Source of the DNA: Acidobacteriota bacterium
GTDB taxonomy: Bacteria > Acidobacteriota > Terriglobia > UBA7540
Length of the DNA: 64,000 nt
Reading direction: 5' to 3'
NCBI GenBank assembly: GCA_902812415.1
Contig: CADDZJ010000003.1
Coordinates: 1-64,000, forward strand
In this document: in pieces, positions 1-64,000 of the stretch
How the letters are laid out: every line of letters begins with the position of its first letter
How positions within the stretch are numbered: position 1 is the first letter of the stretch
The notes under the pieces: model-generated
The model's input: only the letters and a program-made list of their open reading frames with translations
What the model was told of the DNA's origin: nothing
Database searches by the model: none
Made by a program: the position numbers and the translations under genes

Positions 1-273
1 CTTAACAGCGCTCATCCCGGTCAGATTCAACGGAGCTCTCACCAAATAAGTTCCGAGCGGAAAGAAAACCGTCTCATGGCTGGCTTTCGCGGCGTTGATC
101 GCAGCCTGAATTGCCTGTGTATCATCTATCCTACCGTCACCCTTCGCCCCGAATGACCTAACATTTGAAAAAAATTGGTCTGGGCTTCCGCCACCAGCGG
201 CATCAGAAGAGGTAAAGCAGGTAGCAACAAGAAGAGACACCATCAAAATCAGAACAGTCTTAGAGAGCTCCAT
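1..273 (-). CDS. Secreted pectate-lyase-fold (right-handed beta-helix) protein, N-terminal part
   Basis: The reading frame starts at an ATG at 271-273 and runs off the left edge without a stop, so only the first 91 residues are visible. Residues 1-26 form a Sec-type signal peptide (short charged start, then a Leu/Val-rich core ending near SSDAAGG). Residues 36-80 carry NVRSFGAKGDG, DDTQAIQAAINAA and VFFPLGTYLV, the signature opening of the pectate lyase 3 / polygalacturonase-like beta-helix family. It starts 10 bp after the preceding glycosyltransferase stop and is probably the promoter-distal gene of the exopolysaccharide operon. In such loci, beta-helix proteins often act as polysaccharide lyases, hydrolases or epimerases on the exported polymer. 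The catalytic part lies outside the window, so the substrate is unknown. Confidence 0.8.
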   Translation of the reverse strand, partial: MELSKTVLILMVSLLVATCFTSSDAAGGGSPDQFFSNVRSFGAKGDGRIDDTQAIQAAINAAKASHETVFFPLGTYLVRAPLNLTGMSAVK

Positions 274-283
274 TAAGCGCCCA

Positions 284-1369
284 TTACCCCGCTACAGTCT
301 GATACGCCTTCAAGTAGCGTCTCGCGCATTCATCCCATGAAAACTGTTTGGCGCGCTCACGACCTTTGCGTTTCATTTCCGCACGAAGTTCTGGAGAACC
401 TAACACCTTTGCCAATACCATACCCAATTCCTCGGCATTTGATGGGTCGAAGTATTCGGCAGCGTCACCGGCCACTTCGGGCAACGACGCTGCCCGTGAG
501 CAAACAACGGGCGTCCCCGCCGCCATCGCTTCCAGTATAGGAAGGCCAAAGCCCTCATAAAAAGATGGAAGAACAAAAGCGTCCGCTTCCTGGTAAAGCG
601 CCAAGATTTCGTGTCTGCTCACATAACCGCGCACTTCGATGTCTTTGCCATAGGGGCTATTTTCAATCGCTGCTTGAATCCTGGTAAATCGCCGACCACG
701 CTTCCCAGCCAGAATAAGACGGTGAGGAAAATGGCTCTGGGCACGCGCCAAACTAAATCCTCGGATGAGAGTTGGCACATTTTTGCGCTCTTCTAGAGTT
801 CCGACATAAAGAACAAATGGCGCGCCTGCCTGCAGTGCTTCACCTTCGGAAGGCAGGTCTACACCGTGATAAATAACGGAAATCTTGTCTTCATCAAGTC
901 CGAACCTCTGCATGATTTCATCACGGGTAAATTTTGAAACTGCCACAATGGCCGCGCTTTTCTTCATGGCGACCCGCGTGAGACTCCTCTTGTAGATTCG
1001 GCTGCCCAATGAAAAATATGCATATGGGGAGTAGTAAGAAAGGTCATGAATGGTATTCACAACAGGTACTGAGCTTTTGAGCGGGCGGCTGAAATCAGGG
1101 CAGTGCAAAACGTCCAGATCGTACCGCATTGCCAGCCGGGGAAGCTCCATCTGCTGCCAGATTGCACGACGTACCCCCTTTAAGTTTCGAGCGTCATGTA
1201 TCAGAACATTCTCTCCTGTGGGCAATCCCTTGAACTGCGGAGGGGCTCCGAGCAAAACCCATTGGGCGCTTTCTCGCAAACCGGCGAGTGACCGGACTAG
1301 TGAGAGCGCAAAATAACCTATTCCTGTCAAGCGTGTTGAAAGGATAGAGACATCAATGCCTATGCGCAC
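284..1369 (-). CDS. Glycosyltransferase family 4 (GT-B)
   Basis: This 361-residue cytoplasmic GT-B enzyme would transfer a sugar from a nucleotide donor to the lipid-linked repeat unit of the exopolysaccharide. It begins with RIGIDVSILSTRLTGIGYF, typical of the N-terminal Rossmann domain in the mannosyltransferase-like group. The C-terminal donor-binding domain contains YVGTLEERKN and the motif PSFYEGFGLPILEAMAAG, with the E-x7-E pair that binds the donor. It follows the polymerase gene by 12 bp and precedes the beta-helix gene by 10 bp, so all three are probably co-transcribed. Donor and acceptor cannot be told from the sequence. Confidence 0.85.
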   Translation of the reverse strand: MRIGIDVSILSTRLTGIGYFALSLVRSLAGLRESAQWVLLGAPPQFKGLPTGENVLIHDARNLKGVRRAIWQQMELPRLAMRYDLDVLHCPDFSRPLKSSVPVVNTIHDLSYYSPYAYFSLGSRIYKRSLTRVAMKKSAAIVAVSKFTRDEIMQRFGLDEDKISVIYHGVDLPSEGEALQAGAPFVLYVGTLEERKNVPTLIRGFSLARAQSHFPHRLILAGKRGRRFTRIQAAIENSPYGKDIEVRGYVSRHEILALYQEADAFVLPSFYEGFGLPILEAMAAGTPVVCSRAASLPEVAGDAAEYFDPSNAEELGMVLAKVLGSPELRAEMKRKGRERAKQFSWDECARRYLKAYQTVAG

Positions 1370-1381
1370 TGGACAAAGCGC

Positions 1382-2830
1382 TCACTTCAATTCTCGGCGT
1401 ATGGGCTGCAGAAACTCATCGCGACCGGAGCCTGCGCCCCGATAAAGAAGGGCATCTCTGGAAGGCGCAGGCGGCAAGTGAACGACGGCGCGAAGTCCAT
1501 CCGATATCTTATGAAACGCAGCGGCGAACCCTCCGATAGCGAGCAATCCTACGATCTGAGGATATGCAAACGGGGCCGTAGCGCTAGACATCAGCGTTGT
1601 CACTACCCCGCACCAACTCCATGTCTTGAACGCGGCATAACAATCAAACTGCTTCAGATTCTTGGCACTATTTCTGATGTAGAGCAAGCGCTCATCAAAA
1701 AAACGCAAAACAAGCCCTAGTATTAAGCCTTCAATGGCAACTCCAGTATAGCCAAAATTTATGTACCAGTCGGCGTAGAGAACATGTGCCAAACCGGCGT
1801 GGGTTGAGGGATCGTCATTACCGACCACATGAAGCGCAAATGTGCCCCAGCGGTAATGAGAGCGAAAAGAGGATTCGTCATGGGGCAGAAAGCCCAGGAG
1901 ACCCGCGAGAATGGTCCTGCCATGAACAAAATCGTATCGATCCGCCTCAAAGTAAGCTACTGTCCAACTGGTGTCCCTGAAATTGGCAAAAAAGGTATCA
2001 CCGTAAAGAATCTCATCCTCAGTCTCGTTCCAGGAGAAGGCTGATTTGTATCGTATCGCCTGCAGGCTAGCAGCCAACACGAGGATGCCTGCACAAATTG
2101 CAAGGGTACGTGGCAGGGTCAGTTTCTTTTCTTTAGCCGAAAAATAGATCAACCCCGCGGATATAAAAGGCCCGAGGAAGGTACCGCGCGTGGCTGTCGA
2201 TAGGCTCGTGAAACAAGTAAGCCCGATTGCTATTAAGCTCAATACCTTATAGGAGCTTACCTTCCTTAGCGAGATTGCTGCCAGAAGGAAAATTATAGCA
2301 ATGCTGCTTACGGCTAGCGCTCCCAAGTATAACGAGCCTCCAAAATTTTTTGCAAGGGCAAATCGCCAGTACAAGGGGTCAGAACTGAAGAGCGGCAAGG
2401 CCCCAGCACGGTAGAAGGTGTAGAACACATAACCCTGGGCGAGAAATACCGCAAGGCAGGCGCCCACTACAACATCATTTATCGAAATGGAAGTTGGGGT
2501 AGAGGCTGAGTGAGCAAAAATCCGAATAGTGCGCGTTCCCAATAATCCACCGACAAGGTATGCAAAAATTGTACAAAGGACTCCGATAGTTGCAATCACT
2601 AAAACTTCGTCCGCGCCCCATTGAATAGTGCGGAAGTGGCGGGCTTGCCTGATAGTCGCCAGCGATTCGGGGGAAGTCGCCAGAGGGTAAGCTACATAAA
2701 TTGCCAGAATAATATTAATAAGCAGTAGAACGCCGCTGGGAAGAAAGAAAACCCCAGTCCTTTTATATTGATAATGGAAGAGAAGGCAAAGCCCGACCAA
2801 TAACCCAATGTCTAGGCCTGTCATTGTCAC
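1382..2830 (-). CDS. Wzy-like O-antigen/exopolysaccharide repeat-unit polymerase
   Basis: A 482-residue polytopic inner-membrane protein with roughly ten or more hydrophobic segments spread over the whole length, for example LDIGLLVGLCLLFHYQY at the start and VGACLAVFLAQGYVFY in the middle. The central STATRGTFLGPFISAGLIYF segment and the long polar loop before the last helices resemble the oligosaccharide repeat-unit polymerase family (O-antigen polymerase type). It would join lipid-linked repeat units on the periplasmic side. The surrounding glycosyltransferases, flippase and Wzc/Wza proteins support the role, because such a locus needs one polymerase and no other candidate is present. Wzy proteins diverge strongly, so the call rests on topology and context. 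The ATG is preceded by GAGGGGTGACA, a usable ribosome-binding site. Confidence 0.7.
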   Translation of the reverse strand: MTMTGLDIGLLVGLCLLFHYQYKRTGVFFLPSGVLLLINIILAIYVAYPLATSPESLATIRQARHFRTIQWGADEVLVIATIGVLCTIFAYLVGGLLGTRTIRIFAHSASTPTSISINDVVVGACLAVFLAQGYVFYTFYRAGALPLFSSDPLYWRFALAKNFGGSLYLGALAVSSIAIIFLLAAISLRKVSSYKVLSLIAIGLTCFTSLSTATRGTFLGPFISAGLIYFSAKEKKLTLPRTLAICAGILVLAASLQAIRYKSAFSWNETEDEILYGDTFFANFRDTSWTVAYFEADRYDFVHGRTILAGLLGFLPHDESSFRSHYRWGTFALHVVGNDDPSTHAGLAHVLYADWYINFGYTGVAIEGLILGLVLRFFDERLLYIRNSAKNLKQFDCYAAFKTWSWCGVVTTLMSSATAPFAYPQIVGLLAIGGFAAAFHKISDGLRAVVHLPPAPSRDALLYRGAGSGRDEFLQPIRRELK

Positions 2831-2993
2831 CCCTCATGCCCCAGTACAGGGGAATAGGCACCCACCCGACCCCTAAAGTTTTCGCAACTGTCACTGCTGG
2901 GAAGTAAACAACACCGTTCAAAATCTCGGAAGCTGGGCGTAGAAGCAGCTATTTGACTAACCAGAGTTACCAAAAGTAGCGAAAGAGAGAACT

Positions 2994-3875
2994 TTATTCG
3001 CACTCACGTATCCCTCTAATGCTATCGCGTATTCCAGAAGTCGATAGAAAACCGATAAGGCGACCACTAAACATGCACCCATAACGAAAGGCTTTGTGCG
3101 GCCGAACCATAGCAAGCATCGCCACAGCTCCCAATAAAGGCTTCAGAATAAAGTATAGAGTGAGGGTAATAGGGTATCGATTCTTTCTCAAAACGCGGCC
3201 CATACCGAGCGCATAACGATATGCCTTTTTGCCGTACGAAACGCCTAAACGGACATACGCTGTTTCATGGTAAACGACGAGCCCGGGTTCTGACCAAATC
3301 CTAAACCCCTTCTGCATCGCTCGAAGCAAAAAGTCCGTTTCCTCTCCCGACCCCCACCGGGTTCCCGCGCCGACACCTAGTGTCTCGTCAAAGTAACCAA
3401 CCGCCTGGGGAACATATGCTTTCATAAACAAATTCCAGGATATCGCGCTTCCCCAGACGCTTTTTTGCGTTAAATAATTATGCCGAACAAAAGCCTTACT
3501 TAAAAAGGGATTACCTTTATTATCGAGCGGTGCAACGGCCAGAATATCCCACTTCGGATCAGTTTGAAAAAGTTTACAGACGCCTTCAAGTAGGCGAGGG
3601 GGATACCAGCAGTCATCATCCGGAAATGCCACGACATCCCCAGTTATATGTTTCAAACCAACATTGCGAGCGCGGGAAAGGCCCGGCGCGGATCGCAGGT
3701 GCTTAATCGAAAACTGGGTTTCGTAGCTCTCAAGAAGCGGAATCAAACGATCATCGCGATTCTGATCCACGACAATAACTTCGTAATCCCGATACGTTTG
3801 GACCGCAAGCGAAGCAAGAAAACGCTCAGGTTCACGGATACGCCCAACACTCGCCATGATCAGAGAGAACTTCAT
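2994..3875 (-). CDS. Glycosyltransferase family 2 (GT-A)
   Basis: A 293-residue GT-A glycosyltransferase. The N-terminal KFSLIMASVGR and YEVIVVDQNRDD strands form the nucleotide-binding half, and VVAFPDDDCWYPP holds the DxD-type metal and donor site. Residues 240-290 contain hydrophobic stretches (YFILKPLLGAVAMLAM) that may attach the enzyme to the membrane. I chose the ATG at 3875: it has AGGAG eight bases upstream and overlaps the stop of the preceding gene as ATGA. A TTG two codons earlier is the alternative. The overlap suggests translational coupling with the upstream GT4. It is one of four glycosyltransferases of the exopolysaccharide locus; its linkage is not predictable. Confidence 0.85.
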   Translation of the reverse strand: MKFSLIMASVGRIREPERFLASLAVQTYRDYEVIVVDQNRDDRLIPLLESYETQFSIKHLRSAPGLSRARNVGLKHITGDVVAFPDDDCWYPPRLLEGVCKLFQTDPKWDILAVAPLDNKGNPFLSKAFVRHNYLTQKSVWGSAISWNLFMKAYVPQAVGYFDETLGVGAGTRWGSGEETDFLLRAMQKGFRIWSEPGLVVYHETAYVRLGVSYGKKAYRYALGMGRVLRKNRYPITLTLYFILKPLLGAVAMLAMVRPHKAFRYGCMFSGRLIGFLSTSGIRDSIRGIRECE

Positions 3876-4921
3876 CGGCAAATCTCCTGGAACGTTTCCC
3901 CGTAGGCAGAGGCTGTTTTTTCCCAGGAAAATCGGCGAAGATTTTCCCCTCCTCTTAAAATCAATTCTTCGCGGGCTGCGGAGCTTTCAGATAAGTGGCG
4001 AATCGCCTTTGCCCATTCCACTGAATCCTCTGGAAGGAGCCAAGCAGCGCCGCCTCCAATTTCCCGATTAATAGGCGTATCCAAAGCAAGCACCGGGCAT
4101 CCGGCCGCCATTGCTTCAAGCATTGGAAAGCCAAACCCCTCGTAACGTGAGGGGAAGAGCAATGCCAGAGCTTTTGCCAGAAGCTGAAAAAGCTCCTCTT
4201 TAGGCAATACTCCGCGCTCCTCAATAAGGCCGTTGCTCTTACGAAAGACATCCCTAAAAGAGGCATGTACATTTCCAGTAACCACCAACCGAACAGCGCT
4301 GCCTTCGGCCGCAAGTCGAGTAATAGCTGATACTGCTAGCTGGAGGTTCTTTCTGGGGCGGTGCGCACCGAGCATGACCGTGAACGGGGTAGCCTTACAA
4401 GGCAGCCGCTTCCGTAAACTTTCAAGCGTCTGAGCCGAAACGTCGAACCCCTGATGGATAACTTCGATCTTCGCGGCTACTTCAGGAAAAATTCTAATCA
4501 AGTCATTTGCGGTGGCCTCGGAGACCGCGATAATCCTGGAGGCGCGCCGCACGGATGAAGAAAAGCCTCTGGCTAAAAGCCGCTCCCTGCCGTCCAAGCC
4601 ATTCAAAAGTAGCATGTCATGCACTGTCAAGACAGACGGTTTTCGAAGCAGGTGCGGGAGGAGATGATTTGTGCCCCAGTAAAGGTCAAACGGCCAGCCA
4701 AGAGCCGGACTCAAGGCAAAAAATACCCTTCCAGTCTTCGGGATGCAAGGCCATGATACGATCCCTAGAGCGTCACCACCAGGGAACCGGTGGGCCAAGC
4801 CTCGAAAGCGGACCCTGCCCGACAGGCGCTTTACAATATTTTCCACAAACACGCCCGGACCCCAATGCCTCATCTCCGGGTCTAAAGGCCTCGCATCGAA
4901 GGCAACCGTGATTGCTGGCAT
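3872..4921 (-). CDS. Glycosyltransferase family 4 (GT-B)
   Basis: A 349-residue GT4-family enzyme. It begins PAITVAFDARPLDPEMRHWG, includes the inter-domain segment VTGNVHASFRDVF, and carries the donor-site motif FPSRYEGFGFPMLEAMAAG with the paired glutamates. The ATG at 4921 has GAGGGA seven bases upstream and gives the standard family start. An in-frame start 13 codons further upstream (4960) is possible but has no better site. The gene ends with a 4-base ATGA overlap into the downstream GT2. It probably adds one residue of the exopolysaccharide repeat unit at the cytoplasmic membrane; donor unknown. Confidence 0.85.
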   Translation of the reverse strand: MPAITVAFDARPLDPEMRHWGPGVFVENIVKRLSGRVRFRGLAHRFPGGDALGIVSWPCIPKTGRVFFALSPALGWPFDLYWGTNHLLPHLLRKPSVLTVHDMLLLNGLDGRERLLARGFSSSVRRASRIIAVSEATANDLIRIFPEVAAKIEVIHQGFDVSAQTLESLRKRLPCKATPFTVMLGAHRPRKNLQLAVSAITRLAAEGSAVRLVVTGNVHASFRDVFRKSNGLIEERGVLPKEELFQLLAKALALLFPSRYEGFGFPMLEAMAAGCPVLALDTPINREIGGGAAWLLPEDSVEWAKAIRHLSESSAAREELILRGGENLRRFSWEKTASAYGETFQEICR

Positions 4922-5001
4922 GTAACAGTCCCTCAAGGTGTGGGCTTCTGCACGGGTCATCGTCCAATCACGGACGCCGAACAGTCAGACAACCGATTAG
5001 T

Positions 5002-6060
5002 TCATTTGATCCCGTAAGCCACAATCTCCTCACCCAGCGTCTTGCGTAGCCCCAGACACAACCACTCAACGCTTGCCATGAGCCAACCATAGAGGCGAAG
5101 CGCCATCGACTGTGAGGAGTGCGGCTCGTAGTGGCCCAAACGACGAACAGCGCGGCTGGCGACGAACGCTTGGTCCGCCCATCGAGGCTCCGACGAGCAG
5201 AAAACTCGGCTGAAGCCTGCCTCGTGGAGAACTCGCGCGAGAGCAAGGGGGTTAAATATGAATAGGTGGTAAGGTGTCGCCAGCGAAACCCAGTCGCCCT
5301 CCCACAAGCGGTGCCCCAAGCTCCAAGCGTTGGGCGTTGCGAGTATTATGCGCCCTCCCGGCCTTAGCAAACGATTCGCATGTCTCAGGAAAGCAATCGG
5401 GTCGTGCACGTGTTCAATGATATGGCTCATTACGACCACATCAAAAGATTCGTCTGGAAATGCTTGCTCCGCCAGAGAGCCCGCATGAACAGTGAGACCC
5501 TTTCTCCTAGCGTTCTCAATGGCCTCTGGATCAAAGTCCACGCCTTCAACCTGCCACCCCCATTCCTGCATCAGCTTCATGGTTGTTCCCCCTCCGCAGC
5601 CGACGTCAAGCAGGCGTCCCGTGGTGTGCGTTGACAATTCTGCGAAGGGAAAGTCTGCGTCCGCCCGACGAGCTGGATGAAGGCAGGCCAGAACTCCCAG
5701 CCATCTCTCCCACCGACGCCAACCGCAGGGAAATGGATAGTCGTATTTAAGCGCCAAATAGCCGCGAGTCACCTTCTTGGAGATCGCACGAAGGGGGCTT
5801 GGATTACCTTGTGGATCCTCGTGTGTCTCGCGAAAGTAACCATAGAGTAGCGCTATGTCCTCTTCGTGAGGGGCTGGGTCAAGCCAAAGGAGATCACACT
5901 CCTTACAAGAGCACCTGCGAATAGTCCATATACCCGGACATCCATAGCGAACGTCCCTGGCATTCTCGTACAAGACTCTGCCGAAGCTTCCGCACAGATA
6001 GCAGCTCGACCGGGGGCTTGCCCTGACCTCTCCAAAATCCGTAGCAATGGTCAAGCTCAT
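5002..6060 (-). CDS. SAM-dependent methyltransferase with N-terminal Cys-rich motif
   Basis: A 352-residue class I methyltransferase. The core is GRLLDVGCGGGTTMKLM (motif I, SAM binding), then VEGVDFDPEAIENAR and FDVVVMSHIIEHVHDP, as in the Methyltransf_11/23 group. The first 60 residues hold two Cys pairs, CYLCG and CSCKECDLLWLDP, a pattern seen in sugar-modifying methyltransferases whose N-terminal element probably binds zinc. Its position inside the exopolysaccharide operon suggests O-methylation of a sugar in the repeat unit or at the chain end; that is inferred from context. It is separated by about 60-80 bp from both neighbours, which are on the same strand. Confidence 0.8.
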   Translation of the reverse strand: MSLTIATDFGEVRASPRSSCYLCGSFGRVLYENARDVRYGCPGIWTIRRCSCKECDLLWLDPAPHEEDIALLYGYFRETHEDPQGNPSPLRAISKKVTRGYLALKYDYPFPCGWRRWERWLGVLACLHPARRADADFPFAELSTHTTGRLLDVGCGGGTTMKLMQEWGWQVEGVDFDPEAIENARRKGLTVHAGSLAEQAFPDESFDVVVMSHIIEHVHDPIAFLRHANRLLRPGGRIILATPNAWSLGHRLWEGDWVSLATPYHLFIFNPLALARVLHEAGFSRVFCSSEPRWADQAFVASRAVRRLGHYEPHSSQSMALRLYGWLMASVEWLCLGLRKTLGEEIVAYGIK

Positions 6061-6121
6061 TTCCTAGAACACCCCATTTCCACCACAATCACTCGAATTC
6101 AGCCATCGTCGAACTTACCCC

Positions 6122-7174
6122 CTAAGTCAGTTTACGCAGCAGCTTCCTTAAAGGCTGAGGGAAACTTCTCGGAACTGACCACCATAGGATGAGGCGGTGA
6201 GCAAACCTCATGGGTAGCAATGCTACACACAGGCACCAAGCCACCCAGAGCACCTGCCTCCGACGACTCTTAAATTCGTCCGATCTCCAGATGCTCTCAA
6301 TGCAACCCATCGCGAGCTTGAAGAGGCGATCTCCGGGAATAGGGTGCTCTTTCGGAGCCAAACGTAAGGAGACGAGCCTAGCGCGGGCGTATTGAAATTG
6401 GCGCAGATGAAGGATCTTCTTGTCTGGAGTAAATAGTCCAAACTTTGCAGCCGTCACACTCAGCGCCTCCATGTTATTGATTCCATGCTCGATATACCAG
6501 TGAAGCCTTCTGATAGACATTGTGTCCTGATGCCAAGCGTTTGCCCCGTGGATACGATACAAACCTAAAACTGCTCGCAGGGCACCTACACCGCCATAGA
6601 AGGGTATGACTGTGTGCAGGTATCCATCCGCAGAGAGGCGGTACTTACCTTCATCGATAGGCAATGCTGCGTTCAGTGCCGAGCGCGAAAAAACGTTCCC
6701 GCTGGTCGGAGGGCCGCTATACCAACCCCTGCGGAGGAGGGCTGGGCGTACGTCGGACGGGGGAGATGGATCACGGAAACTCGGATAGAAAATGCCCAGC
6801 CTCCTTCCATCAACGTTCATACACTCCAAATGAAATTGGACCTTCGCAAATCCCGGCTCCCAGCAACTAACTACCCGTTCAATTGCGTGATCTAGTAAAA
6901 GGTCGTCGGAGTCTAGGAACATGACCAGATCTCCGTGACTTCGAGCGAACCCGGCGTTAAGCGCTGAAGCCTGACCACCGTTCTCTTTCAGGAGTGGGAG
7001 TACTCGGGTTCCAAAGGAGGCGATGACCTCACGCGAGCAATCCGTCGAACCATCATCGACGACGATCACCTCCAGGGACTTATAGGTTTGGTTTAGCGCA
7101 CTTTCGATCGTCTCGGAAAGGAAACGCCCGTAGTTATAATTGTTGATGATGATGCTGACAAGCGGCCTAAGCAT
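6122..7174 (-). CDS. Glycosyltransferase family 2 (GT-A)
   Basis: A 350-residue GT2 enzyme with a textbook N-terminus: PLVSIIINNYNYGRFLSETI, then VIVVDDGSTDCSREVI, and the DxD site LVMFLDSDDLLLDH. Residues 300-335 are hydrophobic (LWVAWCLCVALLPMRF), a likely membrane anchor. The start overlaps the flippase stop by 8 bases, so the two are probably translationally coupled. It would add a sugar to the undecaprenyl-linked repeat unit; the donor cannot be deduced. Confidence 0.85.
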   Translation of the reverse strand: MLRPLVSIIINNYNYGRFLSETIESALNQTYKSLEVIVVDDGSTDCSREVIASFGTRVLPLLKENGGQASALNAGFARSHGDLVMFLDSDDLLLDHAIERVVSCWEPGFAKVQFHLECMNVDGRRLGIFYPSFRDPSPPSDVRPALLRRGWYSGPPTSGNVFSRSALNAALPIDEGKYRLSADGYLHTVIPFYGGVGALRAVLGLYRIHGANAWHQDTMSIRRLHWYIEHGINNMEALSVTAAKFGLFTPDKKILHLRQFQYARARLVSLRLAPKEHPIPGDRLFKLAMGCIESIWRSDEFKSRRRQVLWVAWCLCVALLPMRFAHRLILWWSVPRSFPQPLRKLLRKLT

Positions 7175-8585
7175 TTCGGATTGCGCTCCACGCGCTTCGG
7201 GAGTATGTCTTCACTTGGCCCCACGTGCCAGGCCAAAGGGCTGCAACTATCAAGCCAGAGAGCGCGAATTTCCCAAGCGTACCCTGGAAGAGCGCGAGTC
7301 CTAGACATGCCGCCCAGATTCCGGCGAGGCGATAACTCATTACCCCGACCATTCTGCGCACAGAGTGATCAATAATAAAGTAACTGGCGAGGGCAGCGAC
7401 CTCCGCAAAGCCGTATCCTACCATCCCGACGTAGTGGACGAGGAAAAGTGAGGAACCAACAAATAGCACAATGTGCCCTAGGTGAAAAAGCGTGACATGC
7501 CAGTTCTTCTCCAAGACATAGAGGGTGGAAGAATGCAAATTAAACACGCTATTCGTCAGATAGCTCAGAGCCACAAAAGGGTAGACGATCATGGTTGGGA
7601 CCCATTGCGGCCCGAATATTTGACGCAGAATGAGGGGACCGACGAGACTAAAAAGGACCAACGGTGGGCCGACTGCTAGGACCTGCAGGCGCATTCCTTC
7701 GCTAATAGCCCTCCGCAATCGCGCCATATCGTACTGGAGTCTTGCTAGAGCAGCGATTGAAATGCGCCAAGCCGCGCTCCTGGCGAAACTTAGAACCTCC
7801 ACAATGCGGATCGCCAGAGCCACAAATCCCACCGCTGCACTGCCTGCGTATCGCCCAACAATCAAGGGATTCACAAGAGTGCGGAGGTTCCAGATCCATA
7901 CCGAGGCTGAGTAACCGAGACCGTAACCCAGTATCTGCTTGGTCAACCTGAGGCTGAAATGCAGCGACGGTCGGTAACGGGCGATCACAAAAAGGAGGCC
8001 AAACAACAATGCCTGTTGGCACCACCAGCCGGTAACTGGCGCCCACACATTCCGGTGGCGGAAGGCAAGGGGCAACGACACGATGTAAAAGCACGCCTGC
8101 CCGGAAAGCTCAATCAGCGCGATCCGCTTGTAGTCCAGCGCTCGCTCCAGCCGGGCGAGCGGTACTTGCCTCAGTGTTAGGAGCGGTAAACTTAAGAACA
8201 TCAAGACTGCGACCGGATAGAACCCGCTGAGTTTCATCCATCGGTTGAGAAGGGGCAGAATGGCAAAACTTATCCCTATCCCCATGGCTGCAAGGGTGAT
8301 TAGGACCGTGAAGCCCTGATGATAAACCTCCGGGCAGTCTTCGCTCTCCGGATGCCGCATCAGGTAAATCTCCACTCCCCATTGCGAGACAAGCTGAATA
8401 TAGGTCAGGACACTGAGCGCAGCGGCATAAAGGCCATAATTACTTGGCCCTATCTCCCGCAGAAGATAAATAGGTCCGAGAATACCTATCAGAAGCCCAA
8501 ATGCTTGGCGAATTGCCAAGTACCACCCACCCCGGAATATCAGAGTTCTTAAGGAGGCAGGGGTCTGCTCGTTAGGCTGTCTCAC
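7167..8585 (-). CDS. Wzx-like polysaccharide flippase (MOP superfamily)
   Basis: A 472-residue polytopic membrane protein with about 12 predicted hydrophobic segments. It starts TLIFRGGWYLAIRQAFGLL, the usual first-helix motif of the RfbX/Wzx polysaccharide transporter family, followed by GPIYLLREIGPSNYGLYAAA. It would flip the lipid-linked repeat unit across the inner membrane, between the cytoplasmic glycosyltransferases and the Wzy-like polymerase. The start codon is GTG at 8583-8585; I see no better in-frame ATG upstream. The gene overlaps the following GT2 by 8 bases. The next gene upstream, the decarboxylase, ends 59 bp away on the same strand. Confidence 0.85.
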   Translation of the reverse strand: MRQPNEQTPASLRTLIFRGGWYLAIRQAFGLLIGILGPIYLLREIGPSNYGLYAAALSVLTYIQLVSQWGVEIYLMRHPESEDCPEVYHQGFTVLITLAAMGIGISFAILPLLNRWMKLSGFYPVAVLMFLSLPLLTLRQVPLARLERALDYKRIALIELSGQACFYIVSLPLAFRHRNVWAPVTGWWCQQALLFGLLFVIARYRPSLHFSLRLTKQILGYGLGYSASVWIWNLRTLVNPLIVGRYAGSAAVGFVALAIRIVEVLSFARSAAWRISIAALARLQYDMARLRRAISEGMRLQVLAVGPPLVLFSLVGPLILRQIFGPQWVPTMIVYPFVALSYLTNSVFNLHSSTLYVLEKNWHVTLFHLGHIVLFVGSSLFLVHYVGMVGYGFAEVAALASYFIIDHSVRRMVGVMSYRLAGIWAACLGLALFQGTLGKFALSGLIVAALWPGTWGQVKTYSRSAWSAIRNA

Positions 8586-8644
8586 AGCTTAGTACGTCTT
8601 GGTAAATTCACCGAACGCTCGGTCACGGGCACAGTTAAATAGGG

Positions 8645-9742
8645 CTAAAAACACCGCCTAAAGTACGCAATAGTGACACTTATACCATCCTCAATGCTAG
8701 TAGAAGCCGTCCAGTCGAGCAGTTCCCGGGCGCGGAAGACCTCGGGGCAGCGGACTTTGGGGTCATCGATGGGCAAGGGCAAGTGCGTGATCTTGCTCGT
8801 GCTGCCCGTCAGGCGGATGATGGTGCGGGCAATATCGATGACCTTCATTTCAACGGGGTTACCCAGGTTCACAGGCCCGTGGATGCCATCCAAACCGTTG
8901 TTCTCGAAAGACTTCGCTGTAGCGGCGCTGCCCTCAGTACTGGAGGAAAACGCCGGTGAGGACACCGGCGCTACAGTCGGTGAGGACACCGCCGCTACAG
9001 TTTCCCCCTTTGATGATGGGACTATGGGGCGCTTCGCTGGCGCTGCAGACGGATCAGCCAGCAGCAGGCGAGTCAGGCCCTCCACCAGATCGCTTACGTA
9101 GCAAAGGCTGCGGGTCTGGCTGCCATCGCCATAAACCGTCAGGGGCTCGCCGCGCAGGGCCTGAACGATGAAATTTGAGACCACGCGGCCATCCTCGGGG
9201 CGCATGCGCGGGCCGTAGGTATTGAAGATGCGCGCAATCCGAACGTCAACCCCGTGGCAGCGATAATAGGCCAGCGTCATCGCCTCTGCGAACCGCTTTG
9301 CCTCATCGTAGACGCCCCGGGGGCCGACCGGATTCACGTTGCCCCAGTAGGTTTCTGGCTGCGGATTCACCAGCGGATCGCCGTAAACTTCCGAAGTGCT
9401 GGCCAGCAGGAATCGGGCCTGCTTTGCCCTGGCCAGCCCCAAGGCTTTATGTGTCCCCAGCGAACCCACTTTCAGAGTCTGAATCTGAAGTCGCAGGTAA
9501 TCCGGCGGGCTCGCAGGCGAGGCCAAGTGAGCCACCGCATCCACGGGCCCTTCGACATCGATATATTGAGTGACATCCTGCAACCGAAATTGAAAGGCGG
9601 GATTTGCTTCCAGGTGCTCGATGTTTTTCCGATTTCCGGTCGCCAGATTATCGATGCAGAGAACCGAGTGGCCCAAGCCGAGCAGTTTCTCGCACAGATG
9701 ACTGCCCAGAAAACCCGCTCCGCCTGTCACGACAATCCGCAA
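8645..9742 (-). CDS. uxs: UDP-glucuronate decarboxylase (UDP-xylose synthase) with an in-frame repeat insertion
   Basis: An extended short-chain dehydrogenase that converts UDP-glucuronate to UDP-xylose. Visible features: [11 protein letters not shown] (NAD-binding, residues 7-17), [11 protein letters not shown], the catalytic Tyr145-x3-Lys149 (YDEAK) and the family marker [18 protein letters not shown]. It lies directly after the UDP-glucose dehydrogenase gene, which supplies its substrate. The start is a TTG with GGGGAGA upstream. Oddity: between residues 230 and 288, where the family has a loop of a few residues before GPVNLGNP, this protein carries about 56 extra Ala/Ser/Thr/Val/Pro-rich residues. 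Part of that DNA is a dispersed palindromic repeat (see 8917-9000). The catalytic residues and C-terminal domain are intact, so the enzyme may still work. Confidence 0.9.
8917..9000 (-). repeat. Dispersed palindromic repeat, copy A, inside the decarboxylase gene
   Basis: Read on the minus strand, the segment starts with CTGTAGCGGCGGTGTCC, followed by CTGTAGCGCCGGTGTCC, and closes with CAGCGCCGCTACAG. The part at 8917-8976 is an imperfect inverted repeat with CTGTAGCG termini; 8977-9000 is a 24-base partial tandem copy of one arm. The same CTGTAGCG(C/G)CGGTGTCC...CAGCGC..GCTACAG hairpin forms the core of the intergenic element at 55593-55721, and a degenerate version lies at 9808-9944. Here it is translated in frame as about 28 residues (248-275). 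Confidence 0.8.
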
Positions 9743-9807
9743 ATTCTCTCCCCGAACTTAAACAAGAAGTCTCTTTTCGCCCGCGCTGAGTTTACGCTTT
9801 TCGAGAA

Positions 9808-9944
9808 TTACAAATTATTGACAATGAAAACGGCAGCGGCGCTGTCCCCAGCGCCGAAAAACGCCGGTGAGAGCCCGCCCTGAGCGAAGCGAAGCAACAC
9901 CAGCGCTACAGAAAACGATGTCACGATAATTTGCAAACCTCAGT
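9808..9944. repeat. Dispersed palindromic repeat, copy B (between ugd and uxs)
   Basis: An imperfect inverted repeat. The left arm begins TTACAAATTATTGACA; the right arm, read in reverse complement, begins ACTGAGGTTTGCAAATTA and continues with CTGTAGCGCTGG. The outer part (GTCACGATAATTTG.AAA.CTCAGT) matches the right end of the element at 55593-55721 almost base for base, and the centre contains the same GCGCCGA...CGGCG arm sequence. It occupies most of the 218-bp gap between ugd and uxs without breaking either gene. Confidence 0.7.
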
Positions 9945-9960
9945 AAATGTCCAAGCGCTA

Positions 9961-11331
9961 TCAGGCCAAGGCCACAGCCCCAACCTCTGCGCTCTGCCCG
10001 ATTCCGATGTATTGGAACCCGTGCGCAATCACTTTTTCCCGCGCGAGCATATTTCTGCCATCCACCAGGAGGGGGCGGTCCATCAGCCTTCGCACGCGCT
10101 CCAAATCCGCATGGCCGAATTCTTCCCATTCCGTGAGCAGTAATAAAGCCTCGGCGCCCTCGACAGCTTCATAGGGATTCTGACAATAACGAATCTCAGG
10201 AAGCTCTTCTTTCGCCTTGGTCATAGCCTGAGGGTCGTAGGCTGAGACGTCTGCGCCTTCGGCAAGCAGGCGCTGAATGATGGCGAGAGATGGAGCAAAC
10301 CGGATATCGTCGGTGTCCGGTTTAAAGGCCAAACCCCAAATTCCGATCTTCTTCCCGCGCAGCACCCACAATTCTCTCCGAACCTTTTCCACAAACTGGT
10401 CCACCCGCCGCAGATTGATCTTTTCCACTTCGCGGAGCAGAGAAAAGTCCAGGCCGAGCCTTTCGCCGATTCTTACAAAAGCCTGGAGATCCTTTGGGAA
10501 ACAGAAACCTCCGAAACCAATTCCGGGGCGAAGAAAGGAAGCGCCAATTCTTCGATCCAGACCAATCCCTTCCGCAACCTTTGTGATATCCGCTCCTGCG
10601 GCCTCGCATAGGTCGGCAATGAGATTGATGAAAGAAATCTTCATAGCCAGGAAAGAATTGGAAGCGTGCTTCACCAGTTCGGCGCTATTGATATCTGTGA
10701 TGACCAAGGGAGGCACTGAGCGATCCTCACAGGATGCATGAACCGGGCAGGCAAATTGCTGTTCCAGGATTGGCTCGTAGATTTCCCTCATGGCGTTGGC
10801 GGCATTAGGGCTTTCGACACCGATCACGATGCGATCCGGATGGAAGAAGTCTTCAACGGCGCTGCCTTCCCGCAAGAATTCTGGATTTGACGCCACGTCG
10901 TATGTAAACTCCGCGCGTCTGTAAAGTCTCAGATGCCTCTGCAATTGCCGTCCCGTTTGCACTGGAACCGTGCTTTTCTCAATCACCAGCCTGTAGCCTG
11001 TGGCCTGCTGCGCAATAGTCCGGGCAACGCCTTCAATGGCCGTAAGATCAGCCTCGCCGTTCTCCAGAGGCGGCGTGCCCACACAAATAAAGATGGCATG
11101 GCTGCGCGCGATCGCTTCGGGCGTTGAGGTAAATGAAAGCCTGCCAGCCTGCCGATTCCTTTGCACCAATTCTTCCAGATGCGGTTCAAAAAAGGGCAGC
11201 GCCCCGCGCTTCAACAATTCCAGTTTTTGGACGTTGCTTTCAGCGCAACTGACCTCGTGACCGATCTCAGCCAAGCACGCGGCGGTTGTGAGTCCAACGT
11301 ATCCTGCTCCGATAACAGCTATTTGCATCAT
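9961..11331 (-). CDS. ugd: UDP-glucose 6-dehydrogenase
   Basis: It oxidises UDP-glucose to UDP-glucuronate with two NAD+. The 456-residue protein has IAVIGAGYVGLTTAACLAE (Rossmann, residues 4-22), FICVGTPPLENGEADLTAIE, EKSTVPVQTG, the SNPEFLREGSAVEDF block, Lys221 in the central helix (ELVKHASNSFLAMK) and the catalytic Cys277 in GFGGFCFPKDLQAF. All catalytic residues of the family are present. The ATG at 11331 has AAGGA five bases upstream. It lies between the Wzc-like gene and the UDP-glucuronate decarboxylase, which together gives a UDP-Glc to UDP-GlcA to UDP-Xyl route. The decarboxylase starts 218 bp downstream, past a repeat element. Confidence 0.95.
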   Translation of the reverse strand: MMQIAVIGAGYVGLTTAACLAEIGHEVSCAESNVQKLELLKRGALPFFEPHLEELVQRNRQAGRLSFTSTPEAIARSHAIFICVGTPPLENGEADLTAIEGVARTIAQQATGYRLVIEKSTVPVQTGRQLQRHLRLYRRAEFTYDVASNPEFLREGSAVEDFFHPDRIVIGVESPNAANAMREIYEPILEQQFACPVHASCEDRSVPPLVITDINSAELVKHASNSFLAMKISFINLIADLCEAAGADITKVAEGIGLDRRIGASFLRPGIGFGGFCFPKDLQAFVRIGERLGLDFSLLREVEKINLRRVDQFVEKVRRELWVLRGKKIGIWGLAFKPDTDDIRFAPSLAIIQRLLAEGADVSAYDPQAMTKAKEELPEIRYCQNPYEAVEGAEALLLLTEWEEFGHADLERVRRLMDRPLLVDGRNMLAREKVIAHGFQYIGIGQSAEVGAVALA

Positions 11332-11391
11332 GTGATTCCTTGCCAGAGGGCAATCTCAACTAAAAGGGAGGTCGATATAGACTGAACATGC

Positions 11392-13725
11392 TTAAGTATG
11401 ATCGCTGGCGCCATCCCGGCCATTGTAATGATCAGGGTTGCTCCCGTACCCATACCCATATCCATATCCATATCCGTAGTTACCGCTCATATATCCGTCG
11501 CCATCGCGTCGCAGATCAACGTCATTAAGCGCCACACCCAGAATACGCGCGTTAGCTCCGTACAACAAAGAGCGAGCGCGCCGGACCACATCATAGGAAG
11601 TGGAATGCGCGCGAGTCACCAGAATCGCAGCATCGGTCAGAGTAGCAAGAATCCGGCTATCAGCAACGCTTAAGATAGGCGGTGAATCCACCAGAACAAA
11701 TTCAAACTCAGTCCGCAGCCTCCGCAGGAGCTCGCCCGTCATATGAGAAGAGAGCACTTCAGCCGGATTCGGCGGAATCGGGCCGCAAGGGATGGCACTT
11801 AAATACGGAATGCCTGGAACGGGAAGAATGGCCTCTTTCAGATCGACATGGCCCGTAAGGCACTGAACGAATCCAGGCTTGTTTTCGACTCCGGCAGAAC
11901 GATGCAAGGCGGGACGCCGCATGTCGCAATCGACAATCACGACCTTGGTATTCAAGCTCGCAAGAACGGCGCCCAGATTTACAGCCGTGGTCGTTTTCCC
12001 TTCGCTGGGCAGAGCGCTGGTAATCAGAAGGAGCTTCGGCACTGGGCTTGCCGAAAGCAGAATCGATGTCCGCAATGACCGGAAAGCTTCGGCAACTTCA
12101 GGTGAGTTCTGAATGGCAGGAGCCAGGTGTCCATTGCCATTAGCATGAACCGGAATCAGCCCTTCTTCTTCCCCCTCATGGTGGTGGCCATTCAAAGCAA
12201 ATTTCGGAAGAATGCCAAGCGAAGGCAGCCTGACCAGACGCTCCACATCGTCCGCTGATTTGAGAGTCTTATCAAGATACTCCTGAAAGAAAGCCAGTCC
12301 AATTCCCAGTGCAAGCCCCAGGAAAACACCCAATCCCAAATTGAGATAGACACGCGGCTTCACCGGACTCTTGGGGACAACCGCTGTGTCCACAACCCGA
12401 ATGTTCGTGGCGTTGAGGCCGGCAGATACCTGCGCTTCCTTCATCCGCTGCAGGAGACCCTGGTAAAGCTCGCGGTTGGAATCCACTTGCCGCTTCAGGA
12501 TGTTGTATTGAACGAGTTTCTGGTTGAGCGCAGTCATCGTTCGCTTTTGCTGGTTGATGGCCTGCTCAAGGTACTTCACACGGTGCTCAGCAGATTTGTA
12601 CTCCTGGACGATGTTTTCGATAATCGCGGCCTTCTTCTTGTCCAGCTGCTTTTGAAGGGCCTTGATCTGCCGTTGAATCTGCCGCGCTTTGGGATAATCC
12701 GGTTTCACCCAGGCGGTGATCATGGCGTACTGCTGCTGCTCGTCAGCTACTTTTTCCTCAAGCGCCTGAATCAGCCCATTGTTCAACACGCCCGGAAGGT
12801 CTTCAACCTTTCCCTTTTGCACCAGGCTGTAAAGGGCTTGTTTCTGAAACATGTCAGCCTGGGCCTGGCTGTAATCCTGCAAAAGCCCTTCCATGCGAGC
12901 GCTGGCCATACTTTGCTGGCTGTTGTCTTTGGTGTCGATATAGAGAATACCGTGAGATTGAGCGTAAGCTTGCAGCGCATCCTCGGACTTCTCCAGCTTA
13001 GCCTTCATTTCATAGAGCCGGCCGGAGAGCCATTTAGAGGCCTTGATCGTCTCATCCCACTTCACTTGAAGGTTCTGATCAATATAGTCCTGCGAGAGCT
13101 TATTGGCTATACGCGCCGCAAGTTCAGGACTGTAAGAGTCAAAGGAAACCTGGACTAAATTGCTTCGCCGCACCGGGCTTACATCAATCGAATTTTGCAC
13201 ATACGAAATGCTGTTTCGATAGTAATCTGCATTCAGATCAGGATTAGGATCCGAGGCGGAAGGATGAGTTTCAGGGTCAGTTGTGTACAAGCCAAAGAGG
13301 TGGCGAGCCCGATAAAATTCAGGCAAGCGATATAACTGCAAATCGTCAACAACTCGCTCAGCAAGGCTCCGGCTTTTAAGGATTTTATATTGGGTCTCAA
13401 GATAGGCGCTTACATCGACTGGGCTTACGCTGACAACCTCCTTAAAATTCACTACGTTAGGCGGCTCGGGATCAATCTCGATCAGAACCTTGCCTTCGTA
13501 GACCGGTTTTTCTTTGAGCGTGCCGATCGCGACGGTGGCAAATACAATCACAAGGCACGAAAGCACCACCCAACGCCTCTTCTTAATGATGGCCCAATAA
13601 TCCAGCAGGTGCGGCACTTCTTCTGACGAGACATCGACGATTTGCTGCGCGTCTAAAGCCTGTGTACCGCCTCGGGGAATCATTTCAAGGGGCAGCATGG
13701 CTTGACGTTTTTCGAGTTCGTCCAT
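11392..13725 (-). CDS. Wzc-like polysaccharide co-polymerase and BY-type tyrosine autokinase
   Basis: This 777-residue inner-membrane protein controls chain length and export of the exopolysaccharide. Layout: Wzz domain with first membrane helix near residues 52-70 (VVLSCLVIVFATVAIG); long periplasmic coiled-coil region (residues 180-430); second helix (LGLGVFLGLALGIGLAFF); then a cytoplasmic bacterial tyrosine kinase with Walker A SALPSEGKTTTAVNLG, Walker A' VVIVDCDMRRP and Walker B FVLVDSPPIL. The C-terminal tail holds the Tyr cluster that is autophosphorylated, here a run of six Tyr-Gly units plus flanking tyrosines. I chose ATG 13725 (AAGGAG upstream); an in-frame start 26 codons earlier would overlap the neighbour's untranslated region. 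It is encoded 22 bp after the Wza-like exporter, its usual partner. Confidence 0.92.
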   Translation of the reverse strand: MDELEKRQAMLPLEMIPRGGTQALDAQQIVDVSSEEVPHLLDYWAIIKKRRWVVLSCLVIVFATVAIGTLKEKPVYEGKVLIEIDPEPPNVVNFKEVVSVSPVDVSAYLETQYKILKSRSLAERVVDDLQLYRLPEFYRARHLFGLYTTDPETHPSASDPNPDLNADYYRNSISYVQNSIDVSPVRRSNLVQVSFDSYSPELAARIANKLSQDYIDQNLQVKWDETIKASKWLSGRLYEMKAKLEKSEDALQAYAQSHGILYIDTKDNSQQSMASARMEGLLQDYSQAQADMFQKQALYSLVQKGKVEDLPGVLNNGLIQALEEKVADEQQQYAMITAWVKPDYPKARQIQRQIKALQKQLDKKKAAIIENIVQEYKSAEHRVKYLEQAINQQKRTMTALNQKLVQYNILKRQVDSNRELYQGLLQRMKEAQVSAGLNATNIRVVDTAVVPKSPVKPRVYLNLGLGVFLGLALGIGLAFFQEYLDKTLKSADDVERLVRLPSLGILPKFALNGHHHEGEEEGLIPVHANGNGHLAPAIQNSPEVAEAFRSLRTSILLSASPVPKLLLITSALPSEGKTTTAVNLGAVLASLNTKVVIVDCDMRRPALHRSAGVENKPGFVQCLTGHVDLKEAILPVPGIPYLSAIPCGPIPPNPAEVLSSHMTGELLRRLRTEFEFVLVDSPPILSVADSRILATLTDAAILVTRAHSTSYDVVRRARSLLYGANARILGVALNDVDLRRDGDGYMSGNYGYGYGYGYGYGSNPDHYNGRDGASDHT
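11443..11482 (-). repeat. Hexanucleotide tandem repeat encoding (Tyr-Gly)6
   Basis: On the coding strand the units are TACGGA, TATGGA, TATGGA, TATGGG, TATGGG and TACGGG, i.e. six near-identical hexamers in a row. Each adds one Tyr-Gly pair to the kinase tail. Unit loss or gain would keep the frame and change only the number of phosphorylatable tyrosines. Confidence 0.85.
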
Positions 13726-13747
13726 TGGGCTCCTTGTATTTAGACCT

Positions 13748-14950
13748 TTACAGGCCGCGCCAGATGATGAGACCGCTGATCGTCCCGATGGCTGCGGCGG
13801 CACCTTGTTTCCCGATATATTTGCCCGTGCTATCCGGCACGACCAGAATATCGTTCGCTGTGAGGATCGGATCCTCTGCCTTTCCTTTTACGATTTTCCC
13901 CAAATCGATTTGTGCAATGGTACGCTTCCCGTCCGGCAGTTCATGAATGATCTGAGAATGGCTCTTCCTGGCATTGGTTGCGAAACCTCCTGCCAAGGCC
14001 AAGGCTTGCAAAGCCGTTAAGCTGTCACGGTCTTCCAAAGTATATCCGCCCGGCCTACCTACAGCTCCCACTACGTAGACAATTCCAGCCCGGCTGACTG
14101 TGATAGTGTCGAAAGCCTGGACAGGAATATTGAGGGCGCTATCGTGCTCATACAACAACCTTCCCAGATCGATTTTGATCTGATCCGGCGCCACGACCTT
14201 CAAGCCCTCACTGGGCTTCAAATTTTGAAAGCCCCCCTTGCGGGTTACATAGACCCACCGACCAGCAGCAGCGCTACCCCCAGTCGCATTTCCCACACCG
14301 GTTCCGGGCATATTAACGCCGCCTGCCATGGCAATGACCTGCACCAAAGTCCGTGGACCGGGCAATTGATAAAGTCCGGGCTTGGCTACCGCCCCCACCA
14401 CCGACACCGGTCGAGCATGAAATTGCTTGATGAATAACGTAACCCGAGGATCTTCAAGATACTTCTTTCCCCAGTCCGTTTGTAGTTCGTCTCTTAGCTG
14501 GTCGCTGGTCAGTCCTGCAGCCCGCACACGCCCCAGCAATTTAACGGTAATGGTCCCATCGTTCTCCACACGAACTGTCTGCGTCATCTCAGGAAGATTA
14601 AAAACCGTGATCGTGATCACATCTTCGGGGCCCAGGACGTAATCCGGACCGATCATGCCTCCACCTGCCGGGCCTCCATTCGTAGCCTCCTCCTGATTCG
14701 GCTCCGTGGATGGCACGCCCGCCCCAGGATCCTGGTCTTGCGCAGCGCTCTGATCCTGCGGCAAGACGCTATTCTGATCTGTAGACTGAGCCAGAAGAAG
14801 CGGCCGGCCAAGTAAAAAGCCACATAGAGCAAATCCTATGACCAAACTGGCCAATCGCGGGAATACGCCCGTGTTTCCTTTGCCAGCTTCCGACAGAACT
14901 GCGGTCTCAGAATGCGAATAAAGGCAAGAAAAAAACAGTTTTCCTAGCAT
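13748..14950 (-). CDS. Wza-like polysaccharide export outer-membrane protein
   Basis: A 400-residue exporter of the Poly_export/SLBB family that forms the outer-membrane channel for the polymer. A signal-like hydrophobic stretch (LASLVIGFALCGFLLG) ends near residue 55, after an unusually long polar N-terminus, so translation may start later than the ATG at 14950. DYVLGPEDVITITVFNLPEM opens the Poly_export domain. Two SLBB domains follow: VSVVGAVAKPGLYQLPGPRT and VYVVGAVGRPGGYTLEDRDS. The C-terminus ends in a hydrophobic helix (IGTISGLIIWRGL), as expected for the barrel-forming segment. It is the first gene of the exopolysaccharide operon, 20-30 bases after a predicted transcription start. Confidence 0.9.
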   Translation of the reverse strand: MLGKLFFSCLYSHSETAVLSEAGKGNTGVFPRLASLVIGFALCGFLLGRPLLLAQSTDQNSVLPQDQSAAQDQDPGAGVPSTEPNQEEATNGGPAGGGMIGPDYVLGPEDVITITVFNLPEMTQTVRVENDGTITVKLLGRVRAAGLTSDQLRDELQTDWGKKYLEDPRVTLFIKQFHARPVSVVGAVAKPGLYQLPGPRTLVQVIAMAGGVNMPGTGVGNATGGSAAAGRWVYVTRKGGFQNLKPSEGLKVVAPDQIKIDLGRLLYEHDSALNIPVQAFDTITVSRAGIVYVVGAVGRPGGYTLEDRDSLTALQALALAGGFATNARKSHSQIIHELPDGKRTIAQIDLGKIVKGKAEDPILTANDILVVPDSTGKYIGKQGAAAAIGTISGLIIWRGL

Positions 14951-14976
14951 AGAATTACAAACTTCGTAAAGTATTG

Positions 14977-15005
14977 AAGTTAAACGAGAGTTCGCTCATT
15001 GTCAA
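14977..15005 (-). promoter_or_regulatory. Sigma-70-type promoter of the exopolysaccharide operon
   Basis: On the minus strand TTGACA (15005-15000) is followed after exactly 17 bases by TAACTT (14982-14977), which matches the -35 perfectly and the -10 loosely. It lies about 25 bases upstream of the first ATG of the exporter gene. No other promoter-like pair is evident in the gap, and the downstream genes run on one strand with short gaps, so this may serve the whole locus. Confidence 0.55.
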
Positions 15006-15269
15006 GGTAACTCTTCTTAACGTATGATCAGGATATTTCCTTGAAGAAGGCTGTATCGCGGTTAATGAGAATCATGTCGAATAATAAGGGAAGGTAGTCT
15101 GTTGATCTAACTGCATTCACGCAAACTGGATAAGTCCTTCTTGGAGCGGCAACAGCGCCCTCCGTGGGATGAAAATCCGCGGCCACGGGCAGGACGTAAA
15201 CAACCTTGCGCGGCAGTATATCTTTACTAGTAACTTAGAATATAACCCTGTGGGGGTAAAGGAGTTGAG
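15006..15269. other. Divergent intergenic region between exporter and UDP-HexNAc dehydrogenase
   Basis: Together with the promoter above this is a 319-bp gap between divergent genes. It is AT-richer than its surroundings. I see AAAGGAG at 15258-15264 as ribosome-binding site of the plus-strand gene, and an AT-rich stretch at 15215-15246 that could contain its promoter, but no -35/-10 pair with good spacing. No ORF with family resemblance was found. Confidence 0.5.
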
Positions 15270-16679
15270 GTGGAAACTAAAAACGAAATGAGTGTTGCAA
15301 CGGAGAGCCCAACGGCGCGCCTTGCAAGGTTCGGGACTAAGAATGCCCAGGTAGGTGTGATTGGCTTAGGATACGTCGGGCTCCCCCTGGCTTTGCTTTA
15401 CTCGCAGAAAGGGTTCCGCACAACGGGTTTTGATACCGATCCCGCCAAAGTGGAAAAGCTTGAGTCAGGTCAAACTTATATCCGTCACATCCCTGCTTCG
15501 AATATTGCTGCGGAGAAAAAGGAAAATCGCTTTCGAGCGACCACGAATTTTGAAGACCTTCGACAGATGGATGCGATTATTATTTGTGTCCCTACCCCAC
15601 TGGATGACCACCGGGAACCTGATCTGAGCTATATCCGCGATACCGCTGAAACCATCCAGGAGCGCTTGCAGCCCGGCCAATTAGTCGTGCTTGAAAGCAC
15701 AACCTATCCGGGGACAACCGAAGAGTTGGTCGTTCCCATCCTGGAGCGATCAGGTCTTCGTTCACCCATTAGACCCTATTCCACAGATGGACACGAAGTC
15801 AGGGATACTGACCTGGAAGCGATCGACTTCCTTGTTGCATTCTCGCCGGAGCGGGAAGATCCGGGGAATCGTTTGTTCCAAACTCACCAGATTCCAAAGG
15901 TGATCGGTGGTGTGAATGGCCCCAGCGCCCGGGCCGCGAAGGCGCTTTATAGCCAGGTCTTTGAACGAACCATTGTCGTCAGCTCCTCACGAGCCGCCGA
16001 GATGACCAAGCTTCTGGAAAATATCTATCGGTGCGTGAATATCGCCCTGGTGAACGAACTGAAGCTTCTTTGCCTGCGGATGGGAATTGACATCTGGGAA
16101 GTCATCGAAGCGGCAAAAACCAAGCCTTTCGGCTTCACCCCTTTCTACCCTGGTCCGGGGCTAGGCGGTCACTGTATTCCCATCGACCCTTTTTACCTCA
16201 CCTGGAAGGCGCACGAATATGAACTCCCCACGCGCTTCATCGAATTAGCGGGAGAGATTAATTCCGCCATGCCCGATCACGTGGTGAGCTCTGTGATCGA
16301 AGCGCTCAATCAGCGAAAACAATGCCTGAAAGACTCCCCCATTCTCATCCTTGGGGTCGCCTACAAGAAAGACATCGATGACCTCCGAGAATCGCCTTCG
16401 CTTCGGATTATCAAATTGCTTCAGGCGCAGGGTGCCAAAGTGGACTATCACGATCCTTATTTTCCACAGCTTCATAAAATGCGTCATTACGACTTCCAGC
16501 ACATGAAGTCGATAGAGATCTCGGCTGACAAGCTGGGTCAATATGCGGCAGTGATTGTGGCGACCGACCACTCAAGCTATGACTATGATTTCATCGTCCG
16601 CCACGCCAGGCTGGTGATCGATACGCGCAATGCGACCCGAAGCGTGAAGGAACACCGGGATAAGATCGTGCTTTGCTGA
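15270..16679 (+). CDS. UDP-N-acetyl-D-hexosamine dehydrogenase (WbpA/WecC type)
   Basis: A 469-residue nucleotide-sugar dehydrogenase that oxidises C6 of a UDP-HexNAc (GlcNAc or ManNAc) to the uronic acid. Features: VGVIGLGYVGLPLALLYSQ (residues 28-46), DAIIICVPTPLDDHREPDLS, LESTTYPGTTEE, the AFSPEREDPGN block and catalytic Cys302 in GLGGHCIPIDPFYL. The HCIPIDPFYL form and the LDDHREPDLS sequence place it with the HexNAc group rather than with Ugd. Between residues 163 and 187 it has about 18 extra residues (PYSTDGHEVRDTDLEAID) before the SPER block. It starts at a GTG with AAAGGAG five bases upstream. Diverging from the exopolysaccharide operon, it probably supplies a HexNAc-uronate precursor to it. 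Confidence 0.85.
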   Translation: METKNEMSVATESPTARLARFGTKNAQVGVIGLGYVGLPLALLYSQKGFRTTGFDTDPAKVEKLESGQTYIRHIPASNIAAEKKENRFRATTNFEDLRQMDAIIICVPTPLDDHREPDLSYIRDTAETIQERLQPGQLVVLESTTYPGTTEELVVPILERSGLRSPIRPYSTDGHEVRDTDLEAIDFLVAFSPEREDPGNRLFQTHQIPKVIGGVNGPSARAAKALYSQVFERTIVVSSSRAAEMTKLLENIYRCVNIALVNELKLLCLRMGIDIWEVIEAAKTKPFGFTPFYPGPGLGGHCIPIDPFYLTWKAHEYELPTRFIELAGEINSAMPDHVVSSVIEALNQRKQCLKDSPILILGVAYKKDIDDLRESPSLRIIKLLQAQGAKVDYHDPYFPQLHKMRHYDFQHMKSIEISADKLGQYAAVIVATDHSSYDYDFIVRHARLVIDTRNATRSVKEHRDKIVLC

Positions 16680-16731
16680 GGGCGGCATCCTGCTGCTTCC
16701 CTGCGAACGCGGGAACCGTGTGCGAAATCCC

Positions 16732-17490
16732 CTATTTGAGCGTCTCGGCCAGGAATGCGACGGTTCGATTCCACGCATCCCGGGCGGCCTGAGGACGGTA
16801 ACCCGCTTTGTTATTGGGGTTTTCAAAAGCGTGTCCCGCGCCGGAATAGATTTTCACGTTCACCTTTTTATGCGCACTCACCATAGCTTTCTCAAAATTG
16901 CTGACAGCGGTGGGAGGAATGCCTCGGTCTTCGGCGCCGAAATTCCCTAACACAGGAGCCTGGATTCTGTTGATATCCTCCGGGTCAGTCGGCAAAGCGC
17001 CATAATTTACAACACAAGCGGCAAGTTTCGGCTCGTGGATAGCAAGCTCCATCGAGTATCCGCCTCCCATACACCAGCCAATTGACCCGATTTTATTGGA
17101 GTCCACATCGGGTCTCGAAGCCAGATAGTGGAAAGCCGCTTCCAGATCACGCAGGGCGCGGTCGTGCGGCAGGCCGCGCGCAAGTTGGTGAGCCACGGAG
17201 GGGTCAGAGGTCGCCTCGCCGCGGTAAAGATCCACGGCCAGGGCCGCATAGCCTTGCTCTCCCAATTTTTCCGCCTGCTCTTTCACCCAATCATTCAATC
17301 CCCACCACTCGTGAATCACAACTAATGCGGGATGCTTGCCACTTCCTGCAGGCGTAACCAGAAAACCGCTTACAACCTCGCTGCCGCTTCGGTAATGCAC
17401 GGTTCTGGTGTTGACCCGCTCCTTTGCCAGGGCGCATGAACCGCCTAAAATCATAAGCAGAGAAATGAACCCAATAACTCGATGTTTCAT
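16732..17490 (-). CDS. Secreted dienelactone-hydrolase-family protein
   Basis: A 252-residue alpha/beta hydrolase with a Sec signal peptide (KHRVIGFISLLMILGGSCALA). The catalytic triad of the dienelactone hydrolase family is visible: Cys140 in IGSIGWCMGGGYS, Asp188 in NFGAEDRGIPP and His220 in SGAGHAFENP. HEWWGLNDWVKEQAEKL is the family's oxyanion/lid region. I chose the ATG at 17490, with GGGGA eight bases upstream; an in-frame start 13 codons earlier would place a polar extension before the signal peptide. A periplasmic hydrolase acting on esters or lactones is likely; the real substrate is unknown. It is convergent with the dehydrogenase on its left and divergent from yggX on its right. 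Confidence 0.85.
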   Translation of the reverse strand: MKHRVIGFISLLMILGGSCALAKERVNTRTVHYRSGSEVVSGFLVTPAGSGKHPALVVIHEWWGLNDWVKEQAEKLGEQGYAALAVDLYRGEATSDPSVAHQLARGLPHDRALRDLEAAFHYLASRPDVDSNKIGSIGWCMGGGYSMELAIHEPKLAACVVNYGALPTDPEDINRIQAPVLGNFGAEDRGIPPTAVSNFEKAMVSAHKKVNVKIYSGAGHAFENPNNKAGYRPQAARDAWNRTVAFLAETLK

Positions 17491-17841
17491 ATGCACATTC
17501 CCCAAGAGGCTTCGACCGTAGAACGCCAAACCCCATCATTTTGCGCCAATTCACTCTGTAGTCCTATACTTTTCAAACTGATGATTGGCGCGAGCATACC
17601 GTGAATGACCATTAACCGAGTTTTGCTGCAAAAGCAATCGATTCGCGAATGAACGCCTGCATGATAACTTTTATGAGTATAATGGCATTTAAGAATTGAA
17701 TTCCTCGTTGGGTGCAGCATCCTGGGGGATTGAGTCAAAAGCCGCCCAGGCAAAGCAGGCGCAATTTATCATAAATTCGCCATCGGAGTTTTCTAGAGCA
17801 CCGATGTATTCTTGGACCTCGAGCGAAGGTGGAGGAATTGC
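17491..17841. other. Intergenic region between divergent hydrolase and yggX
   Basis: A 351-bp gap. TATAAT occurs at 17678-17683 on the plus strand, about 160 bases before yggX, but no convincing -35 precedes it. GGAGGA at 17829-17834 is the yggX ribosome-binding site. I see no repeat, RNA gene or protein family in the rest. Confidence 0.4.
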
Positions 17842-18123
17842 ATGGCACAGCGAATGGTGAAATGTGTAAAGTTTCAGAAAGAACTTCCGGGGCTTGAAGA
17901 ACCCCCCTGGGCCGGAGAGCTTGGACAAAGAATCTATGACAACGTCTCCGAGCAAGCTTGGGAGCTCTGGCTGGAACATTTGAAAATGATTCTTAACGAA
18001 TTTCGGCTGAATCCCGCCACCCGAGAGGCCCAGGAAATCATCGCCAAACAGATGGAAGACTTCTTTTTTGGCGAAGGCGCCGCTCTCCCCCCCGGCTACG
18101 TTCCGCCGCAAAAGAAAGCCTGA
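17842..18123 (+). CDS. yggX: Probable Fe(2+)-trafficking protein YggX
   Basis: A 93-residue cytoplasmic protein of the YggX family, implicated in iron handling and protection of Fe-S enzymes against oxidative damage. It has [18 protein letters not shown] with the conserved Cys near the N-terminus, then [27 protein letters not shown]-like [15 protein letters not shown] and [11 protein letters not shown], ending in the usual PPGYVPP. The start at 17842 has GGAGGA seven bases upstream and gives the family's normal length of about 90 residues; a start ten codons earlier has no such site. It is a single gene, convergent with the SGNH hydrolase. Confidence 0.9.
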
Positions 18124-18149
18124 TCTGCCGAATAACAGTTTTTGCCCGG

Positions 18150-19427
18150 CTACTCGGGGAGCAACTCATACCGATGAGGTTTGGGCTGCGCTGCCGTGCG
18201 TTGCTGCGCAATCAGCTTCTGCTGCAATTTGTCCATATCTCTTTCGGTCTGCTGGATCCCAGGGAAACTTTCGCCCGTTAAAGGAACTTCGATATCTCGC
18301 CAGCGGTCAAAATGCAGCCGATTGTGCTCCTCTGTGAGCTTATGGACAAGCTCAGCTTGCTGCAACATAGGCGTTTCGAGCACAGCCAGGTTGATTCCCC
18401 GCGCCAACTGGTTGGCGGTGAAGTCGCCGACGCTTTCACCATCAATTTTCAAGGTGTATTTTGAGCTGCCAAGCCCGCTTACTCGCAACGTCTCCTGGTC
18501 GAGCGCCTGAATAAAATCAGAGCTGCGAAGGGCAAGCGAAACAAGCGGGTCTTTCAAGTTGATCGGCAACGGAAGACCGTCATCTCTCTGTGTCCAGGCC
18601 AGAGTGCGGCCTGTTTTAAGGCCTGTCACACGAGTTTTCTCGGCTCGGCTCACACGCGATTGGGCTGCGTCAATTTCAACTGCGGTCACCACCGCCGGAG
18701 CATTCCAACTCTTCAGTAAGGCTTCCGCCATCCAGAGATGACCGGCTGGAGACGGATGAATGCGATCCGGAACGATCTTCGAGGCGAGTTTGGGATCAAG
18801 CCGGTTGGCTCTTTCAAGATCCGCCACAAAAGGCGCATTCATATTGGAAAGCGTCAGATTTAAACGATGCGCAAGGTCAGCTACGAATTTGCCATATTGG
18901 ATCAGCACCCCGTTGTAGCCTCCCGCAAAGTTCGGAGGCCGTGTGACATCGTCGTAGGGCGATGGCTCAATCACCGTGATGCGAACCCCGGGCAACCGAT
19001 TTTTCAAACTCTGGATGATGTGCTCGTAGCCTGCGCTGTAAGTGTGGAAGACTGACTCTTCAAATGGACGATATTCGCCATCATTCATACCCAGCATGAT
19101 GGTGACGACCGTTGGCTTGTACGGAAACACATCGCGGTTCAGGCGCAGGTCAATGGGACCACCCGCGCCGCCGGTCACCCGGTCCCCTCCCCAGCCGGAA
19201 TTCACAAAACTGACTTTGAGCGTCGGAAAACGCGTGAGGGTGTAGTCCTCCACATCCAACGTGTAATACTGCTGCTGGGTAATGCTATCCCCATAGAAAA
19301 CCACCCGGTCGCCAGACTTCAGGTAATAGGAATTTTCGGCCTGCGTCGCAGACGCCTGGATTCCACTTAAAACAAGCAGACTGAAGATGAAGATCCACAA
19401 GGTCTTTTTAAGATAGAACTGTGCCAT
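18150..19427 (-). CDS. Secreted SGNH/GDSL-family esterase
   Basis: A 425-residue secreted hydrolase. Residues 1-30 are a signal peptide (LWIFIFSLLVLSGIQASA). The SGNH blocks are all present: block I VVFYGDSIT with nucleophile Ser48, block II SGWGGDRV with Gly80, block III TIMLGMNDG with Asn115 and block V DRIHPSPAGH with Asp221 and His224. The last 170 residues have no clear family but look like an accessory beta-rich region. It lies 82 bp downstream of the GH3 gene on the same strand, so it may remove acetyl or other ester groups from the same polysaccharide. AGGAGAA precedes the ATG. Confidence 0.85.
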   Translation of the reverse strand: MAQFYLKKTLWIFIFSLLVLSGIQASATQAENSYYLKSGDRVVFYGDSITQQQYYTLDVEDYTLTRFPTLKVSFVNSGWGGDRVTGGAGGPIDLRLNRDVFPYKPTVVTIMLGMNDGEYRPFEESVFHTYSAGYEHIIQSLKNRLPGVRITVIEPSPYDDVTRPPNFAGGYNGVLIQYGKFVADLAHRLNLTLSNMNAPFVADLERANRLDPKLASKIVPDRIHPSPAGHLWMAEALLKSWNAPAVVTAVEIDAAQSRVSRAEKTRVTGLKTGRTLAWTQRDDGLPLPINLKDPLVSLALRSSDFIQALDQETLRVSGLGSSKYTLKIDGESVGDFTANQLARGINLAVLETPMLQQAELVHKLTEEHNRLHFDRWRDIEVPLTGESFPGIQQTERDMDKLQQKLIAQQRTAAQPKPHRYELLPE

Positions 19428-19509
19428 AACTTCTCCTGAACCAGGTTATTCAGCCTTCACAAAGACGCATCGGGTGTTTTACGCCTAAAACAGGCGATAA
19501 CCACGCTCA

Positions 19510-22203
19510 TTACCGTGGCAAGGCTTTCTCGCCGACAATTCGGAATTTCGCCTGGACGCCAGGGCCTTCGCCCGGCTGGCTGCCGCCAATAAAGACGGTG
19601 TAATTGCCGGGTCGAACCATATGATTTCCATGATCGGTCACCTGGCTTAAATCGCGCGGAGCAAGTCTGAAAGTAACACTCTGAGCATCACCGGCGGCAA
19701 GGCGGATGCGCTCGAACCCTTTCAGCGCGCGCAGGGGAGCGCCCGCTGCCGGCGGATACTCCAGATAAAGCTCCGCCACCTCGCTTCCTGCAATTCTGGA
19801 GGTGTTGCGAACCGTCACCTCTGCGGTCAACGGCTGTCCGGCCTGAATCTCTTCCGATGACAACTTCAGATTGCTGAATGCAAAGTGCGAATAACTGAGA
19901 CCATAGCCGAAACCGTAAAGAGGCTTGCCATGAAAGTAGCGATAGGTGCGGTTCTGCATCGAATAATCCGAAAAGGGCGGAAGCTGGCTGAGCGAAGCGT
20001 AGAAGGTAACAGGCAGTCGGCCACCTGGATTGTTCAGCCCGGCCAGCGTCTCCGCAATCGCCGCGCCTCCTTCTTCACCCGGATACCAGGCTTCCAGAAT
20101 GGCGGCAGCATGTTGTTGCGCCCAATTCACCGCCAACGCGCTGCCGCTCATCAGGACAACGACTAAAGGCTTGCCTGTGGCAACAAGTGCGTGGAGTAAT
20201 TCCTGCTGCACTTCAGGCAAATCGATACTCGTGCGGTCGCCCCCGCTGAAGCCTTCCACATGAATCGGCATCTCCTCGCCCTCAAGATGCGGTGAGAGCC
20301 CAACGAACGCCACCACTACGTCCGCCTGCCGCGCAAGCTTCACAGCCTTTTTGCGCAGAATATCGATAGGAGGCTGCCACTCCAAAGTGAGGCCTGCTCC
20401 AAAGAGCGGCCCGCGATGCGCATATTCCAGGCGGAATGCATGAGGCTGCGAATCAGCGAAATGCGCGTGATAGACAGGCAATTTTGGACGGTGATTGTAG
20501 GTGCTGGCGTCGATCACCAGCTTGCCATCGAGAAAGACGCGAAAGGTCTCGTGATCTCCACAAGGGTAGCAGCCCGGTTCACGAAGGCTGAAAGTGTAGT
20601 CTCCGGGTCCGGGCGGCGTCAGCGTTCCGCTCCACCTTACTGAAAATGACCGCATGGGAATGCCCGGAGCGGGAGAGGCCGCATCCCAGTCGAATTGAAT
20701 TTGCGGGTCTCTGCGAACGAGGGCAGGTTTGCCCGAAAAATTAGAATTTGCGAAGTACTCAGCTTTAAGCCCTGAAACTGAAGGGGAATCCGAGGTATGG
20801 AAAACGGTGCGAGGCGCCGGCAGCGGAAGTTCCGGCACGTAGGGCGACCCCTGCGCGTAGAGAATACGCGCCTTGCCGGCAAACTGCCGCACCATTCCCT
20901 CAATGGGCAGAATGGGATGAGATGGCGCGCCATGATAGTTGCCTTCAATGGCCGCCAGCGATTCGGCGTTGGGGCCAACCACCGCAATCGTCTTGATGTT
21001 TGACTTCAAAGGCAAAATGCCATCGTTTTTCAGCAGCACGATGGATTCGCGGGCCACCCGAAGCGCAAGTTGCCGGTGCGCAGGCGAGTCAACTTCAGAC
21101 ATGGGGATGCGGTTGAAGGGAACCGCTTCAGGCGGGTCAAACATGCCGAGGCGCATACGCGCTGTGAAAAGGCGCTTCACCGCCGTATCAATCACACTTT
21201 CCTTCACCAGACCTTCCTGCACGGCTTTCACCAGCGTGACGTATTCATCGCCGCACGTGGTATCCGTCCCCACGCTTACCGCCATTGCTGAAGCGTGCTC
21301 AAGGTCGGGCGCAGCGTGATGTCCCCTGAAAATATCCTCCACGGCGCCGCAGTCTGAAGTGACGTAGCCTAAAAAATGCCAGGCTCGGCGCAGCGTGTCT
21401 TGAAGAAGATAGTCGTTCGCGCAGGCCGGCGCGCCGTCAACCGAAGTGTAAGCGCACATCACCGAGTCCGCATGGCCCCGAACCACGGTGGCGCGAAACG
21501 CCGGCAGGTAAGTATCCTCCAGATCATGCGGCGAGACGTTAATGTTCATGCTGTGACGCGCAGGCTCCGGTCCGCTATAGACCGCGTAATGTTTGGGCGT
21601 GGCAACCACCTCCAGATATTTCGGGTTGTCGCCCTGGAGACCGGTGACAAAGGCCACGCCAAGCTTGCCGGTCAGGAACGGGTCCTCGCCGTAAGTTTCC
21701 TGCCCGCGCCCCCAGCGCGGGTCGCGCACCAGGTTGATGTTGGGCGACCAGAAAGTGAGTCCGAAATAGATGCTGTGGTTGCCCTCGCGTTGCGCCTGAT
21801 TATACTTGGCTCGCGCCTCAGTTGAAATCACCCGCGCTTCCTGGTAAATCAGCGGCGCATCCCAGGTGGCTGCCATTCCGATGGCCTGGGGAAACACCGT
21901 GGCATAGCCGGATCGCGCAACCCCATGCAGTCCCTCGTTCCACCAGTCATATGCGGGAATTCCCAGCCTCGGGATCGCCGGAGCCGTATGCTGCATTTGC
22001 AGGACTTTTTCCTGAAGCGTCATCCGCGCAACCAGATCATCTACGCGCTGCTCAATGGGCAACGATGGATTCTGATAGGCAGGCTCCGTCTTGCTGGAAT
22101 TCCTCTGCGCTTCCAGACCCCGAATGCCTGTGCCCCCAATAACGATCACGATGAGAAAGCGAACGAGCGACTTACTGATGAATCTGCGTAATCCTTCCCT
22201 CAT
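19510..22203 (-). CDS. Secreted glycoside hydrolase family 3 with PA14 domain (beta-xylosidase/glucosidase type)
   Basis: An 897-residue GH3 enzyme. After a signal peptide (SLVRFLIVIVIGG, residues 12-30) comes the (beta/alpha)8 domain with YDWWNEGLHGVARSG, DPRWGRGQETYGEDP and KHYAVYSG. The nucleophile Asp284 is in GYVTSDCGAVEDI, a form typical of the xylosidase-like GH3 branch. A PA14 domain (LKAEYFANSNFSG ... FRVFLDGKLVID) is inserted in the second alpha/beta domain. The acid/base region follows (FVGLSPHLEGEE), and a C-terminal fibronectin-III-like domain ends the protein. I chose the ATG at 22203; a start 31 codons upstream only adds a polar stretch. Likely role: release of beta-linked xylose or glucose from plant polysaccharide in the periplasm or outside. 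Confidence 0.9.
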   Translation of the reverse strand: MREGLRRFISKSLVRFLIVIVIGGTGIRGLEAQRNSSKTEPAYQNPSLPIEQRVDDLVARMTLQEKVLQMQHTAPAIPRLGIPAYDWWNEGLHGVARSGYATVFPQAIGMAATWDAPLIYQEARVISTEARAKYNQAQREGNHSIYFGLTFWSPNINLVRDPRWGRGQETYGEDPFLTGKLGVAFVTGLQGDNPKYLEVVATPKHYAVYSGPEPARHSMNINVSPHDLEDTYLPAFRATVVRGHADSVMCAYTSVDGAPACANDYLLQDTLRRAWHFLGYVTSDCGAVEDIFRGHHAAPDLEHASAMAVSVGTDTTCGDEYVTLVKAVQEGLVKESVIDTAVKRLFTARMRLGMFDPPEAVPFNRIPMSEVDSPAHRQLALRVARESIVLLKNDGILPLKSNIKTIAVVGPNAESLAAIEGNYHGAPSHPILPIEGMVRQFAGKARILYAQGSPYVPELPLPAPRTVFHTSDSPSVSGLKAEYFANSNFSGKPALVRRDPQIQFDWDAASPAPGIPMRSFSVRWSGTLTPPGPGDYTFSLREPGCYPCGDHETFRVFLDGKLVIDASTYNHRPKLPVYHAHFADSQPHAFRLEYAHRGPLFGAGLTLEWQPPIDILRKKAVKLARQADVVVAFVGLSPHLEGEEMPIHVEGFSGGDRTSIDLPEVQQELLHALVATGKPLVVVLMSGSALAVNWAQQHAAAILEAWYPGEEGGAAIAETLAGLNNPGGRLPVTFYASLSQLPPFSDYSMQNRTYRYFHGKPLYGFGYGLSYSHFAFSNLKLSSEEIQAGQPLTAEVTVRNTSRIAGSEVAELYLEYPPAAGAPLRALKGFERIRLAAGDAQSVTFRLAPRDLSQVTDHGNHMVRPGNYTVFIGGSQPGEGPGVQAKFRIVGEKALPR

Positions 22204-22500
22204 TCCATCCCCCAATAGATGTGTGCGGCTTCCGCGCCGCTCAGTCGCCGTACTGATGATCAAGCCAGTCCTGTCGAGCAGAAGGCCGCCACGCATTTTT
22301 CAGCAGCCCACGCCCGAGCGGTGAGCCAAGCAGTATACAACCGCCAGGAGATTTTGTGAGGGTGAGTTCTGGAAAATTTCCCTAAAGGGGGCGAGTTGGG
22401 TTGATAAGCCTTTGCGCTCCAAGGGTCGGCGGGAACAGAACGTTGCCGCCGTCAGCGCCGCCTGTCAAAAGGCAGCGCTGCGGGGCATCTTCACCAGTCG
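22204..22500. other. Intergenic region upstream of the GH3 gene
   Basis: About 300 bp between the GH3 start and the 110-bp repeat. It must contain the GH3 promoter, but I could not find a -35/-10 pair that stands out. No ORF with family resemblance and no RNA gene recognised. Confidence 0.35.
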
Positions 22501-22610
22501 CGTGTCACTAACGCTTCTGGACCATGTGTGGTCATGGCCAGGATAGCCATGCCACAACCGTGGCACGGGCGTCCAGCCCGTGGGTTCAGTCCAGGTATTT
22601 ACGTGACATA
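22501..22610 (+). repeat. 110-bp dispersed repeat, copy 1
   Basis: This segment matches 37307-37416 over its full 110 bases with only scattered differences and no gap. The ends are TGTCAC and GTGACA, a 6-base terminal inverted repeat. Inside are two small hairpins, CCAC-AACC-GTGG and ACGGGC-GTCCA-GCCCGT. It sits 10 bp downstream of the DUF362 stop codon and could also act as a transcript end for that gene. Confidence 0.85.
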
Positions 22611-22620
22611 GGATTAGCGG

Positions 22621-23775
22621 CTAAACGTTGCGGAAACTGATGCGGGCCCTGGAAACAGGCACGCCAATGACTTCGATTTTATTCAAATCCCGCGTTCCCA
22701 GGCCGAGTTGCTCCGCGAGCTTCAACGTACTGTCACATTTTTCGAAAGGAGCGGTTCCGTGGTCGGCCATCGGATCAAAGCCCATCAGCGCGGTCGCCAC
22801 CGCATCGGTCGTTACACAATTCGTGCCGGCAACCAATACGCCCGCATGCACAGGCCGACAACGTCTGATCCAAGGCCCTTCCCCGCCCGCCACGGTTGAG
22901 ATGCCATCGATCACGGCCAGGTGGATGGGGCGCGCCGCGGCGAGGTCAGCCGTCACCCGAGGCACACGATATCCCGGAGACCTCGGCGAGGCAGGATTAT
23001 TTTCAGGCAACGAAGTTTTGGAAGGCTGGCGGCTGCCATCGTGGAGCATGGCGCGGGCGCCTTTCACCACCGTCGAAGGCTCGTCGATGCCCGCGCCTTC
23101 TCCGTAAATCGTGCAGGGGGGAATGCCAAACGAATTCTTCATGGAAAGCGTCACGCCGGCCGTGGCGTGTTCTTTTAACTTGGCAAGGGAAACGTAGACA
23201 TCACAATCGGTATACGAGTGGTTGACGTCATAAGCCTTAAACATCATGCCGCCGCCCGGAACCCAAAGGCGCTTGTATTTGCCAAAAGGTCCCGCGTAGT
23301 TCGTGTCTTCAAACTCCACATTCGGGGCGGCGCTTGTAAAGTCGCTTGGGTTCCAGCCAGCCTCTCTCATGAAGCCTTCGAGAGAATGTGATGGGCTTAA
23401 AGTGCTTTCCAGAAGTCGAATACGGCGCGCTCCCGCGCGGTCAAGCAGACTGATCGTGGCGCCGATCACATCGGGATGAACCCAATGCGCAAGCCCGGGC
23501 GGTAATCCCCTCACGCGATCCGTCGCATACCCGGTCATGTTGAGCTTGACGGCGACCGTTTTCCCCTTCACCAGGCGGTCGAGGCCTCCCAGTTGATCAA
23601 ACATCGTCGCCAGCGTGGCGCGTACTTGCGGTCCATAGCCGGGACATTTTGCGACAGCGACCGGAGCGGTGGGCGGCGTAGTCGTGGAACGAAGAACAGG
23701 AGGGCACAGCCAGAGGCTGGCCGCTGCCGCGCCGAAACCCTCAATAAATTGACGGCGATTAATTTGGTTTTGCAT
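22621..23775 (-). CDS. Tat-exported DUF362 protein
   Basis: A 384-residue protein of the DUF362 family. NRRQFIEGFGAAAASLWL at residues 6-23 is a Tat signal peptide with the twin Arg followed by QF. The family pattern is visible in VKLNMTGYATDRVRG, YVSLAKLKEHATAGVTLSMKN and GAGIDEPSTVVKGARAMLHD, and the C-terminal part has GTNCVTTDAVATALMGFDP. Family members are often annotated as possible iron-sulphur or metal proteins, but no reaction is established, so I give none. The ferredoxin-like Cys clusters found in some members are absent. It is a single gene on the same strand as glpX. Confidence 0.8.
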   Translation of the reverse strand: MQNQINRRQFIEGFGAAAASLWLCPPVLRSTTTPPTAPVAVAKCPGYGPQVRATLATMFDQLGGLDRLVKGKTVAVKLNMTGYATDRVRGLPPGLAHWVHPDVIGATISLLDRAGARRIRLLESTLSPSHSLEGFMREAGWNPSDFTSAAPNVEFEDTNYAGPFGKYKRLWVPGGGMMFKAYDVNHSYTDCDVYVSLAKLKEHATAGVTLSMKNSFGIPPCTIYGEGAGIDEPSTVVKGARAMLHDGSRQPSKTSLPENNPASPRSPGYRVPRVTADLAAARPIHLAVIDGISTVAGGEGPWIRRCRPVHAGVLVAGTNCVTTDAVATALMGFDPMADHGTAPFEKCDSTLKLAEQLGLGTRDLNKIEVIGVPVSRARISFRNV

Positions 23776-23920
23776 CGCGGGCTCCTCTTTCGAGATCTGG
23801 GATACTGACTCTGTGGTTTCGATGGTAAGCCATACTTACCCGGGTTGCAACTGAATTGCAGTCTGATCAACCCTTGGCTGTCCTGGGAATGACAAGACTT
23901 CAATCCCTCTCAGCAACCCG

Positions 23921-24904
23921 CTAAAACAGGCGGACTTTGGCATCGGGTCTCTTGGACACACGGATCGAGTCGATAAAGCGAACGGATCTCGTACTGAGCG
24001 TCATCACCATCGATTGGGTCCGGACGCCGTCGCCAAAAAACCGCACGCCCTTTAACAAGCTTCCATCGGTCACTCCGCAGGCCGCGAAGATAATCTCTTT
24101 TCCCGGAGCCAGGTCATGGGTGTTGTAAATCCGTTTTAGATCGTGAATGCCCATGCCCTTGATTCGCTCGGCTTGTTTCTCATCTTTGACCACCAGCCGA
24201 GCCAGAATTTCTCCATTGAGGCAACGCAGGGCGGCAGCCGTCAACACGCCCTCCGGAGCGCCTCCAATGCCCATCACGGCGTGAACGCCAGTGCCCACCA
24301 CCGCAGCCGCAATTCCGGCAGAAAGGTCGCCATCGGAAATCAGGCGGATTCTCGCTCCCGTCTCTCGGATCTCGGCGATCAGCTTTTCATGGCGGGGGCG
24401 ATCGAGCACGACCACCACCAGATCCTCCACCCGGCGATCGAGCCGCCGGGCGATCGCCCTCAGGTTGTCTTTCACCGGAGCGTCCAGATCGACCGCGCCA
24501 CGCGCCCCGGGTTCCACCACAATCTTTTCCATGTAACAGTCGGGCGCATGCAGCAGTCCGCCCTGCTCGGAAGCCGCCAGCACGGTAATGGCTCCCTGAA
24601 CCCCCATGGCGCAGAGATTCGTCCCTTCCAGGGGATCCACAGCAATGTCCACCTCGGGAACCGTCTCGCAGTATTCCTTTTTCAGGCCGACTCTTTCACC
24701 GATATAAAGCATCGGCGCCTGATCGCGTTCGCCTTCACCAATCACGACCGTTCCGGCTACAGGAACCGTATCCAGCACACGGCGCATAGCCTCCACAGCC
24801 GCCCGGTCTGATAATTCCCGATCACCCCGCCCCATCGTTCGGGCCGCTTCGATCGCCGCCTCTTCCACAACTCGCGCAAATTCGAGGGCTAGTTCAACTT
24901 CCAT
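23921..24904 (-). CDS. glpX: Class II fructose-1,6-bisphosphatase
   Basis: GlpX-type phosphatase converting fructose 1,6-bisphosphate to fructose 6-phosphate in gluconeogenesis (some homologues also act on sedoheptulose bisphosphate). The 327-residue length is normal. It shows [23 protein letters not shown], the metal-site residues of [18 protein letters not shown], the phosphatase motif [27 protein letters not shown] and [19 protein letters not shown]. All metal ligands I can name (Asp/Glu of GEGE and DPLEGT) are present. It is downstream of fliS on the same strand with a 214-bp gap, probably a separate unit. Confidence 0.93.
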
Positions 24905-25118
24905 CGAGGCTCTCCTTCTCTCTCAGGATTTCTCACTCCCCGCCTATCCAGATTCAAATTCCAGGCGGGAGGATTCCAAATTGTTTACAGGGTACGCAAG
25001 GGATGGACTTCAGAGTAGGGCGCAATCTTCTTTTTTGCAACTATCGTTTGATGGCACGGAGGGCTGGAGGGGCGGAACGGAGGGTCTTCAATGCCGTTTT
25101 ATATCAAATAAGCCTAAA

Positions 25119-25589
25119 TCAGGCGCTCCAGCCGGTGCGGCTGGGAGGGCGCTCATTCGGAGCGTGAGGGGGATTTGTGGGAGAAAAGTTTTGGGCCGTT
25201 GGAGATGGCGGATTGGCGCTTGCGGGCGCTTCCACCTGCTGCCAGGCGTTTCGCACTTCAGTAAAATCTGCGGCAAGGGTGCGGAGAATTTCTGCGGAAA
25301 GAGTCGCGCTCGCTTGAACAATCTCGCGCTGCGCCAGGGCGTAGAAACGGTCGAGATAGAGCGCCGTTTCGCCGCCCTTCTCAAAGTCAATGATGGCCCG
25401 CAAATGGCTGATGAACATTGTCGCCCGATTCAGTTGATTGGTTTTCTCCTCGATATCACGGCGCTCGATCGCTCGCACCGTGGCGTAAAGCGAAGCGATG
25501 ATCTCGTCGTAGCAGCGGATCACCAGCGAGACGATGTTGGCTCCCTGCGAGGAGAGTTGTCGATAAGCCTGGACGACGTTTTGAGCCAT
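25119..25589 (-). CDS. fliS: Flagellin export chaperone FliS
   Basis: A 156-residue all-helical cytoplasmic chaperone that binds the flagellin C-terminus and prevents premature polymerisation. [31 protein letters not shown] matches the FliS opening (normally with PxxLvxmLYdgal), and [19 protein letters not shown] is the central conserved helix. The ATG at 25589 is chosen over a TTG four codons upstream. The last 35 residues are a Pro/Ala/Ser-rich tail beyond the normal length. It is the third gene of a fliC-fliD-fliS group, 217 bp after fliD. The gap contains AT-rich near-repeats (variants of AAATTTGAAATCTGAAATTT). Confidence 0.85.
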
Positions 25590-25806
25590 AAACGATCTCA
25601 AATCTCAAATTTGAAATCTGAAATTTTGAATAATTTGAAATCAGCAGTGTTCGATTAAAACTCAACCAGTATCAGTTGCGTAGCAAGATTGGCGTCTTCA
25701 GCTTCCAGACCACTGCTTGCGTGGGATGACAGCGAAGAGATCTTGCAAGTCAAAGACTTACTGGCGCAATTCTTTTTCAGCGCCACAAACTGTCGTCTCA
25801 CAGCCT

Positions 25807-27198
25807 TTAGGGCAGAGACGATGATGACGAAGACGGCGCCGCCGAGGAAATGCCGCCCAGCGAGCTAAGCTGCCCGTTAATTTGCGCGATCAAGAGCGGC
25901 AATTGTTGCAGCGTGGCGTTGATCTGACTGTATTCCTGAATCCAGGTTTGCTGCTGCTGGGCCAGGTTCGTCTGAAAATCGCTGATCTGCTGCGAAAGGC
26001 TCTGCTGCTCCTGGCTGATGCCCTGAAGGTCGATATTCAGCGGGCCGCTTGCCGGATCCGTGAGGCTTTGCAATGAATTATAAAAATTCACCGCAAAGCC
26101 GTTGGGCGAACTCGTCTGCTGGAAGAATGACTGCACGGCGCTGAAATTATTATTGAGCGCCGAGGTCAGAGCGCCGTTATCCACGGACAGAGTGCCGTCG
26201 TTGTTGACCGTGATGCCGAGCGAGGCCAGGCTGGTGATGCCATTGTTTCCAGTAAGCGTGTAATTTAGGTCCGAAGCCAGAATGTTTTGCACGAGGCTCA
26301 GCGAGCTATCCGTGAGAAGCGGAGGTTGCTGGGAAGCGCCCGGAGTGACGGTGTACTGGGCATTGACCGCTTGCACGACCGCGTTATAGGCCGAAACAAA
26401 ATTGTTGATCGCAGTCGTCGCCTGGCTGGTATCCGGATTCAGAGTCAGCGTGACCGCCGAAGCCGAGGTTCCGGTTAAATTGAGCGTAACGCCCGGAATG
26501 ACTCCGGTGACGGTATTGCTGGCGCTGTTGATGGGAACGCCGTCCACCGTGAGAGATGCATTCGCGCCGGTCACGGCTTTGGTAAAGCTCAGCCCCGTCG
26601 TATTGCCGCTGATCGTCAGGTCGCCTGCGGCGCCGCCCGTATTGCTGACCAAGGACAGGCGCGCGCCATTCGAATCCGTGATCACGCTGGCCGTCACGCC
26701 ATCGTTCTGGCTATTGATGTAGGAGGCGAGCGTGTTCAAAGTGTCGTTGGAGCTATCTACCGTGATCGTGACCGGAGCATTTGAGCCAACTTGCAGTGTG
26801 AACTGCCCGGTTCCGAACGTCGTATCGCCCGACGCCAGCGCGCCCGTGTAATAGGAAGATGTTGTGGCTAAAGAATTGACGGTGATGGTATGGGAACCGG
26901 TCGTCGCGCCGGAGCCGGCGGTTGCCGTCAAAACGCCTGTATTCGAAGATGTCGCCGTCTCAGCCGAGAGGGCCCCTAACGGATCTTGCAGGGCGCTGAC
27001 AGCCGTCTGGAGATTCCCGAGAAGTGTGTTGATATTGTTGAGGGCCGAAGTCTGGGAGGTGTAGAGTTGCTGTTCCTGAAGCAGCGGCGCTTCGGATTGC
27101 TGGGCAGCCGCAACCAGTTGGCTTACCGTCTGCTGGACGTTTAAGCCGCTTCCCAACCCGAGTCCCGCCGTATTAAGGTTGATTCCAAAAATCCCCAT
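25807..27198 (-). CDS. fliD: Flagellar hook-associated protein 2 (filament cap)
   Basis: FliD caps the growing filament and helps flagellin insert. The 463-residue protein begins with LGLGSGLNVQQTVSQLVAAAQQSEAPLL, the N-terminal FliD signature. It has the D2/D3 region TITVNSLATTSSYYTG and LNTLASYINSQNDGVTASVI, and a C-terminal coiled coil QEQQSLSQQISDFQTNLAQQQQ that packs in the filament. The tail ends in a short Ser run. AAGGAG lies ten bases before the ATG. It is encoded 84 bp after fliC, beyond a hairpin that resembles an intrinsic terminator, so expression may be lower than flagellin. Confidence 0.93.
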   Translation of the reverse strand: MGIFGINLNTAGLGLGSGLNVQQTVSQLVAAAQQSEAPLLQEQQLYTSQTSALNNINTLLGNLQTAVSALQDPLGALSAETATSSNTGVLTATAGSGATTGSHTITVNSLATTSSYYTGALASGDTTFGTGQFTLQVGSNAPVTITVDSSNDTLNTLASYINSQNDGVTASVITDSNGARLSLVSNTGGAAGDLTISGNTTGLSFTKAVTGANASLTVDGVPINSASNTVTGVIPGVTLNLTGTSASAVTLTLNPDTSQATTAINNFVSAYNAVVQAVNAQYTVTPGASQQPPLLTDSSLSLVQNILASDLNYTLTGNNGITSLASLGITVNNDGTLSVDNGALTSALNNNFSAVQSFFQQTSSPNGFAVNFYNSLQSLTDPASGPLNIDLQGISQEQQSLSQQISDFQTNLAQQQQTWIQEYSQINATLQQLPLLIAQINGQLSSLGGISSAAPSSSSSSLP

Positions 27199-27218
27199 GA
27201 ATCCCGGACTCCTTCAAA

Positions 27219-27268
27219 AGCAGAATAGAAACTTGAAGGCGGAAAGCTAAGCGCCCTCCGCCTTCAAG
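27219..27268 (-). terminator. Hairpin terminator/attenuator between fliC and fliD
   Basis: On the minus strand, CTTGAAGGCGGA and TCCGCCTTCAAG form a perfect 12-bp stem with a 13-base loop, followed by TTTCTATTCTGCTTTT. It begins about 15 bases after the fliC stop codon. Read-through would give the lower fliD and fliS level that flagellin-rich filaments need. The T-run is interrupted, so termination is probably partial. Confidence 0.7.
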
Positions 27269-27282
27269 GGTGGATCATGAGG

Positions 27283-28104
27283 TTACTGGAGCAACCTGAG
27301 GACGCCCTGTTGCGCCGAATTTGCCTGCCCCAGAGCGTAAATGCCCGTCTGTTGCAGGATGAGGTACTTCGACAGATTCGACACCACCTGGGGCATATTG
27401 GCCGCCAGGATGGCGTTCTGGGCCGACGTGATGTTCTGTACCTGAACGTTTTCAACACTCTGCGCAGCCTGCATCTGGTTCACGGCGGCGCCGATTGAGC
27501 CGCGCAATGCCGCCGCCTTCTGGATCGCGGTGTTGACGTCCGTAAGAGCGGTTTGGGCGGAGGCCGATGAGTTCAAGTTATCGGTGGCGAGACCTGAAGC
27601 CAAAGCGCTGGCGCTCAACACCCCCACATTAAATGAAATCGTGGTGCTGGCGGTTGCATCGCTCAGGAAAACGCTCGTGGTGGAGGCGGTAAACACCGAG
27701 GTTCCGTTAAACGTGGTGTAGTTGCCGATCTGGTTGATTTCATTCAGAATCGACTGAAATTCCGTATTGAGCGCGGTGTATTGCGAGGTGGAAAGCCCGC
27801 TCTGTCCGGCTTCGGTGGCCAGCGTGACAGCGCGGTTCAGCATGTTGCTGACCTGTGAGAGAGCGCCGTCCGCCACCTGCGCCAGGCCGATGCCGTTGTT
27901 GACATTGTTGACCGACTGAGTGAGAGCGGCGATGTTTGCGCCGAGTTGGTCTGCAATCTGCAAGCCAGCCGGATCATCCGCGCCGCTGTTAATGCGAGAG
28001 CCCGAAGACAATTGGTACAACGTCGATTGCAACGAAGCGGACGTCTGAGTCAGTTGGTTCTGGGCTTGAATTGAAGCAAGATTATTAAGGACGCCAAGTC
28101 CCAT
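27283..28104 (-). CDS. fliC: Flagellin
   Basis: A 273-residue flagellin, the filament subunit. The N-terminal D0/D1 part has NNLASIQAQNQLTQTSASLQ, LSSGSRINSGADDPAGLQIA and a coiled segment NGIGLAQVADGALSQVSNML. The C-terminal D1/D0 part has VDTAIQ-like VNTAIQKAAALRGSIGAAVNQMQ and ends ANSAQQGVLRLLQ. The central variable domain is reduced to about 60 residues, so this is a minimal flagellin whose surface is rich in Ser/Thr (TASTTSVFLSDATASTT), as expected of a glycosylation target. AAAGGAG lies seven bases before the ATG, and a sigma-28 promoter is 105 bases upstream. Confidence 0.95.
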   Translation of the reverse strand: MGLGVLNNLASIQAQNQLTQTSASLQSTLYQLSSGSRINSGADDPAGLQIADQLGANIAALTQSVNNVNNGIGLAQVADGALSQVSNMLNRAVTLATEAGQSGLSTSQYTALNTEFQSILNEINQIGNYTTFNGTSVFTASTTSVFLSDATASTTISFNVGVLSASALASGLATDNLNSSASAQTALTDVNTAIQKAAALRGSIGAAVNQMQAAQSVENVQVQNITSAQNAILAANMPQVVSNLSKYLILQQTGIYALGQANSAQQGVLRLLQ

Positions 28105-28209
28105 GGAAGTCTCCTTTCAGAATTCAGGTCCGCTCCTTCGGCCCGAGAACTGGCGGGTCATAACCGCTTCCCTCGCCCGACTGCGTGACCATTTGCTTGA
28201 CACCTACAT

Positions 28210-28236
28210 CTATCGGCACGGGTTACCGATTCTTTA
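28210..28236 (-). promoter_or_regulatory. Sigma-28 (FliA) promoter of fliC
   Basis: The minus strand reads TAAAGAAT, 11 bases, GCCGATAG. The consensus is TAAAGTTT-N11-GCCGATAA, so 13 of 16 positions match with exact spacing. It lies 105 bases upstream of the fliC ATG and just outside the stop of the upstream glycosyltransferase gene. The window also encodes FliA, the sigma factor that should read it. Confidence 0.85.
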
Positions 28237-28254
28237 ATGGTCGCAACCACTTTT

Positions 28255-29607
28255 TCAGGATTTGCGGGCCTGGCAATGCGCCTGCTGAGGCTGGCCCGCC
28301 ATCCCCTGGATTTCCGCCAAGGCTTGCTGCAATTTCCGAGCGTCCGGAAAACGCCTAACCCCTTCCTGGAGCAGGGTTAGGGCACGGGGCCAATTCTGCA
28401 ATTGGGCGTGAATGCTCGCCGCTCGCAGGTAGCCTCCCGGCTCGGGTTCCACGGCGCGAAGCTTTGCCTCTGCGGTTCCAGCGGCTTCCCGAAGATTTCC
28501 GCTCATGGCATAAGCGGCCATCAAACGGTCATAAAGCTCGCCGGCATAAGGCTCCTGCTTCACCGCATCTTTCATGGCGGCTAATCCCGACGCTGCTCGT
28601 CCCAGGCGGAATTCGACTAATCCAATTTTGCTTTGGAGATAAGCCGAAGACCCGGCCTGCTGAAGCGCGCGGCGATAGGCTCGCCTTGCCGATTCAAAAT
28701 CTCCCAGGTTGTAATAGGAGTCGCCCATCGCCTCGCTGATCAAAGCCGTTTGAGGCCCTACTTTCTGCGCCTGCTCAAGGCAACGGAGGGCTTCCGCGCT
28801 CCGCCCCAGGCGAAGCAGCGCCAGACCCGAAAAAAGCCAGGAGATGGAAACGCGAGGATTCAGTTCGCTCGCGCGCTTGAAGCAGGCCAGGGCGGCCTCA
28901 TAATCCTTAAAGCTGTTAAACTCTTCCAGCCCCAGCTCAAAATGAGCCTGCGCATCATCCGGCATTTCCCGGACTTTCGCCTGGCCAAGCTCACGGTAGA
29001 GGCGGCTTTTCTGCTGGCGGATTTCCGGGTCTGCCATCAGGCCGAAATGATGAATCACAAAATTGGCGCGCTCCAGCTTGAATCCACAGGCAAGCACCCT
29101 CGGGCCCACGGTCTCATGGACCCGGCCCACAAAATAAATTCCCGGATGATGACGGAACAGGCGCACGTTTTCATGCTCGACATACGCCGGATATTGCCGC
29201 GCTTGCGGAGGGCCGGACATGTTGAGTTGCGCTGCCCGATCCCATACGCGCTCGGTGAGGCTCCGCACATAGTTCCGAATGGAAACGTGGTAACCGCCCA
29301 CTTCATCACGCAACAGCGAGCGAATATTGTCGCTCGCTGAAGCATCCAGCATCTCGTCAGCGTCCAGCACCAGCACCCAATCGGATTTCACCTGTGACAG
29401 CGCCTTGTTTCGCGCCGCCGCAAAGTCCTGTTCCCAGGGAATAGAAGTGATTTTCGCTCCGTAGCGGAGGGCCACCGATTCTGTCGCATCGGTCGAGCCG
29501 GTATCCGCGATAACAATCTCATCCGCCACGCCGCGAACGCTTTCCAGGCAGTCTGCCAATGTCGCCGCAGCATTGCGCACGATCATCGAAAGGGCTAGCG
29601 AAGGCAT
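28255..29607 (-). CDS. Family 2 glycosyltransferase with TPR repeats
   Basis: A 450-residue protein with an N-terminal GT2 domain (PSLALSMIVRNAAATLADCL, EIVIADTGSTDATE, DWVLVLDADEMLD) and a C-terminal half of tetratricopeptide repeats, e.g. AQAHFELGLEEFNSFKDYEA, ISWLFSGLALLRLGRSAEAL and AMGDSYYNLGDFESARRAYR. GT2-TPR proteins occur in flagellin or surface-protein glycosylation, where the TPR part holds the protein acceptor. I chose the ATG at 29607, which overlaps the preceding GT gene by 13 bases; a longer N-terminus would be Arg-rich and unlike the family. It is the gene nearest to fliC in a four-gene set, which supports a flagellin-modifying role by inference. Confidence 0.85.
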   Translation of the reverse strand: MPSLALSMIVRNAAATLADCLESVRGVADEIVIADTGSTDATESVALRYGAKITSIPWEQDFAAARNKALSQVKSDWVLVLDADEMLDASASDNIRSLLRDEVGGYHVSIRNYVRSLTERVWDRAAQLNMSGPPQARQYPAYVEHENVRLFRHHPGIYFVGRVHETVGPRVLACGFKLERANFVIHHFGLMADPEIRQQKSRLYRELGQAKVREMPDDAQAHFELGLEEFNSFKDYEAALACFKRASELNPRVSISWLFSGLALLRLGRSAEALRCLEQAQKVGPQTALISEAMGDSYYNLGDFESARRAYRRALQQAGSSAYLQSKIGLVEFRLGRAASGLAAMKDAVKQEPYAGELYDRLMAAYAMSGNLREAAGTAEAKLRAVEPEPGGYLRAASIHAQLQNWPRALTLLQEGVRRFPDARKLQQALAEIQGMAGQPQQAHCQARKS

Positions 29608-31868
29608 AAATGGCGAATTCTCTCCAGGTACAGGGCCGTTACCCTGCTCCAATCGAGCGCTTGATGAACCGCCTCGGCAGCGCCGGCGGCGCGTTGCCGG
29701 GTCTCTTCGCGGCGCTCGTAAACACACCGCATCGTGGCGGTCAATTCTTCAAGATCGGGTTCAAACCAGGTGAAAGGCCCGGCCATTTCACCCAATGGCG
29801 GATGCGGTTTGGGGACCTCCACTTCCTGAGCCGAGATGAAATAGGAAGCCTCGCCTGGACAGAACTCCCTTGCAGGTCCTAAGCCTGTCGTGATCACCGG
29901 TTTGCCGCAGGCCAGAGCTTCCGCCAGAGGCATTCCAAATCCTTCGCCCCGATAGGGCAGGATAAACACGTCGCATCCGCGATAAAGCGCCGCGAGGTCC
30001 TTATCCGCCATCTCGTCACTGATCAGGACCACATGGGGCGCGCCTGAGCGACGCATGGCGCGGCGAATCTCTCGCGTCAGCGAAAGACCGCGGTAGAAAG
30101 TCTTTGAGCCGAGTTCCTTGATAATGAGCGTCACGTCATCCGCAGCGGTGAAAGCCTGCTGGTAAGCCTTCAAGAGCAGGTCAATCCCCTTGCGCGCAAT
30201 CGCTCCACCCACAAACAGAAAAACAAAACTCCGGCTGCCTGCGGGACGCGAGGCAATTCCTTCAGGAGTGAAAACCGTCCGATCCATGCCATAAGGGACC
30301 ACGCTGATGCGCGAAGGGTCCACGCCGCATCGGACGAAAACATCCCGAACGAAGCGCGAGCAAACGCACAATTCGTCGACACTTTCTTCAATTTCCTTCA
30401 CCCAGCGGCGCGGGACGGCGCCAAATTCCCAGGGCACAATACTCAAAAGCTTTCCCGAGGAAGGGCGGCTGAAATCCGGCGGCCAGTGATGACGAATGGT
30501 AAGGTCCAGGTGGGCAACCCGGCGCATCAAGCCTTGAGATAAAGCTTCATGATGGTTAAAAGCGCGGGCGGGCGCGAGTGCAAAATCGTGAGGCTCGAGG
30601 CTGACGTCCAGAGTTGAGTCGCTCATGAGCGCCGCGCCGATCTCGCGGTTAATACGCGCGAAGCTGGCGTTGGAAAAATAATTGCCAATCAACATGACGC
30701 CGGGTTTGGCGGCGGTAGGCCAGGAAGCGGGGCGATAAGCTGCGGCCACCGATTCCAATTGTTCATGCCACATGCCAGGCCGCGCCTCCGGCGGCCTGAC
30801 CAATTCAAGCATCCGCCTTGCCGCGTCAATCTGCCGGTGTAATAACAGGAAGTAAAAGACAGGCTCAAAATAACGCGGCTCGCGCCGCACCACCGCGCAG
30901 AGATCGAAGATTTGCAGCTCGTGAGCGACCCTGTAGGGAAACCGCTGCCGGAGAATTCCAACAACCGAAGGTTCAAAAGCAGGCTTCGCCAGAAGGCCCG
31001 AGGAAAAATACCGGTAGGCAACCGCCTGATGGCCCGCGCTCTCGGCCACAGCTCCCAGGACCCACTGCGCCCGATAAGAATTTTCCCCGCCCGAGCCGAT
31101 GAACGAGGGGTCTGACTGCTCAACCGCTCGCTTGAGATAGCTCACCACGCCTTGCGGCTTCCCCTGGCGGGCGCGCAGCCACATGGTGAGGAATGGCAGT
31201 TCAGCATATTTGGGAAAGGCTTTCATTCCCGTCTCAAGAAGCTGCTCGGCGCTTGGGATGTTGCCCTGACGAATAAGGAGCACGATCAGATTGCGCAGCA
31301 CAAGCGTGGCAAGGATAGGATGCAAGCGCCCCTCGCCCCACATTCCGGCAAGTCCGGTCAGGGCTCTTTCCGGGGCTTCCTGGGCGATTTGGAGCAGATT
31401 GCATAGGCGCGCCCAAGGCTCATGACTTCCCTGCAAAAATCCCGACAGGATCGGGGAAGGCTTGGGGCTGGCGGCGATGCGATAACTGCAATTGATATAA
31501 TCCTCGCAAGCTCCGGTTGTCCAGCTACGAGGCTGAAGGCCGATCAGATCCATATCGGTAAGGCAAGGATAATGAACCGCGACGAACGATCGCCGCCCGG
31601 GAAGCAAAAGATCATGCCGTATGCCCGCGCTTGAGCCGCAGAGCAGACGCTCACCGGCAAACCAGAAAAGCGCAGCATCCGACTGAGGCGGGATATAGCC
31701 CGGATGCCACGATGACGCTTCGCCCATCTCGATCGTTTCCACGGCTGACAAAATCTCCGACGGAATATCAGTTTCAGACTGTGCGTCGGTCAGCAGGCAG
31801 GCGCGCGAACTGCGCTCGTAAGCGCTCTGAACTTCAAACGAATCGGACTTGACGACGTAAAAAGGCAT
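29595..31868 (-). CDS. Large protein with TPR-like middle and C-terminal GT4 domain
   Basis: A 757-residue protein. Residues 1-130 show no family I recognise. Residues 130-330 look helical and repeat-like (ILATLVLRNLIVLLIRQGN, AEQLLETGMKAFPKYAELPF). The last 370 residues are a GT-B glycosyltransferase of the GT4 group: VVPYGMDRTVFTPEG, FVFLFVGGAIARKGIDLLLKAY and LPYRGEGFGMPLAEALACGKP, with the E-x7-E donor motif. It overlaps the GT2-TPR gene and starts 14 bp after another GT4 gene, so the three are co-transcribed. A role in glycan assembly on flagellin is inferred from position only. Confidence 0.8.
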   Translation of the reverse strand: MPFYVVKSDSFEVQSAYERSSRACLLTDAQSETDIPSEILSAVETIEMGEASSWHPGYIPPQSDAALFWFAGERLLCGSSAGIRHDLLLPGRRSFVAVHYPCLTDMDLIGLQPRSWTTGACEDYINCSYRIAASPKPSPILSGFLQGSHEPWARLCNLLQIAQEAPERALTGLAGMWGEGRLHPILATLVLRNLIVLLIRQGNIPSAEQLLETGMKAFPKYAELPFLTMWLRARQGKPQGVVSYLKRAVEQSDPSFIGSGGENSYRAQWVLGAVAESAGHQAVAYRYFSSGLLAKPAFEPSVVGILRQRFPYRVAHELQIFDLCAVVRREPRYFEPVFYFLLLHRQIDAARRMLELVRPPEARPGMWHEQLESVAAAYRPASWPTAAKPGVMLIGNYFSNASFARINREIGAALMSDSTLDVSLEPHDFALAPARAFNHHEALSQGLMRRVAHLDLTIRHHWPPDFSRPSSGKLLSIVPWEFGAVPRRWVKEIEESVDELCVCSRFVRDVFVRCGVDPSRISVVPYGMDRTVFTPEGIASRPAGSRSFVFLFVGGAIARKGIDLLLKAYQQAFTAADDVTLIIKELGSKTFYRGLSLTREIRRAMRRSGAPHVVLISDEMADKDLAALYRGCDVFILPYRGEGFGMPLAEALACGKPVITTGLGPAREFCPGEASYFISAQEVEVPKPHPPLGEMAGPFTWFEPDLEELTATMRCVYERREETRQRAAGAAEAVHQALDWSRVTALYLERIRHLCLR

Positions 31869-31882
31869 CGATTTTTCAGGAG

Positions 31883-33166
31883 CTATCCTTCCAGCAATCG
31901 ACGAAATTCAGCCACCCAGCGCGGGATGATGACTCGCCAATCGAATTGCGAGACCATCTCCGCGCGGCCTCGCGCCGCTCGCGCTTGCGCCGCTTCGGGA
32001 TTGGAGAAAACCCGCCGCATCTGCTGGCGCAGATGTTCCAGGCTAGGCTCAGCCCAGCGGTGTCCGGCGAAGTGCTCGAGATCAACTTGGAAAGAGACCG
32101 GAAAGACCCCCTCAATCTCAACCGGATAGCTGTTTGAATCATTCAAAAAGTCCGCTTGCCCGCTCCACTGCGTCCCAATCACGGGCATCTGGCAGGCCAG
32201 CGCTTCCATATAAGGCCGCCCGTAACCTTCCCCACGGCTTGGCAGCACAAAGGCATCGGCGGAAGCGTACAGGCGCGGCATATCAGCTTGTGGGATGAAG
32301 CCGTTAAGTAAAATAATAGGAGGCGTTTTTTCAAGTGGCAGGCCTACTTCCCTTTCCAGAAAATAGACAATTTTGGATTCCAGATCTGCGAGTGGATCAT
32401 TGATTTGGTAGACCTTCAAAATGAGACAAACGTCCTCATCCGCCTTAAATTCCGCGGTATAGGCTTTGAATAGAACGTCGTATCCTTTCCGGTCGTGCCA
32501 GTCAAAGACTGAAAGAAAGGAAAATTTACGTTTTTTCGGAATCGTGAGAGGCTTCAATCCGGGCCGGAAAAGCTTCGTGTCAACTCCGGCAGGCATAATT
32601 TTCAGCCTGGTCTCCTGGACTCCCGAAGCTGCAAAAGTCTCAAAATTGAACGGGCTCGGAACCCAGATTTCATCCATCCGGTTGCAGAGATCCTTCCAGC
32701 CGTCCGGAATTCGGTCAGTCTCGAACATGGTGCGGGCCACCCGGCAGCGTCCATAAGTTTCAAGATCCCAGCCGTCGGCAGGCGAGCCCTGGTAGTAGAC
32801 GCTCCGGGATAAGTCCAGCCGGGTATGCTTCAGTTGCTCAAGCTTCTGGCGCGACTCCACCGGAAGGAGCCTTTTGCTATCCTTGCGGGCGCCCATCGGG
32901 ACAAGTTGGACGGGTATCCCGCTCTCAGCCAGTCCTAAAGCTTCCACCCACGCTTCCTCGCCGTAACCCGTGCCGCCATAGACCAGCGCTCGAAACAACA
33001 CGCCGGCGGAGACCTCGGGTTGGCTTATGCGCTCCGATGCTGGCGCGGAGACCGTAGGCGCAAGTTTCAGGTCAGAAATCTGCTCTCGATGAATGCCTGG
33101 GGTGGATGGCTCTGAAAAAGTTGTACCCGCATTTTGAGATGCTGGCTCTGGCGTCGTAACTCGCAT
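31883..33166 (-). CDS. Glycosyltransferase family 4 (GT-B)
   Basis: A 427-residue protein. The first 55 residues are polar and probably disordered (SQNAGTTFSEPSTPG...), then a GT-B fold begins with FRALVYGGTGYGEEAWVEAL. The acceptor domain has RTMFETDRIPDGW and VPSPFNFETFAASGV. The donor domain has FLSVFDWHDRKGYDVLFKAY and VLPSRGEGYGRPYMEALAC with the paired Glu residues. It is close in type to the C-terminal half of the next gene, so an old duplication is possible. It lies 14 bp upstream of that gene in the set before fliC. Donor unknown. Confidence 0.83.
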   Translation of the reverse strand: MRVTTPEPASQNAGTTFSEPSTPGIHREQISDLKLAPTVSAPASERISQPEVSAGVLFRALVYGGTGYGEEAWVEALGLAESGIPVQLVPMGARKDSKRLLPVESRQKLEQLKHTRLDLSRSVYYQGSPADGWDLETYGRCRVARTMFETDRIPDGWKDLCNRMDEIWVPSPFNFETFAASGVQETRLKIMPAGVDTKLFRPGLKPLTIPKKRKFSFLSVFDWHDRKGYDVLFKAYTAEFKADEDVCLILKVYQINDPLADLESKIVYFLEREVGLPLEKTPPIILLNGFIPQADMPRLYASADAFVLPSRGEGYGRPYMEALACQMPVIGTQWSGQADFLNDSNSYPVEIEGVFPVSFQVDLEHFAGHRWAEPSLEHLRQQMRRVFSNPEAAQARAARGRAEMVSQFDWRVIIPRWVAEFRRLLEG

Positions 33167-33200
33167 AGCTTTGCGGGATCAGGAGGCTAGTCGCAGGCGG

Positions 33201-34232
33201 CTATAAAGCTCGCAGGACACGCTCTTCGGAAGATGTCGAGAGAGAAGCGCATGCAGCCGCCATTGTCCGATGGGAGACAAAGCAATCCAGGCACTCTTCA
33301 ATCGCCTCGTCAATGCCGACGCAGGCTTCCCAGCCCAGTTCGCGGCGGGCCTTCGTGAAGTCCCCAACTCTTTGCTTCACGTCTGTTTCCACCACGGGAA
33401 GGGACTTGAATTCGAGAGGCCGCGTTGAACGGATCAATCCTCTTTCTTGCGCCTTTCGGTAAATCTTTTGAGCCAGCTCCCGCATGGTGATCAGTTCCGG
33501 ATTTCCCAGATTGAAGACCTGATTCAAGGTGGAAGGCGCAAAGGAAAACCGCGCGATAGCCTCTCCAATTTCACGGATGTGCGCAAAACTTCGCGTCTGA
33601 TAACCGTCACCCAGTATTTCGAGGGGATTTTGCTGCCGCCCCACCAGGCGGTGCGTGAAATCGGCGAAAACATGGCTGACGCCCACATCATCAGACCCCG
33701 CCTCCTGCGGATCGATCACGTTGAATGGCCGCCAGATGGTATAAGGTAGGCGATACTGGTTCCAAAAGGCCAGCGACATTCGCTCCCCGACCAGTTTTGA
33801 GAGTCCGTAATCCGTCCTCGCCAGGCGCAACTCCTCATCATCTTCCCGCAGAGGCTGCGACGTGTGCCGCTCGTAAACCATCGAGGAAGAGACGTAAACC
33901 ACGCGCCCCACCTTCGCCTCCACGCTCAGCCGCAGCACGTTGGCATGCGCGGAAAGATCGTTGCTCAGGATATCCCCCGCGCGGCGATGAAAGCCGATGA
34001 CGCCTGCCAGCGTCGCAGTGGCCTGAATCACCCCATCCACGCCCTCAAGCAGCGGACGCATCACCTCGGGGCTGGCGCAGTTGCCTCGAATAAAGACGTA
34101 ATCACGCCGCTTATCCTGCACCCCCCATTTCTCGCAACTGTCAATGCCCCATACATCGTGCCCTGCCGCAAGAAGATGAGGGATCACTTCCGACATCAAC
34201 CTGCCTTCGCTGCCACATACCAGAATTTTCAA
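33201..34232 (-). CDS. NAD-dependent nucleotide-sugar epimerase/dehydratase
   Basis: A 343-residue extended short-chain dehydrogenase. The N-terminal loop is KILVCGSEGRLMSEVIPHLL, a variant of GxxGxxG in which the third Gly is replaced by Met. The catalytic Tyr-x3-Lys is in ARTDYGLSKLVGERMSLAF, with SSS of YVSSSMVYERH in front. RPFNVIDPQEAGSDDVGVSHV and LGDGYQTRSFAHIREIGEAI are typical of sugar epimerases. It starts at TTG with GGGAGGA six bases upstream. As first gene of the four-gene set before fliC, it would make the sugar donor for those glycosyltransferases; the exact sugar is unknown. Confidence 0.82.
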   Translation of the reverse strand: MKILVCGSEGRLMSEVIPHLLAAGHDVWGIDSCEKWGVQDKRRDYVFIRGNCASPEVMRPLLEGVDGVIQATATLAGVIGFHRRAGDILSNDLSAHANVLRLSVEAKVGRVVYVSSSMVYERHTSQPLREDDEELRLARTDYGLSKLVGERMSLAFWNQYRLPYTIWRPFNVIDPQEAGSDDVGVSHVFADFTHRLVGRQQNPLEILGDGYQTRSFAHIREIGEAIARFSFAPSTLNQVFNLGNPELITMRELAQKIYRKAQERGLIRSTRPLEFKSLPVVETDVKQRVGDFTKARRELGWEACVGIDEAIEECLDCFVSHRTMAAACASLSTSSEERVLRAL

Positions 34233-34400
34233 TGGATTCCTCCCATCGATTGCCGTGATCGTTCAGGATTGTCACCACAATCGCGTCTTCGCCCGAAACA
34301 AAGCCGTTAATCGCTCACTGTTCGTCTGATAAGCGTCGTAAAAATTCTTACCGGGAACAAGCGCTCGCCGCCTTGACAACGCCTTGTCTCCTTCACTTTC

Positions 34401-34427
34401 TTATCGGCAAGTTAGCTCTTTTCATCA
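34401..34427 (-). promoter_or_regulatory. Possible sigma-28 promoter of the glycosylation operon
   Basis: The minus strand has a perfect -10, GCCGATAA (34408-34401). The 8 bases 11 positions further upstream are TGATGAAA, a poor match to TAAAGTTT. It lies 170 bases upstream of the epimerase start and points at it. Its value is uncertain because of the weak -35. Confidence 0.35.
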
Positions 34428-34620
34428 CCCTAATGAGCCCGTGGATTCCCGCTTTCGTGGCAACGACCGGCATGAGCGATTTTCGCAGAGGCGCAGCCTT
34501 ACCGCTCTGTCCTGAAAAATACGCCGATATTTCGGCACGCAACCCAAACACCTGCCCGTCTCGGCGTAATTTTCAGGGCGGAATGACAGTGTTGCGAATT
34601 GTTTTCCAGCAACCCGTCGC

Positions 34621-34636
34621 AGCAAGTCGGTTGCCA
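34621..34636 (-). promoter_or_regulatory. Sigma-54 promoter facing the epimerase/glycosyltransferase operon
   Basis: The minus strand reads TGGCAA-CCGAC-TTGCT. The consensus is TGGCAC-N5-TTGCW, so the invariant GG and GC are 10 bases apart as required and only one listed base differs. It lies about 390 bases upstream of the epimerase start, on the same strand. Its rate of chance occurrence is low but not nil. Confidence 0.6.
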
Positions 34637-34719
34637 ATCCAGAAGAGCCACGCAATGTTTTTAATCCTTTCGGCGCTGGAAGTTCTGTGCGGAGAAACGG
34701 TAACGGCTTATCAAGCCGC

Positions 34720-34735
34720 TGGCAGCGAAATTGCC
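34720..34735 (+). promoter_or_regulatory. Sigma-54 promoter facing flbD-motA-motB
   Basis: TGGCAG-CGAAA-TTGCC, with invariant GG and GC ten bases apart; two positions differ from TGGCAC-N5-TTGCW. It lies 190 bases upstream of the flbD start and about 85 bases from the oppositely facing sigma-54 site. Two sigma-54 activator genes lie downstream in this cluster. Confidence 0.6.
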
Positions 34736-34927
34736 TATAGAAATACTTATCGGCGTGTCCGGGCTGGTTCAGCTCCTGCCAGCAAGCTCGTTAGCGTCCT
34801 CCGCTCGGCAAGATTTGCCTCTTGACGCGAGTTTTAGCAAAAATTGCCGATGTATTAAGTGTGGAGAGGCTCAGCGAATGGCTGAGACGCGTCGAATCGA
34901 GAGCCGAGAGCAGGAAGAGAGGTCAGC

Positions 34928-35185
34928 TTGATTCAGCTCACCCGTCTGAATAATCAGCCTTTCGTGGTAAACGCCGATTTGGTTCAATTCATTGAGAAGG
35001 CTCCGGACACCGTCATCACCTTGATTACCGGCGAGAAAGTGGTGGTGAAGGAGCCATTAGAGCAAGTCGTCGATCAGATCCTATCCTTCCGCCGATGCGT
35101 TCTGGCAGGCTTGTGCGCGGCAGCACCCCCAATCACAGCTTTTCGGAAGAGCAACGGCCAGCACGACACACGAGAGACTGAGTAG
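34928..35185 (+). CDS. flbD: Flagellar protein FlbD
   Basis: A small cytoplasmic protein of the FlbD/YlzI family, found next to motA or flgE in many flagellar clusters; its function is poorly known. The first 55 residues match the family closely: IQLTRLNNQPFVVNADLVQF, then TVITLITGEKVVVKEPLEQVV. The last 30 residues (CVLAGLCAAAPPITAFRKS...) are an extra tail. The start is a TTG with GAGAGG upstream. motA begins 12 bases after the stop, so the two are co-transcribed. This is the first gene of the plus-strand flagellar cluster, behind a sigma-54-like promoter. Confidence 0.88.
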   Translation: MIQLTRLNNQPFVVNADLVQFIEKAPDTVITLITGEKVVVKEPLEQVVDQILSFRRCVLAGLCAAAPPITAFRKSNGQHDTRETE

Positions 35186-35196
35186 GAGACCCTGGG

Positions 35197-36009
35197 GTGG
35201 ATAAGGCAACTTTAGGCGGGATACTTATCGCCATTCTTGGCATTTTAGGGGGGATGACGATTGAGGGGGGGAAAATTGCCCAGATCTTGCAGCCTACCGC
35301 CGCGATGATCGTCTTTGGTGGGACGATTGGAGCGGTGCTCATCGGCTTCCCGCTTCCCATCGTCCTCCATGCCGCAAAACGCATGGCAAACATCATCTTC
35401 GAGCCCAAGTGGGATCCGGAAAAATTAATCAAGGAAATCGTAAGCTACGCGAATCAGGCCAGAAAGGAAGGCATTGTCTCCCTCGACCAGAAGCTGCCTG
35501 AGATTGAAGACCCCTTTCTTAAGAAATCTCTCATGCTGGCGATCGACGGCACGGAACCCCAGGAACTGCGAAAAATGATGGAGCTTGAAATGGATAACCA
35601 GGCGGAGCATGAGGAAAAAGTTCCCCAGGTATTCGAATCGGCTGGCGGATACGCTCCCACCATCGGCATTCTGGGCGCGGTCCTGGGGCTCATTCAGGTG
35701 ATGCAGCATCTCGATAACATCAACGAGGTCGGGCGCGGCATCGCCGTGGCTTTCGTGGCCACAGTCTATGGCGTGGGCTCTGCCAACCTCCTCTTCCTCC
35801 CTGCCGCCGGCAAGCTCAAAATTCGCCTGCGCCAGGAACAATTGAGCCGCGAGATGATTCTGGAAGGAGTCATTTCCATCCTTGAAGGGCTGAATCCCCG
35901 CATGGTTGAGACGAAACTGCGCGGATTCCTGGCCACGACCGAAGAGAAAGCAACCGCGGCCAAGGGAGAAGCAAAGGAAGTCAAGGAGCCGGTCGAGGCC
36001 AGCCAGTGA
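35197..36009 (+). CDS. motA: Flagellar motor stator protein MotA
   Basis: MotA forms the ion channel around MotB and applies torque to FliG. The 270-residue protein has four membrane segments: the first two in TLGGILIAILGILGGMTIEG and AAMIVFGGTIGAVLIGFPL, the last two in YAPTIGILGAVLGLIQVM and GIAVAFVATVYGVGSANLLF. The conserved Pro before segment 3 and the cytoplasmic RKEG motif (the torque-loop Arg region) are present. The start is GTG with AGGAG nine bases upstream. Its stop overlaps the motB start as GTGA. Confidence 0.95.
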   Translation: MDKATLGGILIAILGILGGMTIEGGKIAQILQPTAAMIVFGGTIGAVLIGFPLPIVLHAAKRMANIIFEPKWDPEKLIKEIVSYANQARKEGIVSLDQKLPEIEDPFLKKSLMLAIDGTEPQELRKMMELEMDNQAEHEEKVPQVFESAGGYAPTIGILGAVLGLIQVMQHLDNINEVGRGIAVAFVATVYGVGSANLLFLPAAGKLKIRLRQEQLSREMILEGVISILEGLNPRMVETKLRGFLATTEEKATAAKGEAKEVKEPVEASQ

Positions 36010-36902
36010 GCAGAAGGAAAAAAGCCGCAAGCCACGAAAACCACGAGCGGTGGCTGATCTCCTATTCTGATTTCGTCACCCTGCTCTTTGCCTTTTTTGT
36101 GGTCATGTTCTCAGCCTCGCAGGTGGATAAACGGAAAGTCGGGAAAATCGCTGTGGCGATGCAAGTGGCTTTTCAGGACCTCGGCATTTTCGAGAGTTCC
36201 AACACGCACGTTCCGCTGTCCCAGTCTCAACCCCTGCCTTTCTCAACCGTGCAGATGGTGGATAACGCCGCACTAACCACGGTGCTGGGCCGGGTCGCGT
36301 CCTCTCCTGAAGGAGCGCCCGCAGCGGCAACCACCGTGATGAACCTCACGGAGCTGCGCCACAGGCTGGAACAGGCGCTTGCTCCACAGCTCGCGAAGAA
36401 AATTGTGGGGCTGCGCATGAGCCATGACGCGCTCATTCTGAGCCTTCGAGAGGTCGGTTTTTTCGACAGCGGCTCAGCCACTTTGCGGCCCGAAGCCGAG
36501 CCGGTTGTCGCTCGCATTGCCAAAATACTTCAGGCCACGCCGTGCCTTCTTCGGTTTGAAGGGCATACCGATAACGTCCCCATCCATTCGGCTGCTTTTC
36601 CTTCCAACTGGGAGCTTTCCACGGCTCGCGCCACCAACATGGTCCGGCTCTTTATCACTCAGTTCGGCTTTGACCCCACGCGTCTCTCGGCAGCAGGCTA
36701 CTCGAAATATCATCCGATTGCCTCCAACGCAACCTCGGAGGGACGCGCCATGAATCGGCGAGTGGATATCGTGATCCTGCCGCCCGCAACGTGGCCCATC
36801 AATTCCATCCAGGCGTCAGCCACGACCACACTCTCTCCTCTTGCCGCGCATCCAGCCACCCCCAACCTGCGCCCCAATAGCCCCAAAATCACTCAGGAAT
36901 AG
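36006..36902 (+). CDS. motB: Flagellar motor stator protein MotB
   Basis: MotB anchors the stator to peptidoglycan and carries the essential ion-binding Asp, here Asp22 in ISYSDFVTLLFAFFVVMFSA. The 298-residue protein has one membrane helix, a plug/linker, and an OmpA-like domain with GSATLRPEAEPVVARIAKIL and the peptidoglycan-binding FEGHTDNVPIHSAAFPSNWE, plus RAMNRRVDIVI. The last 40 residues are a Pro/Thr/Ala-rich tail. It starts at GTG in a 4-base overlap with motA. H+ or Na+ use cannot be decided from this sequence. A perfect 22-base palindrome begins at the last base of its stop codon. Confidence 0.94.
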   Translation: MSRRKKAASHENHERWLISYSDFVTLLFAFFVVMFSASQVDKRKVGKIAVAMQVAFQDLGIFESSNTHVPLSQSQPLPFSTVQMVDNAALTTVLGRVASSPEGAPAAATTVMNLTELRHRLEQALAPQLAKKIVGLRMSHDALILSLREVGFFDSGSATLRPEAEPVVARIAKILQATPCLLRFEGHTDNVPIHSAAFPSNWELSTARATNMVRLFITQFGFDPTRLSAAGYSKYHPIASNATSEGRAMNRRVDIVILPPATWPINSIQASATTTLSPLAAHPATPNLRPNSPKITQE

Positions 36903-36923
36903 AATTTGCGCTAGCGCAAATTC
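36902..36923. repeat. Perfect 22-bp palindrome after motB
   Basis: GAATTTGCGC-TAGCGCAAATTC is its own reverse complement over all 22 bases. It begins at the last base of the motB stop. The following bases (CTCTCAAGATCT) contain no T-run, so it is not a standard intrinsic terminator; it could be a hairpin end or a dimer-binding operator. Confidence 0.7.
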
Positions 36924-37306
36924 CTCTCAAGATCTAGGCCTGAGTTACCGACAATCTTAATGAGAGTTCATTTACTCTCCTCGCCCCGAAGCGGAGCTTG
37001 CGTTAAAAATTATTGTTTTATCAATATCGTTATGATATACAGGGTAGGTCAAAATTGATTGATTAAAGTCGAAACGCACTTATCAGAATTTTTTTATAGC
37101 CAAGAGAAGTATTCGTTAATGAGGGGACTTGGCGGGCAAAGCGGCCCGTCGAGAGAAAGCTATCGGCTTTAATTCAAGGCTGACGATGCCAGTTCAGGCT
37201 ATTTATCGACTGGCCTCGCGACCTTTCTCTCCCAATCCCCGCAATGACGTTGACTTGGATGGTCCACGGAGTTCCCGGCAACGAACAGGTCTGGCTGCCC
37301 TAGTCA
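36924..37306. other. Intergenic region between motB and the response regulator
   Basis: About 380 bp, AT-rich in its first half (36940-37110), with no recognised gene. It has no sigma-54 or sigma-28 pair that I can defend. It is followed by the second copy of the 110-bp repeat. Confidence 0.4.
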
Positions 37307-37416
37307 CGTGTCACTAACGTTTCTGGAGAATGTGTGTTTATGGCCAGGATGGCTCCGCCACAACCGTGGCAGGGGCGTCCCGCCCGTGGGTTCAGTCCAG
37401 GTATTTATGTGACATA
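37307..37416 (+). repeat. 110-bp dispersed repeat, copy 2
   Basis: Same element and same orientation as 22501-22610, 110 bases without gaps. It has the same TGTCAC/GTGACA ends and the CCACAACCGTGG hairpin; the second hairpin is GGGC-GTCCC-GCCC. Its right end is 79 bases from the response-regulator start, so it lies within or next to that gene's promoter region. Confidence 0.85.
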
Positions 37417-37494
37417 CGGCTAGCCGAAACGAGCCGCGTTCAAAGCCAAGAAGATCAGCCAAAGAATATTCAGCGTCCGTCTCCCGAGGTGAAG

Positions 37495-38241
37495 ATGCGC
37501 ATACTTGTCGTTGAAGATGAGCAATCGCTGGCTCGCTTTTTAAAAAGCAGCCTGGAGAGCCAGCAGTTCCTGGTCGATCTGGCAGGAAACGACGTGGAAG
37601 CCCGGCAAAAACTTGCAGAACAGCACCACGATCTTATCCTGCTCGACCTGAAAATCCCCGGCATCGAGGGTTTCGAGCTTTTACGCAAAGCCCGCGAACT
37701 AAAGCCTTTAACGCCTATTCTCATCCTTTCAGGAATGAACAATCTGGAAGACCGCGTGCGCGGCCTGGAACTCGGCGCCGACGATTATCTTGCCAAGCCC
37801 TTCGCCCTGGTAGAGCTTCTGGCGCGCATTCGGAACCTGCTTCGTCGCGCCTCGCGCCTTCCCGACGTCAAGACCTGCATCGACGATCTCGAACTGAATC
37901 ACATGGACCGCACCGTCCGCCGCGGCGGGAAGCGGATTGACCTCAGCCCCAAGGAATACGCGCTTCTGGAATATCTGATGCGGCATAGCGACCAATGCGT
38001 GACCCGAACCATGATTATGCAGAACGTGTGGGGTTTTTCCCCTGACACAATGACCAACGTGGTGGATGTTTACATCAGTTACTTGCGGAGGAAAATCGAT
38101 GACGGGTTCGGTCGCCGGCTGATCCATACGGTGCGCGGCGAAGGTTATGAAATCGGGCTCCGGCCAGAGGAGGAACCTGCAGGCTTGTCCCACAAGGCCG
38201 CCGCAACCGGAAGCCACGCTCACTTAACGGGACACACCTAA
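37495..38241 (+). CDS. OmpR-family response regulator
   Basis: A 248-residue two-domain regulator. The receiver domain (1-115) has MRILVVEDEQ with the acidic pair, DLILLDLKIPG with the phospho-acceptor Asp, ILILSG and the switch Lys in DYLAKPF. The C-terminal winged helix has IDLSPKEYALLEYLMRHSD and VDVYISYLRRKIDDGF, as in OmpR/PhoB. I chose the ATG at 37495; an in-frame extension upstream would run through the dispersed repeat and has no family resemblance. No membrane sensor kinase is next to it. Its position between motB and the two sigma-54 regulators suggests, but does not prove, a flagellar or surface-behaviour role. Confidence 0.88.
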   Translation: MRILVVEDEQSLARFLKSSLESQQFLVDLAGNDVEARQKLAEQHHDLILLDLKIPGIEGFELLRKARELKPLTPILILSGMNNLEDRVRGLELGADDYLAKPFALVELLARIRNLLRRASRLPDVKTCIDDLELNHMDRTVRRGGKRIDLSPKEYALLEYLMRHSDQCVTRTMIMQNVWGFSPDTMTNVVDVYISYLRRKIDDGFGRRLIHTVRGEGYEIGLRPEEEPAGLSHKAAATGSHAHLTGHT

Positions 38242-38570
38242 GACTTTGCCTTAGACAAATCGAGAATTGCCGGCACGCTGCGCAGCTTACAGGCTTCGCC
38301 AGCGCATTGCTGGATTGTCTCTCTGAAAACACGCGCCATCGTGGCGCTCTGAACCCGCCCTGATGCCAAATGGGTGGGAATGTGAAACCGGAATCCGTTT
38401 CCCTCCCCCTCTCCCTGTATAGGAGCGGGGGCACGAAGCGGTGGGCGAGGGCGCTTTCAACGCAGTTCAGACAGTATGCTGGCAAGCTTGAGGGAAACTT
38501 AACCCAGCAACGTTACAGGCTGGAGCGCCGGATTGTTAAAAAATGTCATTGAAATGAGTGGAGCTACACG
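38242..38570. other. Intergenic region before the sigma-54 activator
   Basis: A 329-bp gap. I looked for sigma-54 and sigma-28 elements and found none with correct spacing. A short inverted pair CTAAGAC..GCCTTAG (38239-38254) follows the regulator stop. No protein family or RNA gene recognised. Confidence 0.4.
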
Positions 38571-39743
38571 ATGACAACTGTCGTCGCAAGCGACAACCCC
38601 CAATTTCGCCATCAGGTTGTGACTCGATTGCGATCTTCGAGCTGGGTAGCCGAAGAAGTGCGCGGCGGCGCGGAGGCGCTGGCAATGGTCGAAGAGGGCC
38701 GTTGCGAGATCCTGGTGCTCGACCGCCGGTTGCCCGATCTCGATGCCACAGAGCTTTCATGGATGGTCAAGGCTCGGCATCCGCAGGTTGAAGTCCTGGT
38801 GGTCGATTCTGAAGCTCGCAAACCTCTGCTGGTTCACGAGCCGCCTCGGAATGCCAGAAGCGGAGAACTGCTCAACCTTTTGTGGGAGGTCCCCGAACAA
38901 AATCTCGCTGAGTTGGAATCACAACCGTTGATTAAGCCTGCTGTCGCGCTTCCGTCCTGTCCGCGGATTGAACCTCTGCCCGGCATGATCGGCGGGAGCG
39001 CGGCGATGCGCCAGGTTTATTCACTGTCGCGTTTAGTGACGACTCGAAACACGACGGTTTTGATCATCGGCGAGACTGGAACCGGGAAAGAATTGGTTGC
39101 GCGAGCCATTCATCAACTCAGCCCGCGAGCCAAGCAGCCGCTGGTTACCGTCAATTGCGCCGCCATACCGGAATCGTTGCTCGAATCGGAGCTTTTTGGC
39201 TACGCGCGCGGCGCTTTCACCGGAGCCTCGCAGTCCCGCCTGGGTCGGATTCATTCGGCCCATGGGGGAACCCTCTTCCTCGACGAAATCGGCGAACTAC
39301 CCTTAAGCATTCAGGCCAAACTCCTGCGATTCCTTCAGGAAGGCGAAGTCCAGCGCCTGGGCAGCCCGGACATTGTGCGGGTTGATGTGCGCGTGATCGC
39401 GGCCACAAATGCCGACCTGACCCACCTGATCTCAGAAAACCGTTTTCGGGAAGATCTTTACTATCGTCTCACCGTCTTCCCCATTGTTGTCTCGCCCTTG
39501 CGCGAGCGCCCGGAGGATATTCCCGCCCTCAGCCAGCATTTTCTCCAACACTTCTGCCAGGAATCAGGCGTTCCCCCCAAAAGGCTGACCCCTGCGGCCC
39601 TTCGGATGCTTGAAAAGCATGGCTGGCCTGGAAATATCCGCGAACTTCGGCATACCATCGAGCGAGCCTTTATCCTCTCGAGCGATCAAGCCGAGATTCT
39701 CCCTGAGCACATCAGCCTTCAGGCCCGCCTCAAAAAGGATTAA
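38571..39743 (+). CDS. Sigma-54 activator without DNA-binding domain (FleQ/FlgR-like)
   Basis: A 390-residue enhancer-binding-protein relative. Residues 1-115 are a receiver-like domain with the potential phospho-acceptor Asp51 (ILVLDRRLPDLDA), but the acidic pair at the N-terminus is SDN, so metal binding may be impaired. Residues 135-385 are the AAA+ domain: Walker A IIGETGTGKELVA, GAFTGA loop (GYARGAFTGASQS), Walker B GGTLFLDEIGELPL and an R-finger region. The protein stops right after NIRELRHTIERAFIL and EHISLQARLKKD. The Fis-type helix-turn-helix that normally follows is missing. Helicobacter FlgR is a known activator of this form that works from solution. It lies just before the FlrBC-like pair. 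Confidence 0.87.
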   Translation: MTTVVASDNPQFRHQVVTRLRSSSWVAEEVRGGAEALAMVEEGRCEILVLDRRLPDLDATELSWMVKARHPQVEVLVVDSEARKPLLVHEPPRNARSGELLNLLWEVPEQNLAELESQPLIKPAVALPSCPRIEPLPGMIGGSAAMRQVYSLSRLVTTRNTTVLIIGETGTGKELVARAIHQLSPRAKQPLVTVNCAAIPESLLESELFGYARGAFTGASQSRLGRIHSAHGGTLFLDEIGELPLSIQAKLLRFLQEGEVQRLGSPDIVRVDVRVIAATNADLTHLISENRFREDLYYRLTVFPIVVSPLRERPEDIPALSQHFLQHFCQESGVPPKRLTPAALRMLEKHGWPGNIRELRHTIERAFILSSDQAEILPEHISLQARLKKD

Positions 39744-39798
39744 AGAAATTTTAGTCCCCGGCCCTCCTGATTGGCATGGTTTGTGCTCTAAGGACTCC

Positions 39799-41064
39799 AT
39801 GATGCTAAGTTTGCCTACCCAGGAGAAAAAAGTGCCTCGCCAACCGGAGGACCTGAAGTCTGCCCGGATGGATCTGGATCAGGCTTTTGAATCATTCCTC
39901 CACGTTGCAGGGATCCTTGAGGGGTCTTACGGCCATCTTCGAGCGGAAATCAGCCGGCTGCGGGAAGAGCTTGAGGTAAAGAATGCCGCTCTCGCCCAGA
40001 GCCTTGCTGAGAACGAACGGATTCGCGCCTATCTCAGCCGGATTCTGGAGTCGCTGCCCTGCGGCGTCCTGGTGGTCAATCGCGACCTTGATTTTAAGCT
40101 GATCAATCCGGAAGCCCGGCGGCTACTGAACTCAAATTCTCACAACGGGACGGGGCTGGCGGAGGATATCCCCGCGAACCTGAAATCCTCACTGAAGGAA
40201 CTGGTCTCCCAACCCTCAGGCGAAGAGCGTGTCTGGTCTTTCGACGATAGCGCGGATGCCCGAACGATTGCGATCAATTGCGCGGGCCTGCCGGAAGCTT
40301 CTTCCGCGCATGGCGACCTCGTCCTGATTCTGCGCGACATCACCGAACAGAGGAGGCTGGAGCGGGAAAGAGAAATTGCGCGCCGCATGCGCGCCCTGGC
40401 GGAAATGACTGCTCTTCTCGCCCATGAGATCCGCAACCCCTTAGCGAGCCTGGAGCTGTTTGCCGGATTGATTCAAGGCGCCGTCAGCAACCACCCCGAA
40501 GCCAGCCAGTGGGCCGTTCATCTTCACGCAGGATTGCGCGGCCTTTCGGCGACGGTTAACAACGTTCTCCATTTTTATACTCAGGCGCCGCCGCAAACAA
40601 AGCCCATTAACCTGGCGGAACTCATTGATCATACCGTTCAGTTTCTTCAGCCCCTTGCGCTTCAGCGCGGCATGGCCATTCAATGGGAAAAACCTGCGGC
40701 GCTCTGCATTCTTCAAGCCGACCCTCACCGCCTGCAGCAGGTATTCTTCAACCTCGCCATCAACGCTTTTCGTTCCATGAATCCGGGAGGGCGTCTGACC
40801 ATCCGTTTAGGCTCTGAGACCACGGCAAGCGGAGCCATCGAGGCGCGGATCGATTTTGAAGATCAAGGCATGGGCATCCCGCCGGAGATTCTGGAGAAAA
40901 TCTTCGAGCCCGGGTTCACCACGCGCGCTGGCAGCCCTGGGCTGGGTCTGGCGGTATGTCAGAAGGTTGTGGAGGAACACCAGGGGAGACTCAGCGTGTG
41001 GAGCGCGCCATCGGCAGGAACCACGTTTACGCTCACCTTTCCTCTTTCAGGAGGTCTGGCATGA
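39799..41064 (+). CDS. Soluble histidine kinase, FleS/FlrB/AtoS-like
   Basis: A 421-residue cytoplasmic sensor kinase with no membrane segment. Residues 24-80 form a coiled coil (ISRLREELEVKNAALAQ). Residues 80-185 are a PAS domain (RILESLPCGVLVVNRDLDF). The HisKA box has His209 in LLAHEIRNPLASLEL. The ATPase domain has the N-box FFNLAINAFRSM, G1 DQGMGIPPEI and G2 SPGLGLAVCQKVV. The start is ATG 39799 (or 39802), behind AAGGA; a longer frame would overlap the previous gene by 130 bases. The stop overlaps the next gene's start as ATGA, so kinase and NtrC-type regulator form a coupled pair, as in the FlrBC systems that turn on hook-basal-body genes. Confidence 0.9.
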   Translation: MMLSLPTQEKKVPRQPEDLKSARMDLDQAFESFLHVAGILEGSYGHLRAEISRLREELEVKNAALAQSLAENERIRAYLSRILESLPCGVLVVNRDLDFKLINPEARRLLNSNSHNGTGLAEDIPANLKSSLKELVSQPSGEERVWSFDDSADARTIAINCAGLPEASSAHGDLVLILRDITEQRRLEREREIARRMRALAEMTALLAHEIRNPLASLELFAGLIQGAVSNHPEASQWAVHLHAGLRGLSATVNNVLHFYTQAPPQTKPINLAELIDHTVQFLQPLALQRGMAIQWEKPAALCILQADPHRLQQVFFNLAINAFRSMNPGGRLTIRLGSETTASGAIEARIDFEDQGMGIPPEILEKIFEPGFTTRAGSPGLGLAVCQKVVEEHQGRLSVWSAPSAGTTFTLTFPLSGGLA

Positions 41065-42401
41065 CGGATGTCATGGTCGTGGATGACGAAATTGGTATGC
41101 GAGCGGCGCTCGAAGCCAGTTTTCGCAGTCACGGCTGGAGAGTGCAAACCGCTTCGGGCAAAAACGAAGCGCTGACGGTCTTTCGATCAGCGCCCTGCCC
41201 GCTCGTGGTTACGGACATGCGAATGCCCGATGGCGATGGGCTGGGCGTCATGCAGGGCATCCGCGCCATGGCGCCCGAGACCGCATTCATATTCCTCACC
41301 GCCTATGGCTCCGTGCCGGAAGCGGTGAACGCCATGAAGGAAGGCGCTTGCGACTACCTCATCAAGCCGGTTTCTTTCCCGGTATTGAAAGAAACCGCCG
41401 AGCGCATCCTGCAACGCACTCCTGAAGACGTCTCTCATTCCAAGGAAGAGGGCCTGATCGGCCATTCACCGCGTTTTCGCAGCCTTCTCGAACGCGCCCG
41501 GCAGATTGCCAAAACCGAGGTGGACGTCTTAATCGAAGCAGAGAGCGGGACGGGGAAAGAGAAGCTGGCGCATTTCATCCATCAAGCCAGCAGCCGTTGC
41601 AACGGTCCATTCGTGGCGGTTAACTGCGCAGCTTTCCCGGAAGCTTTGCTCGAAAGCGAACTCTTCGGGCACGTGCGCGGCGCCTTTACCGGCGCCCTCG
41701 CTTCCAAAGCCGGCAAATTCGAGATGGCGCAAGGGGGAACGCTGCTGCTGGATGAAATCGGAGAGATGCCGCTTAATCTCCAACCCAAGCTGCTTCGCGT
41801 CATCCAGGAACGCGAGGTCGATCGATTGGGAGACACCCGTCCAATCCACCTGAACATTCGCGTCATCGCCACCACCAATCGGTCGCTGCGCGACCTGGTT
41901 CGGGAGGGGGCGTTCCGCGCCGATCTCTACTACCGGCTCAACGTGATTCCTCTTACCCTGCCTCCCCTGCGCGAGCGACAAGAGGACATCCCGGAGCTTG
42001 CGGAATACTTCCTTCGCCACTATGCGCCCCCCGCTCTGCGAGGTTCGCTCCGCCTGGCCCCTGAATTGCTCGCTCGGTTGAAGCAGCATGATTGGCCAGG
42101 AAACGTGCGGGAGCTTGAGAACGCCATTCGCCGCGCCCTGGCTCTTTCAAGAGGCCCCGTCCTGGGAATCGAAGCGCTGGAAGAAATTGATCCCGCCCCC
42201 TCGCCGCACGGGGTTGCGCGTACGGCCCCGGTTCTTGAGGCCGGGCTCACATTGCACGAGCTCGAGCGACAGCTTGTGGAGCGGACGCTTGCAGCGGTGG
42301 ATGGCAACCGCACGCGCGCCGCAGAAATGCTAGGCATCAGTTTGCGAACGATTCGCAATAAAATCCGCGAATATGGCTTAGGGCCTAGGAGGACTGGATG
42401 A
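41061..42401 (+). CDS. Sigma-54-dependent response regulator, FlrC/FleR-like
   Basis: A 446-residue NtrC-family activator with all three domains. Receiver: VMVVDDE with Asp8/Asp9, phospho-acceptor Asp52 in VVTDMRMPDGDG, and DYLIKPVSFP. AAA+: Walker A AESGTGKEKLA, HVRGAFTGALASKAG and LLLDEIGEMPL. DNA-binding: Fis-type helix-turn-helix RTRAAEMLGISLRTIRNKIREYGL at the C-terminus. It is the partner of the kinase just upstream (ATGA overlap) and its stop overlaps the flgB start in the same way. The likely targets are the sigma-54-like promoters in this cluster. Confidence 0.92.
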   Translation: MTDVMVVDDEIGMRAALEASFRSHGWRVQTASGKNEALTVFRSAPCPLVVTDMRMPDGDGLGVMQGIRAMAPETAFIFLTAYGSVPEAVNAMKEGACDYLIKPVSFPVLKETAERILQRTPEDVSHSKEEGLIGHSPRFRSLLERARQIAKTEVDVLIEAESGTGKEKLAHFIHQASSRCNGPFVAVNCAAFPEALLESELFGHVRGAFTGALASKAGKFEMAQGGTLLLDEIGEMPLNLQPKLLRVIQEREVDRLGDTRPIHLNIRVIATTNRSLRDLVREGAFRADLYYRLNVIPLTLPPLRERQEDIPELAEYFLRHYAPPALRGSLRLAPELLARLKQHDWPGNVRELENAIRRALALSRGPVLGIEALEEIDPAPSPHGVARTAPVLEAGLTLHELERQLVERTLAAVDGNRTRAAEMLGISLRTIRNKIREYGLGPRRTG

Positions 42402-42754
42402 GCTGGCTCGATACAAACGTGTTGTCTCAATTGCAGACTTTCTTGCGGCTGACCACCACGCGGGAGTCGCTGATCTCAAACAACATCGCCAACGTCGATA
42501 CGCCCGGCTATCAGACTGAGGACATCAGTTTTGAGAAGGAAATGCGTCGAGCGGAAATTCAACCCGAGTCTGAATCGCTCACGCCGTTCATCCACCCTGT
42601 CGGGGGACTCGTGGAACGGCCCGATGGCAACAACGTGAACGTCGATCGTGAGAGCATGCTGCTCGCTCAATCTCAGCTTCAATACACGCTTGGCGTCACG
42701 GTGCTTCGGGACGAATTCAAGCGCCTGCTCACCGCCATCAATGAAGGGAGTTAA
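42398..42754 (+). CDS. flgB: Flagellar proximal rod protein FlgB
   Basis: FlgB is one of the rod proteins connecting the MS ring to the hook. The 118-residue protein has the axial-protein N-terminus TTRESLISNNIANVDTPGYQTEDISFE, then NVDRESMLLAQSQLQYTLGV and a short C-terminal helix. It starts with an ATGA overlap with the regulator gene, and flgC begins three bases after its stop. It is slightly shorter than the 130-140 residues common in the family, from loss in the middle loop. Confidence 0.93.
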   Translation: MSWLDTNVLSQLQTFLRLTTTRESLISNNIANVDTPGYQTEDISFEKEMRRAEIQPESESLTPFIHPVGGLVERPDGNNVNVDRESMLLAQSQLQYTLGVTVLRDEFKRLLTAINEGS

Positions 42755-42757
42755 GCC

Positions 42758-43201
42758 ATGAATTTTTTTGGCGTGCTTGATCTCAGCTCCTCCGCGCTGG
42801 AAGCGGAACGGTTAAGGGCCGAAGTTGTGGCCACGAATCTCGCCAATGCCGAAACCACTCACACGTCGCAGGGCGGCCCCTATACCCGGCAGCTCGTGGT
42901 CTTCGGGCCGCAGAGACTCAGCCATGTGAGCTTCGCCGAAGCGTTCGATCGGTTCAGCCGGCTTCACGCCCGGGGAATCGAGGTGGAACGCGTGGTTCTG
43001 GACACGATGCCGCCCATCCGCCGCAGCGAGCCTGGAAATCCTTACGCCGACGCTCAGGGCTACGTCTATTACCCGGACATCAATCCGGTTCAGGAACTGG
43101 CGGATTTAATGAGCGCCGCCCGCGCCTATCAGCTCAACGTGGCGGCCATACAGACTACAAAATCCATGATCCAGGAATCCTTCCAAATTTTACTGACATA
43201 A
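42758..43201 (+). CDS. flgC: Flagellar proximal rod protein FlgC
   Basis: A 147-residue rod subunit of normal size. It shows FFGVLDLSSSALEAERLRAEVVATNLANAETTHT at the N-terminus (axial-protein helix) and the family's C-terminus VYYPDINPVQELADLMSAARAYQLN followed by IQTTKSMIQESFQIL. The usual PDVNPVxEmvdmi is here PDINPVQELADLM. It sits directly after flgB and 27 bases before fliE, in the flgB-flgC-fliE order seen in many phyla. Confidence 0.95.
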   Translation: MNFFGVLDLSSSALEAERLRAEVVATNLANAETTHTSQGGPYTRQLVVFGPQRLSHVSFAEAFDRFSRLHARGIEVERVVLDTMPPIRRSEPGNPYADAQGYVYYPDINPVQELADLMSAARAYQLNVAAIQTTKSMIQESFQILLT

Positions 43202-43228
43202 CGTTTCACGACCGGGGATAGCACGAAT

Positions 43229-43534
43229 ATGAGCAATAGCATTCAGGGATTGCCGCCGATTGATCCATCGCTATATCAGCAGAACGTCTCGAAGGCGGCG
43301 CCCGGAAAAAATTCCGAGTTTCTCGATACTCTGCAGAAGACCCTGGATCAGGCTCAGCAGATGCAGGCTGAGGCGGATCAAAAAGTGACCTCGCTTTTGA
43401 ACGGCCAAAACACAGGGGATGTGCAATCTGTCCTGCTGGCTCTTGAGAAAGCTGACCTCTCCTTCCAACTTGTGATGCAAGCCCGCAACAAGATTGTGCA
43501 GGCCTATAACACGATTTCAAACATGCAGTTTTAA
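43229..43534 (+). CDS. fliE: Hook-basal body complex protein FliE
   Basis: FliE joins the MS ring to the rod and is the first protein exported. The 101-residue protein matches in its second half: FLDTLQKTLDQAQQMQAEADQK, NGQNTGDVQSVLLALEKADLSF and QLVMQARNKIVQAYNTISNMQF, the family's C-terminal signature. The first 25 residues vary, as usual. It is followed by a 149-bp gap before fliF. Confidence 0.93.
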   Translation: MSNSIQGLPPIDPSLYQQNVSKAAPGKNSEFLDTLQKTLDQAQQMQAEADQKVTSLLNGQNTGDVQSVLLALEKADLSFQLVMQARNKIVQAYNTISNMQF

Positions 43535-43683
43535 ATATGAATGAGCCCGGCGTCGCCTGATATTCACGAGCCGCGAATCCCTCACCCGCCCCGCTGAGCG
43601 GTCTACTTTCCCCTCGGGGAACAGGGTCTGGAGCGAGGGTTCAACGTCAACCGCCACTCGGCAATCGGCAATGAATCAATCTT

Positions 43684-45453
43684 ATGCCCCTCGATCAGAA
43701 ACAACTCCTCAACCAAGCTTCGAATTTCTATCGCGGCCTTAGCCGCAAACAGCTTTATCTGCTGATCGCAAGCACGATCGCAGTTCTCGGAAGCCTGTGG
43801 CTCTTTGTCAGTCTGCTTGGCCGCGGCGACTATAAAACTCTCTACACCGGCCTTTCGCCGGAAGACGTCCAGAGCATCACTCAGCGGCTGGCGGCGGAGA
43901 ACGTTCCTTTCCAACTATCCAGCGACCGTAAAACCCTGAGCGTGCCGGCAGGAAAGCTCGATAAAGTAAGGCTGGAACTGGCGGCGCAGGGGCTTCCGGT
44001 GTCAGGGCGGGTGGGCTTTGAGCTGTTTGACAAACCCGACTGGGCGGGCAGCGACTTCTATGAAAAGGTCAACTACCAACGGGCGCTGGAAGGCGAGCTT
44101 GAGCGCACCATCGAGCAGCTCAGCGATGTTGAAAGCGCGCGCGTCCATTTGGTGCTCCCGCACGAATCTCTCTTTACCGAACAGGAGCGCCCTGCGAAAG
44201 CTTCCGTGCTGGTGAAACTCCGGGGCGACCGCCTTTCGGAACAGTCTTTTCGAGCCATCACTTATCTCACGTCGAGCGCCGTGGATGGCCTCAAGCCTGA
44301 GAATGTCACCGTAGTGGACGCCAACGGTTACACGCCGATTACCTATCGCGACGAAAACCAGCCCTGGTCGGCTGCGGGAGGCAAGCTCGAAACGCAATTG
44401 GAGCAGAAGATCAACCAGATGCTGGCGCCCATTGTGGGGATCGATCACGTGCGTTCGAGCGTCACGGTGGATTTCGATACCGCATCGAGCGATACCACGC
44501 AGGAAACTTACGATCCCAATGGTTCGGTGGTCTTGACCTCACAAACCACTTACGAATCTGACAGCAACTCGATGGCGCAAGGCATCCCTGGCACCGCGAG
44601 TAACGTGCCTCAAGGCCAGCCGGCCCCTCCCAGCCCCAAGTCGCCTGCGAATTCCAAAAACCAGCCCACGGCAAAAGCCAGCTCCGCGAAAGCCAGCCCT
44701 TCAAAAACCGATCCTTCAAACCAGCCCGCAGCAACCAGCGTTGCCAAAACTTTCGATACGGCGGATAACGGCATCGATGCCGAAAGGACGGAGAGCAAGA
44801 CCTACGCCGTCAGCCGCACGCTGCGCCACTCGACGCAGCCGCCCGGAACCATCAAGCGCGTCTCCGCCGTCGTCCTGGTGGATGATGCCACCGAGACGAA
44901 AATGGCGGGCAAACGCAAAGAGATCGTTCGGCGCCCCTTGAGCGCGGCGGAAATGAGACAGATTGAGGACATCACCAAGGCGGCCATCGGCTTCAACAGC
45001 GCAAGAGGCGATCAGGTGGCGGTCGAGAATATCGGTTTTACGTCGACCCCCAGCGAGTTCGGCCCGCCGCCTTCGGCCGCTGAAAAGGTGCTGATGCGGG
45101 TGAACCAATATATGGGACTCATTCGCTACGTGGCTTTAGGGTTGCTTTTCCTGGGGGTTTATTTCCTTATTCTTCGGCCCTTGATGAAACCTTTGCTGGC
45201 ATCCTTCCAACAAGTTCCGCGAGCGCTCAAGCCAGGCGAACGGGCGGGATTGGGATCGAGACTTGATGCCTCGCTTGGAGAGGAAGCCCAGGCTCCACGC
45301 GCCATGCTGACGCCCCCGCCGGCAGCCGAAGAACAGGCGCAGGTCGAAGTCAATATCCTGTCGAGGCGCACTCTTGCCGATAAAATTGAAAAGGACCCGG
45401 AAGAGGCCAGCCGCCTGCTTCAGGACTGGCTGATTGAAGACGAGGGAGCGTAA
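43684..45453 (+). CDS. fliF: Flagellar MS-ring protein FliF
   Basis: FliF builds the MS ring in the inner membrane, the base of the motor and export gate housing. The 589-residue protein has a first membrane helix (LYLLIASTIAVLGSLWLFV, residues 20-40), ring-building motifs YKTLYTGLSPEDVQSITQRL and YEKVNYQRALEGELERTIEQL with VESARVHLVLP, and a second helix near residue 475 (YVALGLLFLGVYFLIL). Residues 300-360 form a long Ser/Lys/Pro/Ala-rich, probably disordered periplasmic segment. The C-terminal tail ends LLQDWLIEDEGA, the FliG-binding part. Its stop overlaps the fliG start (TAATG). Confidence 0.95.
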   Translation: MPLDQKQLLNQASNFYRGLSRKQLYLLIASTIAVLGSLWLFVSLLGRGDYKTLYTGLSPEDVQSITQRLAAENVPFQLSSDRKTLSVPAGKLDKVRLELAAQGLPVSGRVGFELFDKPDWAGSDFYEKVNYQRALEGELERTIEQLSDVESARVHLVLPHESLFTEQERPAKASVLVKLRGDRLSEQSFRAITYLTSSAVDGLKPENVTVVDANGYTPITYRDENQPWSAAGGKLETQLEQKINQMLAPIVGIDHVRSSVTVDFDTASSDTTQETYDPNGSVVLTSQTTYESDSNSMAQGIPGTASNVPQGQPAPPSPKSPANSKNQPTAKASSAKASPSKTDPSNQPAATSVAKTFDTADNGIDAERTESKTYAVSRTLRHSTQPPGTIKRVSAVVLVDDATETKMAGKRKEIVRRPLSAAEMRQIEDITKAAIGFNSARGDQVAVENIGFTSTPSEFGPPPSAAEKVLMRVNQYMGLIRYVALGLLFLGVYFLILRPLMKPLLASFQQVPRALKPGERAGLGSRLDASLGEEAQAPRAMLTPPPAAEEQAQVEVNILSRRTLADKIEKDPEEASRLLQDWLIEDEGA

Positions 45454-46478
45454 TGGCGCAGGCAGCCGTTGCTGAGAAACTGAGCGGAATTCGCAAAGCC
45501 GCAATCTTAATGGTGCTGATGGGCGAAAAGGCGGCTACCGCCGTGTTGCGCCAACTTCCTCAAAAACAGGTCGAGAAACTGATGCGCGAGATCGCCCGAG
45601 TGGGAGAAATTGACCAGGAAGTTTCAAAAGAAGTTCTCCGTGAATACACCCAGTTGGCCGTAAGCGGCAATAAACGCGCCCAGGGCAACAGCGCCTATGC
45701 CGAAAAGCTTCTGGTTGAGGCTTTTGGAGAGCCGGCCGGAAAGCAGCTCTTTGAGCGCGTGATGCGCCCTTCCGATCTCGATCCCACTGATCCGGACATT
45801 CTCGAAAAGGCGGACCCCCACCAACTGGCCAAATTGCTGGAAAACGAGAGCCCGCAGGTCATCGCCCTGGTCGTCGCGCACCTCAGTTCGGGACTCGCAT
45901 CACAAGTCTTGAATTTGTTTCCGGAGAAGCTGAAGACACAAGTCGTCGAACGCATGGCCCGCATGCGAGCTTTTCCCTCCGAAGTCGTGAAGCGCACGCT
46001 GGCGACGGTGAGCAAAAAAGTAGCGGTGGCCAGCAACCTTCAGCAGGTTAACTTTGGCGGAATCAATGTGGTGGCCAAGCTTTTGAAGTCGATGGATCCC
46101 ACGTCCAGCAGAGGCATTCTCGAATCCATTAAGGCCTCAGATCCTGACCTGCTATCGAGCATCAGCGCGTTGATGTTCACGTTTGAGGATCTTAAAGATG
46201 TGACGGAAGCCGGCATCCGCGAGCTAATTGGACGTGCCGATAAGAAAACCCTTTCTCTGGCCTTGAAGGGCGCGCATCCTGACATTCAGGCCCATATCTT
46301 CAAGTGCATGTCTTCGCGCGCCGTCGAGATGCTGAAGGAAGATATGGAAGCTCTGGGGCCGGTTCGGCTGCGGGATGTGACTCAGGCCCAGCAGGAAATC
46401 ACCCGCCTAGCCCATGAACTCGAAGATGAGGGGAAATTGATGAGGAAGAGCGCCGACAGCAATGACACCATCCTTTAA
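45453..46478 (+). CDS. fliG: Flagellar motor switch protein FliG
   Basis: FliG is the rotor protein that contacts MotA and sets rotation sense. The 341-residue protein has the FliF-binding N-terminus (LSGIRKAAILMVLMGEKAATAVL), the middle domain with NESPQVIALVVAHLSSGLA (EHPQ motif in the form NESPQ) and the C-terminal domain SALMFTFEDLKDVTEAGIREL with the charged torque helix, then FKCMSSRAVEMLKEDMEALGPVRLRDV. It overlaps fliF by one base and fliH by 17. Confidence 0.95.
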   Translation: MAQAAVAEKLSGIRKAAILMVLMGEKAATAVLRQLPQKQVEKLMREIARVGEIDQEVSKEVLREYTQLAVSGNKRAQGNSAYAEKLLVEAFGEPAGKQLFERVMRPSDLDPTDPDILEKADPHQLAKLLENESPQVIALVVAHLSSGLASQVLNLFPEKLKTQVVERMARMRAFPSEVVKRTLATVSKKVAVASNLQQVNFGGINVVAKLLKSMDPTSSRGILESIKASDPDLLSSISALMFTFEDLKDVTEAGIRELIGRADKKTLSLALKGAHPDIQAHIFKCMSSRAVEMLKEDMEALGPVRLRDVTQAQQEITRLAHELEDEGKLMRKSADSNDTIL

Positions 46479-47187
46479 CCCCGATCCGCTGTTTGAAGAC
46501 GACGGGGCTCCGAAAGAGATTCAGCCCTACATCTTTCCGCCTATCCCTGAGATGAAAGATGCGCAAAGGGGAACATCCGCAGGTCGCGAGAGCGCCGCCT
46601 GGAACGCTTCCGACCGCCCGCAAAATAACTCGACGCCGTCCAAAGCGCAAGCCGTCTTCACACTCGAACAGACGCAAGCGCTCGAAAAGCAGGCTTTGGA
46701 GCGTGGCGCCCAGGAAGGAGAGCGTCGGGCCCGCGAGGAAATGGAGAAACGGCGTGAGGCCGAGCGTGCCCGCCTGACGCAAGCCCTGGAGGAATTCGCC
46801 CACGAGCGCTCACGATATTTCCAACAGGTTGAAAGCGAAGTGGTGAGCCTGGCGCTCTCCATCGCCCGGAAAATCCTCCACCGCGAGGCTCAGGTTGATC
46901 CTCTGTTCCTTGCGGGCGCGGTGCGCGTGAGCCTGGAAAAAATTGCCGCGGGCACGCGCGTTCAGCTTAGAGTCCATCCCTCTCAGGTAAACAGTTGGAA
47001 AGAGTTTTTGACCAAAGAAAACCGGATCGACCCTGCGCCGGAAGTGGTGGCAGACAGTTCCCTCAGCGCTGTGGATTGCATTCTGGAGACCGACTTGGGA
47101 AACACCAATCTCTCGTTGGAAGCGCAACTTAAGGAGATTGAGAAAGGCTTTCTCGATCTCCTTGCCGCTCGCCCCAGTAAGCCTTAA
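46462..47187 (+). CDS. fliH: Flagellar export ATPase regulator FliH
   Basis: FliH dimerises, holds the ATPase FliI and docks it at the C ring. The 241-residue protein has a poorly conserved first 60 residues, a helical coiled part (QALEKQALERGAQEGERRAREEMEKR) with Ala/Gly-x3 spacing, and the C-terminal FliH domain ESEVVSLALSIARKILHREAQ, VQLRVHPSQV, DCILETDLGNTNLSLEAQL. It starts inside the end of fliG (17-base overlap) and is followed by fliI after 8 bases. Confidence 0.9.
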   Translation: MTPSFNPDPLFEDDGAPKEIQPYIFPPIPEMKDAQRGTSAGRESAAWNASDRPQNNSTPSKAQAVFTLEQTQALEKQALERGAQEGERRAREEMEKRREAERARLTQALEEFAHERSRYFQQVESEVVSLALSIARKILHREAQVDPLFLAGAVRVSLEKIAAGTRVQLRVHPSQVNSWKEFLTKENRIDPAPEVVADSSLSAVDCILETDLGNTNLSLEAQLKEIEKGFLDLLAARPSKP

Positions 47188-47195
47188 AAGCCGTC

Positions 47196-48545
47196 ATGGC
47201 GCGCTTGATGCGCCTCCAGCAGTTCCCGATTATGGCAGAAGCTACCCTTCTCGATTCTTACTTTCGCCAGCTTGAGAGTCATCCCACGCACCGCTGGTGG
47301 GGTCGCGTGAAAAAATCGGTGGGATATCTCATCGAGTCCGAAGGGCCTGTTTGCTCGGTGGGGGAGTGCTGCGAGATTATCGACCGTTCCGGCGCCGCTT
47401 ATCCGGGGGAAATCGTCGGCTTCAACGGATCGAGCGTGCTTTCCATGCCGCTGGATCGCCCGGGGGGCATCGGGTACGGAGATCGAATCGCCACCTGGGG
47501 CGAACGGCCTTCCATGCGAGTGGGGAATGAGATGCTGGGCCGGGTCATTAGCGCCACCGGCGATGCTCTCGATTCCCTCCCCGCTTATCGCGCTCAGGAT
47601 AAATGGCCGCTTCATTTCACGCCGCCTCAACCGCTCGAGCGCCAACCCATCCGGGAACCGATCGGATGCGGCATTCGAGCCATTGATGGATTTCTCACTT
47701 GCGGGCGGGGCCAGCGGGTGGGAATTTTTGGAGGCAGCGGCGTCGGCAAAAGCACGCTGATCGGCATGATGGCTCGCGGCAGCTCCGCCGATCTCACCGT
47801 CCTCGCCCTGGTGGGCGAGCGCGGGCGCGAGGTGCGCGAATATCTGGAGAAAGCAATCGGCGAGGAGGGATTGCGCCGTTCCGTCGTGCTCGTTTCCACC
47901 TCAGACCAGTCTCCCCTTCTCCGCATTCGGGCGGCGCTCGCCGCCTGCTCGGTGGCGGAATATTTCTGTTCGCGCGGCAAGCACGTCCTGCTGGTGGTTG
48001 ATTCCATCACCCGCGTCGCCATGGCGCAGCGCGAAATTGGGCTGGCCGCTGGCGAGCCTCCCACCGCGCGTGGATATACGCCCTCGGTTTTCACGCTTCT
48101 GGCTCGACTCATCGAGCGCGCCGGGCACTTTGGCAGTGGCAGCATCACGGCGTTCTATACTGTGCTGATGGAGGGCGACGATCAGCAGGACCCTCTGGTG
48201 GATGCCGTCCGCGCCTTGCTGGATGGCCACGTGGTTCTCGACCGCAAATTGACCAACCGCAATCATTATCCGCCCATTTCGGTTCTCGACAGCATCAGCC
48301 GCTTGATGACCGCCGTGACCAAGCCCGAGGTCCGTCAGAAAGTCGGACGGCTGCGCAGGCTTCTGGCCGCTTACGCTGCCGCCGAGGACTTGATTCAGGT
48401 AGGAGCTTATCAGAAAGGCTCAGACCCTGTACTCGACCAGGCCATCGCCGCGATGCCGGCGATCAACGCCTTTCTTCAGCAGGCGGCGGAAGAAACATCT
48501 CCTTTCGACCGCACTCAGGCAGCGCTGATGGCGCTGCCAGGATAG
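47196..48545 (+). CDS. fliI: Flagellum-specific export ATPase FliI
   Basis: FliI is the F1-beta-like ATPase of the type III export apparatus. The 449-residue protein has Walker A GIFGGSGVGKSTLIGMMA near residue 180, GERGREVREYLE, Walker B HVLLVVDSITRVAMA, LAAGEPPTARGYTPSVFTLL and the arginine-finger region DGHVVLDRKLTNRNHYPPI. All ATPase motifs are intact. Two in-frame ATGs, at 47196 and 47232, are possible starts; neither has a clear ribosome-binding site, so the first is taken. It precedes fliJ by six bases. Confidence 0.94.
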   Translation: MARLMRLQQFPIMAEATLLDSYFRQLESHPTHRWWGRVKKSVGYLIESEGPVCSVGECCEIIDRSGAAYPGEIVGFNGSSVLSMPLDRPGGIGYGDRIATWGERPSMRVGNEMLGRVISATGDALDSLPAYRAQDKWPLHFTPPQPLERQPIREPIGCGIRAIDGFLTCGRGQRVGIFGGSGVGKSTLIGMMARGSSADLTVLALVGERGREVREYLEKAIGEEGLRRSVVLVSTSDQSPLLRIRAALAACSVAEYFCSRGKHVLLVVDSITRVAMAQREIGLAAGEPPTARGYTPSVFTLLARLIERAGHFGSGSITAFYTVLMEGDDQQDPLVDAVRALLDGHVVLDRKLTNRNHYPPISVLDSISRLMTAVTKPEVRQKVGRLRRLLAAYAAAEDLIQVGAYQKGSDPVLDQAIAAMPAINAFLQQAAEETSPFDRTQAALMALPG

Positions 48546-48551
48546 ATTTTG

Positions 48552-48995
48552 ATGGCATTCCGATTCCAGCTCGAAGCCATTCTCAAACTGCGCCGCGCCC
48601 ATGAGAGGCGGGAACTGCTTCGACTGGTCGCGCTGTCCAATGAGCTGAACTATCTTGAACAGCAGGAGCAAGACCTCATCCGGCACAAGCGCGAAACGCG
48701 CGAGACCATCGAAAGCGCTCTTCTTCGAGGGATGAGCGCCGGTGAATTCCACTTTATGAACGCCGTGGCTTCCACCATCGACAAGCGCCAGCAGGCGGTC
48801 CACGAGCGCAAAGAACTGGTCACAAACCAGCATCTCACTCAGCAGGCTCTCTATCAGCAAACCCGAAGAAACCGGAAGATCCTCGATAATCTGAGGGCGC
48901 GCCAACTTGCAGCTTACCGCCAGAAACAGACTCGCCGCGAACAACAACAAGTGGATGAACTGTTCGTCCTCCGCTTTCCCAAGACTCGCCCTTAA
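48552..48995 (+). CDS. fliJ: Flagellar export protein FliJ
   Basis: A 147-residue coiled-coil chaperone and ATPase stalk of the export apparatus. AFRFQLEAILKLRRAHERREL is the typical N-terminus (FrFrLqavLdlR), and the rest is charged and helical (QEQDLIRHKRETRETIES, RRNRKILDNLRARQLAAY). The ATG at 48552 is preferred over a TTG one codon earlier. Directly after fliI, as in most flagellar clusters. No motE-like gene follows; the next feature is a 200-bp gap. Confidence 0.88.
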   Translation: MAFRFQLEAILKLRRAHERRELLRLVALSNELNYLEQQEQDLIRHKRETRETIESALLRGMSAGEFHFMNAVASTIDKRQQAVHERKELVTNQHLTQQALYQQTRRNRKILDNLRARQLAAYRQKQTRREQQQVDELFVLRFPKTRP

Positions 48996-49065
48996 CGCGG
49001 CGCCATTTGAGATGTAGTGATGATTTGACATCGCCATCAGTCCAACAATCTCATCCTCAACTTAC

Positions 49066-49092
49066 CGGTGGCGGCATAAAGCCGCCGCTACA
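49066..49092. repeat. Short GC-rich hairpin repeat after fliJ
   Basis: CGGTGGCGGC-ATAAA-GCCGCCGCTAC forms a hairpin with an 8-base arm and a 5-base loop. The CCGCTACA end resembles the ends of the larger palindromic elements at 8917-9000 and 55593-55721. It lies between fliJ and the secreted Asp-box gene. Confidence 0.6.
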
Positions 49093-49197
49093 CGCTTCTC
49101 ATAACAACCCTGGCAACAGATCCGCACTACCCAGTCTAAAGATGGCGTAAAATCGATTTGAGCCAAAGAGTTGGACTCAACGGGGTGAATAGCCGAG

Positions 49198-50403
49198 ATG
49201 AAAAAAGCCATTGAATTTACTCTTCTCCTTTCGTTTGCCTGTGTTGGCGCAGGCTTTTGTGCGTCGGCGGCACAAGCCCCAAGCATAAAACTCATTCGTG
49301 TTCCAAACGGCGGCATTCAGCCTCAGGTTGCGGTGGATCGCGCCCAAGGCGTCGTCAATATGATCTATTTCCAGGGCAACCCGGCCCATGGGAATATCTT
49401 CTACGTCCGCTCGAAGAATTGGGGGGTAACCTTTTCTTCTCCCATCCAAGTCAATAGCCAGCCGGGAAGCGCTGTGGCCTTGGGAACAATTCGCGGCGCT
49501 CGCCTGGCCATTGGAGAGAGTGGCCGTGTCTACGTGGCCTGGAACGGATCAGCGCAAGCCTCCCCGAAGGGGCCGAAAAATCCTGAAATGCCAGGCAACA
49601 GTCCTTACAACGGGATGCCCATGCTCTTCACGCGTCTGAACAGCGCCGGAACAGCTTTTGAATCGCAACGCAATCTGATGAAGTCCACGTTCGGACTGGA
49701 TGGTGGCGGATCAGTCGCAGCGGATGGGCGCGGCGATGTCTACGTGGCCTGGCATGCGCGCCAAGTAGGCTATCCGCAGGGCGAAGCCGGACGCCGGGTA
49801 TGGATTGCCCGGTCGCGCGACGGAGGCAGGGATTTTTCACCTGAGGCCCTGGCCTGGGCCGAACCTACCGGGGCCTGCGGATGCTGCGGACTCAGCATCT
49901 TTGCGGGGCGAAACGGAACCGTCTATATCCTTTACAGGACTGCGAAAGATATGATCCATCGCAATGTTTACTTATTGATTTCAAGGGACGATGGCAAAAC
50001 TTTCCGCGGGCGGTTGGTTGACAAGTGGACAATCGGGGCGTGTCCGATGACCAGCATGGCTTTTGCGCAAGGCCCTGGATTTGTGGATGCAGCTTGGCAG
50101 ACGCGGAAACAGGTCTATTACGCCATGATCAATCCAAAGACCCTGCAAATGTCAAAGCCCATTCCCGCGCCCGGAACCGGGAAACTTCGGAAATATCCGG
50201 CATTGGCAGTGAATTCGCGTGGCGATACAATCCTGGTCTGGACGGATGGAACAAGCTGGGGCCAAGGCGGATCGCTTGAATGGCAGACCTTTGATCGAAA
50301 CGGGGATCCGATTGGAAAAGAAGGCCATATTTCAGGTGTGCCGGCCTGGAGCTTCGGGGCAGCCTTCGCTCGACCAGACGGCGGATTCACGATTATCTAT
50401 TGA
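49198..50403 (+). CDS. Secreted Asp-box (BNR) beta-propeller protein, sialidase-like
   Basis: A 401-residue secreted protein with a signal peptide (KKAIEFTLLLSFACVGAGFCASA, residues 2-24). Three Asp-box motifs, SKNWGVTFSS, SRDGGRDFSP and SRDDGKTFRG, mark a beta-propeller as in sialidases and related proteins, each after a hydrophobic strand. TGACGCCGLSIFAGRNG has an unusual cluster of three Cys. I cannot place the catalytic Arg triad or Tyr-Glu pair of true sialidases, so enzymatic activity is not claimed. It sits between fliJ and fliK on the same strand, 200 bp and 180 bp from them, and is not a known flagellar gene, so it looks like an insertion in the operon. Confidence 0.8.
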   Translation: MKKAIEFTLLLSFACVGAGFCASAAQAPSIKLIRVPNGGIQPQVAVDRAQGVVNMIYFQGNPAHGNIFYVRSKNWGVTFSSPIQVNSQPGSAVALGTIRGARLAIGESGRVYVAWNGSAQASPKGPKNPEMPGNSPYNGMPMLFTRLNSAGTAFESQRNLMKSTFGLDGGGSVAADGRGDVYVAWHARQVGYPQGEAGRRVWIARSRDGGRDFSPEALAWAEPTGACGCCGLSIFAGRNGTVYILYRTAKDMIHRNVYLLISRDDGKTFRGRLVDKWTIGACPMTSMAFAQGPGFVDAAWQTRKQVYYAMINPKTLQMSKPIPAPGTGKLRKYPALAVNSRGDTILVWTDGTSWGQGGSLEWQTFDRNGDPIGKEGHISGVPAWSFGAAFARPDGGFTIIY

Positions 50404-50587
50404 GTTCGCGTCAAGGTTTACCAAGGTGGATGCACCTCCGAACTTGCAATTTATGGCGAGTTCCTGCCTGTCCCATAGGCAAAGCTTGCCGCGTAAAGTC
50501 TTGGATATAGCCCGACACTTGGGTCTGAAATCTTCTAACTCATTACAAATGAAGTGCTTATAATGGCAAAAGGGTTTGGACCATGAG

Positions 50588-52273
50588 ATGCTCAAGCTCC
50601 TTGCGATGGTCGCAAATCCCATCATCGCCGTATCGCACCCGATGCTTCGCACGGGGTCAACAATTCCCAGTGCGCAAGGGGTGATCTCCAATCCGCAGGT
50701 TTCAGAACCGCAAGCGCAAGCAAACAAGCCTTCTTTTCAGAGCGTACTGGATTCTGCAACCACTGCGCTTCCCGGCAGGGATCAAACCCCGCAGAAGCCT
50801 GCCAGCGACAACACAAAAAGCACAGAGGGCGATTCTCAGGCCCAGGATGACCAGAAGAAACTCCTGCAGGCAGCAAAACACCAAGCTGAACTGCAATTTC
50901 TGGCAGCGATTCAGTTACCTGCGCCTAATCCCTCCCCAGGTGCGGGGAGTAACGCTACGTCCATAAACGATGCCCAGGATTCGCCATCCGCAGATCCAAA
51001 CTCCGGAAGCGCACCGCTCGCTGCGATAGCTATCCCTGGAAGCCAGGATCAATCAGGGGCTGGACCTGACCGGAGCCTCTCAACGGCAACCAGTCAACCC
51101 TCAGCCATCGACAGCCCAGCCCTCAATTCAGTTGAATTGAAGCGGCTAGCCGAGACTCTTGCGGCAGGTGCAACGGCGACAACCCGTTCGAGCCAGGCTC
51201 CTCCTCAGCAAGCATCCAAGCCACAGGAAACGACTTCGCAAGCGAAGCAAACCGACACCCACTCGGTCTCACAAGTCGCTTCCATTCAAGCGAAAGCCGA
51301 CGGAGCGTCTCCAGCACAACCCTCGCTCAGCGTGGCCCAGGCCGTGAAGAATCAGAACATCAATTCGCAAGTCACGCAGGCGATGTCTGACCTGAAAATA
51401 TCCGGTCCGGACTCAACGCTGCTCGCATCGAGCGCTAAACCCGAAAAGGCTCAGGCTCATCTCAGCGCGCAACCAGCAACACCAGCGAATTCACAGAAAG
51501 ACTCCTCCACACCGGCTCCTCCCAAGCCTGCTTCGGGAACTGCCGCGGATAACACGCATCCGGCTAATTCAGGAACCGGGCACGCAACGGCAGACGATTC
51601 TCACAAGCAGGCGGATACTTCAAGCAAGAACGCTGCAAGCAGTAGCGCTGGGCTTGCGGCCAGCAATTCTCATAACGATGGGGCAGCGGCCAGCGCCACT
51701 TTTGCCGCCTCGCTTGCGGATCATGCGGACGCGAGCGGAAGCGCAGCCAGCCCTCAACCCAATACGCCCGCCGCAGCGTCGTCTTATACCCCTGCCAATG
51801 CCAACGCCCTGGCAGGTTGGGATGCTGTTTCAGGGCAGGCGGGCCGCGTTATCAACGCCGCCACCTTTTCCCAGGGACGCGATCAAATCGAGATGAAAGT
51901 TGCCATCCACACGGATGCCTTGGGACCTCTTGAGTTGCACACCGTGCTCAAGGGCGATCGGCTGGGCGCAGCGATTAACGTTCAGAATCCCGAGACTCAT
52001 CTGTTGCTGGCCAGCGAGTTACCGGCTTTGCACCAGGCATTATCAAACCAGAATCTGCGCCTCGACCAGGTTTCAATCCTTAATAACTTTACCCACGGAG
52101 GCCATCCCGGAGCGCAAGGCGGATCAGGATCGCGCCCCGGCGACTCGCCTTATCATTCAGGCCCGTCGTGGCAACCCGGCTCTCCGCAGGGCGATCTCGA
52201 ACCGGGCGCTGCGCCTGAACTTGATATTTTTGAATCGGAGATTCGACAGGGGCGCCTCAGCGTGCGAGCCTGA
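50588..52273 (+). CDS. fliK: Flagellar hook-length control protein FliK
   Basis: FliK is the secreted molecular ruler that stops hook growth and switches export to filament proteins. Of 561 residues, the first 410 are low complexity, rich in Ala, Ser, Gln, Thr and Pro, as usual. The conserved C-terminal domain is at 420-500: GRDQIEMKVAIHTDALGPLE, HTVLKGDRLGAAINVQNPET and LLLASELPALHQALSNQNL, the switch domain. The tail is Gly/Ser/Pro-rich. The start is uncertain (TTG 50576, ATG 50588 or ATG 50606). flgD follows after 30 bases. Confidence 0.88.
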   Translation: MLKLLAMVANPIIAVSHPMLRTGSTIPSAQGVISNPQVSEPQAQANKPSFQSVLDSATTALPGRDQTPQKPASDNTKSTEGDSQAQDDQKKLLQAAKHQAELQFLAAIQLPAPNPSPGAGSNATSINDAQDSPSADPNSGSAPLAAIAIPGSQDQSGAGPDRSLSTATSQPSAIDSPALNSVELKRLAETLAAGATATTRSSQAPPQQASKPQETTSQAKQTDTHSVSQVASIQAKADGASPAQPSLSVAQAVKNQNINSQVTQAMSDLKISGPDSTLLASSAKPEKAQAHLSAQPATPANSQKDSSTPAPPKPASGTAADNTHPANSGTGHATADDSHKQADTSSKNAASSSAGLAASNSHNDGAAASATFAASLADHADASGSAASPQPNTPAAASSYTPANANALAGWDAVSGQAGRVINAATFSQGRDQIEMKVAIHTDALGPLELHTVLKGDRLGAAINVQNPETHLLLASELPALHQALSNQNLRLDQVSILNNFTHGGHPGAQGGSGSRPGDSPYHSGPSWQPGSPQGDLEPGAAPELDIFESEIRQGRLSVRA

Positions 52274-52303
52274 GCGAACCCAGGGAATGTAAGGAGAAGC
52301 AAT

Positions 52304-52672
52304 ATGAATACGATAGCCAGCGTCACAAACACCGCCGCTGCCACTCAGACTTCTTCCGGCTCCAGCCAGACCGGCAATTCCAACACGAACGGTTTGAGCG
52401 GCGGATTGAGCGCCGAGTCTTTTCTGAACCTGCTCACGGTCCAGATGCAGCATCAGGATCCCTTCAATCCGATGGACCCCACGCAGTTCATCAATCAGTT
52501 GGTGCAATTCAACCAGCTTGAGCAATTAATTCAAATCAATCAGGAACTCAAGAATCCCAACGCCGCCAGCAATCAGAGCGCCGGCACGAATCAGAGCAAC
52601 TCCAGTAATCAAACGAACGCTGGCAATCAGGGGAATGCCAGCTCGAACACGCAGGCGGCATCGAGCCAGTAA
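52304..52672 (+). CDS. flgD: Hook-capping protein FlgD, N-terminal domain only
   Basis: FlgD forms the scaffold cap for hook assembly. Residues 30-75 match the family: SFLNLLTVQMQHQDPFNPMD followed by TQFINQLVQFNQLEQLIQIN. The protein stops at 122 residues: the usual C-terminal Tudor/FnIII-like domains (residues 90-230 in enteric FlgD) are absent and are replaced by a 45-residue Asn/Ser/Gln-rich tail (NPNAASNQSAGTNQSNSSN). GGAG precedes the ATG by 7 bases. flgE follows 76 bases later. There is no sign of frameshift remnants in the gap, so the short form looks genuine. Confidence 0.88.
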   Translation: MNTIASVTNTAAATQTSSGSSQTGNSNTNGLSGGLSAESFLNLLTVQMQHQDPFNPMDPTQFINQLVQFNQLEQLIQINQELKNPNAASNQSAGTNQSNSSNQTNAGNQGNASSNTQAASSQ

Positions 52673-52748
52673 ATCTGGAGCGGCGCTCTTTATGGCGCTG
52701 CATCGGATGCGATCTCAGATCGCCAAGATTAGGATCAGGAGAAAAACC

Positions 52749-53993
52749 ATGGCATCTTTTTCAACACCTCTTTCCGGGCTGCTCGCCAACAACCAGGCGC
52801 TTTCAGTCGTTTCCAATAATCTCGCCAATCTCTCGACCGATGGCTTTAAGGGCGAAACGCCGCTCTTTCAAGACCTCTTCTATCAGCAGTATGGGATTAA
52901 CGGCGCGGGCGACCCGATCCAGGTCGGAGTCGGAACCAACATGAATTCCGACCCGACCAACTTCTCGCAAGGCACCATCAGCAACACCGGCGTCTCAACC
53001 GACATGGCCATTCAGGGAGACGGCTTCTTTCAGGTGCAGAAGGGCGACGTCACCCTTTACACCCGCGACGGAAATATGACCATCAACGCGCAGGGATATC
53101 TGGTGACGCAGGATGGAGCGCAGGTGCTGGGCTATCCGGCCACGAACGGAGTGGTGAGCAACAACGGTCCGTTAAGCCCCCTGCAACTGAGCGGAACCGT
53201 CACCAGCCCCCCCAAGAGCACGGCGAACGTGCAACTGACCGTCAATCTGGACGCCAGTTCCGCCGTGAACGCCACTTACAGCACTCCGGTTACGGTTTAT
53301 GATTCGCTGGGCACCAGCCACGTTCTGACGCTCACATTCACGAAAAATGCCGCCAACTCCTGGGGATATTCCATCACGATTCCCGCAGCCGACGTGGGCC
53401 AGTCCGGAAACCCGGTCCAGGTGGCCAGCGGCACGCTGACGTTTAACGGCGCGGGCGTCCTCACCTCACCGGCCAGTAACGTCACCGGCATCCAGATCAC
53501 GGGCCTGGCCGATGGAGCCAACACGCTGACGTTCAACTGGAACTTGTACAATTCCAACAACGCGGGCGTCATCACACAGGTCGCCTCGCCTTCTTCCACG
53601 ACGGCCACCCAGCAGGATGGTTTTGCCAGCGGCTCGCTGACGGGATTCAACATTCAGGCCGATGGTACGGTGGAGGGCACTTTCAGTAACGGGCAAACAA
53701 TGGCTTTGGGCCAGATTGCTCTGGCCACGTTCCCCAACAATCAAGGGCTGCTTCGCACCGGCTCCAACCAATTCATGGCCAGCCTCGCTTCAGGACTGCC
53801 GTCGGTAGGGATTCCCGGGACCGGCGGTCGCGGCACTATTGCCGATGGAGCGCTCGAGGGCTCAAACGTGGATATTGCCACCCAATTCGCCCAACTCATC
53901 GCAACCCAGAGCGCTTATCAGGCCGACGCACGCGCCATCACAACGGCAAATCAATTCGTCCAGACCGCGCTTAACCTGATCCCGATCCCATAA
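52749..53993 (+). CDS. flgE: Flagellar hook protein FlgE
   Basis: The hook subunit, 414 residues. It has the axial-protein N-terminus ASFSTPLSGLLANNQALSVVSNNLANLSTDGFKGE, the MAIQGDGFFQVQKGDVTLYTRDGNM segment of hook and rod proteins, a FlgE D2 region (VTVYDSLGTSHVLTLTFTKN) and the C-terminus GALEGSNVDIATQFAQLIATQSAYQADARAI. AGGAG lies seven bases before the ATG at 52749; a longer upstream frame overlaps flgD and is not needed. After it the flagellar order is interrupted by an accessory patch of about 2 kb. Confidence 0.95.
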   Translation: MASFSTPLSGLLANNQALSVVSNNLANLSTDGFKGETPLFQDLFYQQYGINGAGDPIQVGVGTNMNSDPTNFSQGTISNTGVSTDMAIQGDGFFQVQKGDVTLYTRDGNMTINAQGYLVTQDGAQVLGYPATNGVVSNNGPLSPLQLSGTVTSPPKSTANVQLTVNLDASSAVNATYSTPVTVYDSLGTSHVLTLTFTKNAANSWGYSITIPAADVGQSGNPVQVASGTLTFNGAGVLTSPASNVTGIQITGLADGANTLTFNWNLYNSNNAGVITQVASPSSTTATQQDGFASGSLTGFNIQADGTVEGTFSNGQTMALGQIALATFPNNQGLLRTGSNQFMASLASGLPSVGIPGTGGRGTIADGALEGSNVDIATQFAQLIATQSAYQADARAITTANQFVQTALNLIPIP

Positions 53994-54093
53994 GGCGAAG
54001 TATAGAAGGAACGTGAAAAGAATTTTTGAGGAACAGTAGAAGCTGCTTCAAAAACCTTCAGACAACCAAGAATTTGGTCAAAAGCCGTCAAAA

Positions 54094-54183
54094 CGTCATC
54101 CTGAGGAGCTGCAAGCGACGAAGGATCACTTTATTTAGCGAATTCTACGAATACAGGGATGCTTCGCTACGCTCAGCACGACG
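54094..54183. repeat. Imperfect inverted repeat, REP-like
   Basis: CGTCATCCTGAG at the left and CTCAGCACGACG at the right pair imperfectly around 66 bases. The right part GGGATGCTTCGCTACGCTCAG resembles the sequence at 55768-55805 (GGGATTCTTCGCTTTGCTGC...CTCAGAATGAC). It marks the left side of the accessory patch. Confidence 0.5.
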
Positions 54184-54239
54184 GTCTCCAGGTTTTGAGT
54201 AACCCGTTGGACGAACAAAAGCGAGATTTTGAAAACAGC

Positions 54240-54781
54240 TTCCTGATGTGTCAAGCGTTTGATCGTAGGTTTAAGCGCAAAATATGTTTCGCCGGTGATA
54301 GCGCAACAACTCCTGATCTGGTGGAAATCTTTCTGGCGTTCTGAGCTTAGCGCCTTCCAAGGAAAGAAATTCGCGTTCGAGGGCCTCGGTTGTACCCTCT
54401 GGCACATGAACGATACGGAGAAAACTGCGCTTCCCAACCCGTGTCCGAAGCGCGCCGGTTGAAACCACTTTCTGAAAGCGCTTCTCGCTTTCTCCCGCCA
54501 GAGACGACAAGTCCGAGCGGAATTTTTCCCAAATCTCTCTATCTCGCCCTACTCACGCCCGTAAGGCCAGAAATTCCCCGTGCACGATGATAGGGATCGA
54601 GTGATGCAAAATTGGCCAGTTTCATTGCGACACTTGCAGGTGTCGGCCCCAATGCACGCGCAGTGGCCACGACGATGGGGTTACGCGCATGCATTTGACC
54701 GAACGGCAGGCTGAAATACAGGTTTAAAGCTACAAGCAATTCCTCACGTGACCAGGCCCTTCCCCTGGATGCTACAGCCAT
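54240..54781 (-). pseudogene. Broken HNH-endonuclease-family gene
   Basis: The 54781-54539 frame begins RAWSREELLVALNLYFSLPFGQMHARNP and continues ALGPTPASVAMKLANFASLDP and ARGISGL, the N-terminal domain of a large HNH endonuclease family. It hits a stop after GVSRAR. One base later in another frame it resumes as DREIWEKFRSDLSSLAGES, the expected continuation, so a one-base frameshift separates the two. A third frame near 54300-54320 reads SCCAITGE, corresponding to the family's HNH-domain start (CCITG). The HNH core with its ASHI motif is not found. GAGGAG precedes the ATG. This is a decayed nuclease gene, opposite in direction to the flagellar genes. Confidence 0.8.
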
Positions 54782-54836
54782 CGGCTCCTCGAAGTCGCGT
54801 TCTCATAGCTGGAAACTTACGCAGATCTCGATATCC

Positions 54837-55232
54837 TTACAACCAAACGATTTTAAGCGCGCCTCCAATGCGTTCAAAGTCTCTGTCACTCGTCACGAGA
54901 ACCGCCTTTCTGGCGTGGGCCAGGGCGGCAGCGAAGCAATCAGCGTAGGGCAGGTTGTACTCGGCCTTGAGACCGGCGGCGAGTCTGGTCATTTCCATCT
55001 CAGCGTCCACAATCATAATGGGAAGTTGGGCGATCTCCCGTAACGTGGCGATCGCCGATTTTTCTCCACGCGCTCGCCAGATCGAGTAATAAACCTCTCC
55101 CCAGTTGACGACCGACATCCACAGCGGGTCGCTGGCAGTCGCCTTCGCCAGCAACTCTTCAACCTTATCGGCCCCTGAACGGTCCTCAAAAAACGTCATG
55201 AGCGCGCTTGAATCCAACACCCAGACCTTCAT
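54837..55232 (-). CDS. vapC: VapC-type PIN-domain toxin
   Basis: A 131-residue PIN-domain ribonuclease. The four acidic positions are Asp7 (VWVLDSSALMTFF), Glu46 (SVVNWGEVYYSI), Asp98 (LPYADCFAAALA) and Asp116 or Asp118 (VLVTSDRDFERI). This is the complete Mg2+-binding set of VapC toxins, which cleave tRNA or rRNA when free of antitoxin. Its ATG overlaps the antitoxin stop as ATGA. It is on the minus strand inside an accessory patch between flgE and fliL, and is probably acquired. Confidence 0.9.
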   Translation of the reverse strand: MKVWVLDSSALMTFFEDRSGADKVEELLAKATASDPLWMSVVNWGEVYYSIWRARGEKSAIATLREIAQLPIMIVDAEMEMTRLAAGLKAEYNLPYADCFAAALAHARKAVLVTSDRDFERIGGALKIVWL

Positions 55233-55465
55233 AGCGCCCGCTCGCGCTTCCGCTCCTCCAGCAAGATTCCGAGCGCTGAAGGTTCACCTTTAAGCGATCC
55301 GCGCAGACCCCGGATGAATTCACGGGTGATCGGCTGGATGATGATACGACCGTCTTCTTCCACCAGGGTAACCCGGGTCCCTCGTTTGATCCCGAATCGC
55401 CGACGCAGGCGAGCCGGAATGACAAGCTGTCCTTTGGTCGTGACAATGCTGGTTTCGATCTTCAT
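55229..55465 (-). CDS. vapB: AbrB/MazE-type antitoxin of the VapC toxin
   Basis: A 78-residue antitoxin. Residues 1-48 are an AbrB/SpoVT-type swapped-hairpin DNA-binding domain: IETSIVTTKGQLVIPARLRR, then FGIKRGTRVTLVEEDGRIII. The rest (RGLRGSLKGEP...) should wrap the toxin. The ATG at 55465 has AGGAGG six bases upstream, clearly better than a start seven codons earlier. The promoter should lie in the AT-rich 55490-55540 stretch, and the pair is expected to repress itself. Confidence 0.9.
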   Translation of the reverse strand: MKIETSIVTTKGQLVIPARLRRRFGIKRGTRVTLVEEDGRIIIQPITREFIRGLRGSLKGEPSALGILLEERKRERAL

Positions 55466-55592
55466 CTGAGGCCTCCTCAGTTTCATATCTTACATTTTAA
55501 ATTTATGTAAGTCGATTTAATTTATTCCTACTTTATTAATTGAGTTGGATCCACAGCCTCCGTTATCTCTAACACAATTCCCACTCCCGTTC

Positions 55593-55721
55593 CCTACTGA
55601 GGTTTACAAATTACAGTGACGCCATTTTCTGTAGCGCCGGTGTCCCCACCGCCGATTTTTCGGCGCTGAGGACAGCGCGCTACAGCCTGCGTTGTCACGA
55701 TAATTTGTAAATCTCAGTAGG
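55593..55721. repeat. Long palindromic dispersed repeat, copy C (MITE-like)
   Basis: A 129-bp near-complete inverted repeat. The outer arms are CCTACTGAGGTTTACAAATTA and its near-perfect complement (TAATTTGTAAATCTCAGTAGG). The inner hairpin is CTGTAGCGCCGGTGTCCCC...GAGGACAGCGCGCTACAG around a TTTTT loop. The outer arms match the right end of copy B (9808-9944) and the inner hairpin matches copy A (8917-9000). It lies upstream of the toxin-antitoxin pair and of fliL. I see no target-site duplication. Confidence 0.85.
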
Positions 55722-55764
55722 AGCAGGTTAACCGAATTGAGGGTCAGTTAATCTAAGCCGAAAT

Positions 55765-55875
55765 GCAGGGATTCTTCGCTTTGCTGCGCTCCGCTCAGAA
55801 TGACAGCGAGGAATCTGGTCTCAAAAGAACATCACTTATGAGATTCCTCTTTGCCTTCGGCTCGTCGGAATGACA
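55765..55875. repeat. REP-like sequences upstream of fliL
   Basis: Two related imperfect units, GGGATTCTTCGCTTTGCTGC...CTCAGAATGACAG and GATTCCTCTTTGCCTTCGG...GGAATGACA, each with a short hairpin. The first resembles the right part of 54094-54183. They lie in the intergenic stretch between copy C and fliL. Confidence 0.5.
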
Positions 55876-56144
55876 CCTAACGCAATTTTTCACACAGACT
55901 CCCCCGCCTCGGCGCACCCCGTGCGTGCCTGCGGTCGAAGGCCCCGTTACAGCTTTCACTAGAGAACTCTCATGAAACTTTCTTAGAGTGGATGGCAGCT
56001 CCTTCTTTCGGCTCTGCCTAACGATCCGCTTCGCTTGCGACCGCGCCGCTGAAGCGTATTCCGCGGCCCCAATCTTCGCCCGTCTAAATAATTTAGCTCC
56101 CTCCCCCTCGGGCTTACGCTGGCCTCGAAGGCGGCCTTTCTATT
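55876..56144. other. Intergenic stretch before fliL
   Basis: An in-frame extension of fliL runs through this stretch but has no family resemblance. I see no other gene. With the repeats upstream, the gap from the antitoxin start to fliL is about 700 bp, very long for this otherwise tight cluster. Confidence 0.4.
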
Positions 56145-56160
56145 TGGCGTTGAAATTGCT
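56145..56160 (+). promoter_or_regulatory. Sigma-54-like promoter just upstream of fliL
   Basis: TGGCGT-TGAAA-TTGCT: GG and GC are ten bases apart, and TGGC and TTGCT match TGGCAC-N5-TTGCW at nine of eleven listed positions. The expected transcription start (about 56171) would lie only about three bases before the fliL ATG at 56174, so a leaderless or very short 5' end is implied. If real, it gives the second half of the cluster its own promoter beyond the accessory patch. Confidence 0.45.
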
Positions 56161-56173
56161 CACCCCCTTGGGC

Positions 56174-56665
56174 ATGGCAGAAAACAAACCAGACGCTGAC
56201 GCGCCATCTTCAAAAACCGGAGCAGGTTCTCTGAAACTCATTCTGGTCTGCGTGATTGCCGCAGCCATCGCAGGCGGCGGCATGCTCTGGTTCTCTTCCC
56301 GTCACGCCGCCGTGCGCACGGCATCGGCGCAGCCCCAGACAACGCCTCATGAGGTGAAGACTGTATTGCACCTGGAAAATTTCCTGGTGAACCTCACCGA
56401 CCAGGACGCCAACAGCTTCTTTCGCGTCGGCATTGACCTGGGCCTCTCGAAGGATCTGGCGGGGAAAGACGCCGAGCAGAACAAATATATGCCCATGATC
56501 CGCGACACCATCCTGGGCGTCCTTGGGTCATACAATTCATCGGCCCTTCTCTCCCCAGACGGCAAGGAACAGCTCAAGAAGCAGTTGCTTCAGGCATTGC
56601 AAAAGCGATTTCCTGAACTCGGAATTGAAGACATCTATTTCACAGACTATCTGATCCAGCGGTGA
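56174..56665 (+). CDS. fliL: Flagellar basal-body-associated protein FliL
   Basis: FliL is an inner-membrane protein around the stator that supports motor torque. The 163-residue protein has one helix at residues 19-42 (SLKLILVCVIAAAIAGGGMLWF) and the periplasmic SPFH-like domain: VLHLENFLVNLTDQDANSFFRVGIDLGL, IRDTILGVLGSYNSSALLSPDGKEQLK and the end IEDIYFTDYLIQ, a standard FliL C-terminus. The ATG at 56174 gives normal family length; a 62-codon upstream extension is rejected. fliN follows three bases after the stop. Confidence 0.92.
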   Translation: MAENKPDADAPSSKTGAGSLKLILVCVIAAAIAGGGMLWFSSRHAAVRTASAQPQTTPHEVKTVLHLENFLVNLTDQDANSFFRVGIDLGLSKDLAGKDAEQNKYMPMIRDTILGVLGSYNSSALLSPDGKEQLKKQLLQALQKRFPELGIEDIYFTDYLIQR

Positions 56666-56668
56666 ACT

Positions 56669-56953
56669 ATGGAACCCCAAGAGGCTTCGCCTGATGTGAA
56701 AGGCAAAAGTTTGGCTTTATCCGATGCGGCGTGGGCCGATGTGATGGACCTCCCCTGCACGCTCAGCGTTGCCCTGCAAATTCCCAAGATTGCCGTGCGT
56801 CGCCTGCTGCGTCTGGAGTTGAATTCCGTTCTCGACAGCCAGCACAGCGAAGACAAACCCCTGCCGGTCTGGGTGAACGGAGTGAAAATCGGCCAGGCCG
56901 AATTTGATGTGATTGGAGACCGGCTGATCATCCGCATCACTGAGACCGGGTGA
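56669..56953 (+). CDS. fliN: Flagellar motor switch protein FliN
   Basis: FliN forms the lower C ring and docks FliH. At 94 residues it consists essentially of the SpoA domain: DLPCTLSVALQIPKIAVRRLLRLELNSVLD, then VWVNGVKIGQAEFDVIGDRLIIRITE, matching FliN GEvvvvdenfgvRItei in layout. The N-terminal extension of some FliN proteins is missing. fliM, its partner, is not next to it but about 6.8 kb downstream after fliA. Confidence 0.9.
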   Translation: MEPQEASPDVKGKSLALSDAAWADVMDLPCTLSVALQIPKIAVRRLLRLELNSVLDSQHSEDKPLPVWVNGVKIGQAEFDVIGDRLIIRITETG

Positions 56954-57019
56954 GACCCTTGATGCCGCGCCGGAAGCCGGCTCTCAGAATCCAGCCTGCG
57001 AATTTCAGGAGAGTATGCG

Positions 57020-57460
57020 ATGAGAAATCCCACCGACTCGAAGTTAAAAATTCAACCCTTCGCAAAATTATTCGAACATCTGCGAAGCCTGGGGCGCGGC
57101 CTCACCAACCGGCAGGCCCGCGAAATGCGCCTTTGCGAGACGCTTCCTCTGGGCGAAAAACGCTTCCTGGCGCTGGTGATGATCGGCGAGCGGAAATTGC
57201 TGGTGGGCGGGGCGGCGAATTCGATTTCCCTTCTTGCCGAATGCCCGTCCGGTTTGGAAAAGAAAGATCCCTCCCGAGCAACTGCCCGCGCCAAGCGGCG
57301 GCGCACCCGGCAGGCGCAGAGCCGGCGAAAACAGGCAGCGTTGGGCTTGAATTCTTTGGCATCTGCCAGCCAGGGAACGGCGTTCAAGACAGAAACGCCC
57401 TGGGCGCTTCCTGTTCCTGCCGCTTCGCTTCCCGCCCCGCGAACGATGACACCGCAGTAG
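57020..57460 (+). CDS. fliO: FliO-like protein without a membrane segment
   Basis: A 146-residue protein. Residues 35-75 match the cytoplasmic FliO domain: MRLCETLPLGEKRFLALVMIG, then ERKLLVGGAANSISLLAEC. FliO normally begins with a membrane helix and stabilises FliP during assembly of the export gate; here the first 34 residues (NPTDSKLKIQPFAKLFEHLR...) are polar and charged and no hydrophobic segment exists. The C-terminal 65 residues are basic and low complexity (ATARAKRRRTRQAQSRRKQ). AGGAG lies nine bases before the ATG. Position between fliN and fliP supports the call. Confidence 0.75.
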   Translation: MRNPTDSKLKIQPFAKLFEHLRSLGRGLTNRQAREMRLCETLPLGEKRFLALVMIGERKLLVGGAANSISLLAECPSGLEKKDPSRATARAKRRRTRQAQSRRKQAALGLNSLASASQGTAFKTETPWALPVPAASLPAPRTMTPQ

Positions 57461-57474
57461 GAAATCCGTTTTTG

Positions 57475-58284
57475 ATGCGAATGCGCAGAATTTGCCAAAT
57501 GCCGATGCTTCTGGCGCTTGTGCTGGCCCTGGGCGGAATCCAGGCAGCCGTGGCGGCTCCCGTCGATCCGCCCGTGCCTGTGCCAGTCCCTTTGCCTGCT
57601 CCCGTTCCCCCGCCCGGCCCGGCGGCTCCCCTGCCCCTGCAGGGACTGATGGGCCAGAATACTTCGCTCGCATGGACCATCGTGGTCCTGTTCACTCTCA
57701 TCGAGCTGTTGCCGGCGCTGCTGCTGGCGATGTCGCCGTTCGTCCGCATCCTGGTGGTATTCCATTTCCTCCGCCAGGCGCTCGGACTGCAATCCACGCC
57801 CAGCAATCAGACGCTTATCGGGCTTTCGCTTTTTCTCACTTTCTTCATCATGCAGCCGGTTGCAGCCCAGATTTACGATCAGTCGGTTGTGCCGCTGGAA
57901 AAAGGCCGCATCACCGCCACGCGCGCACTCGAAGACGCCGCCCCTCCGATGCGCAGCTTCATGCTGAAATACACGCGGGAAAAGGATCTGGCGCTGTTTG
58001 TCAGGATGGCCAAGGCGCCCCGGCCACGCACTCCCGCCGATCTGCCGATGCGGGTGATCTTTCCGGCCTACATGATCTCCGAACTCAAGGCCGGATTTCA
58101 GATCGGCCTAGTGCTCTTTCTGCCGTTTCTGGTGATCGACCTCGTGGTGGCTTCCGTCACCACTTCGGTGGGCATGCTGCAACTTCCGCCGGTGGTCATC
58201 TCCACTCCGCTCAAAATTTTGCTTTTTGTCATGGTGGATGGCTGGCATTTGGTTGTCGGTTCATTGGTGAAGAGTTTCTTCTGA
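57475..58284 (+). CDS. fliP: Flagellar export gate protein FliP
   Basis: FliP forms the core of the type III export pore with FliQ and FliR. The 269-residue protein has a cleavable signal peptide (MPMLLALVLALGGIQAAVA), a Pro/Val-rich periplasmic stretch (PPVPVPVPLPAPVPPP), then four membrane helices. Family motifs: ELLPALLLAMSPFVRILVVF, QTLIGLSLFLTFFIMQPV, RVIFPAYMISELKAGFQIG and FLVIDLVVASVTTSVGMLQL. TAGGAAA precedes the ATG at 57475. A longer frame that begins at 56950 overlaps fliO and is not the gene. fliQ follows after ten bases. Confidence 0.95.
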   Translation: MRMRRICQMPMLLALVLALGGIQAAVAAPVDPPVPVPVPLPAPVPPPGPAAPLPLQGLMGQNTSLAWTIVVLFTLIELLPALLLAMSPFVRILVVFHFLRQALGLQSTPSNQTLIGLSLFLTFFIMQPVAAQIYDQSVVPLEKGRITATRALEDAAPPMRSFMLKYTREKDLALFVRMAKAPRPRTPADLPMRVIFPAYMISELKAGFQIGLVLFLPFLVIDLVVASVTTSVGMLQLPPVVISTPLKILLFVMVDGWHLVVGSLVKSFF

Positions 58285-58294
58285 CAGGATACCT

Positions 58295-58564
58295 ATGTTT
58301 CTGGACCAGGCTGTAGCGCTGGCGCGTCAAACGCTCGAGATCGCGGCGTGGCTGAGCGCGCCCATTCTATTGATCGCAATCATCGTGGGAATCCTGACCA
58401 GCGTCGTGCAGGTGATGACGTCGATTCAGGATATGACCGTGGGCACGGTACCGCGCCTGGCGGCGGTGGGAATCATCCTGGTAGTGCTCATGCCGTGGTT
58501 TTTGCACCGGCTGATGACGTTCACGCTGCAATTGCTGACGGATTTCCACCCGTTTCTGGGTTAG
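58295..58564 (+). CDS. fliQ: Flagellar export gate protein FliQ
   Basis: An 89-residue protein with the family's two membrane helices: LSAPILLIAIIVGILTSVVQ and VGIILVVLMPWFLHRLM. The QVMTSIQDMTVGTVPRL link (family: QaaTqIqEqTLsfvPKl) is present. Four copies of FliQ surround the FliPR complex. It lies in the fliP-fliQ-fliR order with short gaps. Confidence 0.94.
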   Translation: MFLDQAVALARQTLEIAAWLSAPILLIAIIVGILTSVVQVMTSIQDMTVGTVPRLAAVGIILVVLMPWFLHRLMTFTLQLLTDFHPFLG

Positions 58565-58585
58565 CAGAAAGGCCAGAGAGCGCCG

Positions 58586-59347
58586 ATGTTGATAGAGCCT
58601 ATTCTGGCAAAAGCTTTGCTGATCGGCGCGCGGGTAGGCATGCTGATGGTTTTTGCGCCGCTTCTGGGCAGCCAGGCTATTTCGCGGCGCGTTAAAGCGG
58701 GGCTTACGCTGGCGCTCACCGTGCTGCTCTATCCCGCGTATATCGGCAACCCCGGCAGCCTGCTTGCCGGCAACTGGTTTGCTCTGTTTTTTGGCGAATT
58801 GATCGTGGGGCTGCTCATCGGCCTCTCGATGCAGGTGGTCTTTGAAAGCGTTTTGATGGCTGGAGAAATCATGGGATTTCAACTGGGCTTCACGCTCGAA
58901 AACGTGATTGATCCCACCACCCAGGTTGAGATCCCGGTGCTCTCGACCTTTTCTCAGAGCATTTCGCTTTTAATTTTTCTTCAACTGAACGCGCACTATT
59001 GGGTGTTGCGCGCTCTGGCTTACAGCTTTGAAATTCTGCCGCCCGGAAAAGTGAACGCTGCGCCCCGCGCGGCGGCCTCACTGCTGAATGCGGCAGGCGG
59101 CATCTTCTGGGTTGGCGTTCAGATGGCCGCGCCCATTCTGGTGGTGACGTTTCTGACCGACGTGGCGCTCAGCTATGTCAGCCGCGCGGCCACGCAATTT
59201 CCGGTGATCTTTGCCGGCATTTCCATTAAGGACCTCCTGGGAATGGCCGTTCTCGGAGTGTGCATCGGTTTCTGGCCCGGGATTTTAGGTCACGATTTCC
59301 ACGAGGCAGCCCGGTTGATGGAACGCCTTTTTGCATTGTGCCGCTGA
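58586..59347 (+). CDS. fliR: Flagellar export gate protein FliR
   Basis: A 253-residue membrane protein with about six helices, one copy per export gate. The segments LIGARVGMLMVFAPLLGSQA, LIVGLLIGLSMQVVFESVLMAGEIMGFQ and GFTLENVIDPTTQVEIPVLS match FliR (mGfamAsl.DPqtg.qvpvis). ALSYVSRAATQFPVIFAGISIKDLLGM is the C-terminal family signature (NPQmNIFaiGfPlki). flhB follows 18 bases later. Confidence 0.94.
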   Translation: MLIEPILAKALLIGARVGMLMVFAPLLGSQAISRRVKAGLTLALTVLLYPAYIGNPGSLLAGNWFALFFGELIVGLLIGLSMQVVFESVLMAGEIMGFQLGFTLENVIDPTTQVEIPVLSTFSQSISLLIFLQLNAHYWVLRALAYSFEILPPGKVNAAPRAAASLLNAAGGIFWVGVQMAAPILVVTFLTDVALSYVSRAATQFPVIFAGISIKDLLGMAVLGVCIGFWPGILGHDFHEAARLMERLFALCR

Positions 59348-59365
59348 GCGCGCACGATCCTTTTT

Positions 59366-60505
59366 ATGGCTGAAAGCAACAAGACCGAACAACCGACGCC
59401 AAGACGGCGACAGAAGGCGCGCGAAAAAGGGCAAGTTGCCCGCAGTCGCGAACTGACCGGGGCTCTCGCGCTGATGGCGGCGGTCCTCTGCCTCGGAATC
59501 CATCCGATGGCGTGGGAGGAAGGATGGGGAGACCTCATGGCCAAGCTGCTGAACGCAGCCACCACCACGGAACTGAATCCCCAATCGCCCATCTTCCACT
59601 GGACGCTATGGACAACAGCCAGTTGGCTGGCGCCGATTATGGCCGCGACCTTCTTTGTCTCGCTCATCGGCGCGACCGCGCAGGGCGGCGTGGTTTTCAG
59701 TCCCAAGGCTCTCATCCCCAATTTCAGTCGCCTGAGCCCGGCAACCAATCTGGACAAACTTTTTTCGGTCGAGGCTCTTCGAACCACCCTGAAATCCCTG
59801 ATTCCGATGGTGGTGATCCTTTACATTGCCGGCGCAACCATCGTCAGCGATTGGGGAGGATTAATCCAGACCATTCACATGGCTCCGCGCGCCTCTATCC
59901 GGTTGGTGCTTTCGATGGCCTACCAGATTTCCTGGAAGTCGGGCATGGTGTTTCTGATCTGGGGCGGAATGGACCACCTCCTGCAAAGGTTCAACCTTAA
60001 TCGCCAACTGCGCATGAGCCGCGAGGAAGTGCGCGAAGAATCGAAGGAGACGGAAGGCAATCCGGCCACAAAGGTGCGCATCAAGCGCGCGCAGCGCCAG
60101 ATCAGGCGGCGGCTGATGATGGATCGCATCAAGCAAGCGACTGTGGTGGTCACAAACCCCACGCATTACGCCGTAGCTTTGGAATACCAGCCCGGAGAAA
60201 TGGATGCGCCGCGGGTGGTGGGCAAAGGCCGAAATCTGATTGCGCAGCGAATCCGCGAGGAGGCTGAGCGGCACGGCGTGCCGATTGTGGAAAATCCGCC
60301 GCTCGCCCAGGCGCTTTACAAAGCGGTTGAAATCGGCCAGGCGATTCCGCCGCAGCTTTACGCCGCTGTGGCGGAGATTCTGGCGTTCATCTTCCGGGCG
60401 CAGGCGCGCGCGGCGCAGGCTGCCGCTCGCATGGCCCAACCGCGCCCCATCTCAGGCGTTCAGCCGGGCGCGCCTCCAGGCGCCCAATCCAGGTTCTCAA
60501 ACTGA
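59366..60505 (+). CDS. flhB: Flagellar export switch protein FlhB
   Basis: FlhB is the export-gate protein that switches substrate type from hook to filament. The 379-residue protein has the N-terminus ESNKTEQPTPRRRQKAREKGQVARSRELT, four membrane helices, and a cytoplasmic domain with the self-cleavage motif Asn-Pro-Thr-His (TNPTHYAVALEYQ, residues 263-266). VGKGRNLIAQRIREEAERHGVPIVENPPLAQALYKAVEIGQAIP is the standard C-terminal domain. A 35-residue Ala/Pro/Gln tail follows. Its stop overlaps flhA by one base (TGATG). Confidence 0.95.
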   Translation: MAESNKTEQPTPRRRQKAREKGQVARSRELTGALALMAAVLCLGIHPMAWEEGWGDLMAKLLNAATTTELNPQSPIFHWTLWTTASWLAPIMAATFFVSLIGATAQGGVVFSPKALIPNFSRLSPATNLDKLFSVEALRTTLKSLIPMVVILYIAGATIVSDWGGLIQTIHMAPRASIRLVLSMAYQISWKSGMVFLIWGGMDHLLQRFNLNRQLRMSREEVREESKETEGNPATKVRIKRAQRQIRRRLMMDRIKQATVVVTNPTHYAVALEYQPGEMDAPRVVGKGRNLIAQRIREEAERHGVPIVENPPLAQALYKAVEIGQAIPPQLYAAVAEILAFIFRAQARAAQAAARMAQPRPISGVQPGAPPGAQSRFSN

Positions 60506-62592
60506 TGGCTGCTCCACAACCTGCTAAAACAGCTCCGACTGCAAAGAGCGCTGGCCCTGCGAAAAGCGCCGGCAAAGACTGGCTCATCCCCATTGTGGGC
60601 GTCACCATGGTTTTCGTCATGGTGGTGCCCATTCCAGCGCTGGCGCTCGACCTGCTGCTGGCCACGAGCATCACGGCTTCCGTGCTGGTGCTCCTGACCT
60701 CGATGTACATTCTGCGGCCCGTCCAGTTTTCCGTCTTCCCCTCCTTGCTGCTTCTGCTGACTCTTTATCGTCTGTCTCTCAATCTGGCCAGCAGCCGCCG
60801 CATCCTTCTGCACGGAAACGAGGGGCCCGGCGCAGCCGGTCGCGTCATTGAAGCCTTCGGACAATTTGTGGTGGGCGGCAACTACGTGGTGGGATTTGTG
60901 CTGTTTCTCGCTCTGATTGCCATCCAGTACCTGGTGATTAACCACGGGGCGGTGCGCATCGCTGAAGTGACGGCGCGCTTCACCCTGGACGCCCTGCCCG
61001 GCAAGCAGATGGCCATTGACGCGGATTTAGGCGCAGGCCTGATTGATGAGGCGACGGCGCGAGCCCGTCGCCAGCAGGTGGCGCGCGAAGCGGAATTTTA
61101 CGGCGCCATGGACGGCGCAGCGCGCTTCAGCCAGCGCGACGCTCTGGCCACCATTCTGATCACGGCCATCAACATCATAGCGGGCTTTCTGATCGGCGTC
61201 TTTTACCTAGGCATTCCTTTTGATGAAGCCTTGCACACCTACACCGTGCTCACCGTCGGCGATGGACTCGCCACCATGATCCCCTCCCTGCTGGTGTCGG
61301 TAGCCGGAGGCATGGTGGCCACGCGCGCCTCCTCCGAATCGAGCCTGGGCATGGATTTGAAACGCCAACTCCTGCCGCGGCGACGGCCCTTGCTGATCGC
61401 TTCCGGCGTTATGCTGCTGCTCGGTCTGATTCCCGGCTTGCCCAAATTTTCGTTTTTCGTTCTGGGCGGCAGCGTGGCCGTGCTGGCGCTGCGAGCCAAG
61501 GATTTGGACGAGGAATCCGCCGAGGCTGCCGGCGGCAAGGCCCCGGAGAAAGCCTCGCAGGAAACTTCCGTGGTCCCCAAATTGGATGACCTGAGCGTGG
61601 AAGTCGGCTTCGGACTGGTGCCCCTGGTGGACGAAGCGCAGGGAGGACAACTCCTGGCGCGCGTCCGCGCGCTGCGGCGGCATCTGGCAGGCCAGCTTGG
61701 GTTTGTCATTCCGCGCGTGCACATCACCGATAATCCTCAACTGAAACCCAAGGAATACGTCATCAAGCTGCGAGGCGATGAGATCGCCCGTTGGGAAATG
61801 TACCAGGATTGCCTGCTGGCCATCAGCTCAGAGGTAGTGGCGAGGCCGATTGAGGGAAGAGATACCCGAGAGCCGGCGTTTGGCGCGTCAGCCAAGTGGA
61901 TCGTGAGCGGCCAACGCGAGCAGGCTCTGGCGGCTGGCTATGCCGTGGTGGATCAGGCCTCGGTGCTGGCCACCCATCTGGCGGAAGTCATCAAGCAGCA
62001 CTCGCATGAATTGCTGACCCGCCAGGAAGTCAAACGGCTTCTCGATTCGCTCTCAGAAACTCAGCCGAAGCTTGTCGAGGAACTGGTGCCCAAAATTTTG
62101 AGCCTTGGAGAGGTTCACCGCGTGTTTCAGCAGCTTCTGCGCGAGCAGGTGCCCATCCGCGATCTGACGACCATTCTGGAAACTATTCTGGATGCGGCTG
62201 TCGTTAACAAGAATCCCGTGCTTCTGGTTGAAGCCGTGCGTCAGGCCATGGCTCGCCAGTTGGTGCGACCGCTGCTCGACGATCAGGGCAAGCTCACCGT
62301 CATCACGCTCGACAGTCAACTGGAAGAACAGATTTACCACGCGATGGATGCTCAGGCCCCCGCAACGCGGCCCGTCTCCATGCAGCCTTCTTACCTGAAG
62401 CGCGTGGTGGAGGGCATCCAGTCATTTATGGGCGAGCATCTCGCCATCGCCTGTCCGACCCTGCTTTGCAGTTCTCCGGCGCGATTCCACCTCCGCAGGA
62501 TGCTTGAACCCTTCCTGCCCAAACTGGTGGTGCTCTCGCCGAATGAAATACCTTCAACCGTTTCAATCCAATCCATGGGAGTGGTGCGGTGA
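60505..62592 (+). CDS. flhA: Flagellar export gate protein FlhA
   Basis: The largest export-gate component, a nonameric ring with an eight-helix membrane part and a cytoplasmic substrate-docking domain. The 695-residue protein shows PIPALALDLLLATSITASVLVLLTSMYI, FPSLLLLLTLYRLSLNLASSRRILLHGNEG, the FHIPEP-region RFTLDALPGKQMAIDADLGAGLI with GAMDGAARFSQRDALATILI, and TYTVLTVGDGLATMIPSLLVSVAGGMV. The C-terminal domain has VGFGLVPLVDE and PQLKPKEYVIKLRG. fliA starts in a 4-base overlap with its stop. No flhF or flhG lies between flhA and fliA. Confidence 0.95.
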   Translation: MAAPQPAKTAPTAKSAGPAKSAGKDWLIPIVGVTMVFVMVVPIPALALDLLLATSITASVLVLLTSMYILRPVQFSVFPSLLLLLTLYRLSLNLASSRRILLHGNEGPGAAGRVIEAFGQFVVGGNYVVGFVLFLALIAIQYLVINHGAVRIAEVTARFTLDALPGKQMAIDADLGAGLIDEATARARRQQVAREAEFYGAMDGAARFSQRDALATILITAINIIAGFLIGVFYLGIPFDEALHTYTVLTVGDGLATMIPSLLVSVAGGMVATRASSESSLGMDLKRQLLPRRRPLLIASGVMLLLGLIPGLPKFSFFVLGGSVAVLALRAKDLDEESAEAAGGKAPEKASQETSVVPKLDDLSVEVGFGLVPLVDEAQGGQLLARVRALRRHLAGQLGFVIPRVHITDNPQLKPKEYVIKLRGDEIARWEMYQDCLLAISSEVVARPIEGRDTREPAFGASAKWIVSGQREQALAAGYAVVDQASVLATHLAEVIKQHSHELLTRQEVKRLLDSLSETQPKLVEELVPKILSLGEVHRVFQQLLREQVPIRDLTTILETILDAAVVNKNPVLLVEAVRQAMARQLVRPLLDDQGKLTVITLDSQLEEQIYHAMDAQAPATRPVSMQPSYLKRVVEGIQSFMGEHLAIACPTLLCSSPARFHLRRMLEPFLPKLVVLSPNEIPSTVSIQSMGVVR

Positions 62593-63416
62593 GTACAAAT
62601 TGGCGCATGGCTCATGACAGCTCGCCCCCGGAAGCCGGCCAGGGAACGGCTAAACGTCATTACGAACAGGTCGCAAATCTTCAAGGCGAAGAGCGCAACC
62701 GGCTGGTGATGGAGCACCTGCCATTAGTGCAGTTCATCGCCAGGCGCATTCACGACCGGCTTCCCCAGCACGTTCCCCTTGAGGATCTGGTGAACGCGGG
62801 CGTTGTGGGGCTGCTCGAAGCCCTGCGGCATTATGATCCCTCAAAGAACGCCGAACTGAAGACGTACGCCAAAATTCGCATCCACGGGGCCATCCTCGAT
62901 AGCTTGCGCGATCTCGACTGGAGCCCGCGAAGCTTGCGCCGCAAGGCGCGCGAAGTGGAACAGGCCACGCGCAAGCTCCGGGCCACTCTAGGCTATGCGC
63001 CTTCTGAGCCGGAAATCGCCCAGGAAATGGGAATGCCTCTGGATGAATTTAACCGTTTGCTGACCGACCTGCGCGGCCTTGACCTGGGAAGTTTGCAAGC
63101 GCTTAACGAGGATTCGGAAGGCGGCGACCGCGCCGAGAAGTATTTGCCGAATTCCCCGGATACCGATCCGCTCTACATCTGCCTTCGCAGCGAGGTGCGG
63201 GAATGCCTGGCGCGCGCGGTAGGCGAATTGCCGGAACGTGAACGACAACTGATGGCTCTCTATTACGTCGAGGAATTGACGATGAAAGAAATTGGGATGG
63301 TACTGGGATTAGGAGAAGGGCGCATCTCACAGCTTCATTCTGCGGCGCTCGTCCGGCTTCGCGCCCGCATGCAGGAACTGCTCGGCTCGCGTCCTGCCAA
63401 AAGGGCGCGCGCGTAG
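62589..63416 (+). CDS. fliA: RNA polymerase sigma-28 factor FliA
   Basis: FliA directs RNA polymerase to late flagellar promoters such as the one before fliC. The 275-residue protein has region 2 (HLPLVQFIARRIHDRLPQH, DLVNAGVVGLLEALRHYDPSKNAELKTYAKIRIHGAILDSLRDLDWSPRSLRRKARE), region 3 (LGYAPSEPEIAQEMGMPLDEF) and region 4 (LPERERQLMALYYVEELTMKEIGMVLGLGEGRISQLHSAAL). It starts at a GTG in a 4-base overlap with flhA; an ATG nine codons later is possible. No FlgM anti-sigma gene was found in the window. Confidence 0.95.
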   Translation: MSTNWRMAHDSSPPEAGQGTAKRHYEQVANLQGEERNRLVMEHLPLVQFIARRIHDRLPQHVPLEDLVNAGVVGLLEALRHYDPSKNAELKTYAKIRIHGAILDSLRDLDWSPRSLRRKAREVEQATRKLRATLGYAPSEPEIAQEMGMPLDEFNRLLTDLRGLDLGSLQALNEDSEGGDRAEKYLPNSPDTDPLYICLRSEVRECLARAVGELPERERQLMALYYVEELTMKEIGMVLGLGEGRISQLHSAALVRLRARMQELLGSRPAKRARA

Positions 63417-63484
63417 TAGGGGCGGGCGACGCCCACCCGGGGGCGCATGCCACACGCCCTGGAGCGCGCGCCGCGCGCCCCTAC
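63416..63484. repeat. GC-rich inverted repeat at the fliA stop
   Basis: GTAGGGGCGGGCG at the left and CGCGCGCCCCTAC at the right form a long imperfect stem. It begins at the last base of the fliA stop codon and fills the gap to fliM except for the last 28 bases. No T-run follows. It might stabilise the upstream transcript end or lower expression of fliM. Confidence 0.6.
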
Positions 63485-63512
63485 AGATGAATTATTCAGA
63501 GGTATATCGGAC

Positions 63513-64000
63513 ATGGAAAAAATGCTCGATCAGGATGAAATTGACGCGCTATTCGGAGCGGCGCAGAAAACTCTGAAAAACGAGGCCGAGACGGCCACGC
63601 CGCCCAAGCGTATCTTTGCGGCGGTCTTCGGCCCATCAAGCCGCCTTACCAAACAGCAAGTGCATTTGATCAGCGTCCTCCATGAAACCTTCACCCGACG
63701 GCTGGCTGCCCGCCTTGGAGGCTACCTCCACACCTTGATTGAGGCCCGGCTGGTTTCAGTCGAGGAATTACCTTACAACCAGTTTCTGGCGCGAATTCCC
63801 AAAGTGACCTACTGGGCCTCTATTAACCTGGTGCCTCAGGATGCCATTGCGGCTCTCAACATGGACCTCAATCTGGCGTTTCCGATCATCGATCTGCTTC
63901 TGGGCGGAAATGGCAGAGTTGAGATTGAGCAGCGGGAAGTGACGGAGATTGAAGAACACGTGATTGAAGCTGTGGCCTCAATCGTCTGTCAGGAATTTGA
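63513..64000 (+). CDS. fliM: Flagellar motor switch protein FliM, N-terminal part
   Basis: The gene starts with ATG at 63513 and runs off the right edge after about 162 codons. The N-terminus MLDQDEIDALFGAAQ is the CheY-P-binding peptide (consensus LSQdEIDALL), which implies that chemotaxis control exists although no che gene is in the window. The middle domain follows with PSSRLTKQQVHLISVLHETFTRRLAARLGGYLHT, VEELPYNQFLARIPKVTYWASINLVP and FPIIDLLLGGNG, as in FliM. Its position after fliA instead of between fliL and fliN is unusual. Confidence 0.93.
   Translation, partial: MEKMLDQDEIDALFGAAQKTLKNEAETATPPKRIFAAVFGPSSRLTKQQVHLISVLHETFTRRLAARLGGYLHTLIEARLVSVEELPYNQFLARIPKVTYWASINLVPQDAIAALNMDLNLAFPIIDLLLGGNGRVEIEQREVTEIEEHVIEAVASIVCQEF

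Follow-up and report, generated by a model that had tools for sequence, protein, structure and literature searches.

In this work we have analysed a window of 64,000 nucleotides from an Acidobacteriota bacterium, in which a group of sugar genes precedes a flagellin gene. In the order of transcription, on the minus strand, these are genes for an epimerase, a GT4 glycosyltransferase, a protein of 757 aa and a 450-aa protein called here GT2-TPR, followed by fliC and then by fliD and fliS. The initial annotation had described the first four as a glycosylation set lying directly upstream of the flagellin and on its strand; all four open reading frames are indeed present and Pfam agrees with their assignment. 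The epimerase gene (33201..34232) has a TTG start behind a good GGAGG ribosome-binding site, and its product falls into the NAD-dependent NDP-sugar epimerase/dehydratase family (PF01370, E=2e-32). The GT4 gene (31883..33166) matches Glyco_trans_1_4 (E=3e-13), and its product is related to the glycosyltransferase domain of the 757-aa protein. Its start at 33166 is doubtful and a GTG near 33001 is possible, because the alignment with the orthologues begins only at about residue 26-55. Next come the gene of the 757-aa protein (29595..31868), with a Pfam GT4 match at residues ~545-680, and the GT2-TPR gene (28255..29607), whose product matches the GT2 family PF00535 (E=3e-18) and also TPRs. The most likely start of GT2-TPR is the ATG at 29607, which overlaps the preceding gene by 13 bp and is preferred to a GTG at 29727, which lies too early; a stop-start overlap or a gap of a few bases is seen at this junction in G000, G017, G014, G027 and G038. 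On the same strand follow fliC (27283..28104), which encodes a 273-aa flagellin, the predicted substrate, then fliD for the filament cap (25807..27198), the downstream member of the conserved block, and fliS for the flagellin export chaperone (25119..25601, start uncertain). On the other side lie the divergent genes flbD-motA-motB (34928..36902, plus strand), which form the conserved opposite border of the cassette.

Two kinds of promoter had been proposed upstream of these genes. A sigma-54-like site, TGGCAACCGACTTGCT, is found at 34636-34621 on the minus strand upstream of the epimerase (10/12 positions, p~0.055 against shuffled sequences) and is a plausible promoter of the cassette, although control by sigma-54 is weakly supported and such a site is absent at some orthologous loci. 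The sigma-28-like site before the epimerase (34427-34401, 11/16), on the other hand, does not rise above chance (p~0.21) and we do not retain it. The flagellin gene has its own strong sigma-28 site, TAAAGAAT-N11-GCCGATAG at 28236-28210 on the minus strand (13/16 positions, a score reached by 0/200 shuffles), and this site is kept before the flagellin genes of most relatives. In three relatives, G014 (L058), G027 (L059) and G038 (L060), the cassette adjoins two flagellin genes, and in the first two a clear sigma-28 site stands only at the copy farther from the cassette.

We compared this genome with 60 relatives, 61 genomes in all. Full-length orthologues of the 757-aa protein (41-47% identity) occur in seven of the 60, all of which encode flagellin; with the present genome, flagellin thus accompanies the full-length protein in 8/8 genomes, compared with 21/61 overall (hypergeometric p=7e-5, kinship again ignored). 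The order GT4-757-GT2-TPR-fliC is kept in six relatives (G017, G008, G004, G014, G027 and G038), with fliD next in line in five of them (G014, G027, G008, G004, G038); in four (G017, G008, G004, G027) divergent motAB can be seen. The seventh, G024, whose genome is in pieces, keeps 757-GT2-TPR with the flagellin on another contig, and no GT4 gene was found within the stretch retrieved from it. The epimerase is absent from all orthologous loci, and among 80 relatives it has one distant match of 34%; its slot is taken by an FkbM methyltransferase in G017 and by a glycosyltransferase-methyltransferase fusion in G027. Since the epimerase is missing from relatives and methyltransferases stand in its place, the conserved core consists of the three transferases; the gene for sugar modification varies as an accessory, and the epimerase is a peculiarity of this genome. 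The view of the four genes as one set consequently holds for the transferases, which are conserved together with fliC, and not for the epimerase. The 757-type transferase domain is also found in other settings. Two genomes of a distant family encode, next to GT2-TPR and a 241-aa flagellin, a protein of 1,330-1,350 aa that contains three GT4 domains, one being of the 757 type. Against wider genome contigs the 757-aa protein gave only two weak Geobacteraceae glycosyltransferase matches. In one Geobacteraceae MAG (L053, 2504-12197) a weakly related GT4 is accompanied by a protein weakly similar to GT2-TPR, with a weak flagellin/FlgL-like gene within 10 kb of the two.

The association with flagellin extends through the phylum. 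In a sample of 297 genomes searched with a GT2-TPR profile, a strong match was counted in 15, and all 15 encode flagellin, as against 73 of the 297 overall (hypergeometric p=2e-10, with kinship ignored). In 10 of the 15 no more than about 4 kb separates the GT2-TPR gene from the flagellin gene. Some copies (in G118, G154, G196 and G337) show no linkage to flagellar genes of the kinds seen in the window, and because of these some members of the family may have other substrates. The flagellins themselves also differ. The one studied here has a variable segment of just 48 residues (27556..27699, minus strand), 40% of them Ser or Thr, which bears out its earlier description as a very short Ser/Thr-rich domain and makes it the predicted region of O-glycosylation. 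Flagellins at GT2-TPR loci measure 241-284 aa compared with 269-1231 aa elsewhere (p=5e-8), and the Ser/Thr fraction of their variable segment is 0.36 compared with 0.29 (p=4e-5), both differences being confounded by phylogeny. To call the flagellin minimal is correct as far as its short length goes, but flagellins of ~275 aa are not rare in the phylum and occur without the cassette too. Very long flagellins are found in genomes of the same class that have no cassette: 1231 aa in G040 (L069, 7055-10750) and 796 aa in G055 (L068, 7675-10065). Taken together, synteny, the co-occurrence and adjacency throughout the phylum and the short Ser/Thr-rich flagellins support the proposal of glycosylation linked to flagellin.

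Could the transferases nevertheless build another surface glycan, such as an exopolysaccharide, LPS or an S-layer glycan, and merely be neighbours of fliC? The GT4 and epimerase families are generic, and a stand-alone 377-aa glycosyltransferase which is 53% identical to the transferase domain of the 757-aa protein (L061, 7697-8830) belongs to a genome without flagellin, G049. The window also contains a separate cluster of exopolysaccharide type (284-14950, minus strand) with GT4s, GT2s, a methyltransferase, a Polysacc_synt flippase, an epimerase, a UDP-glucose dehydrogenase and a polysaccharide export protein. The cassette, however, holds no flippase, polymerase or export gene, its placement between flbD-motAB and fliC is conserved, the GT2-TPR family co-occurs strictly with flagellin, and its GT2 joined to TPRs has an architecture shared with polypeptide glycosyltransferases. 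We therefore regard another glycan as an improbable product of these genes, and flagellin as their probable target.

The enzyme that would make the first contact with flagellin is GT2-TPR. It consists of a GT-A/GT2 domain (residues ~1-190) with the DxD motif LDADE and a TPR superhelix (~194-440); the DxD is conserved, as is RLFR...VHE...IHHFG. In the predicted structure (pLDDT 90) a GT-A domain is followed by a TPR superhelix with helices at 194-437, and the best full-length PDB matches of this model are SunS and ThuS, with a TM of ~0.5. These are peptide S-glycosyltransferases whose substrates are small bacteriocin peptides, and we know of no flagellar link for them. In sequence the protein is related to GmaR: the transferase domain matches the GmaR structure 22ao with E=2.2e-35 as a profile and E=1.4e-21 as a single sequence, and the TPR region matches residues 7-168 of 7x9r, which is the GmaR TPR region, with E=5.2e-13, colinear with the first match. 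The entry 7X9R covers residues 141-637 of GmaR (PMC9638930). GmaR of Listeria monocytogenes transfers GlcNAc to flagellin and is in addition an antirepressor, and its authors suggest that flagellin is recognised by the TPR domain (PMC9638930). The two proteins thus share a GT2 domain with TPRs directly after it, a sequence relation over both parts and a flagellar context. They differ in length, 637 aa in GmaR and 450 aa here, and in company, as GT2-TPR works beside two more glycosyltransferases and adjoins fliC in a cassette whose opposite border is flbD-motAB. Judged from its sequence, GT2-TPR is of the transferase type of GmaR and not GmaR itself, because at 450 aa it stops within the TPR region and lacks the linker and antirepressor domains. 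It might still be asked if GT2-TPR is, like GmaR with its two functions (PMC9638930), mainly a regulator that binds a repressor and glycosylates only secondarily. The relation to GmaR speaks for such a role, but a protein of this length which ends within the TPRs is too short to include a linker and an antirepressor domain, and the catalytic DxD motif has been kept; we consider a regulatory function highly improbable. By analogy with GmaR, we instead predict that flagellin receives its first sugar from GT2-TPR.

The second large protein of the core is less familiar. The 757-aa protein has an N-terminal region (residues 1-~135), TPR-like helical repeats (~139-376) and a GT-B/GT4 domain (~388-757) in which the E-x7-E motif is intact. 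Its N-terminal region (31449..31868, minus strand) was previously noted as unrecognised, and so it is: residues 1-140 have no Pfam match even at E<=1 and the region is found only in orthologues of the same protein. A weak match of 18 bits between the N-terminal profile and an ORF in L114 was set aside, as nothing else speaks for that reading frame. The structure prediction which had been suggested for the first 130 residues was carried out with AlphaFold, and it returned an alpha/beta-like model of low confidence, mostly with pLDDT <50. By analogy with known systems, the 757-aa protein and the GT4 protein are predicted to be transferases that extend the chain. It may also be that the two TPR enzymes have separate targets, GT2-TPR acting on flagellin and the 757-aa protein on another protein (FliD, for example) or on other sites of flagellin. 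The latter has the TPR-then-GT-B order of FlmG and OGT, its Foldseek alignments to SPINDLY and OGT span both the TPR and the GT-B domains, with low TM-scores, and in FlmG the TPR domain binds flagellin and the C-terminal GT-B domain performs the transfer (PMC7591256). This likeness, however, is one of architecture and structural alignment, and the tandem arrangement of the 757-aa and GT2-TPR genes with near-overlapping ends suggests one pathway. Separate targets seem unlikely to us, and as a variant they would be compatible with the preferred reading, in which both enzymes build one chain on flagellin.

How does the cassette compare with other flagellin glycosylation systems? It has the general mark of such a locus, glycosyltransferase genes whose linkage to the flagellin gene is conserved. 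The initial annotation placed the enzymes outside the well-known Maf/pseudaminate systems; that they match no well-known system at all we cannot uphold, since the key enzyme is GmaR-like and the scheme parallels that of C. difficile type B flagellin, where GT1 adds GlcNAc and GT2 adds two rhamnoses, with methylation (PMC5207246). Compared by scheme only, both have stepwise transferases beside fliC, a HexNAc transferase acting first and extenders after it, and methyltransferase functions occur in the C. difficile locus as they do in relatives of this genome; the extenders here differ in being GT4 enzymes, one of which carries the TPR-like and unrecognised N-terminal regions. In FlmG of Caulobacter crescentus an N-terminal TPR domain is followed by a GT-B domain that transfers pseudaminic acid (PMC7591256). 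The joining of TPRs to a glycosyltransferase and the Maf-independent glycosylation of flagellin are common ground, but in the likely initiating enzyme here the order is reversed and the fold is GT-A; TPRs followed by GT-B are found in the 757-aa protein, in a genome without a NeuB-type synthase. Over the whole genome the best NeuB-family match in a search for such synthases (PseI/LegI/NeuB) reaches 37.9 bits, compared with 212-312 bits for true NeuB elsewhere. Weak matches of this kind occur in every genome, and we read them as related synthases because the scores are clearly bimodal. The reported absence of pse/leg genes accords with this lack of a nonulosonate synthase in the whole genome. 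Maf, too, is likely absent from the genome: PF01973 matched in 0/61 genomes and PF20157 in 0/1, in searches in which no bacterial positive control matched either. The glycosylation islands of Geobacillus resemble the present locus in having variable sugar-gene cassettes with GT2 and GT4 members beside flagellin, and differ in that they contain Maf, joined in many strains by neu or pse genes; a TPR-linked transferase does not figure in the text that was searched (PMC5109656). Other genes adjoin fliC in some relatives. In G054 (L071, 10749-15099), of the same class, a cassette of nonulosonate type fills the slot between fliC and motAB, made up of a GT2, an ATP-grasp enzyme and a true NeuB. In G034 (L062, 10611-12440), of the same family, the gene of a longer flagellin (~411 aa) has as its divergent neighbour one for a 609-aa protein that begins with TPRs and ends in a weakly GT9-like region, a TPR-then-GT order recalling FlmG.

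We propose, with a probability of about 0.85, that the genes form a flagellin O-glycosylation cassette in which GT2-TPR starts the chain and two GT4 enzymes extend it. According to this model, the TPR superhelix of GT2-TPR would capture flagellin in the cytoplasm while it is unfolded or bound to FliS. From a UDP-sugar, most likely that of N-acetylglucosamine or another HexNAc, the enzyme would place the first residue on Ser/Thr of the short variable segment exposed at the surface. The GT4 protein and the 757-aa TPR/GT4 protein would then add more sugars one by one. The epimerase would make or tune one NDP-sugar in this genome, and in relatives methyltransferases may decorate the chain in place of its action. 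The glycosylated flagellin would then be exported and polymerised, and perhaps there is some need for the glycan in filament assembly. We infer the order of the steps and the sugars by analogy with known systems, of which C. difficile type B is the nearest worked-out case. Our literature search on flagellin glycosylation in Acidobacteria/Acidobacteriota found nothing relevant.

Very probably, then, the flagellin-bearing filament is coated with sugar by a known kind of stepwise route, in a gene arrangement not described before. A wider reading, which we consider less likely than not, is that this GmaR-like set serves a coating found throughout the phylum, that the outer domains of flagellin have given way to a sugar chain carried by a short Ser/Thr-rich loop, that the 757-aa enzymes are a new class of flagellin-bound chain extenders, and that the slot between fliC and motAB exchanges whole cassettes (GmaR-like, NeuB and TPR/GT-B sets) within one bacterial class. 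With this cassette, the known range of GmaR-like enzymes that put the first sugar on flagellin would reach into a further phylum, where they belong to a compact, conserved locus with two extenders. It would also offer a testable link between the loss of the outer domains of flagellin and the gain of a sugar coat, and the alternation of cassettes at one locus in relatives would let the function of flagellin glycans be asked directly.
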